A DNA stretch of 62,259 bases from positions 1-62,259 of the IMG/VR virus record IMGVR_UViG_3300025127_007337; one strand, written 5' to 3'. The translations under genes and the position numbers were made by a program. This DNA comes from a virus. Positions 1 through 62,259 of the stretch are shown here, piece after piece (within the stretch, counting starts at the first letter, position 1; every line of letters begins with the position of its first letter). Under the pieces are notes generated by a model. It saw nothing but the letters and a program-made list of their open reading frames with translations, was not told the origin of the DNA and searched no databases.

Positions 1-875
1 TTGGGCTACCAAAAGTAGATGATAACGTCACAAAGTGGCTTGCACCTGAGTGGCTCGACACAGCCTGTAAAAAACCAGTTGTCTTATTCCTCGATGAGGT
101 AGACAGAGCCACACTTGAAGTCCGACAAGGTATCTTCGAGTTGTGTGATAGTCGCAAGATTGCAGGTCACACACTACACCCTGATACACTTATCTTTGCT
201 TGTGTCAACGGTGGTCAGCACGGATCAGAGTATCAAGTCAATGAGTTCGATCCAGCCGAACTTGACCGTTATACTGTCTTTGATGTCGAGCCTACCGTAG
301 AAGATTGGTTGTCTTGGGCTGAGGGTAACGTCTGTGGCGAGATTTGGGATTTCATCAATCACAACCACAACCATCTTGAACACAAAGATACTTACGAGCC
401 TAACAAGATTTATCCATCAAGACGTAGTTGGGAGAGATTATCCAATGCTCTCGATAAGGTCGGCTCTGTCAAGCACGGCACGACATTGTATCACTTGGCT
501 CACGCATTTATCGGCTTTGAGGGTGCTATGGCTTTCAATGACTATGTGAAAAACTATTGCAAAGTTGTTACTCCAGAGGATATACTCGACAAGGGCAACA
601 TTAAGTTGACTAAGAAGTTCAAGATTAACGACCATAACAGTCTTATCGAGAAGTTCAAGGCTAAGAAGTGTTTCGATAACAAGTTAGAACCTAGTCAGTT
701 GCAAAATCTTGCTGAGTATTTCACAACACTTCCCTCAGAGATTGCTATGACCTTGTGGCAAGCGATGGGATCAGGTGAACAGGCTACTCATAACGTGGCT
801 CAGTTGCACGGTCTACAGACCAAAGAGGGTTCTGTGCAAGACTTTATCGTCAAAATCCTCACAGCAGGGCAATAA
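1..875 (+). CDS. MoxR-type AAA+ ATPase, 5' truncated by the window edge
   Basis: Reading frame 3 is open from the first bases, so the start lies outside the window. The visible part shows a Walker B segment VVLFLDEVDRA at about bases 84-116, a sensor-1-like strand LIFACVNGG and an arginine-finger-like ELDRY. This order is typical of MoxR/CobS-type AAA+ ATPases, which remodel protein complexes and in T4-like marine phages are often called CobS-like. The Walker A motif must lie upstream of base 1. The C-terminal half is helical with no further motif I recognise. A hairpin terminator that overlaps the next promoter follows at once, so this gene closes a transcription unit. The substrate is unknown. 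Confidence 0.8.
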   Translation, partial: GLPKVDDNVTKWLAPEWLDTACKKPVVLFLDEVDRATLEVRQGIFELCDSRKIAGHTLHPDTLIFACVNGGQHGSEYQVNEFDPAELDRYTVFDVEPTVEDWLSWAEGNVCGEIWDFINHNHNHLEHKDTYEPNKIYPSRRSWERLSNALDKVGSVKHGTTLYHLAHAFIGFEGAMAFNDYVKNYCKVVTPEDILDKGNIKLTKKFKINDHNSLIEKFKAKKCFDNKLEPSQLQNLAEYFTTLPSEIAMTLWQAMGSGEQATHNVAQLHGLQTKEGSVQDFIVKILTAGQ

Positions 876-887
876 GCCTGTGGGGTA

Positions 888-930
888 GGACAGAGAATCA
901 TTTCGGTCATTTTCTGTCCTTGCTTTTTTT
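888..930 (+). terminator. Hairpin terminator overlapping the next operator/promoter
   Basis: GGACAGAGAAT (888-898) pairs with ATTTTCTGTCC (909-919), an 11-bp stem with one G-T pair, followed by TTGC and seven T. The right arm is also the right half of the GGTCA-N5-TGTCC dyad of the next promoter, so termination and the regulatory site share bases. Confidence 0.55.
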
Positions 931-947
931 ACTCAATCGGTTATATT
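905..947 (+). promoter_or_regulatory. Dyad operator plus sigma70-like promoter, copy 1 (short spacing)
   Basis: Dyad GGTCATTTTCTGTCC at 905-919, then directly TTGCTT (920-925), a 16-nt spacer and TATATT (942-947). There are 22 nt between dyad and -10. It precedes the 47-aa gene starting at 973. Confidence 0.7.
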
Positions 948-972
948 ATATACATCAACGGAGGACACAACA

Positions 973-1116
973 ATGTCAAATAAAAAAAAGCAACCTAAAA
1001 AACGTAATATAATACATCAAGTGCATATCGAACAGAACCGAAAGGCTGGCTCTCACAGAGATAAATCGAAATACACTAGGAAAAACAAACATAAAAAACA
1101 ACCACAGGAGGAATAA
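973..1116 (+). CDS. Small lysine-rich protein of 47 aa
   Basis: The ATG follows ribosome site GGAGG at 960-964. The protein is strongly basic (MSNKKKQPKKRN at the start, KNKHKKQPQEE at the end) and hydrophilic, with no recognisable domain; nucleic-acid binding is only an inference from charge. Its TAA overlaps the next ATG (TAATG at 1114-1118), which implies translational coupling. It is the first gene of a three-gene unit driven by the promoter at 905-947. Confidence 0.6.
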   Translation: MSNKKKQPKKRNIIHQVHIEQNRKAGSHRDKSKYTRKNKHKKQPQEE

Positions 1117-1430
1117 TGTTTGAAAATATAGACGAAATAGTTCTGTTGTCGAGGGAGAATGGCTATACATTCTTTGACAAAGAACGACAGGAACAACACA
1201 GAACTAGAGTACTACCCACACTCTATGGTGGTAAGTACTTCATAACACAGAGTCTGTACGATGGTAGACGTATGTACTCTATCTACAAGGCTCTAAAAGA
1301 TGGTGCTTGCGACATTGTTCGTGGTGAAGTCTTTCTATCAGAACGATCAGCACAGAGGTATCTAAAGATTGCTATACTACCCAACATTGTAGAAGACGAA
1401 ACAGAGGAGGTTTCTTATGAGTTACGCTAA
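1116..1430 (+). CDS. Hypothetical phage protein of 104 aa
   Basis: Second gene of the unit, with ribosome site AGGAGGAA inside the end of the previous gene. It is a mixed-charge soluble protein with an aromatic-rich centre (YGGKYFITQSLYDGRRMY) and an acidic C-terminus. No family recognised. It overlaps the following gene by 14 nt, consistent with coupled translation. Confidence 0.7.
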   Translation: MFENIDEIVLLSRENGYTFFDKERQEQHRTRVLPTLYGGKYFITQSLYDGRRMYSIYKALKDGACDIVRGEVFLSERSAQRYLKIAILPNIVEDETEEVSYELR

Positions 1431-1866
1431 ACTATCAGAGCATTTTAAGGCTCGCACACCATACAAGTACAGTAAAGAGATACACTTCGATGGTACAAAG
1501 ATTGTCGCTAATGAGGTTAGATGGGCAAGAGACATAAACGGACGTTGGTTTCGTGAAACAGGTAAAGATCAAATCGTGCTTGCCGAGTATGTCCAACACA
1601 ACGGTAAAGAGTACGCAGTTGTCTACAATCGTGGTAACAAGTGTTTCGCCACAGAGGTTATGCAGTGGGGTTTCAATAGTAATTACAGGAGACATCGAGT
1701 TGGAAACCTCAAGTATGGCGAGGTTGGTAAGCCTGTCAAGGATCAACAACGTGCTTACAAGTGCCAAATGATTGATGCTTTGATTTATAGTGGTGTCATA
1801 TCCCACATTCTTATCCCCACCACACTAGATGGTGATAGCAAGTTCTTCGAGTTGGAGGGGATATAA
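1417..1866 (+). CDS. Hypothetical phage protein of 149 aa
   Basis: Third gene of the unit, starting at an ATG preceded by GGAGG inside the previous gene. It is rich in Tyr, Trp, Lys and Arg, and probably a soluble alpha/beta protein, with no catalytic motif visible. The end is followed by the next dyad/promoter. No function assigned. Confidence 0.7.
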   Translation: MSYAKLSEHFKARTPYKYSKEIHFDGTKIVANEVRWARDINGRWFRETGKDQIVLAEYVQHNGKEYAVVYNRGNKCFATEVMQWGFNSNYRRHRVGNLKYGEVGKPVKDQQRAYKCQMIDALIYSGVISHILIPTTLDGDSKFFELEGI

Positions 1867-1874
1867 ACAAACTT

Positions 1875-1926
1875 GGTCAAAAATTGTCCGTTTAAGGGTT
1901 GCATTATTCTGAGGATAAGTTATATT
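1875..1926 (+). promoter_or_regulatory. Dyad operator plus promoter, copy 2 (long spacing)
   Basis: Imperfect dyad GGTCAAAAATTGTCC (1875-1889), 9-nt gap, TTGCAT (1899-1904), 16-nt spacer, TATATT (1921-1926). There are 31 nt from dyad to -10. Confidence 0.7.
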
Positions 1927-1957
1927 ATAAACATAATCGAAAACAACGAGGTCAACA

Positions 1958-2131
1958 ATGAGAATATACATCATAGAAGAATATAACCCATCTAACGAAC
2001 TAACAAGGTATTGGCTATTTGACGAACTTGAAAAGGCTTTAGACTTTGATGAGTTCTGTAAGGCACAACCGAAGTACAAAGATGGGTTCACCTATCAAGT
2101 CAACATTTCAGATCCCAACGACAGGAGATAA
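1958..2131 (+). CDS. Small hypothetical protein of 57 aa
   Basis: The ATG follows ACGAGG by 7 nt. The protein starts MRIYIIEEYN, has an aromatic and acidic middle (WLFDELEKALDFDEF), and looks like a small alpha/beta domain. It is first of a three-gene unit; its stop lies 1 nt before the next ATG. No family recognised. Confidence 0.6.
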   Translation: MRIYIIEEYNPSNELTRYWLFDELEKALDFDEFCKAQPKYKDGFTYQVNISDPNDRR

Positions 2132-2132
2132 A

Positions 2133-2306
2133 ATGAAAACAGGTGACTTATTCAGATTCATAGATACATACGATGTACATAACATTGGTGTCGGCTCTAT
2201 CGGACTTATTGTAGGTATATTAGAACAACCCGATGGACACTACTATGTCCTTATTAACGGTAGGAACTACACACTACCAAAATACCACATAGAGGAGGTC
2301 AAATGA
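2133..2306 (+). CDS. Small beta-rich (SH3-like) phage protein of 57 aa
   Basis: I chose the ATG at 2133 because AGGAGA sits 6 nt upstream; an in-frame ATG at 2046 would overlap the previous gene by 86 nt. MKTGDLFRF, followed by alternating hydrophobic strands and GIVG-like turns, resembles the small SH3-like barrel proteins common in T4-like phages. It resembles the next gene (MNIGDLVTWNL), so the two are probably tandem paralogues. It overlaps that gene by ATGA. Confidence 0.6.
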   Translation: MKTGDLFRFIDTYDVHNIGVGSIGLIVGILEQPDGHYYVLINGRNYTLPKYHIEEVK

Positions 2307-2521
2307 ACATAGGAGACTTGGTAACGTGGAACTTGGACGTGTATGATAATAACACTCCTTTGGAGATTGGTGTGGTGGTCGGAGATCACACAACATTCAA
2401 AAGAAGAAAGAAGTGTGTGTGGGTAAAGTTCATCAATGGTCAACACTCTCATAGGACAAAGACCTTGTGTAGAGAGAGTCAACTTGTCCTTGTGGAGGAC
2501 ATAAAACAAAAACGGACATAA
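2303..2521 (+). CDS. Small beta-rich (SH3-like) phage protein of 72 aa
   Basis: Overlaps the previous stop by ATGA. It shares with its neighbour the layout GDLV, short strands, G-(I/V)-V-V and a basic loop (KRRKKCVWVKF). That is consistent with a small barrel of the kind often linked to protein or nucleic-acid binding; no direct evidence of function. Its last codons run into the dyad of the next promoter (2514-2528). Confidence 0.6.
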   Translation: MNIGDLVTWNLDVYDNNTPLEIGVVVGDHTTFKRRKKCVWVKFINGQHSHRTKTLCRESQLVLVEDIKQKRT

Positions 2522-2556
2522 TTTGTCCTTGCATTATTTCATCAATCGGTTATATT
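2514..2556 (+). promoter_or_regulatory. Dyad operator plus promoter, copy 3 (short spacing)
   Basis: GGACATAATTTGTCC (2514-2528) abuts TTGCAT (2529-2534), 16-nt spacer, TATATT (2551-2556). There are 22 nt from dyad to -10. Confidence 0.7.
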
Positions 2557-2586
2557 ATATACATCACTGAAACAAAGGAGGTCATT

Positions 2587-2784
2587 ATGACAACATATTT
2601 ATTCATACTACACACACCATCATCAAAGATATGTCGCTATGCTGGAGAGCAAAGAGAAATAGAGTTCACAGGCACAAGGAATGAGTTATTTCAACACATT
2701 CGTTATATGGCAAGAACATACGAAAGACTTGTTGGAATAAAAGTTAAACAAGGAGATCAATGGGTGAGTGAGGGCGATTTATAA
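2587..2784 (+). CDS. Hypothetical protein of 65 aa
   Basis: Ribosome site AAAGGAGG lies before the ATG. It starts with a hydrophobic strand (TYLFILHT), then a mixed segment and a helix with Arg and Tyr. It is a single-gene unit between two dyad promoters. No family recognised. Confidence 0.6.
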   Translation: MTTYLFILHTPSSKICRYAGEQREIEFTGTRNELFQHIRYMARTYERLVGIKVKQGDQWVSEGDL

Positions 2785-2788
2785 AGTC

Positions 2789-2841
2789 GGACAAAATCTG
2801 ACCGATAATCATTTGACAAGTAGTCGAGAACCCATTATAAT
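2789..2841 (+). promoter_or_regulatory. Dyad operator plus consensus sigma70 promoter, copy 4
   Basis: GGACAAAATCTGACC (2789-2803), 9-nt gap, TTGACA (2813-2818), 17-nt spacer, TATAAT (2836-2841). It has the best -35 and -10 boxes of the series, with 32 nt from dyad to -10. Confidence 0.75.
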
Positions 2842-2865
2842 ATAAATATACAACAGGAGAACACA

Positions 2866-3357
2866 ATGGAATATACATCAACAATAGCAAATATGTTATT
2901 TAACCCAAACCATATAAACTATCAGGATACTTGCTATCGCACAGATTATCTTTCTTATAGACTTTTAGACGATACTCTTTATAGTTTTACTTCTGTATGG
3001 TGTAGAGACTTTAGGAACTACCTACAAACAAACGGTATCGTTGTACCTGATGACAAACGTATGTATACACCTGTGGCAAAACTTGAGGGTGGAGAGCTTA
3101 TAGGCTATAACACACAATATGCCAATATGGGTAACAAGTTCTTGGATATGAGGGATGATACAAGAGAGATACACTTCCCAAATCTTTACTTTGTAGAGGT
3201 AGGCAATCACCCATATCCAAAGGAGGCTCGGTATCACCACTCTTGGTTGATAGAGAACTATCATCGTGAGTGTCACAAGATACTCAATCCACCCTCAGAT
3301 CCAACAAAGTTCTTTCTACAACCAACTTCATTTGCACCTACACTACGATCCTCGTAG
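2866..3357 (+). CDS. Hypothetical phage protein of 163 aa
   Basis: AGGAGA precedes the ATG by 6 nt. It is a soluble protein rich in Tyr, Asn and Asp with several Cys and His residues, but no spaced metal motif I can defend. It is the first gene after promoter copy 4. It is followed by about 120 nt of C/T-rich, G-poor leader before the next ribosome site. No function assigned. Confidence 0.7.
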   Translation: MEYTSTIANMLFNPNHINYQDTCYRTDYLSYRLLDDTLYSFTSVWCRDFRNYLQTNGIVVPDDKRMYTPVAKLEGGELIGYNTQYANMGNKFLDMRDDTREIHFPNLYFVEVGNHPYPKEARYHHSWLIENYHRECHKILNPPSDPTKFFLQPTSFAPTLRSS

Positions 3358-3481
3358 ATCCCTCTATACTACCCCTCTACCCTAGTACCCCTATGGGCTA
3401 TCTAAAACACTGTCTATGCGTAAATACAAGCCTGTATGCACTAGGAATACAAGTAACACTATAACAAATACGGAGGTGACT

Positions 3482-3877
3482 ATGTTCACACCTGACACAC
3501 AACCTATAACTAGCACTAACACAAAGGAAACACCCAAATGCAACAAAATAAACTCAACTTTTTCACAGTCAACTCCCTTTATCAGGCGATTGCTATCATT
3601 GAAGATAATGATTTTCCTGATGGTGTTGATCTCTATGATGCAAACGTACTTGCTTTTCAGTATCTCATCGACACAGGACACGCATGGACGTTACAAGGAT
3701 GGTACGGACGTACAGCAAGAAGTCTCATCGAAGAGGGTATCTGTAAACCCAAAAAGACGATTGGGACTCCCTCTCAAAGCACCAACAAAGGTATACCTTA
3801 CAAAACCAAAGTTAAAAAAACCCTCTAAAAAGCCTGTGAGTAAGCCAAAACCTAAGACTAAAAAAAAAGTAAGGTAA
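3482..3877 (+). CDS. Alternative-frame ORF (131 aa) overlapping the 3538 gene
   Basis: CGGAGGTGACTATG at 3471-3484 is the strongest ribosome site here and opens a frame that stays open to 3877, covering the whole 3538-3828 gene in another frame. The translation is Ser/Thr-rich, then hydrophobic ([13 protein letters not shown]), then Lys/Pro-rich ([17 protein letters not shown]). It could be a leader peptide that happens to stay open, a true overprinted gene, or part of a slipped reading of the 3538 gene. I favour the neighbouring frame as the main protein. Confidence 0.3.
3538..3828 (+). CDS. Small marine-phage protein (DUF7417-like), 96 aa
   Basis: AAAGGA lies 10 nt before the ATG. The centre, [20 protein letters not shown] followed by [13 protein letters not shown], matches my memory of a family widespread in cyanophages (A..LIDTG..W.LQGW.GRTA..LI..G). 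The function is unknown. After the family core the protein becomes Lys/Pro-rich and stops soon after a run of seven A. Lys/Arg-rich coding continues downstream in shifted frames to a stop at 3958-3960, just before a terminator, so the annotated end may be artificial. Confidence 0.7.
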
Positions 3878-3963
3878 GCACACGCAAGAAACGTACACGC
3901 ACGAGGACACGCACAAAAAAGTTAAACTCACCTAGAACACATCGACTCTCAGGTATCTAAAAC

Positions 3964-3987
3964 CCCAACTTGTTGGGTGTTTTTTTT
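3964..3987 (+). terminator. Rho-independent terminator
   Basis: CCCAAC (3964-3969) and GTTGGG (3972-3977) form the stem, followed within two bases by eight T (3980-3987). It lies directly downstream of the Lys/Arg-rich open stretch ending at 3960. Confidence 0.8.
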
Positions 3988-3995
3988 GTGTTCAA

Positions 3996-4014
3996 AATAC
4001 TTGACAATACTATA
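3996..4014 (+). repeat. 19-bp post-terminator element, copy 1
   Basis: AATACTTGACAATACTATA recurs with one mismatch at 5590-5608, again directly after a terminator and before a dyad promoter. It contains TTGACA but no -10 box at the right distance, so I do not call it a promoter. Confidence 0.5.
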
Positions 4015-4029
4015 GTAAGAATGCAAGTC

Positions 4030-4081
4030 GGACATTTTTTGTCCAACAAGGATTTGACAGGATCTCCAAATCGGTTATATT
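4030..4081 (+). promoter_or_regulatory. Dyad operator plus promoter, copy 5
   Basis: GGACATTTTTTGTCC (4030-4044), 9-nt gap, TTGACA (4054-4059), 16-nt spacer, TATATT (4076-4081). There are 31 nt from dyad to -10. It starts the two-gene unit at 4113. Confidence 0.75.
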
Positions 4082-4112
4082 ACTAACATCACCAACAACA
4101 ACGAGGTAAACA

Positions 4113-4274
4113 ATGACCGAAGATGAAATAAGAGATATAGCGATAAGGATTGTCGATCAGATGGTATCTGAGGGGATCATTCCTGATTGTACAGACACTA
4201 ACAACTCTATAGAGTTCGAGACACAGGACATAATTGTTGAACAACTAGAAAAGGTTCTCAGGGGGCAACAATGA
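4113..4274 (+). CDS. Small acidic marine-phage protein of 53 aa
   Basis: ACGAGG lies 7 nt before the ATG. The sequence (EDEIRDIAIRIVDQMVSEG, then IIPDCTDTNN and FETQDII) resembles a small protein recurrent in cyanophages with the core GIIPDCTDTD. The function is unknown; it is mostly helical and acidic. Its TGA overlaps the next ATG (ATGA at 4271-4274). Confidence 0.7.
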   Translation: MTEDEIRDIAIRIVDQMVSEGIIPDCTDTNNSIEFETQDIIVEQLEKVLRGQQ

Positions 4275-4420
4275 TATTTGAAATCGCTTTTATTCTTGTC
4301 GCTATCGGTATCTTCTCATTCACTTGGGCTATACTCGAAATCCTAGCACTCAATATATATATTGGTAGATACCAAAAACCAAATCGGTCAAAAACTGTCC
4401 AAAAACGATTTGACAGATAA
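4271..4420 (+). CDS. Small single-span membrane protein of 49 aa
   Basis: Coupled by ATGA to the gene before it. Residues about 3-31 are hydrophobic (FEIAFILVAIGIFSFTWAIL), long enough for one membrane helix, followed by a basic tail (QKPNRSKTVQKRFDR). Remarkably, the codons of that tail are the dyad (4386-4400) and the TTGACA box (4410-4415) of the next promoter. No family recognised. Confidence 0.6.
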   Translation: MIFEIAFILVAIGIFSFTWAILEILALNIYIGRYQKPNRSKTVQKRFDR

Positions 4421-4438
4421 ACTAAAAACAGTTATATT
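4386..4438 (+). promoter_or_regulatory. Dyad operator plus promoter, copy 6 (inside a coding end)
   Basis: GGTCAAAAACTGTCC (4386-4400), 9-nt gap, TTGACA (4410-4415), 17-nt spacer, TATATT (4433-4438). There are 32 nt from dyad to -10. The dyad and -35 lie within the last 12 codons of the membrane protein. Confidence 0.7.
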
Positions 4439-4467
4439 ATAAACACATTCAACAACAGGAGAAAACT

Positions 4468-4635
4468 ATGAATGAGTACAAGCACCTTTCCAACCTACAA
4501 GTTATCGCACTGTATAAGAGTGCAAAGGCATCTGTCAAGGACTTATCGCCCCTTATGGCGACAAATGATAGGCTCTATCTACAACGTCAACTGGACACAC
4601 TACGAAACGAAGTCCACAGACGGCTCAATAAATAA
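4468..4635 (+). CDS. Small helical protein of 55 aa
   Basis: AGGAGA lies before the ATG at 4468. I prefer this frame to an ATG at 4472 in another frame, which lacks its own ribosome site and runs through the next promoter. The sequence is helical and charged (YKHLSNLQVIALYKSAKAS, LYLQRQLDTLRNEVHRR), possibly a short coiled coil. It ends 4 nt before the next dyad. No family recognised. Confidence 0.6.
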   Translation: MNEYKHLSNLQVIALYKSAKASVKDLSPLMATNDRLYLQRQLDTLRNEVHRRLNK

Positions 4636-4639
4636 AAAC

Positions 4640-4682
4640 GGACATTTTTTGTCCTTGCACATTTTCCCAAACCAGTTATATT
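4640..4682 (+). promoter_or_regulatory. Dyad operator plus promoter, copy 7 (short spacing)
   Basis: GGACATTTTTTGTCC (4640-4654) abuts TTGCAC (4655-4660), 16-nt spacer, TATATT (4677-4682). There are 22 nt from dyad to -10. Confidence 0.7.
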
Positions 4683-4710
4683 ATAAATACATTCTAACAA
4701 CGAGGTCACT

Positions 4711-4962
4711 ATGACACTAGAACAAATAATCAAAGCCTTTCTTAACTATACTCAAGACGTTAAAGGTCGCTATGGTCTATCCATTCGAGATGGTGCTTTA
4801 TACTCTTACAATCTCAAGATTGCTGAACACGGTGGTGCAGGCTCTTACATCGTCTATGACTATATGGCAACAGGTTGTCGTGGAATGGTATCGGCTACAA
4901 CGTCAAAGCACGTTGGTATGATTAAAAGAGCCGTTCCTCAGAACAGACTTGTCTTGATGTAG
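4711..4962 (+). CDS. Hypothetical protein of 83 aa
   Basis: ACGAGG lies upstream of the ATG. It has a helical N-terminus (LEQIIKAFLNYTQDVKGRYG), then beta strands with Gly-rich turns. No motif recognised. The following 53 nt are a C/T-rich leader with almost no G before the next ribosome site; this and the next two genes appear to form one unit ending at the strong terminator at 5529. Confidence 0.65.
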   Translation: MTLEQIIKAFLNYTQDVKGRYGLSIRDGALYSYNLKIAEHGGAGSYIVYDYMATGCRGMVSATTSKHVGMIKRAVPQNRLVLM

Positions 4963-5015
4963 TTCCCTACTACCTACTACCGTACCCCCTTACCCCCCTT
5001 ACTCACGAGGTTATT

Positions 5016-5285
5016 ATGAAATACTCTAAAAAACAAAAATCTTTATCTCAACCTGTCATCGACTTATTGTCCCGTATGAGCAAGTTAGTTGATCAAGGTC
5101 TCACACCTATCGAAGCTGTCGAGTGGATGCAAGAGATTGAACCACAATGGCGATGTTCACGAGGTTATCAAGCAACTAAGGGAGGTCTTATACAGGCTCG
5201 CAAGAGACTTGAGAGACGTGTTGAAATGATGAACCAAGTCAACAATGGTGTCACAGTCTTTACTAACAACAAACCAACTAAATAA
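5016..5285 (+). CDS. Hypothetical helical protein of 89 aa
   Basis: The start has ribosome site ACGAGG. It is basic and helical: KKQKSLSQPVIDLLSRMSKL, then GLTPIEAVEWMQE, which looks like one half of a helix-turn-helix, then RKRLERRVEMMNQ. A DNA-binding role is conceivable but unsupported. It is second in its unit and followed within 10 nt by the next gene. Confidence 0.6.
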   Translation: MKYSKKQKSLSQPVIDLLSRMSKLVDQGLTPIEAVEWMQEIEPQWRCSRGYQATKGGLIQARKRLERRVEMMNQVNNGVTVFTNNKPTK

Positions 5286-5295
5286 GGAGGTCACT

Positions 5296-5487
5296 ATGCC
5301 AGAACTTACAGAGATACAAGGAAAACTTAACGTAGATGGGCTTATATGCTCACTAGCAATAAACCAAGCCATACAGGAGATTCAACAGTACCAAGAACAA
5401 GACGATGTAGAGGGCGAACTAGCGATAGCCGTATTAGAGAATATGCTCTTTGCCCTTGTAGACGCTCTAGAACCCATAGAGGAATAA
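5296..5487 (+). CDS. Small acidic helical protein of 63 aa
   Basis: I use the ATG at 5296 because AAGGAGG sits 6 nt upstream. The protein is acidic and almost entirely helical (LAINQAIQEIQQYQEQDDVE). It is the last gene before a strong terminator. No family recognised. Confidence 0.6.
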   Translation: MPELTEIQGKLNVDGLICSLAINQAIQEIQQYQEQDDVEGELAIAVLENMLFALVDALEPIEE

Positions 5488-5528
5488 CACACAGATAACA
5501 ATGCCCTAACAGAGGACATTCCACAATC

Positions 5529-5580
5529 AACCCCACCACGACAAAGGAATAGAGGAGACTTCCTTGTGGTGGGTTTTTTT
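5529..5580 (+). terminator. Strong Rho-independent terminator
   Basis: CCCACCAC and GTGGTGGG close an inner AAGGAA/TTCCTT stem, with eight or nine T following. It is the strongest terminator in the window and ends the 4711-5487 unit. Confidence 0.9.
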
Positions 5581-5589
5581 TGTGTATAC

Positions 5590-5608
5590 AATACTTGACA
5601 AAACTATA
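5590..5608 (+). repeat. 19-bp post-terminator element, copy 2
   Basis: AATACTTGACAAAACTATA matches 3996-4014 at 18 of 19 positions and has the same context, directly after a terminator. Further palindromes follow (CACGCGTG and ACTTCC-AAA-GGAAGT) before the dyad at 5645. Confidence 0.5.
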
Positions 5609-5644
5609 CACACGTTTTCACGCGTGACACTTCCAAAGGAAGTC

Positions 5645-5696
5645 GGTCATTTTCTGTCCAAAAATGCTTTGCTCGGATTGAATAAACGGTTATATT
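5645..5696 (+). promoter_or_regulatory. Dyad operator plus promoter, copy 8
   Basis: GGTCATTTTCTGTCC (5645-5659), 9-nt gap, TTGCTC (5669-5674), 16-nt spacer, TATATT (5691-5696). There are 31 nt from dyad to -10. The leader contains AAACGTCTAATAA, a string seen in similar form after copies 9 and 11. Confidence 0.7.
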
Positions 5697-5729
5697 AAAC
5701 GTCTAATAAGCACAACCAACGAGGTAACT

Positions 5730-5882
5730 ATGAAAATCGAAAGTAAAGCAATAATCCAACGTCGTATCCGTAACATTGAGCAAGATATTAAATCATGTCG
5801 TAATAGTGGTAACACTTTGCGTATGAGATTACTATATGCACAGTTGTCGGCAGCGACGATAAAGTTGGCTAGTTCTAAATAA
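5730..5882 (+). CDS. Small basic helical protein of 50 aa
   Basis: ACGAGG lies before the ATG. It is basic and helical (IIQRRIRNIEQDIKSCRN), a likely short coiled coil. It is a single-gene unit; its TAA overlaps the left edge of the next dyad. No family recognised. Confidence 0.55.
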   Translation: MKIESKAIIQRRIRNIEQDIKSCRNSGNTLRMRLLYAQLSAATIKLASSK

Positions 5883-5901
5883 CGGACATTTTCTGTCCGT
5901 T
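5881..5901 (+). promoter_or_regulatory. Extended dyad, copy 9, without a clear -35 box
   Basis: AACGGACA-TTTTC-TGTCCGTT is a perfect 8-bp inverted repeat. Downstream there is only an A/T-rich stretch with AATAATAAACGTCTAA and no good -35, so this promoter may depend on a bound activator. The hairpin could also act as a weak terminator. Confidence 0.5.
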
Positions 5902-5961
5902 TCAAAATGAATAAATCCAAATAATAAACGTCTAACTAGTACACTTCAACCGAGAGGAAAT

Positions 5962-6552
5962 ATGAAAAACTTCACTATCCAAATAGCACCCATTCGAGCC
6001 CCTTATATGCGAGAGAGACAGGACGCTGTTCCTACAGTTTGCAAAAAGTATGTCAATGGAAAGGTCGAGTATCACGAGTTCCGTTGGAATAATCCAAAGG
6101 CTGGTCGTAATATTATGTGGAAAGATAACCCCGACACCATCGAGGAAAGAGAACAGTATAAGCAACAGTTTGCTGATAGAGTGCAACGTGCGTTTGATAA
6201 AGCCAACATCCGTTTCTTTAAGCACTACGACGGCATTAACTTTGAGGACGAAATAGTGCGTGTCTATGCACCTTATCCAGACCTTGCACCTAATGCGACT
6301 GTCACCGTATACTCTCAACGTGTCCACGAATACAACGCACATCGCGACTTTTTAAGAGACATAGTATCTAAGATGAACATTCAGTTTAACACTCTTATGT
6401 GTGTCCTCCAACAGGGCAAATATGACCTAGCCAAAGGCTCCCTCTACAAGCTAAACAAGTATATGTTTGATTTGCAATCAATGTGTAGACCCCAACATCA
6501 CGAAGTAGTTTTCAAGGGCAAGAATAACCCTCTCACAGCCAACCTAAGATAG
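5962..6552 (+). CDS. Hypothetical phage protein of 196 aa
   Basis: GAGAGG lies before the ATG. It is a soluble, mildly basic protein with beta-rich N-terminal (FTIQIAPIRAPYMRER) and helical C-terminal parts. There is no catalytic motif or membrane segment. It is the largest complete gene of the first 8 kb. It is a single-gene unit bounded by dyads on both sides. No family recognised. Confidence 0.7.
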   Translation: MKNFTIQIAPIRAPYMRERQDAVPTVCKKYVNGKVEYHEFRWNNPKAGRNIMWKDNPDTIEEREQYKQQFADRVQRAFDKANIRFFKHYDGINFEDEIVRVYAPYPDLAPNATVTVYSQRVHEYNAHRDFLRDIVSKMNIQFNTLMCVLQQGKYDLAKGSLYKLNKYMFDLQSMCRPQHHEVVFKGKNNPLTANLR

Positions 6553-6554
6553 AC

Positions 6555-6606
6555 GGTCATTTTCTGTCCGTTTTAGACATCCAAATCATCTTTTTTATGT
6601 TATAAT
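6555..6606 (+). promoter_or_regulatory. Dyad operator plus promoter, copy 10 (poor -35)
   Basis: GGTCATTTTCTGTCC (6555-6569) and TATAAT (6601-6606) with 31 nt between them, the same geometry as copies 2, 5 and 8. The -35 position itself is degenerate, which suggests activation through the dyad. Confidence 0.6.
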
Positions 6607-6631
6607 ATAAGAGTATTCAATCAAAGGAGTT

Positions 6632-6994
6632 ATGAATATGAATAAAAAATCCAAAGAACTTAATAAGCAAATGAGCAAGGCTGTGAGGGACTCACATCAA
6701 CGTATGCTCGACCAAGCCCTCAATCAGAGGGTAGAAGTCACAGACCCTGTAAAGTTACGTGAGATGTATCCTGATTTTACCGATAAGCAAATAGCGAGTA
6801 TGGCGAGACTAAATCACAAGATTAACGTAGCCAACGACTTCCTCATAGAGGAACAATACTTCTGGCTCAATCCATCTGAAAGACCTGTCGAGGGTATCGA
6901 GTATGACGAGGAACTTTGGGCTACCACTTCTTATGATGAAGATAAAGAACTTGCAATCATAAGAGAGGAACAGAGAGACATAGATAATGAATAG
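6632..6994 (+). CDS. Hypothetical acidic helical protein of 120 aa
   Basis: AAAGGAG lies before the ATG at 6632; a second ATG two codons later is also possible. It has a basic helical N-terminus (NKKSKELNKQMSKAVRDSHQ), a central YPDFTDKQIASMARLN segment and a very acidic C-terminus. No family recognised. Its TAG overlaps the next dyad. Confidence 0.65.
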   Translation: MNMNKKSKELNKQMSKAVRDSHQRMLDQALNQRVEVTDPVKLREMYPDFTDKQIASMARLNHKINVANDFLIEEQYFWLNPSERPVEGIEYDEELWATTSYDEDKELAIIREEQRDIDNE

Positions 6995-7007
6995 GTCATT
7001 TTTTGTC
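6993..7007 (+). promoter_or_regulatory. Dyad, copy 11, with an unclear promoter
   Basis: GGTCATTTTTTGTCC, followed by TTTACA (7011-7016) but no convincing -10 at 16-18 nt. The leader carries CGTCTAATAAATAC, similar to the leaders of copies 8 and 9. Confidence 0.45.
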
Positions 7008-7073
7008 CGTTTTTACAGAATTTTTATAAAGAATAATCGTCTAATAAATACATTACAACACAAGGAGTTTTTA

Positions 7074-7142
7074 ATGTTCACAATCTTTTCAATCTTTGCT
7101 ATTATGTTCTTTTCACTTTTTATCCTCACAGCCCTCATATAA
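7074..7142 (+). CDS. 22-aa hydrophobic micropeptide
   Basis: AAGGAG lies 8 nt before the ATG. The product is almost entirely hydrophobic (FTIFSIFAIMFFSLFILTAL), one membrane helix with no tail. The ribosome site and the position first after a dyad support translation; it could also be a leader peptide for the gene at 7192. Function unknown. Confidence 0.45.
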   Translation: MFTIFSIFAIMFFSLFILTALI

Positions 7143-7191
7143 TAATCACTCTTTTTAACCCCTTTATCACTTACTTTACTCGGAGGTCTTT

Positions 7192-7374
7192 ATGACTCAA
7201 ATCACATTTCAAGAATGGCTATCTTCTCAACCCTCTCCATTACCACGTTATCAAATCGTTGAATCAATCAAGTTTTATGGATACTTCGATGTTCTCGACA
7301 CTCACACAGGAAAACGTGAACCTTGTCGAAATCTTCGAACTGCTCGTGCTACTGTTAAGGCTCTTAACAAGTAG
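7192..7374 (+). CDS. Small hypothetical protein of 60 aa
   Basis: CGGAGG lies before the ATG. It is basic, with ITFQEWLSSQPSPLPRYQIV at the start and a helical basic end (LRTARATVKALNK). It sits in a run of three genes after dyad copy 11, separated by C/T-rich spacers. No family recognised. Confidence 0.6.
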   Translation: MTQITFQEWLSSQPSPLPRYQIVESIKFYGYFDVLDTHTGKREPCRNLRTARATVKALNK

Positions 7375-7426
7375 TCAACTTCTTCCTCTCTCACCTTACT
7401 ATTCTATTACTCCAAAGGAGTCCACT

Positions 7427-7714
7427 ATGACTAATACAAGATATAACTTTCAAATCCTTTCCTTTATCACAGACTTATGTGAGAACATTAGTGAAACTGT
7501 CGTGACAGACGATGGAGATGATGGAGAAATGACAACCTTTTATTTTCACAATCCTGTCACTGGTTCGATTGACACCGTTTCATTCTTTGAGGACTACGAC
7601 ACTCACCCAATCATTTACTTGCCAAACTACTCCGTAGGTCAGAAGTCTTTTAAAGACCAAGTAGAGATTGCCGACCTTGAGGAACTTTACGAGTTCATTC
7701 TTATTGAAGAATAA
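7427..7714 (+). CDS. Hypothetical acidic protein of 95 aa
   Basis: I use the ATG at 7427, which has AAAGGAG upstream; the frame is open further back but without a ribosome site. It is an acidic beta-rich protein (TVVTDDGDDGEMTTFYFHNP). No family recognised. Its stop lies at the edge of the last dyad. Confidence 0.65.
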   Translation: MTNTRYNFQILSFITDLCENISETVVTDDGDDGEMTTFYFHNPVTGSIDTVSFFEDYDTHPIIYLPNYSVGQKSFKDQVEIADLEELYEFILIEE

Positions 7715-7769
7715 TCGGTCATTTATTGACCGACTCGCTATTGCTACCCCCCTCCATCTATGATACAAT
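7715..7769 (+). promoter_or_regulatory. Dyad operator plus promoter, copy 12 (perfect palindrome)
   Basis: TCGGTCA-TTTAT-TGACCGA (7715-7733) is a perfect 7-bp inverted repeat, followed by TTGCTA (7741-7746), 17-nt spacer and TACAAT (7764-7769). There are 32 nt from dyad core to -10. Confidence 0.7.
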
Positions 7770-7798
7770 AATAGTACATTCTAACAACGAGGTTTTTT

Positions 7799-8125
7799 AT
7801 GAATGACAATAACCCAATCTTTAACTCTGTCTCTGTGGCTCTTAGCCACTTCCGTGCTATCCCTGTCTTTGACATCAATGTTGACTGTCTCTCTGATGTT
7901 GTCGAGCATCACCGTTATGATGGTCACCCTGATGAGGAGTGTAACTATGAGTCCTGTATGAGAGGAGACTTGGAGTGCTTACTTGATACCGTCACAATGG
8001 TTCAAGAACGAGCCGAAGAACTCTCCATCCTAATGATGGAGTCTATGACGTGGGAAGCACGTTACCTAGCCGCTCATACTGAGTACCACGCACTCTTTGA
8101 GAAGTATGGTTCAAAGTCTAAGTAG
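7799..8125 (+). CDS. Hypothetical acidic protein of 108 aa
   Basis: ACGAGG lies before the ATG. An acidic Cys/His-containing middle (DVVEHHRYDGHPDEECNYES) is followed by a helical, Met/Glu-rich C-terminal half. The His/Cys cluster might bind a metal but matches no pattern I know. It is the last gene of region A and is followed by a terminator. Confidence 0.65.
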   Translation: MNDNNPIFNSVSVALSHFRAIPVFDINVDCLSDVVEHHRYDGHPDEECNYESCMRGDLECLLDTVTMVQERAEELSILMMESMTWEARYLAAHTEYHALFEKYGSKSK

Positions 8126-8153
8126 ACTTAACCTTTTAGTTTGTTCCCTCAAG

Positions 8154-8182
8154 ACCGATGTTTATTCATCGGTTTTTTTTTG
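8154..8182 (+). terminator. Rho-independent terminator closing region A
   Basis: ACCGATG (8154-8160), TTTATT loop, CATCGGT (8167-8173), then nine T. Confidence 0.85.
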
Positions 8183-8342
8183 TTCTGTTGTAGTCGCTGT
8201 TGTTGACCCCCTCCCCCTACCCATACCATCCAAATAAGTCCGACGGTAACGGCGTTTGCGAGCAGCTCGCGCTAGGTACATTATATACCCACAGCAAATT
8301 TCCGAGATTTAAGTCCAAGTCGATAAGTCATTATCCGATACT
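8183..8342. other. Noncoding junction between the two sequence regimes
   Basis: No open frame with a ribosome site. It contains a C-rich stretch, a small hairpin GCGAG-CAG-CTCGC near 8258-8270, and CAAGTCGATAAGTCA (8314-8328), which recurs almost exactly at 8820-8833. Base composition and codon use change across this segment. No tRNA fold was recognised. Confidence 0.4.
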
Positions 8343-8492
8343 TTATTTATGAGTTGGAAACCTGCCTTGGTTTCCCATACCGTCATAATCAATCATATCA
8401 TGGTCTTGCACATACTCATTGATTCGTTTCTGGTGGTTTTTTGTTTCTTTCTTTATTATGAATCCAAACAATTTTTTTAGAAAATTAATCAT
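8343..8492 (-). CDS. Small basic protein of 49 aa on the minus strand
   Basis: Read on the minus strand, AAAGGAGA precedes the ATG (complement of 8490-8492). The protein starts with a short amphipathic or hydrophobic helix (MINFLKKLFGFIIKKETKN) and ends in a polar segment (YDGMGNQGRFPTHK). It is second of a two-gene minus-strand unit, 40 nt after the gene ending at 8533. No family recognised. Confidence 0.55.
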   Translation of the reverse strand: MINFLKKLFGFIIKKETKNHQKRINEYVQDHDMIDYDGMGNQGRFPTHK

Positions 8493-8532
8493 ACAATTTC
8501 TCCTTTATAATTTAAATATCACCCCATATTGT

Positions 8533-8763
8533 TCACAAGTCATCTTCGTATTCGTACCAAGAGATAGTTTTCCAGCTTCTTTCATCTGTGGACCGCTCGA
8601 CATAGTCTACAGCTGCTTTTAAACTAGTAAATTTTGTAAATATTCGTTCGCCATTTCCTAAGAATACAACAATAGAGTTTTGTGATCTAGCTATATGTGT
8701 TATGCGTTGTGGGTTTACAGCAACCGTTTCGCCAACTTGGTTTTGTATTGTAATAAATTTCAT
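8533..8763 (-). CDS. Hypothetical beta-rich protein of 76 aa, minus strand
   Basis: On the minus strand GGGAGGATTGC precedes the ATG, and a consensus promoter lies just upstream. The sequence (KFITIQNQVGETVAVNPQRI, then SIVVFLGNGERIFTKF, then a helix) looks like a small beta barrel with a C-terminal helix. It could be a regulator, but there is no motif to say so. It is first of two minus-strand genes that interrupt an otherwise plus-strand window. Confidence 0.7.
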   Translation of the reverse strand: MKFITIQNQVGETVAVNPQRITHIARSQNSIVVFLGNGERIFTKFTSLKAAVDYVERSTDERSWKTISWYEYEDDL

Positions 8764-8793
8764 GCAATCCTCCCAGATTTTATTAGTACTTAT

Positions 8794-8822
8794 AGTATAA
8801 CACGCTTTCTATATACTGTCAA
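8794..8822 (-). promoter_or_regulatory. Consensus sigma70 promoter on the minus strand
   Basis: On the minus strand TTGACA (8822-8817), a 17-nt spacer ending AGCGTGT, then TATACT (8799-8794). It drives the two minus-strand genes and matches the CGTGT-TATAAT type of region B, not the dyad type of region A. Confidence 0.85.
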
Positions 8823-8890
8823 GTCGATAGTCAAAAAAATTGCAAAAAAATTTTCCTAGATTTAACAATACAAAAACTAATTACAGCATT

Positions 8891-9799
8891 ATGAAACTTA
8901 CAAAAAATAAATTATATCAGCTCATACAAGAAGCCATGGAAGAAAAACAATACGGAAAAGATTTTCAAAGTTTTTTGCAAATTCCAATTAGAACTTACAT
9001 GGACGAAGAAGATATGCTTGATATTGGTTATCTAGAAATGCACGTTGGTCCTAAACTAGGTTCAGGCTATTCCCGAATGGTATTTGAAATAAACGATACT
9101 CAAGTTGCAAAAATCGCGTATCGTCATCCTGAAACATTAGAAATGAATTCTTTCAATGAAGGCTGTCAGTCAAACCGCATGGAGTACCTAAAGTTTAATA
9201 AATATCCTCACATATTTCCTAAGTCCTACGGTATATTTAAAGAAGATTCAGTCCTAGTTGTCGAAAAAGTAACAGTAATCGAAGAACAAGATCATATGGA
9301 TAGAGTTTTAAGAAATGCTTATCCATCTCTTGTCGAGGGCTCCCTATATCTTATAAACCAAGGGTATAGCCGCATTAATCCTTCTTGGGTTTTTGAAAGA
9401 ATTCTTGACACATGGGACGAAGTTATAGGAGATGCTTCTCCTGTGCGTCGTGATGAATTTGATGTTATGATGCAAACAAGAAGAACTACTGATATTAATT
9501 CTGAACAATTAGAAACCCTTTGGAATATAGTCACAAAAGACACCAAACTAATGAATTGGGTGTCAACTCTTAGACAAATGGGAGTTGAATTTGACGAACT
9601 TCGTGTTGGTAATGTTGGGACCAATTCTCAAGATAACAAACTAATTCTTATTGATATATCAAAATTTGATTTTAATTCTGGTACTGAGGTTGAGGAAAAA
9701 AAATCTTCCGTTAGTTCTTATGATCATCGTATAAAGAATATGGAAGTGGATCCTGAACTAGAAAGAGTACAACCATTTGTTTATAGGAGGAGAAACTAA
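8891..9799 (+). CDS. Kinase-like protein with a head-targeting-like N-terminus, 302 aa
   Basis: I start at the ATG at 8891 because it gives MKLTKNKLYQLIQEAMEE, an N-terminus shared by other genes here. The rest resembles a small protein-kinase-like fold: glycine loop LGSGYSRMV (about residues 56-64), a lysine in QVAKIAY (K74), a hinge-like VLVVEKV, FDELRVGN (234-241) at the place of the catalytic loop, and LILIDIS (252-257) at the place of DFG. The catalytic Asp pattern is not canonical, so activity is uncertain. If the N-terminus directs packaging in the head, the kinase could be injected into the host; that is inference. The next gene's ATG shares the last base of its TAA. Confidence 0.6.
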   Translation: MKLTKNKLYQLIQEAMEEKQYGKDFQSFLQIPIRTYMDEEDMLDIGYLEMHVGPKLGSGYSRMVFEINDTQVAKIAYRHPETLEMNSFNEGCQSNRMEYLKFNKYPHIFPKSYGIFKEDSVLVVEKVTVIEEQDHMDRVLRNAYPSLVEGSLYLINQGYSRINPSWVFERILDTWDEVIGDASPVRRDEFDVMMQTRRTTDINSEQLETLWNIVTKDTKLMNWVSTLRQMGVEFDELRVGNVGTNSQDNKLILIDISKFDFNSGTEVEEKKSSVSSYDHRIKNMEVDPELERVQPFVYRRRN

Positions 9800-9966
9800 T
9801 GTCTTATGACGTAAGATGGGAATCTATAAAAGCTTATAAAAGAATGATTGAGTATTTTAAGAAGCAAATTGCGAAACTAGAGAGACAAATTTTTACCGAG
9901 CGGTGCTGTCAACCTAAAGGAAGAATTTACCTACCAATCATTAACAAGCGAAGAATAACTAAATAA
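9799..9966 (+). CDS. Small basic protein of 55 aa
   Basis: AGGAGG lies 8 nt before the ATG, which overlaps the previous stop. It is basic: a helical first half (WESIKAYKRMIEYFKKQIAK) that may form a coiled coil, then a CC pair and a basic tail (LPIINKRRITK). No family recognised. It is probably cotranslated with the kinase-like gene. Confidence 0.55.
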   Translation: MSYDVRWESIKAYKRMIEYFKKQIAKLERQIFTERCCQPKGRIYLPIINKRRITK

Positions 9967-10012
9967 AGCCTCTAATTACTATTGTAGTATGTTGACATAG
10001 GAAGGTGATTTT

Positions 10013-10570
10013 ATGCTGCTTAATTTGCTTTTATGGGGCTGCGATAGCCCAATACCAAGTGACACTTCAAAGCCAAAAGAGGAAATTGCTGAATCTCCCA
10101 TACATTGGACCGAGTGTTCGTATAACGGAGGAGATCATATTTGTGATGTTACTTTACCAACTGCTGATGGTGGATTTGATAACTTTTATTCTCATTATGG
10201 TGAAGTAATTGTTATTGATGTTTCTGCAATGTGGTGTGGTCCTTGTCAAGAAGCTGCTTGGAACTCTAACTCAATAAATGTTACTGCTGATGGTGTTACC
10301 TGGATCACTGTTTTGATTGAAAATCTTGATGGCGAAACTCCAACTGAAGAAGACGGACAGTTTTGGGGAGATTATTTTGGAATATGGCACAATGAAATTT
10401 GGCTTGGCTCTTCAGAAAACAGAGATTATGAAGGGATTACTGGTTTTGCTAATACTGGGTGGCCTTACTTTCTTATTCTTGACAAGGATCTTCGCATTCG
10501 TGTCGTCCAACAGGGATGGAATAAGGAACAAATTTTACAACACATTGCCGATTTGAAATCTGAGTTATAG
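10013..10570 (+). CDS. Thioredoxin-like (TlpA-type) lipoprotein, 185 aa
   Basis: GGAAGG precedes the ATG. A very short signal LLNLLLWGC gives a lipobox-like site with Cys10, so the mature protein would be lipid-anchored. A thioredoxin fold follows, with the active site SAMWCGPCQ (Cys75 and Cys78) after the strand VIVIDV, and a late GWPYFLILD segment that fits the cis-proline strand. Thioredoxin-like lipoproteins act on disulfides in the bacterial envelope. An envelope redox protein is unusual in a phage. The next gene is also a predicted lipoprotein, so the pair may alter the infected cell's envelope. Confidence 0.75.
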   Translation: MLLNLLLWGCDSPIPSDTSKPKEEIAESPIHWTECSYNGGDHICDVTLPTADGGFDNFYSHYGEVIVIDVSAMWCGPCQEAAWNSNSINVTADGVTWITVLIENLDGETPTEEDGQFWGDYFGIWHNEIWLGSSENRDYEGITGFANTGWPYFLILDKDLRIRVVQQGWNKEQILQHIADLKSEL

Positions 10571-10596
10571 TTATTGAAAAGGCGGAGGGTATATGT

Positions 10597-11577
10597 ATGC
10601 TTTTATTTTTAATCTCTTGTTTATCTGATCATTATTTAACAAACAAAGTTATAGAGGAACGAATCTTGTATGACACAGCTTACGTCGAAGTTATCGTAGA
10701 AGTTGAAAAAGAAGTAGAAGTAGAGGTTGAGGTAGAAGTCGAAGTTGAGGTAGAAGTTGAAGTACCAGAAAATTATCCGCTTTGGTCTCAAACTTACATC
10801 CAACCATCTCTTGGAAATGGTGTTGATATACTTTGGGTTGTTGATCCATCAGGATCGATGATGAATAACTGGGCTCAAGTTGTTCTTGGCGTTGAACAAA
10901 TGATGTTGGCTTTGCCAACAAATGTTAATTGGCGTTTAGAAATTATTCCAACAGATCAAGTTAGGGCTGTAAACTTACAATCTTTTCCTATACTCCCTGG
11001 TGATTCTTTACAAACAGCACAAGACCATTTACAGAATAATGTTCAAGGTCATTGGGAAAAAGGTATGGATGCTGTTAAGGCCTATATGACACAAAATTTA
11101 GATGCCTTACAATGGATGAGACCTAACGTTGCTCTTTTAATTATTTTTGTGTCTGATGAGAATGATTCATCAAGCCAGACTTCTTCTCAATTTATTCAAT
11201 GGGTACAATATCAAAGAACAGAAGTATATGTTACTTCAATTGTTAATGTAGATATAGCAAACTCTTTGTGTCCGAACTCTTATACTCATTTACACGTAGG
11301 TTCTGATTATATGGATGTTGCTAACTACTTTAGTGGTATAGTTATTGATATCTGTGAAACTGATTGGACCTCCGGTGTTACCCAAGCAGCTCAACAAGTC
11401 CACCTTATAGATGAAATACTATTGGATCATACACCAGTTGACATAGATCATATTGAAGTTTTAGTTGATAATGTTGTGTGGACTGACTGGTCATGGGATC
11501 AAGCAAATAATAAAATAATTTTTTCTCTTATGCCACCTGAAGGAAGTATCATAACTGTTTCTTATAACTATTTATAA
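10597..11577 (+). CDS. VWA-domain lipoprotein with Glu-Val repeat stalk, 326 aa
   Basis: The N-terminus LLFLISC gives a lipobox with Cys8. Residues about 30-56 are an almost perfect Glu-Val dipeptide repeat, likely an extended stalk. The von Willebrand factor A domain begins near residue 77 with DILWVVDPSGSM, whose Asp and two Ser form the metal-ion adhesion site. A later LLIIFVSDEND segment fits the fourth strand. The end looks like an extra beta domain. Such VWA lipoproteins with a (V/I)VD.SGSM motif are familiar from Bdellovibrio- and myxobacteria-like genomes, so transfer from such a host is plausible but unproven. It probably acts outside the cytoplasm. Confidence 0.7.
   Translation: MLLFLISCLSDHYLTNKVIEERILYDTAYVEVIVEVEKEVEVEVEVEVEVEVEVEVPENYPLWSQTYIQPSLGNGVDILWVVDPSGSMMNNWAQVVLGVEQMMLALPTNVNWRLEIIPTDQVRAVNLQSFPILPGDSLQTAQDHLQNNVQGHWEKGMDAVKAYMTQNLDALQWMRPNVALLIIFVSDENDSSSQTSSQFIQWVQYQRTEVYVTSIVNVDIANSLCPNSYTHLHVGSDYMDVANYFSGIVIDICETDWTSGVTQAAQQVHLIDEILLDHTPVDIDHIEVLVDNVVWTDWSWDQANNKIIFSLMPPEGSIITVSYNYL
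10684..10764 (+). repeat. Tandem Glu-Val codon repeat
   Basis: Hexameric GTAGAA/GTTGAG variants encode VEVEVEV. The wobble bases differ between units, so the peptide repeat is under selection or old rather than a fresh slippage product. Confidence 0.7.
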
Positions 11578-11581
11578 CGTT

Positions 11582-12343
11582 ATGAAAATTAGAATAAAAA
11601 GAAATTCACAAAACTCTTCTGAATTAGAAGAAAAAAAGAAACGTAGAAAAAGACGCAACAAAGGTGGAAAGTGTCAAAAAGGATATAAGACCCACCCTAC
11701 AAGAAAAAAGAAAAAAATGTTTGGTAAACAATATCGCAATTGTGTTAAAGCTGAAGGTAAAATGTCTAAGTCTTATTGTGAAAACACACCATGCGATGAA
11801 ATGGGTTTTTCTCAAAGAGCATCTTGTGCAAAGTATAAAAAATGCCCTTCACCAAAAAAAAATGAACAGATACAAGAAAGAGAATTGACTCCTCCTGAAT
11901 ACGAAAAGAAAAAAGAAATAGTAAAGGCAATGAAAAAAGACAAGCCAGGTATGTCAGATAAAGATATTTATCCAATTGCTACAGCAACTGCTAAACGAGT
12001 GGCAGAAAGAAAAAAGCGAGATCCAAAAAAAGGAACTGGTAAAAAACCAAAAGGATCTGGTCGAAGATTGTATACAGATGAAGACCCAAGCGACACAGTA
12101 TCAGTTAGTTTTAAGTCTGTCTCTGCAATACAGAAAACATTATCTAAAAAAAGTTTTAAGTCTAAGAGTCACAAACGACAATCGCAAATAATTAATTTAA
12201 TACACCAAAGATCTAGAGCAGCATACAAAAATGCAAAAGATCCAAAAGTAAAAGCAAGATTAAAAAAGGCATTTGATTACGCTAAAAAACGTAAAGAAGC
12301 TTCAAAGAAAAAAACTATTCGAATGAGGAAAAATAAAAAATGA
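11582..12343 (+). CDS. Polybasic Cys-containing phage protein 1, 253 aa
   Basis: Starts MKIRIKRNSQNSSELEEKKK, then a Lys/Arg block. A Cys-containing module (GKCQKGYKTHPTRKKKKMFG, YRNCVKAE) and then YCENTPC and ASCAKYKKC follow. The middle has a helical TPPEYEKKKEIVKAMKKDKP segment and the C-terminus is again Lys-rich. Basic modules of this type occur in marine phages and algal viruses; I know of no proven function. The extreme positive charge suggests DNA binding, perhaps inside the capsid. It overlaps the next gene by ATGA and shares the LEEKKKRRKRR opening with the two genes after it. Confidence 0.7.
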   Translation: MKIRIKRNSQNSSELEEKKKRRKRRNKGGKCQKGYKTHPTRKKKKMFGKQYRNCVKAEGKMSKSYCENTPCDEMGFSQRASCAKYKKCPSPKKNEQIQERELTPPEYEKKKEIVKAMKKDKPGMSDKDIYPIATATAKRVAERKKRDPKKGTGKKPKGSGRRLYTDEDPSDTVSVSFKSVSAIQKTLSKKSFKSKSHKRQSQIINLIHQRSRAAYKNAKDPKVKARLKKAFDYAKKRKEASKKKTIRMRKNKK

Positions 12344-12927
12344 CAAAAGAAGAATTAGAAGAAAAAAAGAAACGTAGAAAAAAACGTAAAAAACGTAAAG
12401 TAAAAAAGAAAAAAGGTAAACGTGATGCTTGTTATCATAAAATAAAAAGAACAGCTAAAGTTTGGCCTTCAGCTTATGCATCCGGTAGACTTGTTCAGTG
12501 TAGAAAAGTTGGAGCTGCAAATTATGGCAATAAATCAAAAAAGAAAAACGAATCCTTGAATGAAGACTTTAAGCCTCATATGATGTATGATCCAAAAACT
12601 GGAAAATCAGAAAAAGCTAATGAAGAAGAAGATCATCACAGATTAGCTAAAAAAGGCTATACTCACATAGATCCTGAAGGAGTAAGAGATGTTATTGGTG
12701 ATGGTGAGGGTGGAGCTTCTGGACCTGATCCACTTTTGAAAAAGTTTGGTAAAGAAATGGAAGATGAAATTATGAAAACTTTGAAAGCCATGCCTGATAT
12801 TGGTCAGCACAAAGATGGTGATTATATCATGGATGATGATAAAGAAATACAAGTGCAAAAAGAAGAACAACTTCTCAAGAAAAAGATAAGAATTAGAATA
12901 AAAAAATCTAAGAGGAAGTCTACATGA
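12340..12927 (+). CDS. Polybasic Cys-containing phage protein 2, 195 aa
   Basis: Begins TKEELEEKKKRRKKRKKRK, then DACYHKIKRTAKVWPSAYAS and LVQCRKVGAANYGNKSK. The pattern CY.K.K..Y.VWPSAYASG..V.CRKVGA.N.G is one I know from marine phages and phycodnaviruses. The C-terminal half is more acidic (DPEGVRDVIGDGEGG) and ends in a Lys-rich stretch. It is the middle gene of three overlapping basic-protein genes. A structural or DNA-condensing role is inference. Confidence 0.7.
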   Translation: MTKEELEEKKKRRKKRKKRKVKKKKGKRDACYHKIKRTAKVWPSAYASGRLVQCRKVGAANYGNKSKKKNESLNEDFKPHMMYDPKTGKSEKANEEEDHHRLAKKGYTHIDPEGVRDVIGDGEGGASGPDPLLKKFGKEMEDEIMKTLKAMPDIGQHKDGDYIMDDDKEIQVQKEEQLLKKKIRIRIKKSKRKST

Positions 12928-13715
12928 CCAACACTGATCTAGAACCAGAGATTCTTGAAGAAAAAAAGAAACGCAAAAAGAAACGCAAAGGTGGCAAACG
13001 TGATGGTAAAGGTGCCAGCAGCAAAGGCTATTCTTTACGTGACTGGTTTAAAGGTGGTGGCTGGGTGCAAGCTGGTGGTAAGTATGATGGTAAGCCATGT
13101 GCGAAACAACCAGGTCAAAAAACAAAACCTTACTGTAGAGATCCTGATGATCGTGCCAAAATGAGTAAAAAAGAAAGAGACAAGAGAGCTCGAAAAAAGC
13201 GTAAGGAAGATCCGAATCCTGATAGAAGAGGTAAAGCAAAAAATGTTAGACAAAAGAAAAGAAAAACTAAAAAGAAAAACGAATCAATGGAGAATACAAT
13301 GGAAGCATTAAGATATTATGGAGATCCAACAATTCTAGAAACCTTTAGAGGTGCATCTTTAGATGATGGTACTTTGGTTTGTGAAGCTTGTTTGTTTGAA
13401 CAACTACAAGAAGCATCTTGTGGGTGCCCTGACTTGGTTATGGAAGCTGAATACAAAGGTAGAAAAGTAAAATTAAACAAACCAATGCGTGGAGATGTAA
13501 AGAAATTTAAAGTTTTTGTTAAAGACCCTAAGACTGGTAATATTAAAAAAGTTAATTTTGGTCATGGAGGTACTAGTGCTAAGAAAAAAGGTGAGAAAAC
13601 CATGAAGATTAAAAAATCTAATCCAAAACGTAGAAAATCTTTTAGAGCTAGACATAACTGCAAGAATCCAGGTCCTAAAACTAAAGCTAGATACTGGTCT
13701 TGTAAGAAATGGTAA
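12924..13715 (+). CDS. Polybasic phage protein 3 (DUF5872-like plus basic C-terminal module), 263 aa
   Basis: Begins with ILEEKKKRKKKRKGGKRDG, then KGYSLRDWFKGGGWVQAGGK, GKPCAKQPGQ and PYCRDPDDR, which I associate with DUF5872-type modules of aquatic viruses. A central part carries four Cys (LVCEACLFEQLQEASCGCP). The C-terminus (GRKVKLNKPMRGDVKKFKVF, then NPKRRKSFRARHNC and ARYWSCKKW) is a second recurrent marine-phage module. It is the third of three overlapping polybasic genes and is followed by about 190 nt without a plus-strand gene. The function is unknown; a virion protein is likely. Confidence 0.7.
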   Translation: MTNTDLEPEILEEKKKRKKKRKGGKRDGKGASSKGYSLRDWFKGGGWVQAGGKYDGKPCAKQPGQKTKPYCRDPDDRAKMSKKERDKRARKKRKEDPNPDRRGKAKNVRQKKRKTKKKNESMENTMEALRYYGDPTILETFRGASLDDGTLVCEACLFEQLQEASCGCPDLVMEAEYKGRKVKLNKPMRGDVKKFKVFVKDPKTGNIKKVNFGHGGTSAKKKGEKTMKIKKSNPKRRKSFRARHNCKNPGPKTKARYWSCKKW

Positions 13716-13720
13716 TACAT

Positions 13721-13804
13721 TTAATATATTCCAGCTGTATAATGTATTAATATATTATTATAAATAAAGAAAATATATAAAAGAAAAAAATTATATAAAA
13801 ACAT
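13721..13804 (-). CDS. Possible 27-aa hydrophobic micropeptide, minus strand
   Basis: On the minus strand AAGGAGGA precedes an ATG (complement of 13802-13804) by 8 nt, and a consensus minus-strand promoter lies about 80 nt upstream. The product is hydrophobic and aromatic (FLYNFFLLYIFFIYNNILI). The A/T-rich context makes chance possible. Confidence 0.3.
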   Translation of the reverse strand: MFLYNFFLLYIFFIYNNILIHYTAGIY

Positions 13805-13833
13805 TTGACAAATCCTCCTTAAGATGTTATACT
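13805..13833 (+). promoter_or_regulatory. Consensus promoter for the HAD-Nudix gene
   Basis: TTGACA (13805-13810), 17-nt spacer ending GATGT, TATACT (13828-13833). The leader to the ATG at 13905 is about 65 nt. Confidence 0.75.
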
Positions 13834-13882
13834 GATTTTACAGTTACTAATTAAATTGATAATCCTCCCAGATTATATTAAT

Positions 13883-13911
13883 ATTATAACATAGGATAAA
13901 TATAATGTCAA
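13883..13911 (-). promoter_or_regulatory. Consensus minus-strand promoter overlapping a start codon
   Basis: On the minus strand TTGACA (13911-13906), 17-nt spacer, TATAAT (13888-13883), then AATCTGGGAGGATT. The same promoter-leader string occurs upstream of the minus-strand gene at 8763. Its -35 overlaps the ATG of the plus-strand HAD-Nudix gene. Confidence 0.65.
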
Positions 13912-14975
13912 GTAATTCAGATAAAAAATTAAATATTTCTTTTGATTGGGATAATACTATCTCAATGTCTTACTTAGATGAAGATTCTAAAGATACAAAT
14001 TTTATTCATCAGGGGTATAATCAAGAATATATTGATAAAATGCTTAATTATATCAAAGAAGGACATCAAGTTTGGATAGTAACTTCAAGAGTTAGAGATC
14101 TAGAAGATGAATTTCCTGAAGAAAGAATAACTTATCACCTTAAGACACTTGGAATTATCAATTATTTTCCACCAGAACGTATAATTTACACTAATAGAGA
14201 ATTAAAAGCACCTACTTTATTACATTTAGGAATAGATTTACATCATGATGATGATGTTGAAGAGATAATTGCTTGTAAAGAAGCAGGAATCAAGTGTGTT
14301 AGAGCTTTAGAAATACATATAGACTCAGATATTGTTGCAAAAGGTGTCATAGCTGACTCTTCAGGTAAGATTTTATTGTTAAAACGTACTGATGGAGACA
14401 AAAAATGGGATTTACCTGGTGGTCATGTTAAAAATGTTGAAGTTGAGAGAGGGTATCAAGGTATAACTGATGGTTATGAACGAGAAGTAGCAGAAGAAAC
14501 AGGACTTTTAGTACCCAATGAGCAAGAAATATATCGTTTTGACAATTATTTTAAAGACAAGTACAGTGATGTCGTACTATTCTTCACTCAATTTCCAACT
14601 GAAGAGCCTCCAGTAGACTTAAAAATACAAGAAACTATAGAAAATTCTGAGGCTGTGTGGGTTTTAAAGCAAAATTTACCTGCATATCTTAATCATTCTA
14701 CCACAGTTTGTAAAGAAGCAGTAGAATATTGGTTATCTATAGATGATGAGATATTAAAAGAGGCTGCTTATCTAGCTTCACAGAACAAAAAATGGGCAAA
14801 AATGAAGAGAAGACTTGTTGGTTACGGTAAAAACAAGCATACTGGTGGTGGTAGAGGCCACAAAAGACCATCATTTAAGAAATCCAAGTCAGGACCGTCG
14901 GCTTTTTCTGTTTTAGAAGAAAAAACAGAAGAAAAAAAGTCAATAAAGGTAAAAATAGCTAAAAAAAAAGCCTAA
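13905..14975 (+). CDS. HAD phosphatase-Nudix hydrolase fusion, 356 aa
   Basis: The N-terminal domain has FDWDNTIS (Asp14, Asp16), the nucleophile motif of HAD hydrolases, then VWIVTSR as motif II and a HHDDDVEE segment, similar to small nucleotidase or phosphatase families of phages. From about residue 143 a Nudix domain follows: KGVIADSSGKILLLKR, then LPGGHV (170-175) and REVAEETG (193-200). The spacing between the two halves of the Nudix box is longer than usual. The tail (residues about 300-340, KMKRRLVGYGKNKHTGGGRG) resembles C-termini I associate with other marine-phage proteins. The likely role is nucleotide-phosphate housekeeping; the substrate is unknown. Confidence 0.75.
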   Translation: MSSNSDKKLNISFDWDNTISMSYLDEDSKDTNFIHQGYNQEYIDKMLNYIKEGHQVWIVTSRVRDLEDEFPEERITYHLKTLGIINYFPPERIIYTNRELKAPTLLHLGIDLHHDDDVEEIIACKEAGIKCVRALEIHIDSDIVAKGVIADSSGKILLLKRTDGDKKWDLPGGHVKNVEVERGYQGITDGYEREVAEETGLLVPNEQEIYRFDNYFKDKYSDVVLFFTQFPTEEPPVDLKIQETIENSEAVWVLKQNLPAYLNHSTTVCKEAVEYWLSIDDEILKEAAYLASQNKKWAKMKRRLVGYGKNKHTGGGRGHKRPSFKKSKSGPSAFSVLEEKTEEKKSIKVKIAKKKA

Positions 14976-14980
14976 AATCA

Positions 14981-15325
14981 ATGCTTGATGACTTAATAAA
15001 AGATTTAGAGACAAAAACAACCGATGAATACAAGAATGATTGGGATTTGACTGTTGAAAGGCACTATAATAAGCTTTGGAGCCTTATTTGTGACCAAAAA
15101 TCAGTAATGTTAGAACCAATTCACTTAAATATTGGAGAAAAACAACATTTTTACTCAAAATCAGATAAAAAGTACCTTTATCTTGGCCCAACTTGGCAAA
15201 TGTACCTTGTTTCTAGCAAAATTGACGAAAAAGGAAGAGTTATGGTGTACTCTCCGTACCTTTTTGCACAGGGACAGATCTTTTTAGTGCCAAATGACCT
15301 AATAATTCGCTTAGGATACAACTAA
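14981..15325 (+). CDS. Hypothetical protein of 114 aa
   Basis: Begins five bases after the previous stop with no strong ribosome site. It has a helical acidic N-terminus (DDLIKDLETKTTDEYKNDWD), then beta-rich segments (KKYLYLGPTWQMYLVSSK). No motif recognised. It probably belongs to the same transcript as the HAD-Nudix gene. Confidence 0.6.
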   Translation: MLDDLIKDLETKTTDEYKNDWDLTVERHYNKLWSLICDQKSVMLEPIHLNIGEKQHFYSKSDKKYLYLGPTWQMYLVSSKIDEKGRVMVYSPYLFAQGQIFLVPNDLIIRLGYN

Positions 15326-15326
15326 A

Positions 15327-15452
15327 ATGGAATTATTACTACAAAAAGTTGCTTTATACGCTATTTTAAGTTTATTTTGGCTTATTTTTTACCATTTTAT
15401 TGGTTTTGAGGTCTCTGTAATCTTAATTTTACTAATTATTATGATAAAATGA
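15327..15452 (+). CDS. Small membrane protein of 41 aa
   Basis: The ATG is two bases after the previous stop. The product has two hydrophobic stretches (ALYAILSLFWLIFYHFI and VSVILILLIIMI), enough for two membrane helices or a hairpin. There is no clear ribosome site, so translation would rely on coupling. A holin-like role is possible but unsupported. Confidence 0.45.
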   Translation: MELLLQKVALYAILSLFWLIFYHFIGFEVSVILILLIIMIK

Positions 15453-15461
15453 GGGTAAATC

Positions 15462-15866
15462 ATGAAAATATCTAAACAAAAACTACAAAAAATCATCAAT
15501 GAAGAGCTAGAAATGGCTCAAAATACCCCTGAAATGACCTATTCTGGGCCAAAAACAGGGTCTAAAATAGATGATTCTGAGGGTGAAATGGCTAAAGATC
15601 AGCTACTACACATAGCAAGATACGCTATTGCTATGGCTTCTAAGCTTGATGATGACCAAGAATTGGAAGGTTGGGTACAATCTAAGATAACTTTAGCTAA
15701 AGACTATGTATCAAAAGTGAGACATTACCTTGAAAACGAGCTTCAAGTAGATATGCCGGAACCTCCAAGAGAAGATATAGAGAAAATAATGCAAAAATGT
15801 GAACAACAAGGTGCTGAAGAGAAGAAAAACTATGCCGGTCAAGGCAAGTTCTATTATGAGATCTAG
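15462..15866 (+). CDS. Marine-phage protein with a head-targeting-like N-terminus, 134 aa
   Basis: GAGGGT precedes the ATG. It starts MKISKQKLQKIINEELEM, the clearest example of the shared N-terminal motif. A helical domain follows (HIARYAIAMASKLDDDQELE, GWVQSKITLAKDYVSKVRHY) that is common in marine myoviruses, function unknown. If the first 17-18 residues form a packaging signal, cleavage after an I-x-E or L-x-E motif would be expected by analogy with T4; that is inference. Confidence 0.65.
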   Translation: MKISKQKLQKIINEELEMAQNTPEMTYSGPKTGSKIDDSEGEMAKDQLLHIARYAIAMASKLDDDQELEGWVQSKITLAKDYVSKVRHYLENELQVDMPEPPREDIEKIMQKCEQQGAEEKKNYAGQGKFYYEI

Positions 15867-16116
15867 TAAACGGGTATTTAACATGTTGGGTAGTGTGTAT
15901 AAAGATAAGTTTAAGATAGGAGAGTACGTTCAATATCGTAGAATCTCTAGAAATGAAAACTATGAGGCTTCATTTGTAACGTACCAAGGAATAATAACTG
16001 ACATAAAGTGTATCGACCCAGAATCAAGACCTGTATGGTATGCACAAATCTTGCAAAATGGCGGTCAAACTGATTTAGTATTACTATCGAAAATAAGAAA
16101 ACTGGAAACTAATTAG
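15856..16116 (+). CDS. Small SH3-like phage protein, about 86 aa
   Basis: Two starts are possible: 15856, overlapping the previous gene by 11 nt, or 15883, giving MLGSVYKDKFKIGEYVQYRR, which looks like the usual beginning of this family. The beta-strand pattern with IGEYV, then GIITDI and WYAQIL, resembles the two small barrel proteins at 2133 and 2303. Neither start has a strong ribosome site. Function unknown. Confidence 0.55.
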   Translation: MRSSKRVFNMLGSVYKDKFKIGEYVQYRRISRNENYEASFVTYQGIITDIKCIDPESRPVWYAQILQNGGQTDLVLLSKIRKLETN

Positions 16117-16119
16117 AAT

Positions 16120-17070
16120 ATGCCTTGTCAGATAAATAATAATTCCAATTTTGACGTAACAGAGATCGAAGGTCTTATACAAGATCTACACGATTTCTCA
16201 CAAAAACGTCTAGGTTTTAAAAAACCACCAGTATTGAACTTAATGTCTGATAAAAGCAATAAATCACCATTAGGAAAAACAGCTCATTATGATCCAAATT
16301 CTATGGAGATAACCATTTTTGTTGATGGTCGTCACCCAAAAGACATTATGAGATCATTTTCTCATGAACTTGTTCACCATTGTCAAAACGAAAATGGTAT
16401 GTTTGATAATATTGGAGGAGAAAGTGGAGATGGATATGCACAATCTAATCCACATTTGAGAAAAATGGAGAAAGAAGCCTATTTAAAAGGTAACATGTGC
16501 TTTAGAGATTGGGAGGATGGTTACAAATCTTCCAATCCAAACATTTTAAATGAAAGGAGAATATATAAAATGTCAACAAAAGATTGGAAAGATAAAGAAC
16601 TTAACTCGCTTCTTAACGAACGTTGGGGCTTCTCAATGGATTTGGGTAAACTTAATGAATCTAGTTGTGGAAGTAGAAATAGAGATGATGAGAAAGAGAA
16701 ACTAGAAGAAGAGGAAGACGATAATATTGGTAAAAAAAGCGTAAAAGCTGGAGCAGACAACAACCCAGAAGAAACTAAAATGGACCATCTTCCCGATGAA
16801 GTATTGAAAAATATTGCAAAGAAGAAAGATAAAAAAGATAAGAAAAATGAAGGAATGAACGAAGCTGATGATGATAAAGATAAAAAAAAGATGGGAAAAA
16901 ACCCTGAAGGGATCACTCAGTTAATGGCTGATATCAATGAACTTTCTGATGAAGAGTCACGGCCGATTTATAAAATGTTGCTAAAAAAACATGGAAAGAA
17001 AGATCAAAAAGAAGAAAAACTTCGCGAAGCAATCAGAAAAATAATTAAATCAAAATTAAGAAAAAAATGA
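16120..17070 (+). CDS. Zincin-like metallopeptidase with acidic tail, 316 aa
   Basis: SFSHELVHHCQ contains HELVH at residues 82-86, the zinc-binding HExxH motif, preceded by a beta strand (EITIFVDG). This fits a small zinc metallopeptidase of the kind seen in marine phages. After about residue 150 comes MSTKDWKDKELNSLLNERWG, a module recurrent in such phages, then a long low-complexity Glu/Asp/Lys region and a helix EKLREAIRKIIKSKLRKK at the end. It overlaps the next gene by ATGA. The substrate is unknown; processing of head proteins is one possibility. Confidence 0.65.
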   Translation: MPCQINNNSNFDVTEIEGLIQDLHDFSQKRLGFKKPPVLNLMSDKSNKSPLGKTAHYDPNSMEITIFVDGRHPKDIMRSFSHELVHHCQNENGMFDNIGGESGDGYAQSNPHLRKMEKEAYLKGNMCFRDWEDGYKSSNPNILNERRIYKMSTKDWKDKELNSLLNERWGFSMDLGKLNESSCGSRNRDDEKEKLEEEEDDNIGKKSVKAGADNNPEETKMDHLPDEVLKNIAKKKDKKDKKNEGMNEADDDKDKKKMGKNPEGITQLMADINELSDEESRPIYKMLLKKHGKKDQKEEKLREAIRKIIKSKLRKK

Positions 17071-18083
17071 AAAAGAAAATAATAGAAATAACAAATTTAG
17101 AACAATTAATGGAAATGTCTGGTGTAGGTGCAATACAAGGTGTTTCTGGACACATTCCTCATGTTGGCTCTAAGAAGCCTAAAGGCGATGATAAAAGAAA
17201 GGAATCTATCATGAGAAAAGAATTACAAACTGAAATGATGATGAGGCAGTACGTCCGTAATAAAATAAAAAAACAATTATGGGAACAGAAAAAACAAGAA
17301 GAAAGACAAGAACACGAACTTAGATTAGTAATTCGTTCCTTAATTAAAGAAGCTAAAGAAACTGCAAATCCTCACCCAAACACTGGTATTAACAAATTAC
17401 GAGATGCTTTTAGAAAAGCAAAACCAACACTTAAAGCTAAGTATCAACAACTAACGTCTTCTAAAGAACAGAGAGACACTTTTTCTGCTCACATGTTAAG
17501 AGCTTTTGTTCGTTTGTTTGATGAACTTGATGGTCTTCAAGCTAAAGGAGAAGTAGAAAGTGAAGTTGAAGATATTGAAACAGCAGTAGGTGAAGCTCCA
17601 GATCTTGGACTAGAAGCTCCACCAGAAGGAGAGGGTGAAGAAAATATTGATCAAGAAATTGATGATCTTTTAAAAGAAATGTTATATGAGGATGTTAAAG
17701 TTGATATTGATGATGATGAAATTGATGTTGTCTCAGATGATGAAAAAGCGGCAGCAGACAAAGAAAAAGAAGACAACAAAACCCAAGCAGAGAAAGACTT
17801 TGATAAAAAGAAAGAAGCGGACGCAGAAAAAGAAGAATTTGGAGCAGGATTAGAAGGTGATGCAACAGGTCGAAATCAAGCATTTGATGCTTTTAGACTA
17901 GTTCAAACTTATTTCTCAGATGCCTATCTAGATCTTTCTAATGAAGTAGACCAAAAAATGTATCGTGATTGGTGTTTGTTTAATATGAAACTTTTGTTTC
18001 AAAACTTTGAAGAATCTCTTCCTACTAATCCTGAAGAACCTGAAATTGAAAATCCTGATGAACAACAAGCAGCTGCACAATAG
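17067..18083 (+). CDS. Acidic helical, probably virion-associated protein, 338 aa
   Basis: Coupled by ATGA to the zincin-like gene. The first 120 residues are basic and helical (RQYVRNKIKKQLWEQKKQEE, then LRLVIRSLIKEAKE, close to the shared head-targeting motif). A helical domain follows (RDTFSAHMLRAFVRLFDELD), then a very acidic region (VKVDIDDDEIDVVSDDEK) and an Ala/Pro/Glu-rich end. This resembles scaffold or internal head proteins in composition only. It has no enzyme motif. Confidence 0.6.
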   Translation: MKKKIIEITNLEQLMEMSGVGAIQGVSGHIPHVGSKKPKGDDKRKESIMRKELQTEMMMRQYVRNKIKKQLWEQKKQEERQEHELRLVIRSLIKEAKETANPHPNTGINKLRDAFRKAKPTLKAKYQQLTSSKEQRDTFSAHMLRAFVRLFDELDGLQAKGEVESEVEDIETAVGEAPDLGLEAPPEGEGEENIDQEIDDLLKEMLYEDVKVDIDDDEIDVVSDDEKAAADKEKEDNKTQAEKDFDKKKEADAEKEEFGAGLEGDATGRNQAFDAFRLVQTYFSDAYLDLSNEVDQKMYRDWCLFNMKLLFQNFEESLPTNPEEPEIENPDEQQAAAQ

Positions 18084-18091
18084 AGGTTATA

Positions 18092-18445
18092 ATGTGGCAA
18101 AAAAAACGTAATGAAGTAAAAGGTAAATCTTATTACTACTCCACTATTAATCGTTTGCAAAAAGAAAAAAAGATTGATGAGGTCTTCTTGTCAAGAATAA
18201 ATCAATTAACATTAGAAGAAGTTATAGCCATTAAATTGGAAACAGCAGCTAGATTTATTAACCATAAGCTGTATGGCTTTCCAATATGGAAATCTTTGCA
18301 TTATGTTTGTAGAGAAGCTGTATTGATGTTCGCACTTTCTTCTACAAGATCTATAAACGATGCAGCATCATTTTTAGGCATATCTCAATCAGAGATAAAA
18401 GAAAATATAAAAAAATATAAAATTTCTCTTGACAACAAAGATTGA
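18092..18445 (+). CDS. Hypothetical protein with a Fis-like helix-turn-helix end, 117 aa
   Basis: GAGG lies before the ATG. The N-terminal part is basic and Tyr-rich, with a central helical bundle (LEEVIAIKLETAARFINHKL). The C-terminus SINDAASFLGISQSEIKENI has the shape of a Fis-type helix-turn-helix, which argues for a DNA-binding regulator. It is the last gene of a unit, and the -35 of the next promoter lies in its final codons. Confidence 0.55.
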   Translation: MWQKKRNEVKGKSYYYSTINRLQKEKKIDEVFLSRINQLTLEEVIAIKLETAARFINHKLYGFPIWKSLHYVCREAVLMFALSSTRSINDAASFLGISQSEIKENIKKYKISLDNKD

Positions 18446-18457
18446 ACGTGTTATAAT
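18429..18457 (+). promoter_or_regulatory. Consensus promoter of the CGTGT-TATAAT type
   Basis: TTGACA (18429-18434), 17-nt spacer ending AACGTGT, TATAAT (18452-18457), followed by GGAGAGAGG before the ATG at 18482. Confidence 0.85.
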
Positions 18458-18481
18458 AATATTATAATCTTTGGAGAGAGG

Positions 18482-19285
18482 ATGAAAAAAAGAATAGTTT
18501 TATTTGATATGGACGGTACTTTAACACCGCCAAGAAAAGAATTAGATCGTGATTTAATTCCTGCATTACGAGAACTTGCTAAAATAAGCGAGATTGGTAT
18601 TGTTACTGGATCGGATCACAATTACGTTTTGCAACAAATGGGTTTGTTGATGGAGAATAGCGAGATACGTTACAAATTACATATCCTCCCTTGTAATGGC
18701 ACAAAATATTATCCTCCTCCCCAAGCTGCCACTCAGCCGCACCAACTAGCCTTCGAAAAAAACATGAGAGAAGAATTAGGTGAATTGGGATTTACAACAA
18801 TCATGCGACACATTCTTCAACGACAAGCCCAGTTGCATCTTTATAATATTCCTATGACAGGTCATTTTATCGATTACAGAGGCTCCATGATCAATTGGTG
18901 CCCTATAGGAAGAAACGCTAATGACAATGATAGACAAAGGTTTATACACTTTGATCATGACAACTCAGATTTCAGAATGGGGGAAATTAGATCATTTACA
19001 AAATTTTTAGAAAGAAGTTTTATGAATGAAAAGTTGCAAATTAAGTTAGGTGGAGAAACATCTTTTGATATTTATCCTAAAGGGTGGAACAAAACCTTCG
19101 CACTACAACATTTTGATGATTATGAATGTTGGTTTGTTGGTGATCGTTGTGGAGAAAATGGAAATGATCAAGCTATTTATGAAAGGCTTAGAGTTCATGG
19201 AAGATCTTTTGAAGTAAAATCAACAAAAGATACTTTAAATTTAATTTTTGACGAAATAATTCCAAGAATAGCTAATGATAGATAG
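18482..19285 (+). CDS. Eukaryotic-type phosphomannomutase (HAD family), 267 aa
   Basis: VLFDMDGTLTPPRK (residues 6-19) is the catalytic motif of the eukaryotic PMM branch of HAD enzymes. It is followed by the GSD motif, LPCNGTKYY, MINWCPIGRNANDND for sugar-phosphate binding, GGETSFDIYPKGWNK, and FVGDRCGENGNDQAI for the late metal site. Order and length (about 250 aa) match eukaryotic PMM, not the large bacterial ManB type. The reaction is mannose-6-phosphate to mannose-1-phosphate, the step before GDP-mannose. A promoter lies directly upstream. No mannose-1-phosphate guanylyltransferase is visible in the window, so the host or another phage gene must supply it. Confidence 0.85.
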   Translation: MKKRIVLFDMDGTLTPPRKELDRDLIPALRELAKISEIGIVTGSDHNYVLQQMGLLMENSEIRYKLHILPCNGTKYYPPPQAATQPHQLAFEKNMREELGELGFTTIMRHILQRQAQLHLYNIPMTGHFIDYRGSMINWCPIGRNANDNDRQRFIHFDHDNSDFRMGEIRSFTKFLERSFMNEKLQIKLGGETSFDIYPKGWNKTFALQHFDDYECWFVGDRCGENGNDQAIYERLRVHGRSFEVKSTKDTLNLIFDEIIPRIANDR

Positions 19286-19290
19286 GTTTT

Positions 19291-19620
19291 ATGATTATGA
19301 AAATTTTTTATTTAAATCGCCTTGAAGATGAATCTGGTGTTTCTGGAACTGGACGAGTTGCTCAAGGCTTTATTTTTGATAATGGAAAGGTAGCTTTGAC
19401 ATGGTTATCAGAACACCCCTCCATAACAATTTATGACAATATAGGAGAAGTGCATGCTATACACTCTCACGACGGAAAAACAGAAGTTGAAATGATGCCA
19501 GATTTTAAAAGAGCTTTTAATGAACTTAAATCATTTATTGATAACTTTTCTCTTACTGAGGTTTGTATGTCTAAAGTTTCACCTGAATCACCAGCAGGAA
19601 AACTGATAACTAAAAACTAG
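19291..19620 (+). CDS. Hypothetical protein of 109 aa
   Basis: Two ATGs (19291 and 19297) are possible. The sequence has beta strands and a GTGRVAQGFIFDNGKVALTW segment. Proteins of this kind are seen in marine phages and bacteria; I recall no function. It sits between phosphomannomutase and the HNH gene on the same transcript. Confidence 0.65.
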   Translation: MIMKIFYLNRLEDESGVSGTGRVAQGFIFDNGKVALTWLSEHPSITIYDNIGEVHAIHSHDGKTEVEMMPDFKRAFNELKSFIDNFSLTEVCMSKVSPESPAGKLITKN

Positions 19621-19627
19621 TTATGAA

Positions 19628-20119
19628 GTGGATAAGTTATATACATTAAAGCTGGATGCATCGTGGAGACCCATAGAAGTAATTGATGCTTTTAAGGGCG
19701 TAAATATGGTGCTTGGAGGCCGCGCAAGAGTCTTGGAGTGTTATGACACCGGTCCGCACCCAACGGTTAATTTTCCGGCTGTTATCGTCCTTAAAACGTA
19801 TATACATAAAAGAAGGTTTACAATGACCTGTAATCGGAAAAATGTCGTTTGGAGAGATCAAAACACCTGTCAATATTGTGGAGGTGTTTTTTCTTTTAAA
19901 GATTTAACAATGGATCATGTTCTACCTCAATATCATGGTGGAACAAAGACATGGGATAACATTGTTGCTTCTTGCAAAAGATGCAATGGAAAGAAAGGTC
20001 ACAAAAAACTTGAAGAAATTTCAATGAATCTCTTGACAAAACCAAAAAAACCTGCTATAACTATAAGAGACTATTATAGACAAATAAGGTTTCCCGAATG
20101 TTGGGACAAATATATTTAA
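19628..20119 (+). CDS. HNH endonuclease-like protein, 163 aa
   Basis: The frame opens with GTG at 19628; no ATG is available before the conserved part. CQYCGG and CKRCNGKKG provide four Cys for a structural zinc, and LTMDHVLPQYHGG with the later Asn forms the HNH catalytic pattern. The N-terminal part (LKLDASWRPIEVIDAFKGV) is typical of the RRXRR-less HNH proteins found in many bacteria and phages. It cuts DNA in known relatives. It may be a free-standing homing nuclease or a phage DNA-processing enzyme. Confidence 0.8.
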   Translation: MDKLYTLKLDASWRPIEVIDAFKGVNMVLGGRARVLECYDTGPHPTVNFPAVIVLKTYIHKRRFTMTCNRKNVVWRDQNTCQYCGGVFSFKDLTMDHVLPQYHGGTKTWDNIVASCKRCNGKKGHKKLEEISMNLLTKPKKPAITIRDYYRQIRFPECWDKYI

Positions 20120-20129
20120 AGGAGATTAT

Positions 20130-20552
20130 ATGAGACAAAGACCCTTAATTGCTGTGAGTGGTGGCTTTGACCCTGTTCACATAGGACACGTTAGAATGAT
20201 AAGAGATGCATCTCGTTATGGAGATGTTATGGTTATTATAAATTCTGATGATTGGTTACAAAGAAAAAAAGGTTATGTATTTATGCCATACAAAGAAAGA
20301 GCAGAAATCATGGGAAACATTAAAGGTGTTACTCTTATAACCTCAGTAGATGATGCAGATGGAACCGTATGTCAAGCCCTGAGAAGGCACAAGCCCGATG
20401 CATTTGCTAATGGTGGAGATCGTAAAACTGAGAACACACCAGAAATGGATGTGTGCGAAGAACTAGGAATTCAAATGTTGTGGTCTGTTGGTGGTGGCGA
20501 CAAACCACAATCTTCATCATGGCTAGTAAACAAATTAAAGGAGAATAAATAA
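20130..20552 (+). CDS. Cytidylyltransferase-like nucleotidyltransferase, 140 aa
   Basis: AGGAGA lies before the ATG. VSGGFDPVHIGHVRMI (residues 9-24) carries the HxGH motif of the nucleotidyltransferase superfamily, and MPYKERAEIM and SSWLVNKL fit the later substrate segments. Length and motifs match the RfaE/HldE C-terminal or glycerol-3-phosphate cytidylyltransferase type, which activates a sugar or polyol phosphate. The ISSxS-like end is changed to QSSSWLV. It could feed the glycan genes downstream. It overlaps the next gene by one base. Confidence 0.75.
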   Translation: MRQRPLIAVSGGFDPVHIGHVRMIRDASRYGDVMVIINSDDWLQRKKGYVFMPYKERAEIMGNIKGVTLITSVDDADGTVCQALRRHKPDAFANGGDRKTENTPEMDVCEELGIQMLWSVGGGDKPQSSSWLVNKLKENK

Positions 20553-20806
20553 TGGATGCAGATGAATTTTCAGAAAAACTAATGAAGTTGTCAATGGACC
20601 TACAGTCTTGGCCTCAGTCAAAACAAAAAGCATTTACAGAACTTCTGTATGCTTCTAAGAGAGCATTTGAGATAGGATTAACTCAGGAGGAAATACAACT
20701 AATTGTTGTATCAGCAGTACAAATAGCAAAGAATCCAGACATAAAACAATTGTTTTCAATTTTGACAGGAGAGTTTAACACCAATCCTGATGATGAATTT
20801 CAATAA
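20552..20806 (+). CDS. Small acidic helical protein of 84 aa
   Basis: AAGGAGA precedes the ATG. The product is helical and acidic (EFSEKLMKLSMDLQSWPQSK, IQLIVVSAVQIAKNPDIKQL). No family recognised. It is the last gene before a terminator. Confidence 0.6.
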   Translation: MDADEFSEKLMKLSMDLQSWPQSKQKAFTELLYASKRAFEIGLTQEEIQLIVVSAVQIAKNPDIKQLFSILTGEFNTNPDDEFQ

Positions 20807-20817
20807 TTAATAAACAA

Positions 20818-20843
20818 GAGCGAGGAGAAATCCTCGCTTTTTT
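20818..20843 (+). terminator. Rho-independent terminator
   Basis: GCGAGGA-GAAA-TCCTCGC (20820-20837) with a GAAA tetraloop, followed by six T. Confidence 0.95.
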
Positions 20844-20878
20844 GCTATTTATAGTAATTAATATTTGGAGAGAGATAT

Positions 20879-23800
20879 ATGCCTAATGAAATAAAAGCAC
20901 CTAAGATTTTAAAAGAAACGATAAAACAAGTTTATGAGTTTATGAAAATAGAAAACTTGTTATTAGAATTTGATAGAAGAACTGTTCTTCGTTTAATTAT
21001 TGAAGCCGTTACAGAAGAAGAGCTTGCCGCATTTAATAATGCTAAAGATAAAGACGCAGCAAAAGATGTATACAAAGCATTATTAAAAAAATATCACCCA
21101 GACAGAGCTCCTGAAGGAAAAGAACAAGAGTTTAATGAAGATTTTTTAAAAATACAAAAAGCATACGAAAAACGTTGTAGTCAACTTGAAGGTGAAGAGT
21201 GCGAGACTCATGACTCTGTAAAGAAAGAAGCAGATGAAGAAATGAAAAAAGAACAAGGGCAACAAGCTCAAGGAGCACAACAAGATATACAAGATGTCAA
21301 AACTTTTCTTCAAAAGGCACAAGAAAAGTATCACAATTTATACGAACAAATGAAGCAAGTTATAGAGAAGTTTTCTAGCGAACCAAAAGCCTTTTTTGAA
21401 GACCAACAGTTTATAAACAAACTTGTTTCTGTAGCTCAAGCACTAAACGAACAAAAAGTAGGAGATCTTGGGGTAGAAATAAAAGATGGTGATTTAAAAG
21501 GAAATATTGAAAGAATTGTAGCGGTGCTTGAACAAATAAGAAAAGAACTGTTGCAAGCTTTAGTTAAAAAAGGACAACTAGTTAGACAAAATCCTCCACA
21601 ACCAGAAGAAGAAAAACAAGAACTACAAGAAAACTATACACAAAATCTTAAAGATTCAATTAGAAGAACTATTAAAAAAGCTGTGGAAGCAAACCCAGAA
21701 ACTGACGCAGAGGAATTAGCGAAAAAAATATTTGATTTATATATTTCGGGAGATAGTAAAAAAATTAATGCCTTTGTTGAAAAATTAGGAGGAACAGGAC
21801 AATCTGAAGAATACAACAAAGATCTGTCTGACACTTCCAAAAAACAGGGAATTAACTGGTTTACAGGTACAGCAGTTCGACACAAACAATCTCTTTCTGC
21901 TTTGGTCGCAACCATGCCAAATGGTGAAGAAATCCAAGCTTCAAAAGAAGATTTAAAAGCTACTTTTGACATAATAAAGGCATCAGATAGGTTTGTAAGA
22001 ATTTATGAATTACTATTTCAACTAATAAATAAAAAAATATCTTTAGATAAAGTAGATCTTCCTAAGCCAATAGACCTTTCAAAACCACCATTGCAGCCAA
22101 GAGTTGATTTAAATAAAATAACTTTAACAAAACCCGAAATAAAGAAAGATGATGATGTCGTTGTTGATGATGACGGCGACGGATCAGCCGATGCATTTAA
22201 TACAGATGAATTTAAAGCGTGGTATTACGATGGTAAAGTTCCAGCAGGGTCCGCAACTGATACAGGTGCTAAACAAGAGCAACCTACTCTTAAAGAACAA
22301 AGTGGAGAAACACGATCTTTTAACGACCATAGAGAAGACTTTACAAAAAGTTTTACACGTATACCAATGTTGCAAATACAGTCTCAAATATTTACTAGAC
22401 TTTATAGTGAAATTTCAAACCTTAATGATGAAAATTGGTTAAAGAAATTTAATATGCAAGGAGGAACAGACTTTGAAAAAGATCAAGTTTCTCAACAGAT
22501 ACAAGAACAACAAAAAGAACAAGTAGAATTTGATGAAAACGATATCGCAACTTTCAAAGAAGAATATGAAAATTGCTTAAAGATAGCCAAAGCCTTAAAT
22601 GTTCTTGTTAAAAAACTTGACAAAGAATCTAGTGGATTAGAGACTATTGGTGGAAGTAAAATAGTTGATGCATCAAGAAAAATAGCACAAGCTCTACAAA
22701 ACTCTTTAGCAAAGGTTTCTCAAACTATTTCAGCAGAATTAGACCAATACGTTGGTAAAGGTGGAAAACTAACAGAAGCACCAGAAAAAAGCCCTGAACA
22801 AGCAAGACAAGATGCTAATAAAGCTAAAAGAAAGAAAAGAGGAGAAAAAGTTGTTTCTGTACATCGAGCTGTTGTAGGTGACTTAAGAGAAATTGACCAA
22901 GCGGTTCGTTCTGCTGGAGCTGAAGGTATAGATAAAGACACAATTCTAAATGCTGCTAAAAGAATTCAGGATCAACTAGATAGTATAAAGAAATTTTTTC
23001 CTTCTATTGCTCCATTTGGAAAAGTAGTAAAAGACCCAGATAAAATGATTAAGCAATTAAAGATATTTGCAGCAGGACTGGTTACAGATTTAGAAGATTT
23101 TATGGACCAACTAAAATCTCTAACAGCCGTTAGAGGAATGAATGAACAAGTAGAAAAAAGAAAATATGATACAGAAACTATAGCAGATTTTAAACAAAAG
23201 ATTATTAAAATGTCTTCCAAGATACAAGAATATTTTGATGTTAAATCTGATATCCCCGAAGTTGGTAAAAAGAAAGCTCCAAAAGTTACAAATATAGAAC
23301 AAGCAGCTGCCGAAGGCCCTGGTGGAGATAAAGCTATACAACAAGGAAAAGCAGAAGCTCCACAAAGAGAAAAAGAAGAAGAAACTAAGGGAATAAGTAA
23401 TCACTCTCAAGCAGTTACAAAATTAAAAAGTTATGAGACAGTTTTTAATAACATTTATGATGATCTAAGTAACCAACCAGGAGACATTAAACGAGTCTCA
23501 CTTATAGACAAAAAAGATTTCACCAGCGCATTAGTGGTTTTATTAAACAATTTTCCAGAAACCGAAAAACCAGTACAAGAAGAGATAGGCCCAAAAGTAA
23601 CCACAACAGAAGGATCAGGTTTTAAAGTTTTTGGTTTAGACAAAGAAAAATTAAAAATAATAAACAATTTAATCAAAATTGACCAATCTGGAGGTTTATC
23701 TAACTTCATGTATGCTTTACAAAAAGATAAAACAGGAGCAATGATACTTAAGAACAGAATTGATCAAAAATTAAAAGGTATTTCGTTTAATCTAGATTTT

Positions 23801-23986
23801 AATGAAATAAAAAAGTTTTATAAAACTAAAGAAAAAGATCCTCAACAAAAAGACGATAAAGATTTCCAAGCTGGTAAGAAATTTGGAGATAAAGTTAAAG
23901 GAATGTTTAAAGAAGAAAAAAAACAAGAACAACTAGAAAAGAAGCTAGAAAAATTAATTGAACACTACCTAAAAAACAGGATATAA
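20879..23986 (+). CDS. Giant J-domain (DnaJ-like) helical protein, 1035 aa
   Basis: The N-terminus contains LRLIIEAVTEEELAAFNNAK, then KDVYKALLKKYHPDRAPEGK with His73-Pro74-Asp75, and FNEDFLKIQKAYEKR, which together are a J-domain (helix II, HPD loop, helix III). The other 900 residues are Lys/Glu/Gln-rich and helical with Pro-rich linkers near residues 240 and 400, and the end is a coiled-coil-like KKLEKLIEHYLKNRI. Since J-domains recruit Hsp70, this may bring host DnaK to a head or replication structure. The coiled-coil part resembles scaffold or virion proteins in composition only. It is preceded by TTTGGAGAGAG. Confidence 0.7.
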   Translation: MPNEIKAPKILKETIKQVYEFMKIENLLLEFDRRTVLRLIIEAVTEEELAAFNNAKDKDAAKDVYKALLKKYHPDRAPEGKEQEFNEDFLKIQKAYEKRCSQLEGEECETHDSVKKEADEEMKKEQGQQAQGAQQDIQDVKTFLQKAQEKYHNLYEQMKQVIEKFSSEPKAFFEDQQFINKLVSVAQALNEQKVGDLGVEIKDGDLKGNIERIVAVLEQIRKELLQALVKKGQLVRQNPPQPEEEKQELQENYTQNLKDSIRRTIKKAVEANPETDAEELAKKIFDLYISGDSKKINAFVEKLGGTGQSEEYNKDLSDTSKKQGINWFTGTAVRHKQSLSALVATMPNGEEIQASKEDLKATFDIIKASDRFVRIYELLFQLINKKISLDKVDLPKPIDLSKPPLQPRVDLNKITLTKPEIKKDDDVVVDDDGDGSADAFNTDEFKAWYYDGKVPAGSATDTGAKQEQPTLKEQSGETRSFNDHREDFTKSFTRIPMLQIQSQIFTRLYSEISNLNDENWLKKFNMQGGTDFEKDQVSQQIQEQQKEQVEFDENDIATFKEEYENCLKIAKALNVLVKKLDKESSGLETIGGSKIVDASRKIAQALQNSLAKVSQTISAELDQYVGKGGKLTEAPEKSPEQARQDANKAKRKKRGEKVVSVHRAVVGDLREIDQAVRSAGAEGIDKDTILNAAKRIQDQLDSIKKFFPSIAPFGKVVKDPDKMIKQLKIFAAGLVTDLEDFMDQLKSLTAVRGMNEQVEKRKYDTETIADFKQKIIKMSSKIQEYFDVKSDIPEVGKKKAPKVTNIEQAAAEGPGGDKAIQQGKAEAPQREKEEETKGISNHSQAVTKLKSYETVFNNIYDDLSNQPGDIKRVSLIDKKDFTSALVVLLNNFPETEKPVQEEIGPKVTTTEGSGFKVFGLDKEKLKIINNLIKIDQSGGLSNFMYALQKDKTGAMILKNRIDQKLKGISFNLDFNEIKKFYKTKEKDPQQKDDKDFQAGKKFGDKVKGMFKEEKKQEQLEKKLEKLIEHYLKNRI

Positions 23987-23987
23987 A

Positions 23988-25325
23988 ATGGCAAAAAAAA
24001 ATTATGTGATCGATACCTCGGTCTTCTTAACAGATTCTTCTTGTCTGTTCAAGTTTGGGAATAATGACTTATTTATTGCCCACAAAGTTCTGGAGGAAAT
24101 TGACAAACATAAAAAACGTCAAGACTCTGTTGGGTTCCACGCAAGACATACAATAAAAGTACTTGATGAATTGCGCGAAAAAGGCTCTTTAAGCAAAGGA
24201 CTTCGTCTTGGTAAGGGAATGGGTATCTTAAAGGTTGAAGAAGCTTCTAGGCCCCTTCCTGGCTCTTTATCAATGCGTGTTTCTGATCATCAAATACTTG
24301 GTGTTGCTCTTGCTGTTCAAGAAGCTTTTCCGAAACGAAAAACCATCGTATTATCTCGAGATATAAATATGAGAGTTATTGCTGATTCTTGCGGTTTATT
24401 GTCTGAAGATTACGAAACAGAAAAAGTAATTGAAGATATAGAAAAAATTTACACTGGTTTTATTGAAGTTGTTGTTGATGATGAATTGATTGAACAGTTT
24501 TATGATGATGAGGACGTGTATTTTGATGAACTATTTCAACAAGAGCATAAAGTTAAACTTTACCCAAACCAGTTCATTATCCTTATATCTTCATCAAATC
24601 CAAAAAAATCTGCTTTGGCAAGGTTTGTTTTAAACGAGAAGCCAATTGAAAAAATAAGAGATGATGTTACAAATTTGACTATGGGGATTTTTCCAAGAAA
24701 TAAAGAACAAAAGTTTTCTTATGATTTATTATTTGATGATTCAATAAAATTTGTTTCCTTAATTGGTAAAGCTGGTTCTGGAAAAACCCTTATGGCAATA
24801 GCTGCTGGAATGGAACAGACTCTTTCTCTTAAAAAATCAAACAACAAATATAGAAAAATTGTTGTGTCTCGACCTGTTCAGCCTTTAGGAAAAGATATTG
24901 GGTTCTTACCGGGAACAATGCACGAAAAGATGATGCCATGGCTAATGCCTATACAAGATAATCTAGAAACAATCATGGGTGAGGACAAAACTTACCTTAA
25001 TGAGTATGTTGAGAGAGGTAAGATACAAATAGAGGCTCTGACTTATATTCGTGGTCGCTCTATAAATAATGCTTTTATTGTTATTGACGAAGCTCAAAAC
25101 CTAACTGCTCATGAAGTAAAAACTATTCTAACAAGAGTTGGAGAAAACACAAAGATAGTACTAACAGGAGATATCGAACAAATTGATAATATCTATACAA
25201 ATGAAACATCAAATGGTCTAACGTATGCTGTTGAAAAATTCAAAACACAAGATATATCAGGGCATATAACATTCTTAAAGGGTGAGCGTTCAAGACTCGC
25301 AACAATATCTTCAAAAATTCTTTAG
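23988..25325 (+). CDS. phoH: PIN-PhoH ATPase, 445 aa
   Basis: The N-terminal PIN domain starts NYVIDTSVFLTD (Asp9) and includes VLSRDINMRVIADS, with acidic residues for a metal-dependent RNase site. The PhoH domain has Walker A GKAGSGKT near residues 260-267, Walker B FIVIDEAQNLTAHEV and LTGDIEQID. This PIN-PhoH architecture is common in marine T4-like phages and bacteria; relatives act on RNA as ATP-dependent helicase plus nuclease, though the phage role is unsettled. It starts two bases after the giant J-domain gene. Confidence 0.9.
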   Translation: MAKKNYVIDTSVFLTDSSCLFKFGNNDLFIAHKVLEEIDKHKKRQDSVGFHARHTIKVLDELREKGSLSKGLRLGKGMGILKVEEASRPLPGSLSMRVSDHQILGVALAVQEAFPKRKTIVLSRDINMRVIADSCGLLSEDYETEKVIEDIEKIYTGFIEVVVDDELIEQFYDDEDVYFDELFQQEHKVKLYPNQFIILISSSNPKKSALARFVLNEKPIEKIRDDVTNLTMGIFPRNKEQKFSYDLLFDDSIKFVSLIGKAGSGKTLMAIAAGMEQTLSLKKSNNKYRKIVVSRPVQPLGKDIGFLPGTMHEKMMPWLMPIQDNLETIMGEDKTYLNEYVERGKIQIEALTYIRGRSINNAFIVIDEAQNLTAHEVKTILTRVGENTKIVLTGDIEQIDNIYTNETSNGLTYAVEKFKTQDISGHITFLKGERSRLATISSKIL

Positions 25326-25352
25326 TTGATAAAAAAACATTCTACTTATTAC

Positions 25353-25381
25353 TTGACAAATTTATTCTATCGTGTTATAAT
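25353..25381 (+). promoter_or_regulatory. Consensus promoter of the CGTGT-TATAAT type
   Basis: TTGACA (25353-25358), 17-nt spacer ending TCGTGT, TATAAT (25376-25381), then TTGGAGAAT before the ATG at 25403. Confidence 0.85.
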
Positions 25382-25402
25382 TACTATACACTTGGAGAAT
25401 AA

Positions 25403-26074
25403 ATGAATTGGTTAGAAGAGTCTGTAAAAAGATCAAAAAAACTAAGGAATCACTATATGTTAAAGGGAATTGACATTTATGTTAAAGACCAACTACCTCA
25501 AGATATTGATGTAGATTTTGCAATTAAATATGTAGCCAAACGTTTACCTGACCATGTGCTAACTAATATTGACATTATTTATATTGGACACTTTCAAGAT
25601 CTTGTAGATCGTGACGTAAATGCTCTGTGGCAAAATGGAGCCATTTATATTACGAATGACCAAGACAATGAAATGGATATGATTGATGATCTAATACACG
25701 AGATAGCACACTCAAATGAGAAACAATACGAACAAATAATTTATGAAGATGGAAAGTTAGAAAAAGAATTTTTGTATAGACGCAAGAGGCTAGCTGAGAT
25801 CCTAATAGATAAAAAGTACGGAGTCCCTCCTGGATTTATCTATAACGTAGATTATGATAAAGTTATTGATGACTTTTTGTATAGCACAGTAACATACGAT
25901 GTTCTTTGGCAATTAGTACCCGGAATATTTCCCTCACCTTATGCGGTGACTTCTTTAAGGGAATATTGGGCAAAAGGCTTTGAACAGTTCTATATGGGCA
26001 AACAACAAGAGTTAAAAGAAACTTCACCAATTTTATTTTCCAAGTTGATGCAATTATACAACTTGGAGGACTAA
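25403..26074 (+). CDS. Putative zincin-like protein, 223 aa
   Basis: DDLIHEIAHSNEK contains HEIAH at residues 99-103, the HExxH zinc motif, preceded by a strand (GAIYITND). A third ligand is not obvious; Glu132 in RLAEIL or the later YWAKGFEQFYM segment, a pattern known from other phage zincins, is a candidate. No signal peptide. The first gene after a good promoter, it overlaps the nuclease gene by one base. The role is unknown. Confidence 0.65.
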   Translation: MNWLEESVKRSKKLRNHYMLKGIDIYVKDQLPQDIDVDFAIKYVAKRLPDHVLTNIDIIYIGHFQDLVDRDVNALWQNGAIYITNDQDNEMDMIDDLIHEIAHSNEKQYEQIIYEDGKLEKEFLYRRKRLAEILIDKKYGVPPGFIYNVDYDKVIDDFLYSTVTYDVLWQLVPGIFPSPYAVTSLREYWAKGFEQFYMGKQQELKETSPILFSKLMQLYNLED

Positions 26075-26847
26075 TGCATATATCATATTCAGAACTTAAA
26101 ACATGGGCAGAGTGCGCATGGAAACACAAACTTATCTATATTGATAGAGTTAATAAGTTTGTTGGCAACGAATACACAGCTTTTGGTAGAGCCTTACACA
26201 CTCTGTGTGAACACACCATTGAAGATAAAATACAAGAAGAAGACTATGATGACTTTTTTGAAATTGTGTTTGAAAAAGAACTAATGGATCTTTTAAGAAA
26301 AAACGTTGAACTAAACGAAAAAATGACTAACGATATGCTTGACCAAGCAAAAAAAATTGCTCCTCAAATCATACCACAAGTTGTAAGCAAATTTCAAAAT
26401 TACGAAGTCTTTTCAGTTGAAGAGAGGTTATATCTTGATATTCCTGAGTTAGAGAACTGCAAGTTTAAAGGCTTTATAGATTTAGTTCTCAAAACAGAAG
26501 ATGGTAAGTACCACATAATTGATTGGAAAACTTGTTCTTGGGGTTGGGATGCTAAGAAACGTTCTGATAAATATGTAACCTATCAACTAACTCTTTACAA
26601 AAAATTCTTTTGTCTGAAGCATAATATTGATCCAAAACTAGTTGAGACACATTTTGCTCTTTTAAAAAGAACAGCAAAAAAAGATAATGTTGAAATTTTT
26701 CGCGTAACATCTGGACCTAGAAAAGTCGAAAACGCGACAAACTTACTAATTAAAGCTGTAAGATCTATATTTAATAAAGCTCACTTCAAGAACAGAGGTT
26801 CCTGCTCTTATTGTGAATTTAGAAACACAGAACATTGTCCAAGATAA
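26074..26847 (+). CDS. PD-(D/E)XK nuclease of Cas4/AddB-like type, 257 aa
   Basis: SYSELKTWAECAWKHKL opens the fold with Cys14. FGRALHTLCE gives the motif I His, FKGFIDLVL the catalytic Asp, and YHIIDWKTC the D-x-K motif. CSYCEFRNTEHC near the end adds three Cys, so with Cys14 there are four Cys for a possible iron-sulfur cluster as in Cas4 and AddB. Such enzymes are 5'-3' exonucleases in recombination or end processing. In T4-like marine phages the gene is seen near replication genes. Confidence 0.8.
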   Translation: MHISYSELKTWAECAWKHKLIYIDRVNKFVGNEYTAFGRALHTLCEHTIEDKIQEEDYDDFFEIVFEKELMDLLRKNVELNEKMTNDMLDQAKKIAPQIIPQVVSKFQNYEVFSVEERLYLDIPELENCKFKGFIDLVLKTEDGKYHIIDWKTCSWGWDAKKRSDKYVTYQLTLYKKFFCLKHNIDPKLVETHFALLKRTAKKDNVEIFRVTSGPRKVENATNLLIKAVRSIFNKAHFKNRGSCSYCEFRNTEHCPR

Positions 26848-26862
26848 TAGAGGAGAAAAACA

Positions 26863-27216
26863 ATGAAAATTACAAATGAACAGTTGAAGAAAATCATCAA
26901 AGAAGAATTAGACAACATTTTAAATGAAGCCGAAGCAGGAATAATAAGAGACGGTTTCATTCATCATGCTCAACAAGCAGGTGTTTACAATGTAGGTTTA
27001 AATATTAAAACTGGAGAAAAATTTACCATTGGGTATGCCTCCACACCATCAGAAAGAACAACACATGTAAAATTAAGAGTAACAAATCTTCAACTTGATA
27101 ATTTAAGTAATGTTGCATACAACATTGCTCGAGTAGCTAAAAGAGAAGGATATGATAATATCAGAGAAGACGAAATACTTGCTGCTTTAAACAGTGGTAG
27201 CATCACTCTTCCATGA
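26863..27216 (+). CDS. Small protein with a head-targeting-like N-terminus, 117 aa
   Basis: GAGGAG lies before the ATG. It starts MKITNEQLKKIIKEELDN, very close to the gene at 15462, then a short alpha/beta domain (GEKFTIGYASTPSERTTHVK). No enzyme motif. It may be a packaged internal protein by its N-terminus. It is the last gene before the glycan island. Confidence 0.6.
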   Translation: MKITNEQLKKIIKEELDNILNEAEAGIIRDGFIHHAQQAGVYNVGLNIKTGEKFTIGYASTPSERTTHVKLRVTNLQLDNLSNVAYNIARVAKREGYDNIREDEILAALNSGSITLP

Positions 27217-27243
27217 TAAAAATAAAAAAAAATAAAAAAAAAC

Positions 27244-27272
27244 TTGACAAAGTAAAACCAACGTGTTATAAT
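27244..27272 (+). promoter_or_regulatory. Promoter in front of the glycan island
   Basis: TTGACA (27244-27249), 17-nt spacer ending AACGTGT, TATAAT (27267-27272), then AGAGGTGACC before the TTG start at 27295. It is the only clear promoter I could find for the island, which has no recognisable internal terminator. Confidence 0.8.
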
Positions 27273-27294
27273 AGTAATAAAAAAGAGGTGACCT

Positions 27295-28539
27295 TTGTCA
27301 AAAATAAAAATATTAACACTTTCCGACCACCCTCTATCACCTTCCGGCGTTGGAACTCAAACGAAGTATTTCTGCGAGTCCCTTCTTAAAACCGGAAGGT
27401 ATTCTATTATATCATTGGGTGGCGCAATAAAACATCAAAATTATAACCAAGTTCTTGTTGATCCATATGGAGAAGATTGGAAGATAATTCCTGTTGATGG
27501 GTATGGAACTCAAGAAATGATACGTTCTATAATAAAAAATGAAAAAATAGACCTTCTGTGGTTTATGACCGATCCGCGATTTTGGGGATGGCTTTGGGAG
27601 ATTGAAAATGAAATTAGACCGCTTTGTCCAATGGTGTATCACCATGTGTGGGACAATTTTCCTGCACCTTACTTTAATCGTGACTTTTACTTATCTAACG
27701 ATCATATTGTCACTATTTCTAAAGTTACTCATGAAATTGTTAAAACTGTAGCACCAGAAGTTTCCTGCACCTATCTACCACATTCAGTAAATCCAGATGT
27801 ATTCAAGCCTTTAAGTGATAAACAAATCGAAGAGTTAAGGGATTCTTCTCTTCAAGAAGAAGAGCGATCAAAAGTTATTTTCTTTTGGAATAATAGAAAT
27901 GCGAGAAGAAAACAATCAGGAACTTTAGCTTGGTGGTTTAAAGAATGGCTTGATAAAGAAGATTTACACGATAAAGCTTGTCTTATAATGCATACAGAAC
28001 CTAAAGATCCGCACGGACAAGATTTAGAGCATATAATAAATCATCTTGGTTTAAAAAATAGACAGATAATGTTGTCTACAAGTAAAATACCACCAGAACA
28101 CCTATGCAATATTTATAATATGGCGGATTGTACTATAAATATATCAGATGCAGAAGGCTTTGGTTTGGCAACTTTAGAATCTCTTTCTTGTGGAACACCA
28201 ATCATTGCTACAATGACAGGTGGACTCCAAGAACAAGTTACAGATGGAAATGAAGAGTTTGGTATTGGTTTGATCCCAAGAGCTAAGTCTGTCATTGGAT
28301 CTCAACAAGTGCCTTATATATATGAAGATAGGGTTGATAAGGCTCAATTCCATTCCGCTCTTACCAAAATCTATAAAATGGGAAAAGAAGGTAGAAGGCA
28401 ATTAGGAACACTTGGTAGAGAACACGTTTTAAAAAATTACAACTTTGTTAATTTACAAAACAAGTGGGTTGAAATTATAGACAAAGTCATAGAAGAAAGA
28501 GGGTCATACAATGGAATTAGATTCAAGGAGGTTGCGTAA
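27295..28539 (+). CDS. Glycosyltransferase family 4 (GT-B), 414 aa
   Basis: Starts with TTG at 27295, with GAGGTG upstream; the first strand is IKILTLSDHPLSPSGVGTQ, with the Gly-rich donor-side loop. In the second half, IFFWNNRNARRKQSG and ISDAEGFGLATLESLSCGTP carry the E-x7-E signature of retaining GT4 enzymes. It transfers a sugar from a nucleotide sugar to a glycan. It is the first gene of the island and shares one base with the next, which is a second GT-B. Confidence 0.85.
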   Translation: MSKIKILTLSDHPLSPSGVGTQTKYFCESLLKTGRYSIISLGGAIKHQNYNQVLVDPYGEDWKIIPVDGYGTQEMIRSIIKNEKIDLLWFMTDPRFWGWLWEIENEIRPLCPMVYHHVWDNFPAPYFNRDFYLSNDHIVTISKVTHEIVKTVAPEVSCTYLPHSVNPDVFKPLSDKQIEELRDSSLQEEERSKVIFFWNNRNARRKQSGTLAWWFKEWLDKEDLHDKACLIMHTEPKDPHGQDLEHIINHLGLKNRQIMLSTSKIPPEHLCNIYNMADCTINISDAEGFGLATLESLSCGTPIIATMTGGLQEQVTDGNEEFGIGLIPRAKSVIGSQQVPYIYEDRVDKAQFHSALTKIYKMGKEGRRQLGTLGREHVLKNYNFVNLQNKWVEIIDKVIEERGSYNGIRFKEVA

Positions 28540-29777
28540 TGAAAAAAAAGATATTTGTTAGAGGTCCTGTCTTATCACAATCAGGGTATGGAGAACAGTC
28601 ACGCTTTGCTTTACGAGCCTTGCGCAGTAAAGAAGAGACATTTGAAATATACATACAACCTCTTCCTTGGGGAAAGACTGGTTGGATCTGGGAAGACACA
28701 GAATTTAGAAGATGGATGGACTCGAGGATCACTGAAACACAGATCCTGCTTCAACAAAAACAACTACAACCTGATATATCGTTGCAAATAACAATACCAA
28801 ATGAATTTGAAAAAATGTGTCCTATAAACATAGCATACACTGCTGGTATTGAAACCAACAAGTGCTCACCACAATGGCTACCCAAGTGTAATGAGATGGA
28901 TAAAATACTAGTTGTTTCACAACATGCTAAAACATCAATAGCAGATACAGTAGCAAAAGCTACAAACAACCAAACAGGTCAAACTTTAGACTACAGATGT
29001 GAAAAACCAATTGAAGTTGTTTGGGAAAATACCGAACGGCATGAGCCTGAAGAAATTCCTGGACTTGATCTAAAATGCGATAAGAATTTTCTTGTGGTAT
29101 CCCAGATGGGTCCAAGAAAAAACTTTGAAAACACAGTTTGTTGGTTTGTAGAAGAGTTTATAGATCAAGAAGTTGGATTGGTTGTAAAGACTAACTTTAA
29201 AGGAAACTCAATTATAGACTTCACGCAAGTCGAAAATCATTTAAAGTCTCTACTTGAGAGATATAAAGATCGTAAGTGCAAGGTATACCTGCTTCATGGA
29301 GACTTATCACCCGGACAGATGACAAGCTTGTATTCCAATCCTAAAATTAGTGCTTTGATTAACATATCACACGGTGAAGGTTTTGGACTTCCTATGTATG
29401 AAGCTGCAAGAGAAGGCCTACCAGTAATAACTTGTGGATGGTCTGGACAGTTAGATATTTTGCAACACAATGGAAAAGATTATTTCACTTCTGTTGAGTA
29501 TACTATGCGACCTGTTCAAAAACAAGCCCACTGGAAAGGTGTTATAGAACCAGATGCTATGTGGGCTTTTGCTGATCAAGGTTCTTATAAGATGTCTCTA
29601 AGGTATGCGTCTAAAAACTTAGACAAGCTAAATCAACGAGCTTTTGAGTTAAAAGAAATAGTTAATGATAAATTTTCTGATGAAAAATTGTTTAAGATTT
29701 TTTGTGACTCCATATATGAACCTGATCCTGAACTTGAAGAGTGGCTTAAAAAATTAGAAGAGATGGATGATTTATAG
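28539..29777 (+). CDS. Glycosyltransferase family 4 (GT-B), 412 aa
   Basis: The start MKKKIFVRGPVLSQSGYGEQ is the usual N-terminal strand and Gly loop. LVVSQMGPRKNFENTVCWFV and ISHGEGFGLPMYEAAREGLP (E-x7-E) mark the donor domain. It resembles the previous gene in layout but is clearly diverged. AAGGAGG lies upstream. The acceptor and donor sugars cannot be told from the sequence. Confidence 0.85.
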   Translation: MKKKIFVRGPVLSQSGYGEQSRFALRALRSKEETFEIYIQPLPWGKTGWIWEDTEFRRWMDSRITETQILLQQKQLQPDISLQITIPNEFEKMCPINIAYTAGIETNKCSPQWLPKCNEMDKILVVSQHAKTSIADTVAKATNNQTGQTLDYRCEKPIEVVWENTERHEPEEIPGLDLKCDKNFLVVSQMGPRKNFENTVCWFVEEFIDQEVGLVVKTNFKGNSIIDFTQVENHLKSLLERYKDRKCKVYLLHGDLSPGQMTSLYSNPKISALINISHGEGFGLPMYEAAREGLPVITCGWSGQLDILQHNGKDYFTSVEYTMRPVQKQAHWKGVIEPDAMWAFADQGSYKMSLRYASKNLDKLNQRAFELKEIVNDKFSDEKLFKIFCDSIYEPDPELEEWLKKLEEMDDL

Positions 29778-30481
29778 TGTTTGAGTTTGATAACTATGTT
29801 GATGATTACTTAAATAAGATCACTGACTCTTGGTTAACCCCAAGAGGAATTATGTTTTCGGAAGGTTTTGCTTTAACCACAGCTATATTTGAAACAAAAT
29901 CTAATTTGGTACTAGAATCTGGCACTGCCTATGGTGGATCTTGTGAAATGATGGCCATGATATGTGAAAAGACAAAAATACTAACAACAGATTTACACAA
30001 TATATATGACTCTGAAAACTATTCTAAAGAAAGATTGAGCAAATATTCTAATGTGTTGTGTAAAAAAGAAAACTCACTAAAACTATTTCCAGAAGTTTTA
30101 TCTAAATATACACAGAAAAACGCACTTATTTTCATTGATGGACCAAAAGGCCAAAGTGCTATTGACTTTGCTGATTATCTAATCAATAGATACCCACAGA
30201 AGATATCCTTGGTTGCTATACATGATATTAAATATGACAGTAAGAATGCTGAAACTATAAGACAAAAATATAATAATTGTATATTCACTGATGACCCCAA
30301 TGGGGTTTTTAATAGTTTTAGAGAAAAAATTGATTCGCATATGTTAGAATTAAATAAACAAAAAAGCAATTTAACAAAATCATCTTTAGATCGAGAAAAA
30401 GGTGCTGGGTACCTGCAACAAGTCTTAAAGGAAACACCTCGAGGTTTTGGACTAGCTTTGATAAAAGGACCTTTTAAATGA
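29777..30481 (+). CDS. Class I SAM methyltransferase-like protein, 234 aa
   Basis: The GTG start overlaps the previous TAG. VLESGTAYGGSCEMMAMI is a motif I-like SAM loop, ILTTDLHN follows, and ALIFIDGPKGQS and LVAIHDI match the acidic strands of O-methyltransferase or CmcI-like proteins. It probably methylates a sugar or glycan end. The C-terminal 50 residues are basic and unassigned. It overlaps the next gene by ATGA. Confidence 0.65.
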   Translation: MFEFDNYVDDYLNKITDSWLTPRGIMFSEGFALTTAIFETKSNLVLESGTAYGGSCEMMAMICEKTKILTTDLHNIYDSENYSKERLSKYSNVLCKKENSLKLFPEVLSKYTQKNALIFIDGPKGQSAIDFADYLINRYPQKISLVAIHDIKYDSKNAETIRQKYNNCIFTDDPNGVFNSFREKIDSHMLELNKQKSNLTKSSLDREKGAGYLQQVLKETPRGFGLALIKGPFK

Positions 30482-31329
30482 AAAACATAATTTTTGTACA
30501 AGACTTCTTCGTTGAAGACATTGTGGGCGGAGCAGAACTACATGATGATGTAGTTTTGAAACACTTCGACAAATTAGACCTTTTGTATGAAAAGAAAAAA
30601 ACAACTAGTATCACAATCTCTTATTTGAAACAGAACAAAGATAAAGTATTATTTATATCTAATTTTACTGGTCTTAAAAATTATATAAAAGCTTTTATAG
30701 CAAAAGAATGTACGTATCTTATTTACGAGCATGACTATAAATTTGTTGATGTGAGGAATCCTATAATGTTTGATAATTTTATAGTACCAGAGAGGCATCA
30801 AATAAATGTAAACTTTTATAAACAAGCAAAAAAAGTTATTTGTTTATCAAAACTACACAGAAGTATTTTTGAAAAAAATCTACAACTTAATAATTTAGAA
30901 AACATAAACTGTAGTATGTGGTCTGACAAAGACCTAGATCTTTTTCATAACTTACAGGATGTACAAAAAAATGATAAATATGCTATTATAAAAAGCTACA
31001 GTCCTATTAAAAAGACAAAACAATCTATTGCATACTGTGTTAAGAAAAATTTAAAATATGATCTAATATCTTCACCTAATTATCATGAATTTATGAATAT
31101 ATTGTCTAAATATAAAGGTTTAGTTTTTATGACAGGGCACCCTGAGCCTACTCCCAGAGTAGCAATAGAAGCCAAAATGTTAAATTGTTCTTTTATTTCT
31201 CAAAAAAACCTGATAGGTGTAGCACATGAAGATTATTTTAATCTTAAAGGTGTTGATATGATAGAAGAAGTTAGACAAATGAGAGACACATCTTTAGAAA
31301 AACTAACAAGGTGGTGTAATGAAGTATAA
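30478..31329 (+). CDS. Short GT-B-like glycosyltransferase, 283 aa
   Basis: The start KNIIFVQDFFVEDIVGGAEL fits a GT4-type first strand with a GGAE loop. KVICLSKLHRSIFEKNL lies where GT-B proteins often have VIAVS..., and the C-terminal EPTPRVAIEAKMLNCSFIS replaces the E-x7-E segment. It is shorter than usual GT4 enzymes (about 350-400 aa), so the domains are reduced. Substrates are unknown. Confidence 0.6.
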   Translation: MKNIIFVQDFFVEDIVGGAELHDDVVLKHFDKLDLLYEKKKTTSITISYLKQNKDKVLFISNFTGLKNYIKAFIAKECTYLIYEHDYKFVDVRNPIMFDNFIVPERHQINVNFYKQAKKVICLSKLHRSIFEKNLQLNNLENINCSMWSDKDLDLFHNLQDVQKNDKYAIIKSYSPIKKTKQSIAYCVKKNLKYDLISSPNYHEFMNILSKYKGLVFMTGHPEPTPRVAIEAKMLNCSFISQKNLIGVAHEDYFNLKGVDMIEEVRQMRDTSLEKLTRWCNEV

Positions 31330-32023
31330 TATTTTAACTGTTTGCAATGAAGGTTATGCACCTTTTATTAAACTTTTTATAAATTCTTTATTTGAACTTG
31401 TTGATATTGAGAATGTAGAGAAAGTATACATATATGATACAGGACTATCTACCACAACAGTTAAGTATTTGAATCTATTTCCAAAAGTAGAAGTAGTTAG
31501 TACAGATTTAGTAACAGGCTCTAACCAGATTCATGACGAATGTTGGAAAAAAAATACCTATTCAAAAACAAAGTTTTTACTACAAATTTTGAATAAAACA
31601 AATTTGCCCACTTTTATGATCGATTCAGACTGTATATTTGTACAAGGCTTTGAAGATTTAATCGATACAGAAAATCACATTGTTGCATGCTCTAGAAATA
31701 GAAATGGATTTTCAAAACACATAGGGTCTTTTTTTGGTGCTATTGATGTTGACAATAGTATTAGTTTTTTAAACAAATGGATTGAAAACATAGATTTATT
31801 ACAAAATACTACTGATCTAAAGCACTGTGAAAGTCCAGCTTTATCAAAAACAATTAGTGAGACGCAATTTAAATTACAACAAATACAGGAGCAAATAATC
31901 TCAGCTGTGTTTCCAGATGATACATCTAGAATAATTCATTTAAAATCTGATTATTACGCAAAAACTGTAAAAGATAGATTAAGCTTGAGTCATGCGATTC
32001 GATATACAAAGAGGTATTTATAA
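31319..32023 (+). CDS. GT-A-like glycosyltransferase with DxD motif, 234 aa
   Basis: Starts with KYNILTVCNEGYAPFIKLFI, the first strand of a GT-A fold. LPTFMIDSDCIFVQGFE carries D-S-D as the metal-binding DxD, followed by a HIGSFFGAI segment. Similar small proteins occur in phage and bacterial polysaccharide clusters. It overlaps the previous gene by 11 nt and the next by one base. Confidence 0.65.
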   Translation: MKYNILTVCNEGYAPFIKLFINSLFELVDIENVEKVYIYDTGLSTTTVKYLNLFPKVEVVSTDLVTGSNQIHDECWKKNTYSKTKFLLQILNKTNLPTFMIDSDCIFVQGFEDLIDTENHIVACSRNRNGFSKHIGSFFGAIDVDNSISFLNKWIENIDLLQNTTDLKHCESPALSKTISETQFKLQQIQEQIISAVFPDDTSRIIHLKSDYYAKTVKDRLSLSHAIRYTKRYL

Positions 32024-32736
32024 TGTTAATGTCCGTGGTTATAACAACATTTAATAGAAGTGAAGTTTTAAAAAAAAATTTAGATTGTTTTAAGCAACAA
32101 ACTGATAAAGATTTCGAAATAGTGGTAGCAATAGATGGATCTACTGACAATACAATTAAAATGATAGAAAACTACTCTTGTGATTTTCCTATAAAGTGGG
32201 TGGACACAAAAGAAACACAAAACTATTGTTTGGCTAAAGCTAGGAATATGGGGATTATAGAAACTTCAGGATACGCAGTTGTTATTTTGGATGACGATAG
32301 TTTTCCAGTTAAAGACTTTATATCAGCACACAAACAATCAGTAAAACACAAAGTTTTAACTGGCGGTCTTAGAAACTCTCATGATCCAAATGATTCTTTA
32401 ATACCAAAAATGAAAAAAACACTAATAAAATATGGAGTTAGAAAGGTCAACCCTATAACTGAAAGAGTAGTAGAGAACAACACTTGTATGTTAAGAAAAG
32501 ATTGGCTAGGATGTGGTATGTTCTCTGAAAGATTTATAGGATATGGTGGCTGTGGTCAAGAGTTTATTGCTAGACTTGCATATCAAGGTTACAAATATCA
32601 ATTTAATCCTGATGCTATGATATACCACCACAGAGAGTTTGAAGGTGACAATGGTTTAACAAGAGAAATAAAAAACAAACAAGCCTCAGAATCAATCAAA
32701 ATTATAAATAAACATTGTTGGAGTTATAGTGCCTGA
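32023..32736 (+). CDS. Glycosyltransferase family 2, 237 aa
   Basis: MSVVITTFNRSEVLKKNLDC, then VVAIDGSTDNT, then AKARNMGI and YAVVILDDDSFPV (DxD) are the ordered GT2 motifs. GYGGCGQEFIARLAYQGYKY fits the C-terminal galactosyltransferase-like (Glyco_transf_7C) segment. It is an inverting enzyme that uses UDP-sugars in known relatives. It overlaps the aminotransferase gene by 8 nt. Confidence 0.85.
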   Translation: MLMSVVITTFNRSEVLKKNLDCFKQQTDKDFEIVVAIDGSTDNTIKMIENYSCDFPIKWVDTKETQNYCLAKARNMGIIETSGYAVVILDDDSFPVKDFISAHKQSVKHKVLTGGLRNSHDPNDSLIPKMKKTLIKYGVRKVNPITERVVENNTCMLRKDWLGCGMFSERFIGYGGCGQEFIARLAYQGYKYQFNPDAMIYHHREFEGDNGLTREIKNKQASESIKIINKHCWSYSA

Positions 32737-33538
32737 AGTTGTTAGAAATATTTTTGAAGATTACGTAAAGAAAGAATTTGATCTTTTAGATTGTATAGCT
32801 GTCAATAATGGTACTTCTGCTTTGATAGCACCATTCTGGTCTATGGACTTGCAACCAGGCGATGAAGTTATCACAACTCCTTTTACTTTTATCGCAACAT
32901 CCAATGCCATCTTAATAGCAGGAGGGAAACCAGTATTTGTAGATATAGACCCAGATACTCTTTTAATAGACCCTGATAAGGTTGAAGAAGCAATAACTGA
33001 AAAAACAAGAGCAATAGCACCAGTTCATCTTTACGGAAGAGTTTGTCAGATGGAAAGGATAAATACGATTGCTGAAAAATATAACTTGATTGTTATAGAA
33101 GATACAGCCCAAGCCTTCGGAGCAACATGTCATTGTGGTAAATATGCCGGCATGATGTCAGATGTTGGAACTTTCAGTTTTTACAAAACTAAGAATATTT
33201 CAACCTTTGAAGGTGGAATGATTTGTATTCCTAAAGGAAGTAAACTGGATCATGTAAAAATTAGATCTATTTGTAACCAAGGACAAATTGGTAGATATAA
33301 TCATGAATATATTGGTTTCAATTTTAGACTAGCAGAACCTTTGTGTCTAATGGCTTATGAACAAATGAAACTACATATGAAAGGAATAAAAGCAGAACTA
33401 GGTTTGCGCGGTCCCAAACAAGGACATTACCCCAATGTAGTCTATGATCAACCAGTTTATAAAAGAAAAGGAATAACTGGTAACTGCCCAATCGCAGAAA
33501 AAATAGCAAAATCTATTAAGGATGGGACTTATGAGTAA
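32729..33538 (+). CDS. Shortened DegT/DnrJ/EryC1 sugar aminotransferase, 269 aa
   Basis: The GTG start overlaps the previous gene. VNNGTSALIAPFWSMDLQPG, DEVITTPFTFIATSNAI, VIEDTAQAFGA and the PLP-lysine segment FSFYKTKNISTFEGGM are all present. The usual first 25-30 residues are lacking, and the stretch between YEQMKLHMKGIKAEL and HYPNVVYDQPVYK is some 70-80 residues shorter than in full enzymes of about 370 aa. It may be a reduced but active enzyme or a decaying one. Relatives add an amino group to a keto-sugar nucleotide, typically after the oxidoreductase encoded next. Confidence 0.75.
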   Translation: MPEVVRNIFEDYVKKEFDLLDCIAVNNGTSALIAPFWSMDLQPGDEVITTPFTFIATSNAILIAGGKPVFVDIDPDTLLIDPDKVEEAITEKTRAIAPVHLYGRVCQMERINTIAEKYNLIVIEDTAQAFGATCHCGKYAGMMSDVGTFSFYKTKNISTFEGGMICIPKGSKLDHVKIRSICNQGQIGRYNHEYIGFNFRLAEPLCLMAYEQMKLHMKGIKAELGLRGPKQGHYPNVVYDQPVYKRKGITGNCPIAEKIAKSIKDGTYE

Positions 33539-34532
33539 CAAGCATTACAATGTTGGAATAATAGGGTGTGGAGCTATTTTAGTTAGACACATTGAAGCTA
33601 TAAACAAAAATGATAATTTTTCATTAGTTTCTTTGTGTGATATTGATAAAGAAAAATATCCGTCTGACTTGCTTTCTAGAGAAAAGTTTTACGTGGACTA
33701 CAAAAACATGATTGCAGAAGAGAACATAAACTTTGTTGTAATTGCTACACCAAATAATCTTCATTACGAGCAATCTATCTATGCTTTACAAAACGGTTGT
33801 GATATTTTAGTTGAAAAACCAGCTACCTTAAACTCAAACTTAATTCAAAAAATACAACAAACTGCTGATAAATATAATCAAAAAGCCTACTGTGTCCTGC
33901 AAGTTAGACTCAATCCATCCGTCCAATTAATAAAAGGTTTATTAGACACTGGAAAACTCGGAAAAATAAGAGGAATCAATCTAACACAAAGATGGCAGAG
34001 GCCTTTATCGTATTTTAATGGCTGGCGAGGGAATCCAAAAGAAGGAGGGGGGATATTGCATGAATGCGGGATACATTATCTAGATATCTTGTGCTATTTA
34101 TTTGGAGAGCCAAAAGTTTGTTATTCTAAATACTATAATACAAAACATAAAAACTCTCCAATTGAAGATACAATTTATTCTATTGTGGATTATGGATCCT
34201 ATGGTGGAACAATAGAGGTTACAATTTCTTCTGAGCCAAAAAACATTGAATGCAGTATTACTATTTTAACAGATAAAGGTCATGTTGAAATAGGGGGTAA
34301 AGCTTTAAATAAAATAGAAAAATTTTCATTTTTAGAAAAACATTTGAATTTAATTAAAGAAAATACACTTTTATTAGAATCTAGAAACCCTAATGCTTAT
34401 GTAGGGTATGAAGGTTCTTGTCCAAACCATCCAGATCTGTATAGAAACTTGGAAAAATTTGATATTAAACAAACAAAAAAAGTAATAAACACCATAAATA
34501 AAATCTATGAAATGGCCCAACTATCTTACTAG
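33531..34532 (+). CDS. Gfo/Idh/MocA-type sugar dehydrogenase, 333 aa
   Basis: I prefer the ATG at 33531 (AAGGATGGGA upstream) to one at 33522. YNVGIIGCGAILVRHIEAIN is the Rossmann NAD loop, FVVIATPNNLHYEQSI and ILVEKPATL the conserved EKP, and GGGILHECGIHYLDIL the catalytic His segment. Similarity in layout to WlbA/WbpB suggests oxidation of C3 of a UDP-GlcNAc-uronate, the step before amination and acetylation; the aminotransferase precedes it and an acyltransferase lies at 36970. The exact substrate is inference. Confidence 0.8.
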   Translation: MSNKHYNVGIIGCGAILVRHIEAINKNDNFSLVSLCDIDKEKYPSDLLSREKFYVDYKNMIAEENINFVVIATPNNLHYEQSIYALQNGCDILVEKPATLNSNLIQKIQQTADKYNQKAYCVLQVRLNPSVQLIKGLLDTGKLGKIRGINLTQRWQRPLSYFNGWRGNPKEGGGILHECGIHYLDILCYLFGEPKVCYSKYYNTKHKNSPIEDTIYSIVDYGSYGGTIEVTISSEPKNIECSITILTDKGHVEIGGKALNKIEKFSFLEKHLNLIKENTLLLESRNPNAYVGYEGSCPNHPDLYRNLEKFDIKQTKKVINTINKIYEMAQLSY

Positions 34533-34540
34533 GAGAGAGA

Positions 34541-35440
34541 ATGAAAAAATTAAATGCCTGCATCAGTGTGATATCGTCTAGAACAAAATGTTTAAAACCC
34601 TGCTTAAAGTCTTTATGGGATAAGTATAATTATAAACACGATTATCCTGTTTATGTGTATTATTTTGATGACATTTACGATTCAGAAAAGATTAGAAATG
34701 ATATAACAAGTACATGTACTCAAAATGTCACATTTAAATCTATCCCTTACAAAACACCAGATTTTTTAAAAGAAGAAGATTTGTTTTATAATAGAAAAGA
34801 TAATTGGTATGCTAGAACTAGATTTCCAATAAATAGAAAAGGGTATTTGCATATGTGTCATTTTATGAGCAATTTTTATGGATACCCAAACACTGATTTT
34901 GAAAAATATGATTATGCTATGAGCATTGATGATGAATCTGCGTTTGTAGAAGAAATGCCTTATGATCCGTTTCAGATTATGAAAAATCGAACTGAAATGA
35001 TAGGAGCACTTAAAATAACAGACCAAACAAAGAAAAAACCACATCAAGGTAATTTTGACACGAGAGTTCACCTTTGGGACGTTACGAAAAAATTTATTGA
35101 ACACTATGGGATAATACCAAGTTCAAGTTTTATGAAAGATCTTCTAGAAGACCCAGAAGCAGATAAAAATTTTCATCTTTACCCAGCAGCTGATTCTTAT
35201 GTGATTAAATTAGATGTTTTTAAAACAAAACAGTGGAAAATGTGGATAAATGCTGTTAATTCATTTGGTGGAATTTATAAATATCGTTGGGGAGACAACG
35301 ATGTTATCAGTATCTTTTATTTAATTTTCTTTAAAGATAATATTTATGATTTAAAAACTGTTGATGATGGATATCACGTTCAAAATGCTCTAAGGCACTT
35401 ACAAGATTATGCACCTGGAGTAAAGGACAATTCTAAATGA
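34541..35440 (+). CDS. GT15 (Kre2/Mnt1)-like mannosyltransferase, 299 aa
   Basis: GAGAGAG precedes the ATG. The segments KGYLHMCHFMSNFYGYP (100-116), KYDYAMSIDDESAF (122-135), YDPF (141-144) and GGIYKYRWGDNDVISIFYL (243-261) line up in order with the fungal Golgi alpha-1,2-mannosyltransferase pattern (YR.MCRF.SGFF, YDYYWR.EP, YD.F, GGF.YERWGD..VHS). The length of the catalytic part fits; no membrane anchor is present. It would use GDP-mannose. The family is best known from fungi, so its presence in a phage is unusual. Confidence 0.65.
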   Translation: MKKLNACISVISSRTKCLKPCLKSLWDKYNYKHDYPVYVYYFDDIYDSEKIRNDITSTCTQNVTFKSIPYKTPDFLKEEDLFYNRKDNWYARTRFPINRKGYLHMCHFMSNFYGYPNTDFEKYDYAMSIDDESAFVEEMPYDPFQIMKNRTEMIGALKITDQTKKKPHQGNFDTRVHLWDVTKKFIEHYGIIPSSSFMKDLLEDPEADKNFHLYPAADSYVIKLDVFKTKQWKMWINAVNSFGGIYKYRWGDNDVISIFYLIFFKDNIYDLKTVDDGYHVQNALRHLQDYAPGVKDNSK

Positions 35441-36384
35441 AGATTTTATACATAGATAACGGAAACAGACTATCAGAAAATTACACTTATAGATATTACG
35501 GTGATCTATATAGAGAACTATGTAAACTTTGTGAAGTTGATTTGTTCCAAGGGATTCCAAAAAGCATAGAAGAATTAACTAAAAGCAAGAACTACGATTG
35601 TATAATATTTGGATTAGGATATTTTTCAGAAAGAAACCCAAAAGCATATCAAGAGATACCTGGCTTAAAAGAGTGTAAAATACCTGTTGTTTGTAACATA
35701 CATAAACAACTTATAATGTTAAAAGAAAAGCTGTATTTTTGTAAAATAAATAATATAGATCTATTTGCTGATGCTCATATTACTTATAAACAATGGGGAG
35801 AACTTTTAGGCTGTTCTTCTACTAGAATTTGGCTATCTGCTGATCCTACCTACTTTTATGATAGAAAAGAAGAAAAAATATATGATGTTGGGTTTAGCGG
35901 CGCTTCTCATGGAGATGGAAAAATACAAGGAGAAACAGCTGACCTTAGAGACAGAATTTATGATATTATAAAGAATAAAGAATTAAACTTATTTTGGAAT
36001 AGACAAACTAAGGCATCAGATAGAATTAAATCCATAGACGAATATGCTTCATTAATTAATAAAAGCAAGATATGGATCGCCACAACAGGCCCATATTTGG
36101 ATGTTAGTCCAAGATACTTTGAAGTTATATTGTCCAAAACTTTACTTTTTTGCAATAACATGCCAAAGCAATACGAAGATATGTTTATTGATGGTGTTAA
36201 CTGTGTTACGTATAAAAATGATCTTTCTGATTTTGAAGAAAAATTAGATTTTTATTTGACAAATCCAGATAAAGCTGGTATAATAGTAGAAAACGCATAT
36301 AATACTTTTTTTAACAACTATACAAACAAACATATGTGTGTTAAATTGTTGAATGAAATTAATAAAATAATAGAGTCGAGGTAA
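35437..36384 (+). CDS. GT-B-like glycosyltransferase (CgeB/family 1-like), 315 aa
   Basis: Overlaps the GT15-like gene by ATGA. It starts MKILYIDNGNRLSENYTYRY and has a helical middle. The C-terminal LDVSPRYFEVILSKTLLFCN, then DMFIDGVNCVTYKND, matches the CgeB-like glycosyltransferase pattern (R.FE...G.....), where a Glu contacts the donor. It is a retaining glycosyltransferase by family analogy; the substrate is unknown. Confidence 0.65.
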   Translation: MKILYIDNGNRLSENYTYRYYGDLYRELCKLCEVDLFQGIPKSIEELTKSKNYDCIIFGLGYFSERNPKAYQEIPGLKECKIPVVCNIHKQLIMLKEKLYFCKINNIDLFADAHITYKQWGELLGCSSTRIWLSADPTYFYDRKEEKIYDVGFSGASHGDGKIQGETADLRDRIYDIIKNKELNLFWNRQTKASDRIKSIDEYASLINKSKIWIATTGPYLDVSPRYFEVILSKTLLFCNNMPKQYEDMFIDGVNCVTYKNDLSDFEEKLDFYLTNPDKAGIIVENAYNTFFNNYTNKHMCVKLLNEINKIIESR

Positions 36385-36386
36385 AT

Positions 36387-36980
36387 ATGTCTTTTAAAGT
36401 AATAGCAGATTTTGAGAAAGCAATAGCATCTTTCTTTGGAGCACCGCATGCAGTAGCAGTAGATTGCTGCACACACGGAATTGAACTTTGCTTGAGAATG
36501 AAACAAGTTAAAAAGATAAAAGTTCCAAAAAGAACTTATCTGTCTGTTCCTATGTTAGCTAACAAGCTTGATATTGATCTAGAATGGACCGATCAAATAT
36601 GGCAAGATTACTACCACCTAACCAATGATATAATCGATGCTGCTGTCTTATGGAGAGAGGGTAGCTATATACCTAATACATACATGAGTGTTAGCTTTCA
36701 ATTTAGAAAACACTTAAGTCTTGGTAGAGGCGGGGTTATATTATTTGATAAACATGAAGATTTTGATACCTTGAAAAGAATGTCTTATGACGGTAGAAAC
36801 CCAGATGAATCTTGGTCTGTTCAGAACATAAAAACAATGGGTTATCACTATTATATGACTCCTGAAACAGCTGAGCTAGGTTTGCAAAAACTTGATGAAG
36901 CAATCAAAAGAAAGCCAAAACAATGGACATATACAGACTGGCCAGATTTAACAACAATGGATTTTTTTAATGAAAAGTAA
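36387..36980 (+). CDS. Very short DegT-like aminotransferase fold protein, 197 aa
   Basis: FEKAIASFFGAPHAVAVDCC and THGIELCLRMK match the start of DegT enzymes, VPKRTYLSVPM their next strand, and SVSFQFRKHLSLGRGGVILF the PLP-lysine region with Gly-Gly. Only about 200 of the usual 370 residues are present, and it lacks the C-terminal domain. Phages and bacteria carry such minimal versions in O-antigen clusters. Whether it transaminates or has another role is unknown. It is the second DegT-like gene of the island. Confidence 0.65.
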   Translation: MSFKVIADFEKAIASFFGAPHAVAVDCCTHGIELCLRMKQVKKIKVPKRTYLSVPMLANKLDIDLEWTDQIWQDYYHLTNDIIDAAVLWREGSYIPNTYMSVSFQFRKHLSLGRGGVILFDKHEDFDTLKRMSYDGRNPDESWSVQNIKTMGYHYYMTPETAELGLQKLDEAIKRKPKQWTYTDWPDLTTMDFFNEK

Positions 36981-37515
36981 AAATATAAACCATGGAATAG
37001 ATTTCTATATGCATGATGATGTTTCTATACGTTGCTTAGATACTGCACAATTTGGAAATCATGTAGCTATAGATAAAGGATTTTACTGCACCACTGAACT
37101 ATCAGTTGGTAGTTACGTCCATATAGGTCCTTATGTTAGTATAATAGGAAGTCCACAATCCAAAATGATAATGCAAGACTTTTCTTTCATTTCTGTTGGA
37201 ACTAAAGTAATAGCAGGATCTGATGATTATTCTGCGTCTTGCTTAATGGGCCCACTAGTGCCAAAAAAATATAAAACATTGATATTGACAACTATAAAGT
37301 TTGAAAAATATTCTGGTTGTGGTGCTAGTTGCACTATTTTACCCGGTGTTACTTTAGCAGAGGGATCTGTTGTTTGTGCTGGGTCTTTAGTTAATAAGAG
37401 TACAAAACCATGGACAATATATGCAGGCAACCCAGCTAGACCTATAGGCACAAGAGATAGTGAAAAAGTTCGATTACAAGAAAAATATATATTAGAGGAA
37501 AATAATGAAAAATAA
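36970..37515 (+). CDS. Left-handed beta-helix (hexapeptide) acyltransferase, 181 aa
   Basis: Repeated six-residue units such as VGSYVHIGPYVSIIG, ISVGTKVIAGSDDY, CTILPGVTLAEGSVVCAGSL and the ending IYAGNPARPIG are diagnostic of the trimeric left-handed beta-helix acyltransferases. These N- or O-acylate nucleotide sugars using acyl-CoA or acyl-ACP. It sits between a DegT-like gene and the acyl carrier protein gene, so it is a good candidate to use the phage's own ACP. It overlaps both neighbours. Confidence 0.8.
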   Translation: MKSKNINHGIDFYMHDDVSIRCLDTAQFGNHVAIDKGFYCTTELSVGSYVHIGPYVSIIGSPQSKMIMQDFSFISVGTKVIAGSDDYSASCLMGPLVPKKYKTLILTTIKFEKYSGCGASCTILPGVTLAEGSVVCAGSLVNKSTKPWTIYAGNPARPIGTRDSEKVRLQEKYILEENNEK

Positions 37516-37798
37516 AATAAAACTTTTAGTTGGTGAAGCATTAAGAGAAAACATAAAAGACAGTAGTCTTCTAGAAGAGTTAGATAAAGCAGGTGATTCT
37601 TTCAGAATAATCTCAAATGTAGACTCCCTAGATATGGTTTCTATATTAGTTGATTTAGAATCAAAAATACACGATGAACTAGGAATAAATATATTGATAA
37701 CCTCTGAAAGGGCTATGTCTACTAAAGGTCCTTTTTCTACTGTTCGAAGTCTAACAGATTTCACACACACTTTAATTGAAGAGGAAAATAGTGATTAA
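37505..37798 (+). CDS. Acyl carrier protein-like protein, 97 aa
   Basis: NVDSLDMVSILVDLESKIHD contains DSL with Ser41 at the position of the phosphopantetheine attachment serine, followed by the usual helix II acidic pattern. The length and acidic helical character fit an ACP. No phosphopantetheinyl transferase is visible nearby, so a host enzyme would be needed. It overlaps the acyltransferase gene before it by 11 nt and the reductase gene after it by 8 nt, a tight operon. Confidence 0.75.
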   Translation: MKNKIKLLVGEALRENIKDSSLLEELDKAGDSFRIISNVDSLDMVSILVDLESKIHDELGINILITSERAMSTKGPFSTVRSLTDFTHTLIEEENSD

Positions 37799-38486
37799 AG
37801 CAATTGTTATAACTGGGAGCTCTAAAGGAATTGGAAAATATCTATCAGAACAGCTACTAAAAGATGGATACTATGTCTATGGTTGTTCTAGAGGTGAATC
37901 CACAATTGATCATAAAAACTATCACCATTTTGAGGTAAATTTGAATTGTGAAAAATCTATATTAAATATGTTTAGGGTTATAAGAAAGTCCAACAATCAG
38001 TTATATGGGCTCATAAATAACGCTGGAGTAGCTTCTATGAACCACGTAGTACTAACACCTACCTCAACTGTTGAGAAGCTGTTTAACATCAATTTTAGAG
38101 CTACGTTTGTATGTTCTAGAGAAGCATCTAAGATAATGAAAAACTTTAACACAGGTAGGATTATAAATTTTTCTACTATAGCTGTTCCTATTTCTTTAGA
38201 AGGAGAATCAGTCTATGCTGCGTCTAAAGCTGCTGTTGAAAGTTTTACTAAAACATTATCTAAAGAAGTGTCAAACTATGGTATAACTGTCAATTTAATT
38301 GGTCCGAATCCTATAAAAACAAATTTAATAAAGAATGTACAAGATAACAAGTTGAAAAAAGTAATAGATATGCAAACTATTAAAAGATTTGGAAAGTTTG
38401 AAGATGTTTTAAATATAGTAAATTTTTATTTAAGCAGAAACAGCGATATGATAACAGCTCAAAAGATTTATCTAGGCGGTGTCTAA
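37791..38486 (+). CDS. Short-chain dehydrogenase/reductase, FabG-like, 231 aa
   Basis: I use the GTG at 37791 with GAGGAAAATA upstream. AIVITGSSKGIGKYL is the NAD(P) loop, LINNAGVA the NNAG motif, and STIAVPISLEGESVYAASKA carries the Ser-Tyr-Lys active site (YAASK). This is the classical SDR length. Next to the ACP and ligase it most likely reduces an acyl-ACP keto group, as FabG does, but a sugar substrate is not excluded. Confidence 0.8.
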   Translation: MIKAIVITGSSKGIGKYLSEQLLKDGYYVYGCSRGESTIDHKNYHHFEVNLNCEKSILNMFRVIRKSNNQLYGLINNAGVASMNHVVLTPTSTVEKLFNINFRATFVCSREASKIMKNFNTGRIINFSTIAVPISLEGESVYAASKAAVESFTKTLSKEVSNYGITVNLIGPNPIKTNLIKNVQDNKLKKVIDMQTIKRFGKFEDVLNIVNFYLSRNSDMITAQKIYLGGV

Positions 38487-39841
38487 TGAATAATTATGAT
38501 ATATTCTACAACAAACTAATAGGCTTCAAACACAATGAAGCAATAATTGATGGCGACAAGCGATATACTTATGGTGATATAATAGATAGAATTAAGCACT
38601 ATGAAGATCTGTTGATGAAAAATAAAGTGCCTAATAATTCTTTAGTATCGATCTATGGCAACACTGGCTTTGAAACTATATGTATGTTTTTATGTTTGTG
38701 CAAGAATTTACACACAGTTATCCCAATATCAGAAATTTCTAAAAATAAAAAAGAAGAGTTTTTAACAATCTCAACTGCTGATTATTCAATAAACTTTTTC
38801 AAAAACAAGTTTAAAATAAATAACTTAAATTCAAGTAAAGAAAAACATGAATACTATAAAACTCTAAAAAATAGAAGAAACAGTGGATTGGTTGTTTTTT
38901 CTTCTGGGTCAACAGGAAAAAATAAAGCTGCTGTGCATGATTTAAATTTTATATTTGAAAAATTTACTGTTTCTAGAAAGAAAATGAGGGTTGTTTCGTT
39001 TTTACTTTTTGATCATCTTGGAGGTATAAACACTTTTTTATACACACTATCTAATGGTGGTTGCCTAATAATACCTAGAAATAGAAAAATTGAAAGCGTT
39101 TTAGAAAGCATACAGAAGTACAATGGGCAATTGTTGCCAACAAGCCCTTCTTTTATCAACATGATGTTGATGTCTGATAAAATAAGCTGTTACGATCTTT
39201 CTTCTCTTAAGGTTATATCTTATGGAACAGAACTCATGCACGAATATACTTTAAAGAAAATTTGTGAAGTTTTACCAAATGTTAAATTATTACAAACATA
39301 TGGACTTACAGAAATCGGAGTTCTAAGATCTAAATCACTTAATAATGATTCGTTGTGGGTAAAACTAGGAGGATCAGAGTTTGCCACTAGAGTTGTTAAG
39401 GGTAAGTTACAAATAAAGGGCAACTCCACAATGCTAGGCTATTTGAACCACACAAACCCTTTTACTGAAGATGGTTGGTTAATTACTGGTGACAACGTTG
39501 AAGTTAAAGGAGAATATTATAAAATACTAGGTCGTGATAGTGATATAATAAACGTTGGAGGTCAAAAAGTCTACCCAGCAGAGGTTGAGAATGTTATACT
39601 AAAACTAAAAAATATAACTGATGCCTCTGTGTTCTCTGAAAGTAATATTATTTTAGGAAACATAGTTTGTGTAAATGTTGTTTTGGAGACAAAAGAAGAG
39701 ATATCAAAACTTAAAAAAAGAATTAAACAAGAATGTTCTCAACAATTGGAAAAGTTTAAGATTCCAATGAAGATTAATATAGTTGAAAAAATTCAAAGTC
39801 ATAGATTCAAAAGAATGAGGAAAAACATAAATGAAAATTGA
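38486..39841 (+). CDS. AMP-forming acyl (or aminoacyl) ligase, ANL family, 451 aa
   Basis: FSSGSTGKNKAAVHD (about 138-152) is the phosphate-binding A3 motif, LLQTYGLTEIGVL is A5, DGWLITGD is A7, GRDSDIINVGGQKVYPAEVE is A8, and SHRFKRMRKN lies where the A10 lysine is expected. These are the ordered motifs of adenylate-forming ligases. It likely loads an acyl or amino acid onto the neighbouring ACP. It is slightly shorter than usual (about 500 aa). It overlaps the neighbours on both sides. Confidence 0.8.
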   Translation: MNNYDIFYNKLIGFKHNEAIIDGDKRYTYGDIIDRIKHYEDLLMKNKVPNNSLVSIYGNTGFETICMFLCLCKNLHTVIPISEISKNKKEEFLTISTADYSINFFKNKFKINNLNSSKEKHEYYKTLKNRRNSGLVVFSSGSTGKNKAAVHDLNFIFEKFTVSRKKMRVVSFLLFDHLGGINTFLYTLSNGGCLIIPRNRKIESVLESIQKYNGQLLPTSPSFINMMLMSDKISCYDLSSLKVISYGTELMHEYTLKKICEVLPNVKLLQTYGLTEIGVLRSKSLNNDSLWVKLGGSEFATRVVKGKLQIKGNSTMLGYLNHTNPFTEDGWLITGDNVEVKGEYYKILGRDSDIINVGGQKVYPAEVENVILKLKNITDASVFSESNIILGNIVCVNVVLETKEEISKLKKRIKQECSQQLEKFKIPMKINIVEKIQSHRFKRMRKNINEN

Positions 39842-40721
39842 TTATTTTAACAACAAATCAGCGACAAATATACCATGGGTAGAGTCCCCATTTTTTTATG
39901 ATATTGTTGAAAACCTAGCATTACCAAAAAAAGAAAAAGAAATGGCAACAAAGTATCATGAACAAGGCTATCTTGTAATAGATCTAGAATTAAAAGATGA
40001 GTTCATAGAAAACCTAATTACAGATGTTGAACATTATTTATCAATCAATCAAGCTAATAGGCAAAAGGAGTATGAGTATAATGAAAGTCCAAGACCATTT
40101 CAGTTATGGAAAAAAAGTAGTTTTGTAAAACAATTGGCTTTAAATAAAAAAATTTCTGAAACATTAGAATTTTTGTACGGAAGAAGATGCTTTCCTTTTT
40201 CAACAATTAATTTTTTAAAAGGTACTGAACAACCACTACACAGTGATACAATACATTTTCACTCTATCCCGCAGCTCTGGATGGTGGGTTCTTGGGTAGC
40301 TTTTGAGGATATGGACAAAGAAAACGGCGCTCTTAGAATAGTCCCAGGAAGTCACAAATGGGGAACTTTTGATTACAATATTCTAGGCTTGCCACACCCA
40401 GATGAAATTGAAGATGGATACAAAGTAAACTATTCCAAGTATGAGCATTTTGTTCGTAGCTTAATAAAGGCAAAAAAAGCAAAGGAAGTTACTGTTAATA
40501 TGAAAAAAGGACAAGCACTAATCTGGGCGGCAAACTTGTTACACGGCGGTTCTGACATAATAGATTCTAGTCGGACAAGAAAATCACAAGCTATTCATTA
40601 TTTTTTTGAAGGGTGTGATAAATATTATTCTCCAATGTTTTCTGTTCCTTATAGTGGTAAATACGCTGAAAAGTGGTGTGATATTGACAACAATATAACT
40701 AATTTTAAAGGAGATAAGTAA
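39831..40721 (+). CDS. PhyH-type Fe(II)/2-oxoglutarate dioxygenase, 296 aa
   Basis: The N-terminal EQGYLVIDLELKDEFIENL is the usual PhyH opening. QPLHSDTIHF gives the H-x-D iron pair (His137, Asp139), LRIVPGSHKWG is a family signature, LLHGGSD gives the distal His238, and SRTRKSQAIHY the Arg for 2-oxoglutarate. It hydroxylates an aliphatic carbon. It follows the ACP-reductase-ligase genes, so an acyl-ACP is a natural substrate candidate, though sugar or lipid substrates are possible. Confidence 0.8.
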   Translation: MKIDYFNNKSATNIPWVESPFFYDIVENLALPKKEKEMATKYHEQGYLVIDLELKDEFIENLITDVEHYLSINQANRQKEYEYNESPRPFQLWKKSSFVKQLALNKKISETLEFLYGRRCFPFSTINFLKGTEQPLHSDTIHFHSIPQLWMVGSWVAFEDMDKENGALRIVPGSHKWGTFDYNILGLPHPDEIEDGYKVNYSKYEHFVRSLIKAKKAKEVTVNMKKGQALIWAANLLHGGSDIIDSSRTRKSQAIHYFFEGCDKYYSPMFSVPYSGKYAEKWCDIDNNITNFKGDK

Positions 40722-41638
40722 TGAAAATATTAATATTAGGATCAACAGGGTTTATTGGAAGTAATCTAAAAACTAGATTAGAAAAAGAAGGACACACTAT
40801 CTCTACTGCTGAGAGGTCTAGTGGTGTAGATATAAGAAACTATAGCGAAATAAATAACACTATTTACGAAGTAAAACCAGACATTATATATAATCTAGCT
40901 TCTCATGGTGGAAGCGTACACTATGTAAGAAACAATTCGGCAAATGTTTTTCAAGACAATGTGCTGATGGCAATTAATCTGTACAAGGCAATATCAGTAA
41001 TAGACACAAATATAAAGGTTATACAACCTTTCTCTAATTGCTCATACCCAGGAAAAAGTGATATTCAATATGAAACAGAATGGCTTGATGGCGATGTGCA
41101 TCCGTCAGTTTTTTCTTTTGGTAATTCAAAAAGATCAATATTTTATTTATCAGAATGTTACAAACAACAATACGGAATAAGATCAGTAAATATATTGTTT
41201 CCAAACACTTATGGACCTGGCGACTCTATAGACCCAAATCACACACATGCTCTAAATGGTATGGTTATAAGAATGCTAGAGGCTCAAAAAAGACAAGATA
41301 AGGATTTTGTTGTGTGGGGAACTGGATCTCCAATCAGAGAATGGGCTTACATAGATGATTTTATTGAAGTACTAGTGAGATGTTTGAATATCGAAGGGCA
41401 AGAGTATCCTGTAAACATGGGTCAAGAAAAAGGATATTCAATAGCTGAATCTGCTGGTTTGATTAAAAAAGCGTGTGGTTTTCAAGGTGATATAGTTTTT
41501 GATACAAAGTACAGAGATGGCGATCCCATCAAAGTTGTAAACGGAGATAAGTTTAAAAAATTATTTAAAAATTTCCAATTCTTTGATCATTATCAAGGAA
41601 TATTAAATACAGTAAAATATTATAAGGAGAAAAAATGA
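40721..41638 (+). CDS. GDP-fucose synthase-like SDR with a Phe in place of the catalytic Tyr, 305 aa
   Basis: ILILGSTGFIGSNLKTRLE is the NAD loop, FSNCSYPG a segment shared with GDP-fucose synthase and GDP-mannose dehydratase-type enzymes, and REWAYIDDFIEVL the late motif. The usual Y-x-x-x-K reads FSFGNSK, that is Phe133 and Lys137, so the catalytic Tyr appears lost. The enzyme may have a different chemistry or be inactive. The C-terminal KEKK arises because the codons also form the next ribosome site. Confidence 0.75.
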   Translation: MKILILGSTGFIGSNLKTRLEKEGHTISTAERSSGVDIRNYSEINNTIYEVKPDIIYNLASHGGSVHYVRNNSANVFQDNVLMAINLYKAISVIDTNIKVIQPFSNCSYPGKSDIQYETEWLDGDVHPSVFSFGNSKRSIFYLSECYKQQYGIRSVNILFPNTYGPGDSIDPNHTHALNGMVIRMLEAQKRQDKDFVVWGTGSPIREWAYIDDFIEVLVRCLNIEGQEYPVNMGQEKGYSIAESAGLIKKACGFQGDIVFDTKYRDGDPIKVVNGDKFKKLFKNFQFFDHYQGILNTVKYYKEKK

Positions 41639-42573
41639 AGAAAATATTAGTAACTGGTGGTGCTGGGTATGTTGGTACTACTTTAGTTCCAATGTTATTA
41701 GAGAAAGGTTATGAAGTAACTGTTATTGACAGCCTATTGTTTAGTAATGGGGATAGAATGATACCATTTTTAAACAGTTCAAAATTTAAATTTATCAAAG
41801 GAGATGTTAGAGATTTAAATCTTATGAGGCAGTTAATCATAGATAAAGATGTAGTTATACACTTAGCTGCGTATGTGGGGTTTCCGATATGTAGACTAAA
41901 AGGTCAAGAAGAATCTTATTCTTTGAATACAGATGCGACAAGAAAATTAACTGATATATTATCAGAAAACCAATATCTTCTATTTGGATCTACTGGGTCT
42001 AATTATGGCGAAGTTATTGGTCTTTGCACTGAAGATACGCCCTTAAACCCTTTATCTATCTATGGTAAGACTAAAACTGAGGCTGAAAGAATTGTTATGT
42101 CAAGAAAAAACTCAACAGCTTTCAGATTTGCAACAGCTTTTGGCATTTCTCCTAGGATGAGATTAGATTTATTAGTGAATGATTTAACATATAAAGCTAT
42201 TACTGAAGGCTATGCTGTCATATACGAATCACATTTTTTAAGAACTTTTATTCATATTAGAGATTTAGCTAGATCTTTTCTTTTTGCAATTGAAAATAAA
42301 GAAAAAATGATTGGCGAAGTTTATAATGTTGGGTCTAATAAGATGAATTATACTAAAAGACAAGTTTGCGAATTGATAAATAAAGAAATACCTGAAGCAT
42401 TTTTTCATCATGCTTCAATCAAGGAAGACCCAGATAAAAGAAATTATAAAGTCTCATATGACAAAATTAATTCTTTAGGATTTGAGGTTGAAGTGGACCT
42501 TATAACTGGTATTAGAGAAATAAAAGAAAGTGTTAAGCTTCTAGAACATAGCTTGAGGTACAGAAATGTCTAA
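41635..42573 (+). CDS. NAD-dependent sugar epimerase/dehydratase (extended SDR), 312 aa
   Basis: KILVTGGAGYVGTTLVPMLL is the NAD loop; FGSTGSNYGEVIG and PLSIYGKTKTEAER carry the Ser/Thr-Tyr-Lys triad (YGKTK); RTFIHIRDLARSFLFA is the late HxxD motif. It is most like bacterial SDRs of NDP-sugar epimerase type found in O-antigen clusters. The substrate is unknown. It overlaps the previous gene by ATGA and the DUF962 gene by 8 nt. Confidence 0.8.
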   Translation: MKKILVTGGAGYVGTTLVPMLLEKGYEVTVIDSLLFSNGDRMIPFLNSSKFKFIKGDVRDLNLMRQLIIDKDVVIHLAAYVGFPICRLKGQEESYSLNTDATRKLTDILSENQYLLFGSTGSNYGEVIGLCTEDTPLNPLSIYGKTKTEAERIVMSRKNSTAFRFATAFGISPRMRLDLLVNDLTYKAITEGYAVIYESHFLRTFIHIRDLARSFLFAIENKEKMIGEVYNVGSNKMNYTKRQVCELINKEIPEAFFHHASIKEDPDKRNYKVSYDKINSLGFEVEVDLITGIREIKESVKLLEHSLRYRNV

Positions 42574-42868
42574 CAAACCTAGGAATTTTGATCAATATTA
42601 TGAGTATTATTTGTCCTTACACCAGAACAAATGGTGTAGAAGATTACACGTCCTTGGACAACTGTTTACAATTGCGTATATTATATTCAGTATAAAGACT
42701 AATTTATGGCTTCTAATAGCCTCTCCTTTTGTTGTTTATCCGTTTGCTTGGTCAGGACACTACTTCTTTGAAAAAAACGAACCAGCAGCCTTTAGCAACC
42801 CTTTATGGGCTAAGATGTGTGATTGGGTAATGTTGAAAGATATTGTTATAGGAAAAATAGAGTGGTAA
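42566..42868 (+). CDS. DUF962/Mpo1-like membrane protein, 100 aa
   Basis: FDQYYEYYLSLHQNKWCRRL with the first His, two hydrophobic segments (LFTIAYIIFSI, WLLIASPFVVYPFAW), then SGHYFFEKNEPAAF and DWVMLKDIV match the DUF962 family (YGL010w/Mpo1), whose conserved His and Glu ligands sit in H..F.EKN.P. In yeast, Mpo1 is a dioxygenase that shortens 2-hydroxy fatty acids. This phage copy may be a lipid-modifying enzyme; its neighbour genes already include an ACP-type acyl system. Confidence 0.8.
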   Translation: MSNKPRNFDQYYEYYLSLHQNKWCRRLHVLGQLFTIAYIIFSIKTNLWLLIASPFVVYPFAWSGHYFFEKNEPAAFSNPLWAKMCDWVMLKDIVIGKIEW

Positions 42869-42869
42869 T

Positions 42870-43559
42870 ATGAATATTATGAAAAAATATAAAAAAAAGT
42901 TTAATATGTTTAAAGCTATAATAGGAAAAGATGATCCTATTATATTAGAGATAGGTGCACATTTTGGAGAAGATTCTATGAGGTTTGCAGAAGCTTTTCC
43001 CAAGGCAACAATACATTGCTTTGAACCTGATCCTAGGTGCATAGAGATATTTAAAAAACATGTAAAAAACGACAGAATCAAACTTCACGAAATAGCACTT
43101 TCAAGTGTCGAAGGTGAACTTGAATTTTATCAAAGCTACAATGATCAAGAATCTGAAACACCAGAAAAGTATGATTGGATCTCTGATGAAGATTATAAAG
43201 ACCTTAAGTTAGGAAATTCTGGATCGTCTTCATTAAAAAAAGGATATGATAAAAACCTAAAAGAGACAATAAGAGTCAAAGCCCTGACTTATGATAAATG
43301 GGCAGAAACTAATAATATCAATAATGTAGATCTAGCTTGGATAGACGTGCAAGGAGCAGAAAAAGAAGTCCTTGATGGTATGTCAAACAAAATAAAACAT
43401 ATAAAGTTGATGTGGATAGAATTTGGCGAGCTGCAATATGAAGGAGCCCTTACAAGAGAAGAGACAATCAAATACATGAAATCTAGAGGCTTCAAAACTA
43501 TTGAACACTTTTCTAGCAAAGGGTCTTCTGGAGATTTGCTTTTTAAGAGGTTAGATTGA
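42870..43559 (+). CDS. FkbM-family methyltransferase, 229 aa
   Basis: IILEIGAHFGEDSMRFAEAF is the SAM-binding motif I, IHCFEPDPRC motif II, HEIALSSVEGELEFY a family signature, and VDLAWIDVQGAEKEVLDGM the DVQGxE motif typical of FkbM enzymes. They O-methylate sugars, which fits the glycan context. It starts one base after the previous stop with no strong ribosome site. Confidence 0.85.
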   Translation: MNIMKKYKKKFNMFKAIIGKDDPIILEIGAHFGEDSMRFAEAFPKATIHCFEPDPRCIEIFKKHVKNDRIKLHEIALSSVEGELEFYQSYNDQESETPEKYDWISDEDYKDLKLGNSGSSSLKKGYDKNLKETIRVKALTYDKWAETNNINNVDLAWIDVQGAEKEVLDGMSNKIKHIKLMWIEFGELQYEGALTREETIKYMKSRGFKTIEHFSSKGSSGDLLFKRLD

Positions 43560-44278
43560 AAGCATTATATTTACACATTCCAAAAACAGGAGGCACTAGT
43601 ATCATGAAGGTACTAAGCCCACAAACTGATGTAATTGTTACAGAGGCACATCCTGTGTATAAAAGAAATCCAAAATACAATAAAAATTTTAATAAAGTGC
43701 TAAACTTTAAACTATCTAGAGCACAACATTTTTTAGAAGTATTGGGTCAAACACCTTATTCAAAGATGTGGAAAGTGGCAATAGTCAGAAACCCATGGGA
43801 TCGTTATGTATCGAATTGGAAGTGGCTAACTAGAAAAGAATCTGTATATCCGAAAAAAGGCTGGAAAGCCAGAGGTTGGCAAGGTGAAGATGGCAACGTA
43901 CCTTTTAGTAGTTTTGTGAAACAGGTGTCTTGGTGTTACGAAAATCAAACAACAATGCACGGATATCAACACGATAAGTGGCATATAAGAAATCAAATAG
44001 AGCATATAGTCGATTATAGTGGAAACATAATAGTTGATCATGTTGGAAGATTTGAAGATTTGGATAAAGAGTTTAAACTAATTTGCGATAAAATTGATGT
44101 AGATTTGGAGCTGCCTCATCTAAATCGTGTTGGACATTATTCTGGAGAGAAAGTGGAACATGAGCCTATTAAAATACATTATTCTGAGTACTACAATCAA
44201 GAGTTAGTTGATATTGTGGCCAATAGGTGTAAAAAAGATATAGATACGTTTAAATATGACTACAAGGAGAAAAAATGA
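43556..44278 (+). CDS. Sulfotransferase (Sulfotransfer_2-like), 240 aa
   Basis: The TTG start overlaps the previous TGA, with AAGAGG upstream. LYLHIPKTGGTSIM (residues 4-17) is the 5'-phosphosulfate loop for PAPS, AIVRNPWDRYVSNW (75-88) the 3'-phosphate motif, and VGRFEDLDKEF a later family segment. It transfers sulfate from PAPS to a carbohydrate hydroxyl in known relatives. This suggests a sulfated phage-modified glycan. The C-terminus KEKK is again encoded by the next ribosome site. Confidence 0.8.
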   Translation: MKALYLHIPKTGGTSIMKVLSPQTDVIVTEAHPVYKRNPKYNKNFNKVLNFKLSRAQHFLEVLGQTPYSKMWKVAIVRNPWDRYVSNWKWLTRKESVYPKKGWKARGWQGEDGNVPFSSFVKQVSWCYENQTTMHGYQHDKWHIRNQIEHIVDYSGNIIVDHVGRFEDLDKEFKLICDKIDVDLELPHLNRVGHYSGEKVEHEPIKIHYSEYYNQELVDIVANRCKKDIDTFKYDYKEKK

Positions 44279-45111
44279 AAGGAACAGTAGCAGTTAACCT
44301 AACTAATGGTTTTGGCAATAATATTTTTCAGTATACAGCAGCTAGATTACTTGCTGAGCATCTTGGTTCTGATTTAGTGTTATTACCACCAAGTAAAAAT
44401 TACTATGCCATTGAGGATCTAAAAAGTTTGGGTTTTGATTTTATTAGTAAAAAACTTAATAACCCTATTAATATTCTTGACAAGCACTATAATATGTGCT
44501 ACAATGATACTTTAAAAGGTAGAGATATCATACTATCTGGCTATTTTGAGGACTATACAATATACTTTGATAACTTAGAGAAGATTAGAGCTTGGTTTCC
44601 AAAAATAAAAAATAGAGAAGATAACAGCTTGGTTATACATATGAGAACAGGTGATCGATTATTTATGAAAAACGAATTTTACACAAAACCAAGAGCTAAA
44701 AATTATTTAGATGCAATACAAAAGTTTGACTTTGACAAGCTTCATATAGTAACAGATATGCCAAAATGGGATCACGTTACAGCTGATGAATTAAATAATA
44801 TGAAGTTTCACTTAAATGTGCCACAAAATGAAAGAGTTCCAATAGAAGAATCAGTAAGATTTTTTAATGAATTTATTGATGGTTTTAAAGAATATAACCC
44901 AATCATTAAAAAAAGAAGTATTGTAGGTGATTTTAACTTTATTAGAGCCTCTAGTAACATATTGTTTGAGCACGGAACTTTATCTTGGTGGGCAGCTGCT
45001 CTAAGTGATGCAAAAAAAGTTGGTGTATATGGTCCGTGGAGACCTTGGAAAGGCACAAAGAATAAAAATTTAAGTAACATACCTTTAAACAATTGGTTTA
45101 AATGGCAATAA
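44275..45111 (+). CDS. GT11-like (alpha-1,2-fucosyltransferase-type) glycosyltransferase, 278 aa
   Basis: VNLTNGFGNNIFQYTAARLL is the N-terminal GxGNxxFQY motif of GT11, VIHMRTGDR matches the HxRxGD donor-binding motif of the fucosyltransferase superfamily, and FEHGTLSWWAAALSDAKKVG the late S.FSWWAA motif. These use GDP-L-fucose. Because the gene next to it encodes a GDP-mannose 3,5-epimerase, GDP-L-galactose is a plausible donor here. It overlaps the sulfotransferase gene by ATGA. Confidence 0.75.
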   Translation: MKGTVAVNLTNGFGNNIFQYTAARLLAEHLGSDLVLLPPSKNYYAIEDLKSLGFDFISKKLNNPINILDKHYNMCYNDTLKGRDIILSGYFEDYTIYFDNLEKIRAWFPKIKNREDNSLVIHMRTGDRLFMKNEFYTKPRAKNYLDAIQKFDFDKLHIVTDMPKWDHVTADELNNMKFHLNVPQNERVPIEESVRFFNEFIDGFKEYNPIIKKRSIVGDFNFIRASSNILFEHGTLSWWAAALSDAKKVGVYGPWRPWKGTKNKNLSNIPLNNWFKWQ

Positions 45112-45121
45112 AGGAGAAAAA

Positions 45122-46126
45122 ATGAAAAAAGCATTAGTATGTGGAGCAGGTGGGTTTATTGGCGGCCACTTGGTTAAGTATTTAAAAGCCAAAGGATATT
45201 GGGTCAGGGGTGTTGATTTAAAATACAACGAGTGGCAACCTGTAGACGAATACGCTGATGAGTTTATTCAAGGCGATTTAAGAGATATCTCAGTTGTATC
45301 TTCAGTTATAGACGAAGATATGGATGAAATATACCAATTAGCAGCAGATATGGGTGGGGCTGGATTCGTATTTACAGGTAATAACGATGCTGACATTATG
45401 CATAATTCTAGTTTAGTAAACTTGAATATAGCTCATGAGGCAACAAAGAAGAAGGTTAAGAAAGTATTCTACTCTTCATCTGCTTGTATGTATCCTGAAC
45501 ATAATCAATTGGACCCAGATAACCCAAATTGCGTAGAAGAGTCAGCATATCCTGCAAACCCAGACTCTGATTATGGTTGGGAAAAATTGTTTTCTGAAAG
45601 GCTCTTTCTTGCTTTTTACAGAAACAAAGGTCTTGAAGTTAGAATTGCAAGATTCCATAATATATTTGGTGAATATGGGTCTTGGACAGGTGGTAGAGAG
45701 AAAGCACCCGCTGCATTCTGTAGAAAAGTTGCTGAATGTGAAGATGGAGGTACTATAGAAGTATGGGGTCCCGGTAATCAAACTAGGTCTTTTTTGCATG
45801 TTAATGAGTGTTGTGAGGCTGTTTATCGCTTGATGCAGTCTAATTTTACTGGACCAGTAAACATTGGGTCTGAAGATATGATTTCTATAAATGATTTTGC
45901 ACAAATGGCTATTGATATTTCTGGAAAAAATATTTCAATATATAATATTGATGGTCAAGAGTTTGAAGATAAATATGGCCATAAATGTCCAATTGGAGTT
46001 AATGGCAGAAACTCAGATAACACACTTTACCGAAACAAAATAGGCTGGGAAGTGTCTGAGCCTCTTATAAAAGGTATGACACGAACTTATGAGTGGATTG
46101 ATAAGCAAGTAAAGGAGAAAAAATAA
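45122..46126 (+). CDS. GDP-mannose 3,5-epimerase, 334 aa
   Basis: ALVCGAGGFIGGHLVKYLK is the NAD loop. QLAADMGGAGFVFTGNN, YSSSACMYPEHN (with the catalytic Cys122), DYGWEKLFSERL (Tyr151, Lys155), ARFHNIFGEYGSWTGGR, EKAPAAFCRK and NQTRSFLHVNECCEAVYRL are, in order, the segments that define the plant and bacterial GME family. It converts GDP-D-mannose to GDP-L-galactose or GDP-L-gulose. With the phosphomannomutase at 18482 and the GT11-like gene before it, it forms part of a phage GDP-mannose economy. AAGGAG precedes the ATG. Confidence 0.85.
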   Translation: MKKALVCGAGGFIGGHLVKYLKAKGYWVRGVDLKYNEWQPVDEYADEFIQGDLRDISVVSSVIDEDMDEIYQLAADMGGAGFVFTGNNDADIMHNSSLVNLNIAHEATKKKVKKVFYSSSACMYPEHNQLDPDNPNCVEESAYPANPDSDYGWEKLFSERLFLAFYRNKGLEVRIARFHNIFGEYGSWTGGREKAPAAFCRKVAECEDGGTIEVWGPGNQTRSFLHVNECCEAVYRLMQSNFTGPVNIGSEDMISINDFAQMAIDISGKNISIYNIDGQEFEDKYGHKCPIGVNGRNSDNTLYRNKIGWEVSEPLIKGMTRTYEWIDKQVKEKK

Positions 46127-46127
46127 G

Positions 46128-47000
46128 ATGGCTAAGTGTCTAGTTACGGGTCATTGTGGATACATTGGTTCAAAATTATATAAAAAGTTGAAGGATCTTG
46201 GTCACGAAGTCATCGGGATTGATCTAAAACAAGGTAACGATTTGCTAAAATTGTTAAAGGAAGACAATGATGGTTTGTTTCATCCACACTATTTTAACTT
46301 TAAACCAGAGTATGTGTTTCACATGGCTTGTTGGCCAAGGATAGGACTATGTTTAGAAAAGCCAGTTCCAACATCCGAAAACAATATCCTTGGCGGCTCA
46401 ATAGTTTTAAATTTTGCAAGAAAAGTAGGTTCTGTAAAGAGACTTGTGTACTCCAGCTCTTCATCAGTTGTTGGAAATGGGTATGGACCAACCAACCCTT
46501 ATGCGTTACAAAAATACACAACAGAGTTAGAGACCTCAATATATTCACAAGTTTATGGTCTAGAGACAGTTAGTTTGAGATATTTTAATGTTTATTCCGA
46601 GGATCAAACAACTGAGGGTCCTTATGCTACTGCTGTTGCTAACTGGATGGAAAGCATTAGATCTAACAAGAAACCATTTATAACAGGAGATGGTGAACAA
46701 CGTAGAGATATGATTCATGCTGATGATGTAGTTTTGGCTAATATCTTTGCTATGGAATATGATAAGAAATTTAATGGGAAACATTTTGATATAGGAACTG
46801 GAACAAATATATCATTGAATGAAGTTAAAAACATAATCCACAAATATCACAACATTGAATTTGATTATGTAAAAGAAAGACCTGGCGAAGTCTTAAAAAC
46901 AAAAGCCAATACTCTGCCTTTAAAAAAACTAGGCTGGAGTCATTCTATCTCTATAGAAGATGGAATTACCAATTGTTTTAATTTTAGGAGAAAAAAATGA
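46128..47000 (+). CDS. UDP-glucose 4-epimerase-like SDR, 290 aa
   Basis: KCLVTGHCGYIGSKLYKKLK is the NAD loop; YSSSSSVVGNGYGPTNPYAL followed by QK has the Ser and Tyr-x-x-x-Lys (YALQK) active site; RYFNVYSEDQ and RRDMIHADDVVLA are the usual later motifs. It is typical of NDP-sugar 4-epimerases but shorter by some 30 residues. The substrate is not predictable. Confidence 0.8.
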   Translation: MAKCLVTGHCGYIGSKLYKKLKDLGHEVIGIDLKQGNDLLKLLKEDNDGLFHPHYFNFKPEYVFHMACWPRIGLCLEKPVPTSENNILGGSIVLNFARKVGSVKRLVYSSSSSVVGNGYGPTNPYALQKYTTELETSIYSQVYGLETVSLRYFNVYSEDQTTEGPYATAVANWMESIRSNKKPFITGDGEQRRDMIHADDVVLANIFAMEYDKKFNGKHFDIGTGTNISLNEVKNIIHKYHNIEFDYVKERPGEVLKTKANTLPLKKLGWSHSISIEDGITNCFNFRRKK

Positions 47001-47851
47001 ATATAGGAATTATTGGACAAGGATTTGTAGGATCAGCAATTAGAGAAGGATTAAAAAATTATTATAAAATCTATACCTATGATATTGATCAAGAAAAGTG
47101 TAACTCTACACTTATGGATTTAATAGTAAACTGTGGTATAATATTTCAATGTCTACCCACTCCGATGTCGAGTGACGGAGAGTGTGACTTGTCTATAGTT
47201 GAAGAGTCACTTAAAAAAATTAACAATTTAACATCAGCTATACAAGATAAGCCAATAGTAATTATTAAATCAACAGTTCCCCCTGGAACAACAGAGAAAC
47301 TTAATAAAAAAAATAGAAACCTAAATGTTATATTCAGTCCAGAATTTTTAACTGAAGCTAACCACATAGATGACTTTAAAAACCAAACAAGGATAATACT
47401 TGGAGGCCCAAGACCTTATACAACAAAAGTAAAAACTATGTTTAGAAAAGCTTTTCCAAAAATTCCAATTGTAAAGACTGGCTATAAAACTGCTGAGATG
47501 GTTAAATATTTTTTAAATAATTTTTTAACTGTAAAAGTATTATTTGCTAATGAGATGTATCAAATCTGTGAAGAGTTAGGAATAGATTATGATAAAGTAA
47601 CAGAATACTCCTTATATGATACGAGGATTGGTAGAAGTCACTTGGCTGTCCCAGGACCTGATGGAGATTTTGGTGTTGGTGGCCACTGTTTTCCAAAAGA
47701 TTTAGCAGCAATGATTTATTTATCTGAACAACTTGGAATAGATCCACAAATACTAAAGTGTGTTCAAAACAAAAACGAAAAAATAAGAACAAATAAAGAC
47801 TGGCTCTCTATGGAGGGTCGAGCAATTTCAAAAAAGGAGAAAAAACAATGA
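46997..47851 (+). CDS. Short UDP-sugar 6-dehydrogenase, 284 aa
   Basis: IGIIGQGFVGSAIREGL is the NAD loop, IKSTVPPGTTEK and FSPEFLTEANHIDDF the family segments, AEMVKYFLNNFLTVKVLFAN the lysine/asparagine region, and GGHCFPKD has the catalytic Cys231. It oxidises a nucleotide sugar to the uronate in two steps. Known enzymes are about 390-440 aa with a C-terminal nucleotide-sugar domain; here that domain is absent. It may be compact or need a partner. It is the last glycan gene. Confidence 0.8.
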   Translation: MNIGIIGQGFVGSAIREGLKNYYKIYTYDIDQEKCNSTLMDLIVNCGIIFQCLPTPMSSDGECDLSIVEESLKKINNLTSAIQDKPIVIIKSTVPPGTTEKLNKKNRNLNVIFSPEFLTEANHIDDFKNQTRIILGGPRPYTTKVKTMFRKAFPKIPIVKTGYKTAEMVKYFLNNFLTVKVLFANEMYQICEELGIDYDKVTEYSLYDTRIGRSHLAVPGPDGDFGVGGHCFPKDLAAMIYLSEQLGIDPQILKCVQNKNEKIRTNKDWLSMEGRAISKKEKKQ

Positions 47852-48033
47852 AATTATCTGATCAAGCACTTGGAGCTATTATGATGGCTCTTCAAAAAGC
47901 TCTAACAGAGCAAACAGACATAGTTCCTGTTCTCAAATCATTTGAGCTGGATCTAATGGACAATGGAGAGCTTCTTGTTAAGAACCCTCCTATTGTTAAA
48001 ACAAATGTAAAAGTTGGCGTTAAAGATGCCTAG
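47848..48033 (+). CDS. Small phage protein of 61 aa
   Basis: AAAGGAGA precedes the ATG, which overlaps the previous stop. It is helical (SDQALGAIMMALQKALTEQT), then FELDLMDNGELLVKNPP. I recall similar small genes beside gp55-like genes in marine phages, with no known role. Confidence 0.6.
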   Translation: MKLSDQALGAIMMALQKALTEQTDIVPVLKSFELDLMDNGELLVKNPPIVKTNVKVGVKDA

Positions 48034-48274
48034 GTACGTTTATAGATGTACAAAATGCGAAGGAGAGTTTCAGGTTCGTCATGGTATGAGTGAAACTCAA
48101 GAACATTGTGAACTATGTGAGGCTACAGGAACTCTTCAACGCATTCCTCAATTAACTTCTATTTCAAAACCTCCGTCGGAAGAGGGAAAGAGAATTAAAG
48201 AAGCAATTGAGGATAATAAAAAAATCTTTAAAGAACTATATAACGAAGCGAGGACACAAACATATGACGATTGA
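48026..48274 (+). CDS. FmdB-type zinc-ribbon protein, 82 aa
   Basis: I start at ATG 48026, since a TTG at 48014 would add only MALK. PRYVYRCTKCEGEFQVRHGM and HCELCEATG give two C-x2-C pairs, the pattern of the FmdB/CxxC_CxxC_SSSS regulatory-protein family. It should bind one zinc. It may act as a small transcriptional or RNA-binding factor, since it lies just upstream of the gp55-like late sigma gene. It overlaps its neighbours on both sides. Confidence 0.75.
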   Translation: MPRYVYRCTKCEGEFQVRHGMSETQEHCELCEATGTLQRIPQLTSISKPPSEEGKRIKEAIEDNKKIFKELYNEARTQTYDD

Positions 48275-48689
48275 TGCTGCTCTTACAATTGTGCTTTTAG
48301 TGAGCTTAGGATGCAATCTGTTGGCCGCTGTTTACATTAGAGACATACTAGGTAGGCTTGGCTGGTTAACGCAAAATATAGGCAATTTAACGCAATTAAT
48401 TAGGGGTTTTCAAAACCACATTAGAGGTGTTCATGAACTTGAAAAATTTTATGGAGATCAAGATATGAAATTACTTGTTCAGCACACAAGTGATTTGATA
48501 GAGGTCATGGATGATTATTTAGAGGTTGGATTGGATTCTGAATTAATCGAGGAACAACTAACCGAGGACGAAACAAATGACACAACGCAAAAGAAAGAAA
48601 AGAACAAAGAGGATGTATTTTACTCAGATACACGAGGACGCGATTCTGAAGTATTGCGATCCGGCTACGACTTATCAGGAAAGGTGTAG
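48264..48689 (+). CDS. Membrane-anchored helical protein, 141 aa
   Basis: I use the ATG at 48264 with GCGAGGAC upstream. The N-terminus TIDAALTIVLLVSLGCNLLA is a membrane segment, followed by a long helix (LGRLGWLTQNIGNLTQLIRG) and an acidic region. The last 37 codons overlap the sigma gene in another frame. No family recognised. Confidence 0.6.
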   Translation: MTIDAALTIVLLVSLGCNLLAAVYIRDILGRLGWLTQNIGNLTQLIRGFQNHIRGVHELEKFYGDQDMKLLVQHTSDLIEVMDDYLEVGLDSELIEEQLTEDETNDTTQKKEKNKEDVFYSDTRGRDSEVLRSGYDLSGKV

Positions 48690-49275
48690 CTTATATGAAG
48701 GATTAATACAACCAGCATTTTCTGAAATGGTTGATAAAATAGTTTTTACTTATCGCTTTACCACTCTACCCAATATAGAAGAACTAAGATCAGATTGCAA
48801 AGTTTGGCTTACAACTATACTTGCTAAGTATGACCCAAATCGTGGATCAAAAGCTTTTTCGTATTTTTCTGTTATAACAAAGAACTGGTTTATAGCTCAA
48901 GTAAAGAAAAACTCTAAAAGAGCAAAACGAGAAGTTGATATAAATGATGTTGGTAAAGAAGTCTTTATGAAAATGGAAGACACAGCTACACCAGTTTTAG
49001 ATAACTTAACTCAAAAAGAATTTTGGGAGCAGTTTTACAAGAACTTAAACTCTTGGGATTCTACTAAGATGTCTGAGAATGAGTTGTTAGTTTATAATTC
49101 AATAAGAGAGCTTTTTGCTCATTCTCAAGAACTAGATATGTTGAATAAAAAAGCTGTTTATCTTTATATGAGAGAGATGACTGGTCTTACAACAAAGCAA
49201 ATAGTATCTCAATTAAATAAAATGAAAACAAAATATCACTCTTTTAGGAAAGATTGGGATGATGGTAAAATTTAG
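48577..49275 (+). CDS. gp55-like late RNA polymerase sigma factor, 232 aa
   Basis: The central segment ILAKYDPNRGSKAFSYFSVI followed by TKNWFIAQVKKNSKRAKREV matches the sigma-2-like part of T4 gp55 (Y.N..AYITQA.FNAFVQRIKKE). The end has a basic helix-turn-helix-like stretch. Late sigma factors of T4-like phages bind host core RNA polymerase and recognise TATAAATA-type late promoters together with the sliding clamp. The ATG at 48577 lies inside the previous gene (113-nt overlap); an ATG at 48613 would shorten the overlap. The gene sits at the head of the tail genes. Confidence 0.7.
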   Translation: MTQRKRKKRTKRMYFTQIHEDAILKYCDPATTYQERCSLYEGLIQPAFSEMVDKIVFTYRFTTLPNIEELRSDCKVWLTTILAKYDPNRGSKAFSYFSVITKNWFIAQVKKNSKRAKREVDINDVGKEVFMKMEDTATPVLDNLTQKEFWEQFYKNLNSWDSTKMSENELLVYNSIRELFAHSQELDMLNKKAVYLYMREMTGLTTKQIVSQLNKMKTKYHSFRKDWDDGKI

Positions 49276-49292
49276 CTAAGACTAATTATTAT

Positions 49293-49592
49293 ATGTCAAA
49301 AAAATTAGATCAAATTATACAAAAAACACTTGCTAACATAGAAGAGGATCGGTTAGTTACTCGAGATCTACTTGAGGATGCTATGGAGTATCTTGCAAAA
49401 GACGAGCACCGTCATAGAGAAATTGGCCTTACTTTGGCTAAGTACGTTGAAACCCTCCAGCGTTCAAACGAACAAATGGTAAAGGTTGCTTCTTTAATCC
49501 AGAAAGAAGAGAAAAAAGATGATGGTATTTCCAAAGAAGAAATGGAAAACTTATTCTCTGCTATAGCTGAGGAAAAAGAAGATGAAGTTTGA
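49293..49592 (+). CDS. Small acidic helical phage protein, 99 aa
   Basis: The ATG follows the sigma stop by 17 nt with a weak ribosome site. The product is helical and acidic (KLDQIIQKTLANIEEDRLVT, HREIGLTLAKYVETLQRSNE). It is conserved in marine phages as far as I recall, next to gp55. A role as late-transcription partner or small terminase subunit is possible but unsupported. It overlaps the next gene by 11 nt. Confidence 0.55.
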   Translation: MSKKLDQIIQKTLANIEEDRLVTRDLLEDAMEYLAKDEHRHREIGLTLAKYVETLQRSNEQMVKVASLIQKEEKKDDGISKEEMENLFSAIAEEKEDEV

Positions 49593-51309
49593 TTTAACTA
49601 ATATTTTTGATCTTTTAGCTGATCCCTTATCTAGACTTAACGTAAAGAATGATTTTTTTCAAGAAATGCTAGAGAAAGTACTTGGAGATGAAAAAAAGGT
49701 TGTATATAAAGGCTCGGTTTTGGAAGTCATCGATTTAGGCAAAGGAACTAGTGCCCCTTCTGCACCAACAGCAGGATCTGAAACTAGATATGCTATAAGG
49801 GCTAGAATAGAAGAATTACACGGAAGTGTTCCATTAGAAGAGTATATAACTCAAAAAAAACCTAACGGACAAATAAACAAGCTAATTGATACGCATGAAA
49901 TAATTTACTCTGTGGATCCTACAAACTCTGGTATCGGAGCAACAGGAGAGATGTATGTTCCAAAAGCTGGTGATGTGGTGGAAATAATAGAAGTAGATAA
50001 AAATACTTATAGATTTGGTAAAAAACTAGATGTAAATGAAAACATAGCAGGTTTTGTAAAAGTCACAGATCCTGCACTACAAGATAGTCCTAGTACTTTT
50101 GTCCCTAGTCTTAGTCAAGATTTTCAGAATGGTCAAGGCTATAACCCAAACGCTTTATCGGGTCCAGCCTCAGCAGGATTGAATGATCAAGGACCTGTAA
50201 AAGAAGCTGCACTAGCAGGTGATTTTTATGAAAATAGAGGCCTACCATGCTCTGGTTATGTAGCAATATGGGTAATGAATCAACTAGGATTGAAGCCTCA
50301 ACAATCACAGTGGAGAGATTGGAAGGCTTGGTCTAGATTAGATATTAATCTTTGGAAAACAATTAATTTAGTTGGTGGAGACTTAGGGGATACCTATAAT
50401 ATAGACGAAATACAAAAAAGACTTGGAGGGTCGGTGTCTAGATATTCTGAATCTCAAACCTTACCAAAACCAGGAACTGGTCCTGTGTTGACTCCTGGTC
50501 GATGGCATGTTGTTCAACATTGGTGTCCACCTGGGTCCTCTGGAGGATACCCATCTGGTCACATTTATTTGATCTACTGGGATGGTAGTGACAAAGTTTT
50601 AAAATGGCACAGCAGTCACAGACATAGGTATAGAGAAGAAACCAAGTCTTTAAGTAGTTGGTGGGGAGGAGGTTGTAAAAAAGCAATAGTGACATTACCA
50701 ATTGGCGATATGAGTATATCAGCACCAGGAGGTTCTTTTTCTAATATTGTATTTGAGCTAGAATCTAAAATACCAATTCAAAGTGGATTGATAACTTCGT
50801 TATCTTTAAATGACTTAACTGCAAGAGTTGAGCAAGAATATACCCTCTGGAGTGGCAAAAAAGAGACAGACCCAACAGTCTATGAAGTATTAAAGAAATA
50901 TTGGGATAATATACAGTACGGAACTTGGACCCCAAGTGGAACACCATGGTCCGCCTCTTTTATATCTTGGATAGTTGGGGATTCTACATTTCCAAAAGCA
51001 GCTGCACATCGATTGTACGCTGAATCTGCCTTGAACAATAGACTAGCTAATAATGGAAGCTGGCATTTATTTTCGTTGATGCGAGAAACACCAGTGGTTG
51101 CAATTGGTGATGTTATGGTCAGGCCAAGGGACGGAAGCTACACTAACACGCATGGAGACATTGTTTGGAAGATAGAAAACAACACAGCCTATCTAGCCGG
51201 TGGTAACTTAAGTGACACAATGAAGAAAAACATAACTATATCACTTAATGATAATAATACTGTAAAAGATCCAAAAGGTTATAAAATAATATTAAAAAAG
51301 GTGGTTTAA
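49582..51309 (+). CDS. Baseplate-hub-like protein with two papain-like domains, 575 aa
   Basis: Residues about 1-160 are beta-rich, with GDVVEIIEVDKNTYRF, like the OB-type N-terminal part of phage hub proteins. An NlpC/P60-CHAP-like domain follows with Cys223 in LPCSGYVAIW and His327 in PSGHIYLIYWDG. The last 190 residues look like DUF2272: PWSASFISWIVG, FPKAAAHRLYAES, PVVAIGDVMVRP, HGDIVW and YLAGGNLSDTM. In this second domain the Cys position is Ser, so only the first may be catalytic. Such a protein would cut peptidoglycan during DNA entry. It lies directly upstream of other tail genes. Confidence 0.65.
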   Translation: MKFDLTNIFDLLADPLSRLNVKNDFFQEMLEKVLGDEKKVVYKGSVLEVIDLGKGTSAPSAPTAGSETRYAIRARIEELHGSVPLEEYITQKKPNGQINKLIDTHEIIYSVDPTNSGIGATGEMYVPKAGDVVEIIEVDKNTYRFGKKLDVNENIAGFVKVTDPALQDSPSTFVPSLSQDFQNGQGYNPNALSGPASAGLNDQGPVKEAALAGDFYENRGLPCSGYVAIWVMNQLGLKPQQSQWRDWKAWSRLDINLWKTINLVGGDLGDTYNIDEIQKRLGGSVSRYSESQTLPKPGTGPVLTPGRWHVVQHWCPPGSSGGYPSGHIYLIYWDGSDKVLKWHSSHRHRYREETKSLSSWWGGGCKKAIVTLPIGDMSISAPGGSFSNIVFELESKIPIQSGLITSLSLNDLTARVEQEYTLWSGKKETDPTVYEVLKKYWDNIQYGTWTPSGTPWSASFISWIVGDSTFPKAAAHRLYAESALNNRLANNGSWHLFSLMRETPVVAIGDVMVRPRDGSYTNTHGDIVWKIENNTAYLAGGNLSDTMKKNITISLNDNNTVKDPKGYKIILKKVV

Positions 51310-51310
51310 A

Positions 51311-52243
51311 ATGAGTAAAAAAATATCAAGAGTATTAAAAAGTGAATTAGAAAATTTAATTGACAAAGGTAGTCTTAATGGGTTCTTAGGAACAGAGATA
51401 CCTGCGACCAAGGCTTTAGGAGTTGGAGAAGATAGACCAACTTACATATCAGCAGAATCAGAAAAAGTTGTATCTAAAAACAATTCTTATATAATTTTAG
51501 GAAACGATAGGCTTGGTGACGTTGCTCATGGTTTTGGTGGCTTAGGAACACCAAATTCAAATTGCATAGATCTGGTGGTTGGTTTAGGGTCCTCTAATAT
51601 AAATGGAACTGTTAAAGGTGCTTTTCTAACAGCAGACGATTATGTTAACAAAGATCCTGTAAAAGATGCTGCGAGAATATACATATCACAGAGGGCTGAC
51701 CTAGATGCATATTTTAATGAAAAAGGTGGTTCAAACTATAAAGATAAAAAAAATAAAGGTGTTTCTGGTATAGCTTTAAAAGCTGATACAATATTGATGC
51801 AAGGCAGAAGAAATATAAAAATAAAAGCTGGTCTTTCACTACCAAGTGAATCAGACGCTCATGGAGCTAAGGTACCTCCACCAAAAATCGAACTAATAGC
51901 AGGTGGAAAACTTGAACCAGTAGTGAAGGGGAATAAATTGGTGGCTTGCCTTAGAAAAATGCATAAACAAATCTCTTCAAATAGAGCTATTATAATAAAA
52001 CTATGCAAACAAAATGTAAAGTTAAGAGGCCAATTGGCAGGACATGTACACCCAACAAACACTGGTATAGCGTTACCGTCACCTAATATGATAGCCCATG
52101 CAGCTACAAATATTCCAAAAGATATTGCTGATATTTTGGATCAAATGACAAAGGAAGCGCAACTTGGAATAGATATTCTTAATCACTTGAATATGCCAAA
52201 TAGAAACAAGTACATACTTAGTAGCAGAGTATACACATCGTAG
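51311..52243 (+). CDS. Spike- or baseplate-like structural protein, 310 aa
   Basis: It starts one base after the hub-like gene. The middle GVSGIALKADTILMQGRRNI followed by KIKAGLSLPSESDAHG is the strand pattern common in gp5/VgrG-type spike proteins. GQLAGHVHPTNTGIALPSP is a segment familiar from marine-phage baseplate proteins. No enzyme motif. A role in the tail tip next to the hub is likely by context. Confidence 0.6.
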   Translation: MSKKISRVLKSELENLIDKGSLNGFLGTEIPATKALGVGEDRPTYISAESEKVVSKNNSYIILGNDRLGDVAHGFGGLGTPNSNCIDLVVGLGSSNINGTVKGAFLTADDYVNKDPVKDAARIYISQRADLDAYFNEKGGSNYKDKKNKGVSGIALKADTILMQGRRNIKIKAGLSLPSESDAHGAKVPPPKIELIAGGKLEPVVKGNKLVACLRKMHKQISSNRAIIIKLCKQNVKLRGQLAGHVHPTNTGIALPSPNMIAHAATNIPKDIADILDQMTKEAQLGIDILNHLNMPNRNKYILSSRVYTS

Positions 52244-52251
52244 GAAACAAA

Positions 52252-55200
52252 ATGTCAGAAATTAAAAAATACCAAGATCTAGTTTGTGATAAAACAGAAA
52301 TAATAGAAGAGAAAAAGCCCGAAGAGGTAGAATGTAAAGAAGAAGAAAAAAAAGATGAAATAAAAACTAGAATTCTGCTTCCCGAACTTGCAAAAACCCA
52401 AGATCCTCAAGTAAAAACTATTATATTTAATGGTGTTTCTGTAGATGTTGATGACGAGCCACTAGATTTTAATAATGAAAATATCACAAAGGATTTTTCG
52501 GAGCTTGGTAATTTATTTAAGCAATATGTGAAGTTTCAAAAAATGCTTTTGTTTACTCAAGGGTCTAGGCTTACACTAAACGGTAAGAAATTTTATATTG
52601 GAAAAGAAGGAGTAAGGTTACTGAAATTTTCTAGACAACTAAAAAGAGCAATAAGAAAAAACTTTAGCAGAAAAAACAGCGGAGTTTCTTTAGGTGATTT
52701 AGCTGATTTGGAAATTAATATAAAAAATAACAAGATAACTTCTATAACTATTAATAAAAAGAAGTGTGAACCAGTTGCACTAAAGGGTATATCAAAGCTG
52801 CTACGAACTCCAAAAACTACTGTAATGCTTGTTAATAATATTAAAAAAAACTTACCTTATTTAAAAGGTGTGGGCCCTAATACAAATTGGCTCAATGTGC
52901 TTAATAAAATAACTGACAACAAAATAAAGATAATGCCTCTTGTAAAAAGAGACTTGTCTTTTTTGAAAGACGATGTTTTTGAAAACCTAAGAGATAAACT
53001 ATTAGATGATGAAATGTCTTTGTCTGACTGCATACAGTTTTCTATATCTAATAGACAAATAAACACAAGATCAAAACATTGGGACAGAGAGCTGTCAAGA
53101 AAAACCAGAGATCTTTTTGCTGGTAACATAAGTTCCGAAGAGTATTCTTTAAATACTGGTGGCACGATACTTTCTAAAGGCAAGCTAAAAAAAGTTTTTT
53201 TGCAAAGCCTAGAGCCTAAAAAATTAAATGCAATTTTTGATGAGCTAAGAAAAATACTAGAGGAAGCAGATGATATAAGAGACATAGATCTCACTGGGTT
53301 TATTAACAAAGACTTTTTCCAGTCAATGAACTTGGACGCTTTAAAAAATATCTTATCTTTTTTAGATTTTAGAGATGCGGTTGAGGTAATATTTAAAAAA
53401 ATAATTGAAACAAAACCAGAAAGCATTGATATGGTTCTTAAAGAGCTTGGTGGTGATATTAAGGAGCAAATATGGGAAGAATTAAAGAAAAGATTAAAAA
53501 CAATCTCACTGTGCAAGATCGGCTCCTTTGCTGTTGATAAATTAGTCAATACACTACTAGATCAAATACCTGTTGATAATTTAGTTTCGGAAGTGATGGA
53601 GAAGAGTTTCGTATGTTCTGTTCAGTTTCCAGACCCAGAAGGTATCATTCGAAACACAAAAACAGAAATAAAAACTATGATAATAAATACAATTCGAGTT
53701 GAAATAGAAAACGTAGACATATGTGAACTGAGTGAGTTAAACTTAAAAGATCCAATTGTAGACTTAAGGTTTGATATAGAGGATTTAATAAGAGAAAAAG
53801 TGGAAAACTTTAAAACATTTGATGTCGAGTGTCCAATAACTATAGAGGAGATAAAAGAGTTATTAGAGAACTTTGGCGATGTTGTTGATAATTTGAGTGT
53901 AGACTCAATTCAAGGATTGTTACCAAACATAAATATCCTTCCAGGTGGTGAAGGGGACGGAGAAGGAGGAGGGTTTCCTTTTCCAAGACCATGGGATCAA
54001 GGAACCAGAGAGGAGAGAAATAGATCAGGAAACTACAAGAAACGGGGAGATATGCTTAACTCTTTTAAAGATATACCAAAACCAACTGCTCAAGATATAT
54101 ACAAAGCATACGGACAAGCATTTTTTTCTATACTAGAGTTTGACACCATCGTTGAAAAACTAAATGTACTCCCAGGCGGCGCATTCTTTAAGAACTTATT
54201 GAGTGGAGGTTTTTCCTTAAATGGAGACAATATATATGGTAGAATAGCAAGTTTACCTAAATTTTTAAAACTCGACCTTCTCCAAGGGGACACAAGCTTC
54301 TTGTTACCATCTATTCCTCAAATACCTAGTTTTACAAGTGGTGGCTGGCCTCTTATACTTGAAAAGCTAAAAAAACTAGCTATAAATAAACTATTAGATA
54401 TTGCCAACTCTTTGGTCATCTCTTTATTAATAAAACTATTAGATGCTTTAGAGGCATCCATAGATAATTTAATACAAAATTTAGCTAACCAAGCACTGGC
54501 TGCTGTTGGCTTAGGAGACTCACCAGAGGGTTCCCAGCCTGCTTTGAGCACACCAAACTCACAAGCATCCCAAGACGGAACTGGTGGCCCCTCTGGTACA
54601 GGTGGTGGCTCTAGTAGTGGATACCCAATAAGTCAAGATAGCGAAGGTATAGTAATTGATGTTCCATTTGAATCAAGACCAGTAAGGTCTGGAACAGGAT
54701 ATACTAGAGCACCGAGTACACCCTCAACAGGTGGATCTCCATTCTTAAGTCAAGACAACAGAAAAAACCCATTTAGAAAAATGGTCAATCAAATAATATG
54801 TGATGGCAACCTAGAAGGTAGCGAAGCCACACAAGAAAATATACTAGAAAACTCTGGTATACCTAGAGACAAAATGAGGGAGTTTATAGATTTTATAGGT
54901 GAAAACTTAAATACTTTTGAGTTTACTAATTTAATATTAGACCCTGATTCCCCATCATCAAGATTAGTGCACGAAAAGTTATTAAATAAGATAAGAACCA
55001 TGAACTTAGGACTATCAGATTTTTTTGAAGATATTGATGATTTTTCTATAATATTTGCGTCAATTAGCGATCTTTTAACTGAGCAAGAATTAGAAAGATT
55101 AGAATCACTAGAGCTTCTAGAGTCTAAGTTTAATCCAAATACCAATATTCCAATTTCAAATTCAATCTGCTTGGATAATGAAAAAAAACAAATACTCAAC

Positions 55201-58200
55201 GACCTAAGAGATCAAGTTTACGGTCCAGGTTCAGGTAGAGCAGAAACAGAAAAGGATAAAGAAACACTGGCTGACTTGCTAGATCCTTTACTAGATGACG
55301 ACTTTAATGGTATAATGGATAAGATCAAGGATGCTCTAAAACCACAAATAGACGAAGAAACTGGTTTAATAAAAGACCCAGAATGTGTAGATGATCTGGA
55401 AGATCCTGAAAAAGATGATGAAGAAATATTACCAGTTGTAACAATCGATGAAGAAATAAACAATATACTTAACCAAGAGTTAAACAAAACATTTAAAGAC
55501 TTGAACAGAGTGTTTGAATTAGACATGGTGGGTAGAAGAAACTCTTTCTTTGATAATGTATTAACAGACCAAAGGGGTATAAAACTATCCTCTGGTTTCT
55601 TAAATCACGAAAGACGAGTTTCATTAAAGTTTTTGTTTCCAAATGCTGCTAACACTGTCGCCCAGAATGAGGACAAATTTGAAGAAGCAGGGTTTTTCTT
55701 AAAATATCTTATGAGAACTTTGACAGAGGACGAAGATGCCGAGGGCAACAGTATTGCAAAAAGAGATAAGCCCTATCCTAATCACTTGTTTCCAGAGACA
55801 GTTGGGATACATTGTAAAAACCAATTAGAAGAAACTATGGAAAACTTTGATTTTGACATAGAGGCAGACAATAAACTTAAATTTAGAAACAAAACAGACC
55901 TAAAAGATGCTGAATTTGATTTTGGATTTAACATTGTTTATAAACCTTTTATAAAAGATAATAATAAATTTACAAGAAGTGGTTTCTGTAGGGTAAGAAA
56001 AGTAGACATAACTGTTAATAAAAAATTCTTGGGTACAAAAACTGTTGAATCTAAAATTGAAGATGTTAATGTTAAAAGCAAGCTTGATCTTGGAAAGCAT
56101 AAAAAAATTATAGACGAGATAGACACAAAAAAAGAACCACTAAATGAACCATACCAAGCTAATTTGTTTAAAAAGTATTTGAAAAAAAGAAGTGGTTTAA
56201 ATCTAAATGTTAAGAAAAGCGTATTCAACAAATTAAACAGAAAAATAAACAAGAAAATCTCTAAGAGGTTGTTGAAAGCAAACTCAGCAGAAGAACCTCC
56301 AGAAGGTTTTAAGTTTGGTTATGTAAGTGATGAATTGAATTATGAAGATCTACTTTATGTTTCTCCAGATTCAAAAAAAGGCGATGAATCTACTTGGAAA
56401 TATGAACACAAAGAGAGGGATGAAGTTTTAGGTGTTTCTGCCACTAGGCATCCAAGAGTTAAGTTTTTAGATCCAGTTAAGTATGGCGGTAGATACACAA
56501 GGCCCAAACTTTATGTAGAAGATATAGAGCATGACGGATGGGTAGGTCTAATGGCTAAAGTGGTTCCCGAAGAAGATGGATTCGACCCAAAAAGAGAAAA
56601 CTTTATGTTCATATCAGAAGTGTCAGAAAGAGTTAACAAAAAACAGACAAAAATACCAAACGATGAGAGAATGGATATAGATCCTGACTGTTTTGATGAA
56701 CCACCATTTGATAAACTAATGAATGCTGGTCAAAAAGCGCAAATGGAGGGAATAATAATAGCAACAATAAGAACTTATGTTATCGAGGCAATATTAAGAT
56801 GTCTGCCAATATTCTCCGTATTAGCCCCCGATTTTGATAAAAACTATAGTGATTTGTTTTTAGATTTTGTAGTGGCTAAAATGCAAGATGATATGATGGA
56901 TAGAGAGGACTGGCCCTCTAGAATAAGAGGAAATAAATATTGGCATTTGTTTCTGGACTCTTCTGTTGATTTAGCATTTCGACTAGTACAGGAAAAAGAA
57001 ATAGAGGCTAACCCAACATTACTAGGATTACTTGAAGATGCTAATAAGGTTTCTGAAAGATATAGAAGCCCTAAAATAATTGATAGAAAACTTTTGTTTA
57101 AAGTTACAAGCTATACAGTTTCAGATGGAAAGATAACAGATATAGAACTTGCAGGAGATATACAACTTTCTAATACAAAAAAACAGTACATCATCAACAT
57201 ATTAGAGTCAATGTTTTATACGACTTATGGATCTCGATATCGTTCGTTTTTAAGAAAAAAGAAAGATAAAAGTTTAAAATGGAATTTAAAATTTAAAAAA
57301 GCCTTAAGTGTTAAGTATCTAAGAAAAGTTACTAGAGAGTATGAATCTTATAAGTTTAGAAAGAAATCAAAACGAATTTTAATGTATTTAATTAAAGATC
57401 AATTTCAACTTTACTCAAAAAAATTAAAAGATGCGTTACCATCACAAATAGAAGATATTACTGCTTCTATTTTAAAAGATATGAAAATTTTTCTAAACGA
57501 CAGAGAGAGTGTGTATGATATTTCAAATGGTTCTTCCAACAACCCTTTAGATGGCTTGTCTTTGGACGAAGAGGCTTTTCAAAGCCTAAAAGATACAGGA
57601 GCATTTTTTATAGAAAAATATTTTGTTGCTGATCCCAAACGAATGACGAGGTTTGAAGGAGTTAAGTCTGTTGAAGAAACTAGAGAATTTTTAAAAAAAT
57701 ATAGAAATAAAGAGAAATACATATCTGAGCTTTTTGGAGACGCTCAAGTAGCTAATAAAAAACTGATAGGATCTCTTGGATTAAAATTTGGTGTAAGAGT
57801 TTGTTATGTTCCTTCTTCTGGTATGGTTAGTAGAAATCCAAGTAAAGCAAAATATAATGAATCTAGAGCATACAATGTTAAAGCCGCTAAGGTGACTGTT
57901 AATGGAAGTGAAAAAACACATGCACCAACCAAAAATTATTTTCCACTATTTTCTTATGAACAAGACATATTGGATAGAAAAATAAAAGAGTTTGACCTTT
58001 CGGATGACAACTTGGGAGAAGATATACAATGTTACCTAGATAAACTTTTACAAAATGAGGAACTGGATTTTCTTTTTAATGTTTTGTTGGGAGCTAAGAA
58101 TGTCGCATCCTTAACAGCTATTTATTATTATGATGGCTTTATAGAATCTATAGGAATTGATGAAACAGAAAGAGAAGAAGGCATTGTGGGCACTAGTGGA

Positions 58201-58473
58201 AGGTGGAAAGAAACAATTATGAAAAGAACTCGAGAACTACTAGCAGATATGTTTAATTCTTGTTATTATTCTTATGATGATCAATTTAGTTTTGGAAACA
58301 GGGAGATATCATTTAAAGCTAGAAAGCTTATAAAAAGAAACAAGTCGCCAAAACTTAGAAAAAACTTTGCTATAAATGTAAAAAGAAAACAATTGAGAAA
58401 ATTAATTGAGAGACCGTATGATATGTTTGGTAATGAAAAAATATCAGTCGTATCAGATTTATTAGGAGATTGA
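52252..58473 (+). CDS. Giant structural protein, probably tail or baseplate, 2073 aa
   Basis: The start MSEIKKYQDLVCDKTEIIEE is acidic and low in order. Long helical Lys/Glu/Asp-rich regions follow, with a hydrophobic stretch around residues 690-760 (LAINKLLDIANSLVISLLIK) and a Gly/Ser/Pro linker near 765-860 (GDGTGGPSGTGGGSSSG-type). The second half has more beta-rich parts with many Phe, Tyr and Asp. No enzyme motif seen. It sits between the hub/spike pair and gp25, so a baseplate or tail role is likely. It is the largest gene in the window, and its coding is unbroken. Confidence 0.6.
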   Translation: MSEIKKYQDLVCDKTEIIEEKKPEEVECKEEEKKDEIKTRILLPELAKTQDPQVKTIIFNGVSVDVDDEPLDFNNENITKDFSELGNLFKQYVKFQKMLLFTQGSRLTLNGKKFYIGKEGVRLLKFSRQLKRAIRKNFSRKNSGVSLGDLADLEINIKNNKITSITINKKKCEPVALKGISKLLRTPKTTVMLVNNIKKNLPYLKGVGPNTNWLNVLNKITDNKIKIMPLVKRDLSFLKDDVFENLRDKLLDDEMSLSDCIQFSISNRQINTRSKHWDRELSRKTRDLFAGNISSEEYSLNTGGTILSKGKLKKVFLQSLEPKKLNAIFDELRKILEEADDIRDIDLTGFINKDFFQSMNLDALKNILSFLDFRDAVEVIFKKIIETKPESIDMVLKELGGDIKEQIWEELKKRLKTISLCKIGSFAVDKLVNTLLDQIPVDNLVSEVMEKSFVCSVQFPDPEGIIRNTKTEIKTMIINTIRVEIENVDICELSELNLKDPIVDLRFDIEDLIREKVENFKTFDVECPITIEEIKELLENFGDVVDNLSVDSIQGLLPNINILPGGEGDGEGGGFPFPRPWDQGTREERNRSGNYKKRGDMLNSFKDIPKPTAQDIYKAYGQAFFSILEFDTIVEKLNVLPGGAFFKNLLSGGFSLNGDNIYGRIASLPKFLKLDLLQGDTSFLLPSIPQIPSFTSGGWPLILEKLKKLAINKLLDIANSLVISLLIKLLDALEASIDNLIQNLANQALAAVGLGDSPEGSQPALSTPNSQASQDGTGGPSGTGGGSSSGYPISQDSEGIVIDVPFESRPVRSGTGYTRAPSTPSTGGSPFLSQDNRKNPFRKMVNQIICDGNLEGSEATQENILENSGIPRDKMREFIDFIGENLNTFEFTNLILDPDSPSSRLVHEKLLNKIRTMNLGLSDFFEDIDDFSIIFASISDLLTEQELERLESLELLESKFNPNTNIPISNSICLDNEKKQILNDLRDQVYGPGSGRAETEKDKETLADLLDPLLDDDFNGIMDKIKDALKPQIDEETGLIKDPECVDDLEDPEKDDEEILPVVTIDEEINNILNQELNKTFKDLNRVFELDMVGRRNSFFDNVLTDQRGIKLSSGFLNHERRVSLKFLFPNAANTVAQNEDKFEEAGFFLKYLMRTLTEDEDAEGNSIAKRDKPYPNHLFPETVGIHCKNQLEETMENFDFDIEADNKLKFRNKTDLKDAEFDFGFNIVYKPFIKDNNKFTRSGFCRVRKVDITVNKKFLGTKTVESKIEDVNVKSKLDLGKHKKIIDEIDTKKEPLNEPYQANLFKKYLKKRSGLNLNVKKSVFNKLNRKINKKISKRLLKANSAEEPPEGFKFGYVSDELNYEDLLYVSPDSKKGDESTWKYEHKERDEVLGVSATRHPRVKFLDPVKYGGRYTRPKLYVEDIEHDGWVGLMAKVVPEEDGFDPKRENFMFISEVSERVNKKQTKIPNDERMDIDPDCFDEPPFDKLMNAGQKAQMEGIIIATIRTYVIEAILRCLPIFSVLAPDFDKNYSDLFLDFVVAKMQDDMMDREDWPSRIRGNKYWHLFLDSSVDLAFRLVQEKEIEANPTLLGLLEDANKVSERYRSPKIIDRKLLFKVTSYTVSDGKITDIELAGDIQLSNTKKQYIINILESMFYTTYGSRYRSFLRKKKDKSLKWNLKFKKALSVKYLRKVTREYESYKFRKKSKRILMYLIKDQFQLYSKKLKDALPSQIEDITASILKDMKIFLNDRESVYDISNGSSNNPLDGLSLDEEAFQSLKDTGAFFIEKYFVADPKRMTRFEGVKSVEETREFLKKYRNKEKYISELFGDAQVANKKLIGSLGLKFGVRVCYVPSSGMVSRNPSKAKYNESRAYNVKAAKVTVNGSEKTHAPTKNYFPLFSYEQDILDRKIKEFDLSDDNLGEDIQCYLDKLLQNEELDFLFNVLLGAKNVASLTAIYYYDGFIESIGIDETEREEGIVGTSGRWKETIMKRTRELLADMFNSCYYSYDDQFSFGNREISFKARKLIKRNKSPKLRKNFAINVKRKQLRKLIERPYDMFGNEKISVVSDLLGD

Positions 58474-58476
58474 AAA

Positions 58477-58854
58477 ATGCCAGTTAAAAATATTACCGTT
58501 GCCTTTCCTCTTGAAATAAGAGAAGGTGTTGGTATTGTGCCAATAGACGAAAATGCGATAGTAGATGCTGTTAAGTTTCAACTAAAAAATATAATATTGA
58601 CTAGACCTGGGGAGAAACTGTCTGATCCAAATTTTGGTGTTGGGTTACACAATTTTTTATTTTCACAGGAAAGTAGTAAAGTAACAGCGATTAGAAATAG
58701 GATTAACAACCAGATAAGAAGATATATGAATTATTTTGATACTTTAGACATAGATGTTAAAAGAACAACTGATAGTGATATGTCGATTAGTGTTTACATA
58801 AGATTTGTTATCTCCCAGCCAAAAATAGAGGGTGAATTAGAGATCTCTGTTTAA
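58477..58854 (+). CDS. Baseplate wedge protein gp25-like, 125 aa
   Basis: VDAVKFQLKNIILTRPGEKL followed by SDPNFGVGLHNFLF matches the (E/T)RPGER..NP.FG..L...LF signature of the gp25/lysozyme-like wedge family shared by T4, P2 W and other contractile systems. The length is right. It connects wedge to hub in the baseplate. It starts three bases after the giant gene. Confidence 0.85.
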   Translation: MPVKNITVAFPLEIREGVGIVPIDENAIVDAVKFQLKNIILTRPGEKLSDPNFGVGLHNFLFSQESSKVTAIRNRINNQIRRYMNYFDTLDIDVKRTTDSDMSISVYIRFVISQPKIEGELEISV

Positions 58855-58904
58855 ATTTAATTTCGATTTTGAACTATTTACTTTGATTGTAGGAGACCTT
58901 CACA

Positions 58905-60704
58905 ATGGCGAAAGGAAAAAATGTACCCATAAAATACACTAGCAGAGACTTTAACTCTATAAAAGAAGAGTTAATAAATTACACAAAAAGATATTACCCA
59001 GATACTTATAATGATTTTTCAGACTCCTCTTTTGGAGAAATTATATTTGATCTAGTATCTTATGTAGGCGATTCTTTGTCGTATTATGTTGATTATCAAG
59101 CAAATGAAAGTTTTATGGATACAGCTGTAGAGTTTGCCAATATAAGAAAACATGCGAGAGCTATGGGATTTTCTTACTCAGGAGTTCCAACCTCCTTTGG
59201 AGTAGTTTCTTTTTTTATATTAGTACCAGCCAACGCAGATGGAAACGCCCCAAACATGGACTATGCTCCTGTGCTAAAGAAAGGAGCCAATTTACAATCT
59301 AATAATGGTGTTTCTTTTATTTTATTGGAAGATGTTGATTTTTTTAATTCACAGAATGATATAGTTGAGGCTAGGTATAATGAAAGCACCGGTGGTGTCT
59401 CTTATTATGCAATTAGAGCTTTTGGGCAAGTTTCTTCTGGGAAGCTCCAAGTTGCTGAAATTGATTTAACCTCTAACACTTTTGAAAGATTTAAAAAAAT
59501 TAGAGTCGGTGACCCATCAGTAACAGAAATAGTCTCTGTTCAAGATTCTGAAGGAAACAAGTTCTATGAGGTAGACTATTTGTCTCAAGAAACTGTATTA
59601 TTAGAAACCACTAACCCAACAGCTAGACAAGATGGTGTTAGGTCCATAATGAAACCTTTCGTAACAGCTCGTAGATTTGTTGTAGAACAAGATAACACAG
59701 GAACTTATTTACAATTTGGATTTGGTTCTGAGAATGATGAAGACGCGGGACTAACAGATCCTTCTGATGTTGTGTTAAGGCTAAATGCTAGAAACCACAT
59801 TACAGATAATTCATTTGATCCAAACAAACTATTAGGAACAGACAAACTAGGTATCTCACCATTTGGAACAACTTTGACAGTTGTTATAAGAAAAAATGAT
59901 TCTACAAATGTAAATATAGGATCAAGAGGTTTAGATACGATTGTTGATGCAGAGATAAAATTTATATCTGAAAATAATCTAAATTCCTCTCTTGCTTCTG
60001 TTGTTAGAGGATCATTAGAAGTAACTAATGATAAACCAATAGTAGGTCAAAACATACAAACAGCTGCTGAAGACATTAAAACTAAAGCTAAGAATTATTA
60101 TGCCACTCAAAACAGAGCTGTGACTAAACAGGACTATGAAGCTATAGCTTATTTTATGCCTAAGAAGTTTGGCAGTATAAAAAGAGTGAATGTTATTAAT
60201 GATCCGTCCTCCACAAATAGAAAGTTGGCTATGTACGTTTTATCACAAAATACTGATGGTCATTTAATTTTATCTAACGACAGGATTAAATCTAATTTAA
60301 AAAAATGGCTAACAAGATATAAAGGAATAAATGATCAAATAGAAATATTTGATGCTAAGATAATAAATTTTGGGATTAATTTTGAAATTTCTGTTGATCC
60401 TAGATTTAATAAAGAAGAAACAGTAAACTTAGCAATAAAAAATATAACCGACAGATATAGTACAAAGTTTTATATTGGAGAACCAGTTTACTTAACAGAA
60501 ATTTCTAATATACTATCTAAAACTCAAGGCGTTATAGATGTTATTTCTGTAGAAATAGTTAACAAGAAGAATTCTCCTTATTCTACAACACCACTAGATT
60601 TTAAAAAAATTATTTCCAAAGATAATACATACTACAAGACTCCAAAAAATGTAGTTTTAGAGATAAAATTTCCAAAAGATGATATACAAGGAAAAGTTAA
60701 ATGA
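58905..60704 (+). CDS. Baseplate wedge protein gp6/J-like, 599 aa
   Basis: It follows gp25, the standard T4-like order. The N-terminal SRDFNSIKEELINYTKRYYP and DSSFGEIIFDLVSYVGDSLS are the typical gp6/J helices; IMKPFVTARRFVVEQDNTGT and LQFGFGSENDED are the central FGDG-type segment; NRAVTKQDYEAIAYFMPKKF and the C-terminal strand-helix repeats complete the family pattern. It forms the baseplate periphery. AGGAGA precedes the ATG. Confidence 0.85.
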   Translation: MAKGKNVPIKYTSRDFNSIKEELINYTKRYYPDTYNDFSDSSFGEIIFDLVSYVGDSLSYYVDYQANESFMDTAVEFANIRKHARAMGFSYSGVPTSFGVVSFFILVPANADGNAPNMDYAPVLKKGANLQSNNGVSFILLEDVDFFNSQNDIVEARYNESTGGVSYYAIRAFGQVSSGKLQVAEIDLTSNTFERFKKIRVGDPSVTEIVSVQDSEGNKFYEVDYLSQETVLLETTNPTARQDGVRSIMKPFVTARRFVVEQDNTGTYLQFGFGSENDEDAGLTDPSDVVLRLNARNHITDNSFDPNKLLGTDKLGISPFGTTLTVVIRKNDSTNVNIGSRGLDTIVDAEIKFISENNLNSSLASVVRGSLEVTNDKPIVGQNIQTAAEDIKTKAKNYYATQNRAVTKQDYEAIAYFMPKKFGSIKRVNVINDPSSTNRKLAMYVLSQNTDGHLILSNDRIKSNLKKWLTRYKGINDQIEIFDAKIINFGINFEISVDPRFNKEETVNLAIKNITDRYSTKFYIGEPVYLTEISNILSKTQGVIDVISVEIVNKKNSPYSTTPLDFKKIISKDNTYYKTPKNVVLEIKFPKDDIQGKVK

Positions 60705-62128
60705 CAATAAAAAGATATTTCGCCACAGCTGATAACACGATCACAAATGCATTTAAGGAAAACTTAGTAACTAGAGGAACTGGTTCTAATATGGGACAAT
60801 CAGACATTCTAGAAGTTTTCTCTATATATGGGCAAGCCACAACTTCATCAGCCGAAGCCTCTAGGGTTTTAATACAGTTTGATACAACCCAAGTAAGCAC
60901 AGATAGAACAGCTGGTGTGATTCCTGCATCAGGCTCTGTTTCATTTTATTTAAATATGTTCAATACACCACACGCTGAAACTCTTCCTGTAGATTTTACA
61001 CTTACAGTTTCAGCTGTGTCACAATCTTGGCAAGAAGGGTATGGACTAGATATGGAAACTTATTCTGATTTAACTTATGGAGGCATTGGTTCAAATTGGA
61101 TAAATAGAGCGGCAAGCACAGCATGGACTTCTACTGGTGGTGACTATCATGCCTCTCCTATTTTTGAACAAAGATTTTCTGAGGGATATGAAGATTTATC
61201 AATTGATATAACTGAACTAGTTGAACAGTGGTTAACAGGATCAGCAGGTGGTGGTAAAGAAAACTATGGTGTTGGTATACAATTAACTTCATCGCAAGAA
61301 ACAGCTAGTAGATCATTCTTTACCAAGAAATTTTTTGCTCGTGGTACAGAATATTATCTCAAAAGACCAGTTATTGAAGCTAGGTGGAATAACTCAATAA
61401 TGGACGATAGAGGCTTGTTTTATGCCTCTTCATCACTAGCTCCTGGGAGAGATAACCTAAACAGTTTGTATCTCTACAATCGCATTAGAGGGCGCTTAAG
61501 AGACATACCAGACATTGGAACCGGAGCAATATATGTTAATCTTCATGAATCTGCCGGAGGGTCTAAGATTGGATCTTCATTTACTGGTTCTCATGTTTCA
61601 ACAGGTATCTATAGATGTGACGTTCACGCTTCCACCAGTGATACTTCTATTGTTGATGTATGGTTTTCTGGATCAACACAATATCATACAGGAACTATTT
61701 CAGTCAAATCTTTTACAGCAGATGTGCATAGTCCAACTGATAAATACATATTGAAAGTTTCTGATGCTAAGAATTATTATGTAAACGATGGGTTTGAGAG
61801 ATTTAGGCTTTATATAAGACCTAGAAACTGGTCGCCAACAATATATACAGTTGCACAGTCTATTCCTGAAACTACGATTATAACTTCAGCTTCATACGAA
61901 GTTTATAGAATCATTGATAATGAATTAGTTGTACCACACGGAACAGGTTCGACACTTCACACTTTTATGTCATATGATAGTGACGGAAATTACTTTGATT
62001 TAGATATGTCTACTTTGGAAGCTGGATATGATTATGGAATAAGATTTGCTTTTTATGATGATTACGTAAATTCATGGAAAGACCAAACGTATGAATTTAG
62101 ATTTAAAGTGAGACAAAATGAGTATTAA
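60701..62128 (+). CDS. Virion structural protein with a DNRLRE-like domain, 475 aa
   Basis: Coupled by ATGA to gp6. KRYFATADNTITNAFKENLV, then ILEVFSIYGQATTSSAEASR and VLIQFDTTQV resemble the DNRLRE-type beta-sandwich, followed by WQEGYGLDMETYSDLTYGG and SIDITELVEQWL. The rest is a Ser/Thr/Gly-rich beta protein. Such proteins sit in marine-phage tails and may bind carbohydrate. Precise role unknown. Confidence 0.65.
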   Translation: MTIKRYFATADNTITNAFKENLVTRGTGSNMGQSDILEVFSIYGQATTSSAEASRVLIQFDTTQVSTDRTAGVIPASGSVSFYLNMFNTPHAETLPVDFTLTVSAVSQSWQEGYGLDMETYSDLTYGGIGSNWINRAASTAWTSTGGDYHASPIFEQRFSEGYEDLSIDITELVEQWLTGSAGGGKENYGVGIQLTSSQETASRSFFTKKFFARGTEYYLKRPVIEARWNNSIMDDRGLFYASSSLAPGRDNLNSLYLYNRIRGRLRDIPDIGTGAIYVNLHESAGGSKIGSSFTGSHVSTGIYRCDVHASTSDTSIVDVWFSGSTQYHTGTISVKSFTADVHSPTDKYILKVSDAKNYYVNDGFERFRLYIRPRNWSPTIYTVAQSIPETTIITSASYEVYRIIDNELVVPHGTGSTLHTFMSYDSDGNYFDLDMSTLEAGYDYGIRFAFYDDYVNSWKDQTYEFRFKVRQNEY

Positions 62129-62259
62129 AGATTTATTTTCTAACAAGCCGACAACAATGCAATCAGCGAATTCAGCCTCAGCAGCAATAGAGTCGCCAGA
62201 TTTTTTAGAAGCATTAAGAAAACAGAGAGAAGAGATTGTTCCTCCAATTGACTTTTTGT
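62118..62259 (+). CDS. Start of a virion structural gene, 3' truncated by the window edge
   Basis: ATG at 62118 overlaps the previous gene by 11 nt. MSIKDLFSNKPTTMQSANSA, then EALRKQREEIVPPIDF resembles the start of marine-phage tail proteins with MS(I/V)KDLF and F(V/I)P.(I/V)DF. It is open to the last base. Confidence 0.6.
   Translation, partial: MSIKDLFSNKPTTMQSANSASAAIESPDFLEALRKQREEIVPPIDFL

Follow-up and report, generated by a model that had tools for sequence, protein, structure and literature searches.

Phage P2 Ogr and P4 Delta are phage-encoded activators of late promoters with a symmetric site, TGT-N12-ACA, near -55, and lambda cI at PRM uses a dimeric operator at a fixed helical position upstream of or against the -35 element. 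Mycobacteriophage L5 carries stoperators, many near-identical asymmetric repressor sites that are scattered over the genome. In T4-type phages, PeSL (promoter early stem-loop) cassettes have been described as repeated intergenic early-promoter units (Arbiol 2010 and Comeau 2014, as cited in PMC4503421). In T4 itself, the UP, -35, TGn, and -10 elements of early promoters are all excellent; at middle promoters, the MotA box, which is no dyad, takes the place of the -35 and has its centre at -30 (PMC2988021). Among class I and class II activators, CRP with sigma70 works very weakly near -50 (PMC2859248).

The DNA analyzed here (the window) is 62,259 nt long and comprises positions 1 to 62,259 of IMG/VR virus record IMGVR_UViG_3300025127_007337. 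It contains exactly 12 exact copies of the dyad GGWCA-N5-TGWCC, all within 905-7731 and none in the other 54 kb, whereas Markov simulations of the window gave a mean of 0.12 exact copies and a maximum of 1. The twelve-copy array reported in a preliminary description is thus borne out. The features, in window coordinates, are as follows.

141-875, + strand: MoxR-like ATPase gene, partial, starting before the window edge
905-947, + strand: copy 1, dyad 905-919, -35-like TTGCTT 920-925 (gap 0), -10 TATATT 942-947
1875-1926, + strand: copy 2, dyad 1875-1889, -35-like TTGCAT 1899-1904 (gap 9), -10 TATATT 1921-1926
2514-2556, + strand: copy 3, dyad 2514-2528, -35-like TTGCAT 2529-2534 (gap 0), -10 TATATT 2551-2556
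2789-2841, + strand: copy 4, dyad 2789-2803, -35 TTGACA 2813-2818 (gap 9), -10 TATAAT 2836-2841
4030-4081, + strand: copy 5, dyad 4030-4044, -35 TTGACA 4054-4059 (gap 9), -10 TATATT 4076-4081
4386-4438, + strand: copy 6, dyad 4386-4400, -35 TTGACA 4410-4415 (gap 9), -10 TATATT 4433-4438
4640-4682, + strand: copy 7, dyad 4640-4654, -35-like TTGCAC 4655-4660 (gap 0), -10 TATATT 4677-4682
5645-5696, + strand: copy 8, dyad 5645-5659, -35-like TTGCTC 5669-5674 (gap 9), -10 TATATT 5691-5696
5884-5936, + strand: copy 9 (tentative), dyad 5884-5898, weak -10-like TCTAAC 5931-5936 at 32 nt, no -35
6555-6606, + strand: copy 10, dyad 6555-6569, -10 TATAAT 6601-6606 at 31 nt, no readable -35
6994-7045, + strand: copy 11 (tentative), dyad 6994-7008, weak -10-like TCTAAT 7040-7045 at 31 nt, no -35
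7717-7769, + strand: copy 12, dyad 7717-7731, -35-like TTGCTA 7741-7746 (gap 9), -10 TACAAT 7764-7769

The distances from dyad to -10 that had been counted by eye, 22 nt in copies 1, 3, and 7 and 31 to 32 nt in copies 2, 4, 5, 6, 8, 10, and 12, were recovered, with a -35-like hexamer at gap 0 in the former and at gap 9 in the latter wherever a -35 is readable. Copies 9 and 11 had been described as having neither a clear -10 nor a clear -35; the -35 is indeed absent, but weak -10-like hexamers are present at distances that fit the long class. We tentatively regard these two copies as long-class members with a weak -10 and no -35, a variant observed in the window alone. Copies 9, 10, and 11 all retain the dyad and a -10-like hexamer at 31 to 32 nt in the absence of a -35, which favours an activator. 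In nine relatives, the ATPase (MoxR-like) gene itself lies directly 3' of a dyad promoter.

The same array is found in related marine T4-type phage contigs, with 252 dyads in 19 contigs. An independent sigma70 promoter model, trained solely on dyad-free promoters, identified a good downstream promoter for 199 of them, and in all but two of these (197/199) the gap from the dyad to the -35 was 0 (122 sites), 8 to 10 (63 sites), or 20 nt (12 sites), equivalent to zero, one, or two helical turns. The distances are therefore clustered rather than random, at three gaps and not two. Both of the classes proposed previously are real, but that account was incomplete, as the third distance (gap 20) occurs in relatives (G009, G010, G004, and G019). 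This spacing supports the earlier suggestion of a protein that touches RNA polymerase from one face of the helix, and operators of class I and class II activators are likewise symmetric sites set in helical phase upstream of a core promoter. Promoters with the dyad occur in the early region only, and TTGACA/TATAwT promoters that lack it are distributed across the remainder of the genome. Per phage, the dyad precedes a dozen to thirty small early genes.

Such regularity could in principle be a copying artefact, in which one promoter cassette was duplicated many times and the fixed distance was inherited rather than selected, and the promoter spacers of a single genome do resemble each other to some extent (46%, against an expected 30%). 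Against this, three separate distances coexist, 149 of the scored sites are non-redundant at neutral positions, eight letters stayed invariant while neighbouring letters drifted, and the most diverged copies do not take up random distances. Copying is thus disfavoured, and we consider it exceedingly improbable. Sequence resemblance among copies upstream of the dyad is at the chance level (26.6% versus 26.1%), which is compatible with mobility of the units and does not demonstrate gene shuffling by recombination.

The full dyad is longer than first described, AAnC-GGWCA-N(WWW)N-TGWCC-GnTT, and its centre is limited to the A/T runs AAA, TTT, AAT, and ATT, with TpA almost never present. It is near-invariant, with 209 sites retaining 8/8 fixed letters versus 3 sites with 7/8. 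The two W letters vary independently among the 252 dyads (140/48/47/17 observed versus 139.5/48.5/47.5/16.5 expected; chi2 = 0), which argues for a protein site in DNA rather than an RNA hairpin. The dyad thus has the appearance of a protein-type DNA site that a protein would presumably bind.

An RNA-based explanation would treat the dyad as a terminator or stem-loop linked to the promoter that follows, on the model of PeSL cassettes. The dyads often lie 1 to 10 nt behind an upstream stop codon, and some copies can fold, with values of about -10 to -12 kcal/mol for copies 9, 10, and 12. However, the W letters lack pair covariation, shuffled sequences fold as well as window copies 1, 2, 8, and 11, and at gap 0 a -35 occupies the place of a T tract behind the stem. 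Furthermore, strong separate terminators are located at 5532-5580 and 8151-8184, and a hairpin would have no need to keep helical phase with the following promoter. The possibility that the dyads are simply 3' terminators was therefore rejected on the basis of W independence, folding, and the separate terminators; this disfavoured reading is very unlikely. As far as they are described in PMC4503421, PeSL cassettes share with this array the repeated intergenic early-promoter units in a hyperplastic early region and flanking genes that change from copy to copy, and every unit contains an early promoter, as here. The cassettes of that account differ in that the inverted repeat here is a putative protein-type site upstream of the promoter, in fixed helical phase and with neither pairing covariation nor a U tract, and in that their terminator stem-loop has no counterpart in the dyads, given W independence, shuffle-level folding, and the lack of a T tract at gap 0.

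The core promoters next to the dyad also differ from dyad-free ones. Exact TTGACA is present in 97/121 dyad-free promoters, but in only 2/93 at gap 0 (Fisher p 7e-35 versus dyad-free), 24/49 at gap 9, and 10/10 at gap 20, and the difference between gap 0 and dyad-free promoters is found inside single genomes (0/12 versus 14/19 in G006; 0/8 versus 17/19 in G009). The extended -10 (TGn) occurs in 72% of dyad-free promoters, 37% at gap 0, 40% at gap 8 to 10, and 73% at gap 20, while a 16-nt spacer is used by 60% at gap 0 versus 16% of dyad-free promoters. An imperfect -35 and fewer TGn motifs beside the dyad give these promoters the look of activator-dependent ones, with the caveat that an overlap of the -35 with operator flanks could account for part of its change at gap 0. 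A consensus core, which should need no activator, is found in every gap-20 promoter and in several at gap 9.

These promoters resemble T4 early promoters in being of the host sigma70 type, with -35 and -10 elements, and in preceding many small early genes (PMC2988021), but they systematically have an imperfect -35 and fewer TGn motifs, plus the putative operator, and are far from near-consensus at gap 0 (2/93 and 37%, as above). With the T4 middle promoters (MotA/AsiA) they share a phage lineage-specific element combined with a host -10 (PMC2988021); here, in contrast, the -35 is kept and the dyad reaches no farther than its upstream edge, and homologues of AsiA and MotA over cut-off were lacking.

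Our favoured reading, with a probability of roughly 0.58, is that a symmetric (dimeric) DNA-binding protein uses the dyad as its operator and thereby activates the array of early genes in this lineage; protein binding, activation, and transcription start positions are all predictions from sequence. A dyad abutting the -35 (centre at about -43) would support class II-like activation of a promoter with an imperfect -35, and a dyad one or two turns further upstream (centre at about -52 or -63) would contact the same RNA polymerase from the same DNA face in a class I-like manner. With its own dyad and promoter before each small early gene, the whole region could be set by one factor. The array shares with Ogr/Delta systems, in which the activator is phage-encoded, a symmetric site upstream of several promoters, but the site is another one and those genes are late. 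As with the L5 stoperators, there are many near-identical regulator sites per phage genome; here, the dyad is phased to promoters. Class I and class II activators such as CRP (PMC2859248) likewise use a dimeric operator in set helical register with the -35, either abutting it or farther upstream, but the positions here are about -43, -52, and -63, CRP is hardly active near -50, and no CRP-type helix-turn-helix was found in the phages. The -52 class thus departs from the CRP rule, a point against an activator, as is the repressor-like position of the dyad in one orthologous cassette and two divergent promoters.

The main rival to activation is a repressor or dual role. As a repressor operator, the dyad would allow an early product or host regulator beside the -35 to shut early promoters while dyad-free ones stay on, in keeping with the confinement of dyad promoters to the early region and dyad-free ones elsewhere, and with the consensus cores of some dyad promoters. 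In G009, in L128, and in a cassette that is orthologous among seven phages, the dyad also lies exactly 10 nt behind the -10 of an opposite-strand promoter, over its start. This reading is nevertheless unlikely, as the operator never overlaps the cores of array promoters, upstream helical quantisation would be needless for a steric repressor, and weaker core elements beside the dyad would not be expected. A dual regulator, which at one site would activate array promoters and repress convergent or divergent ones, like lambda cI at OR2, would accommodate the seven cassettes (G001, G002, G004, G005, G020, G028, and G030), where the same dyad is at about -43 for the forward promoter and follows the reverse -10 by 10 nt, as well as G009 and L128, where a divergent noncoding stretch shows the arrangement reversed. 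However, the seven cassettes are orthologous and amount to one evolutionary case, and the reverse promoters are predictions, so that a dual role is judged quite improbable.

The protein that would read the dyad as an activator was sought in the phages. Among eight related contigs, neither HTH_3 (PF01381), and with it any lambda-type repressor gene, nor RHH_1 had a match over cut-off, and Crp-type HTH (PF13545) had no match, although a CRP-type protein of the host could serve. No transcription-factor family was among the 25 Pfam matches listed for 139 G006 proteins. These negative results weigh against the activator reading. AsiA (PF09010) had no match at E<=1, MotA (PF09158) gave one sub-threshold piece with a stop inside, and the Ogr/Delta zinc finger (PF04606) gave only sub-threshold pieces with a stop inside. 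The dyad was also absent from four distant named phages; as far as tested, the earlier statement that no phage system matches holds.

Four candidate readers were rejected. An RHH-like 108-aa protein (G006 182700-183026; AlphaFold monomer model of middling confidence) is also present in dyad-free G008, its presumed contact strand differs between dyad phages, and it has no RHH_1 match. A 93-aa family that occurs in 14 of the dyad contigs, G011 among them, and was not detected in G008 has a predicted beta-rich PH-like model with no significant PDB match and does not appear to be a convincing DNA reader. The 78-aa family adjoining the array has, by our own reading, an SH3-like pattern and a variable isoelectric point. 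Zinc-knuckle proteins in the arrays are basic, but their conserved CCHC motifs are of a kind that usually binds single strands. A search of 84,980 cultured or binned genomes for the strict palindrome gave 110 matches in many taxa, with no genome having more than two among the 80 listed, and thus revealed no host regulon; this is a weak test, as the palindrome also fits ordinary hairpins. Use of the site by unrelated phages was likewise dismissed, since five unrelated perfect-layout matches all lie inside one coding sequence.

A more specific form of the activator reading, which we put forward tentatively as possible but doubtful, is that the activator is a phage-encoded dimer of an unrecognised DNA-binding type, missing from family libraries, that reads an almost invariant 23-bp operator. 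Acting from three positions spaced by one helical turn, it would drive the early region as a whole in an uncultured marine T4-type lineage, and it would also silence overlapping reverse promoters from that site. T4 relies for host takeover on very strong early promoters and nothing else. In this lineage, the early promoters seem to have become weaker and to have each gained an operator, which would place the early region under the control of one factor. The more than 200 natural promoters, with three operator distances and a core strength that varies with distance, make activator geometry testable, and if the factor is a host protein, it would provide a handle on the hosts of these phages.

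A pattern scan of the window, a 62,259-nt IMG/VR virus record, finds exactly 12 copies of the dyad GGWCA-N5-TGWCC, all within 905-7731 and every one upstream of a small plus-strand gene. The other 54 kb contain no copy, and the average number in Markov-1 simulations of the window is 0.12. The dyad-to--10 distances in the preliminary description, 22 nt for copies 1, 3, and 7 and 31 or 32 nt for copies 2, 4, 5, 6, 8, 10, and 12, are correct. It had listed copies 9 and 11 as lacking a clear -10, but TCTAAC is present at 32 nt and TCTAAT at 31 nt, respectively, which tentatively suggests that both copies probably belong to the long class (-10 at 31 to 32 nt). CGTCTAA follows the dyad in copies 8, 9, and 11 (5699-5706, 5930-5937, and 7039-7046), a place where it was not seen behind the dyads of relatives. 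Two terminator-like stems (3964-4020 and 5525-5610) are each followed, before the next dyad, by a similar stretch, AATACTTGACAAwACTATA, in which the -35/-10 layout is not normal.

Searching with the ATPase gene of the window (141-875) retrieved eight viral contigs, seven of which carry 15 to 29 dyads per whole record. The related contig G006 (191 kb) has 20 dyads in its whole record, and G008 (192 kb; ATPase identity, 53%) has none. Pattern scans of viral contigs added further arrays, including those of G009 (184 kb, 25 dyads) and G010 (187 kb, 17 dyads); G011 (184 kb) has 5. All multicopy or fully laid-out intergenic dyad promoters lie in contigs with proteins common to the dyad-phage group. 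Matches to portal, prohead protease, gp32-like, and tail-tube proteins identify these phages as T4-type myoviruses. The closest named phages share about 42% identity over part of the portal protein, and scans found no dyad in them or in S-TIM5 and RM378.

Dyad-free promoters of G006, G009, G010, and G011, 100 in total and all 400 nt or more from the nearest dyad, served to train weight matrices for the -35 and -10. With these matrices, gaps of -8 to +40 between dyad end and downstream -35 were scanned for 252 dyads. Scores were above threshold for 199 of these, compared with about 2.5% of randomly placed positions. Of the 199, 122 have a gap of 0, 63 a gap of 8 to 10, 12 a gap of 20, and 2 another value (binomial P of ~1e-191 for a uniform spread, which is nominal because the sites are related); counting only sites that differ at neutral positions leaves 88, 51, and 10 in the three classes. 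With the -35 disregarded, -10 hexamers cluster at 22 to 23, 31 to 33, and 43 nt from the dyad, so that the distance peaks expected earlier recur among relatives but number three, not two. Assuming usual spacing, the dyad would be centered near -43, -52, and -63.

The core promoter differs beside the dyad. Among promoters picked by -10 and ribosome-binding site only, exact TTGACA occurs in 97 of 121 that are dyad-free and in all 10 at gap 20; the count is 24 of 49 at gap 9 and drops to 2 of 93 at gap 0. The gap-0 -35 usually departs from this hexamer at a single letter (TTTACA, TCGACA, or TTGACT), the contrast is also seen within single genomes, and TGn and 17-nt spacing are rarer beside the dyad. 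Promoters within reach of the dyad thus appear weakened, most where it abuts, resembling activator-dependent promoters. The case for an activator over a repressor rests chiefly on this weakening. Part of the gap-0 effect could come from overlap of the operator flank and the -35.

When positions 3 and 13 were left free and mismatches allowed at sites with quantized gaps, the eight fixed letters were all present at 209 sites, and just 3 sites had seven of them; positions 3 and 13 were A or T throughout. The A/T choice is independent between half-sites (140, 48, 47, and 17; chi2 = 0), which fits a symmetric protein dimer and not RNA pairing, since pairing would require covariation. With three exceptions, the central triplet is AAA, TTT, AAT, or ATT, making the center an A-tract without TpA. 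Symmetry extends into the flanks, with A at -3 and -2, C before the left half, and, in the long class, G behind the right half.

Judged from sequence, the dyad would work like a class I/II activator operator, here iterated across the early region of a phage. It differs from the promoter early stem-loop (PeSL) cassette of T4-type phages by the stem-loop criterion, and its promoters are neither of the T4 middle type nor like T4 early promoters, whose elements are all strong (PMC2988021).

An orthologous cassette in seven contigs (G001, G002, G004, G005, G020, G028, and G030) has a predicted reverse promoter, TTGACA or TTGACT-N17-TAnnnT, and exactly 10 nt separate the end of its -10 from the same dyad. 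The same offset occurs in G009 (31169) and L128, where a predicted divergent promoter reads into noncoding DNA in which ATAGTTATGTAAAGTTTTTT is repeated. Because a protein bound there would sit over the starts of these promoters, the factor may serve as activator and repressor alike. At the start of the array, this divergent noncoding region (G009 31130-31420, L161; L128 reverse strand, 5440-5710) also contains the block AAGTTGGAGATCGTCTCGAACTAATGGG, conserved between the two phages, and could be a noncoding RNA or a replication origin. In four contigs (G001 9324-9668; G003 46308-46685, array strand; G004 4483-4662; G005 6009-6269), the first array gene is preceded by a consensus promoter that has no dyad, and CTTGACATTTCGATrGG is repeated in the start region of the gene.

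Pfam scans and profile searches of the phage contigs did not find a candidate dyad-binding protein. Among the 139 proteins of G006, long proteins left out, the best 25 of 31 Pfam families include no transcription-factor family. In eight contigs, no match to HTH_3, RHH_1, Crp-type HTH, AsiA, or Ogr/Delta exceeded the cutoff, and MotA gave one subthreshold piece. One genome-collection scan for the dyad gave no clear regulon. The protein possibly comes from the host, and there is a real chance that it is itself new.

Several protein families recur in the arrays:

Window 2131-2306 and 2303-2521: small SH3-like MKxGDLV proteins (examples)
G006 7028-7822, 11038-11853, and 15588-16421: basic two-zinc-knuckle (CCHC) proteins, also in relatives
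G006 18338-19396 and 19475-20650: MoxR-like ATPase, then a 391-amino-acid protein

The MKxGDLV proteins dominate the arrays as one similarity cluster of 211 members in 19 contigs; for a tiny early protein, such an expansion is unusual. The zinc-knuckle proteins reach three paralogues per phage, and a dyad promoter immediately precedes most of them. The genes for the MoxR-like ATPase and the 391-amino-acid protein each have, in nine contigs, their own dyad promoter directly before them. G006 also encodes ClpS, ribosomal protein S21, an FKBP, a trypsin-like protease whose gene adjoins the array, and lipoprotein-like proteins, and these genes could aid in finding the host.
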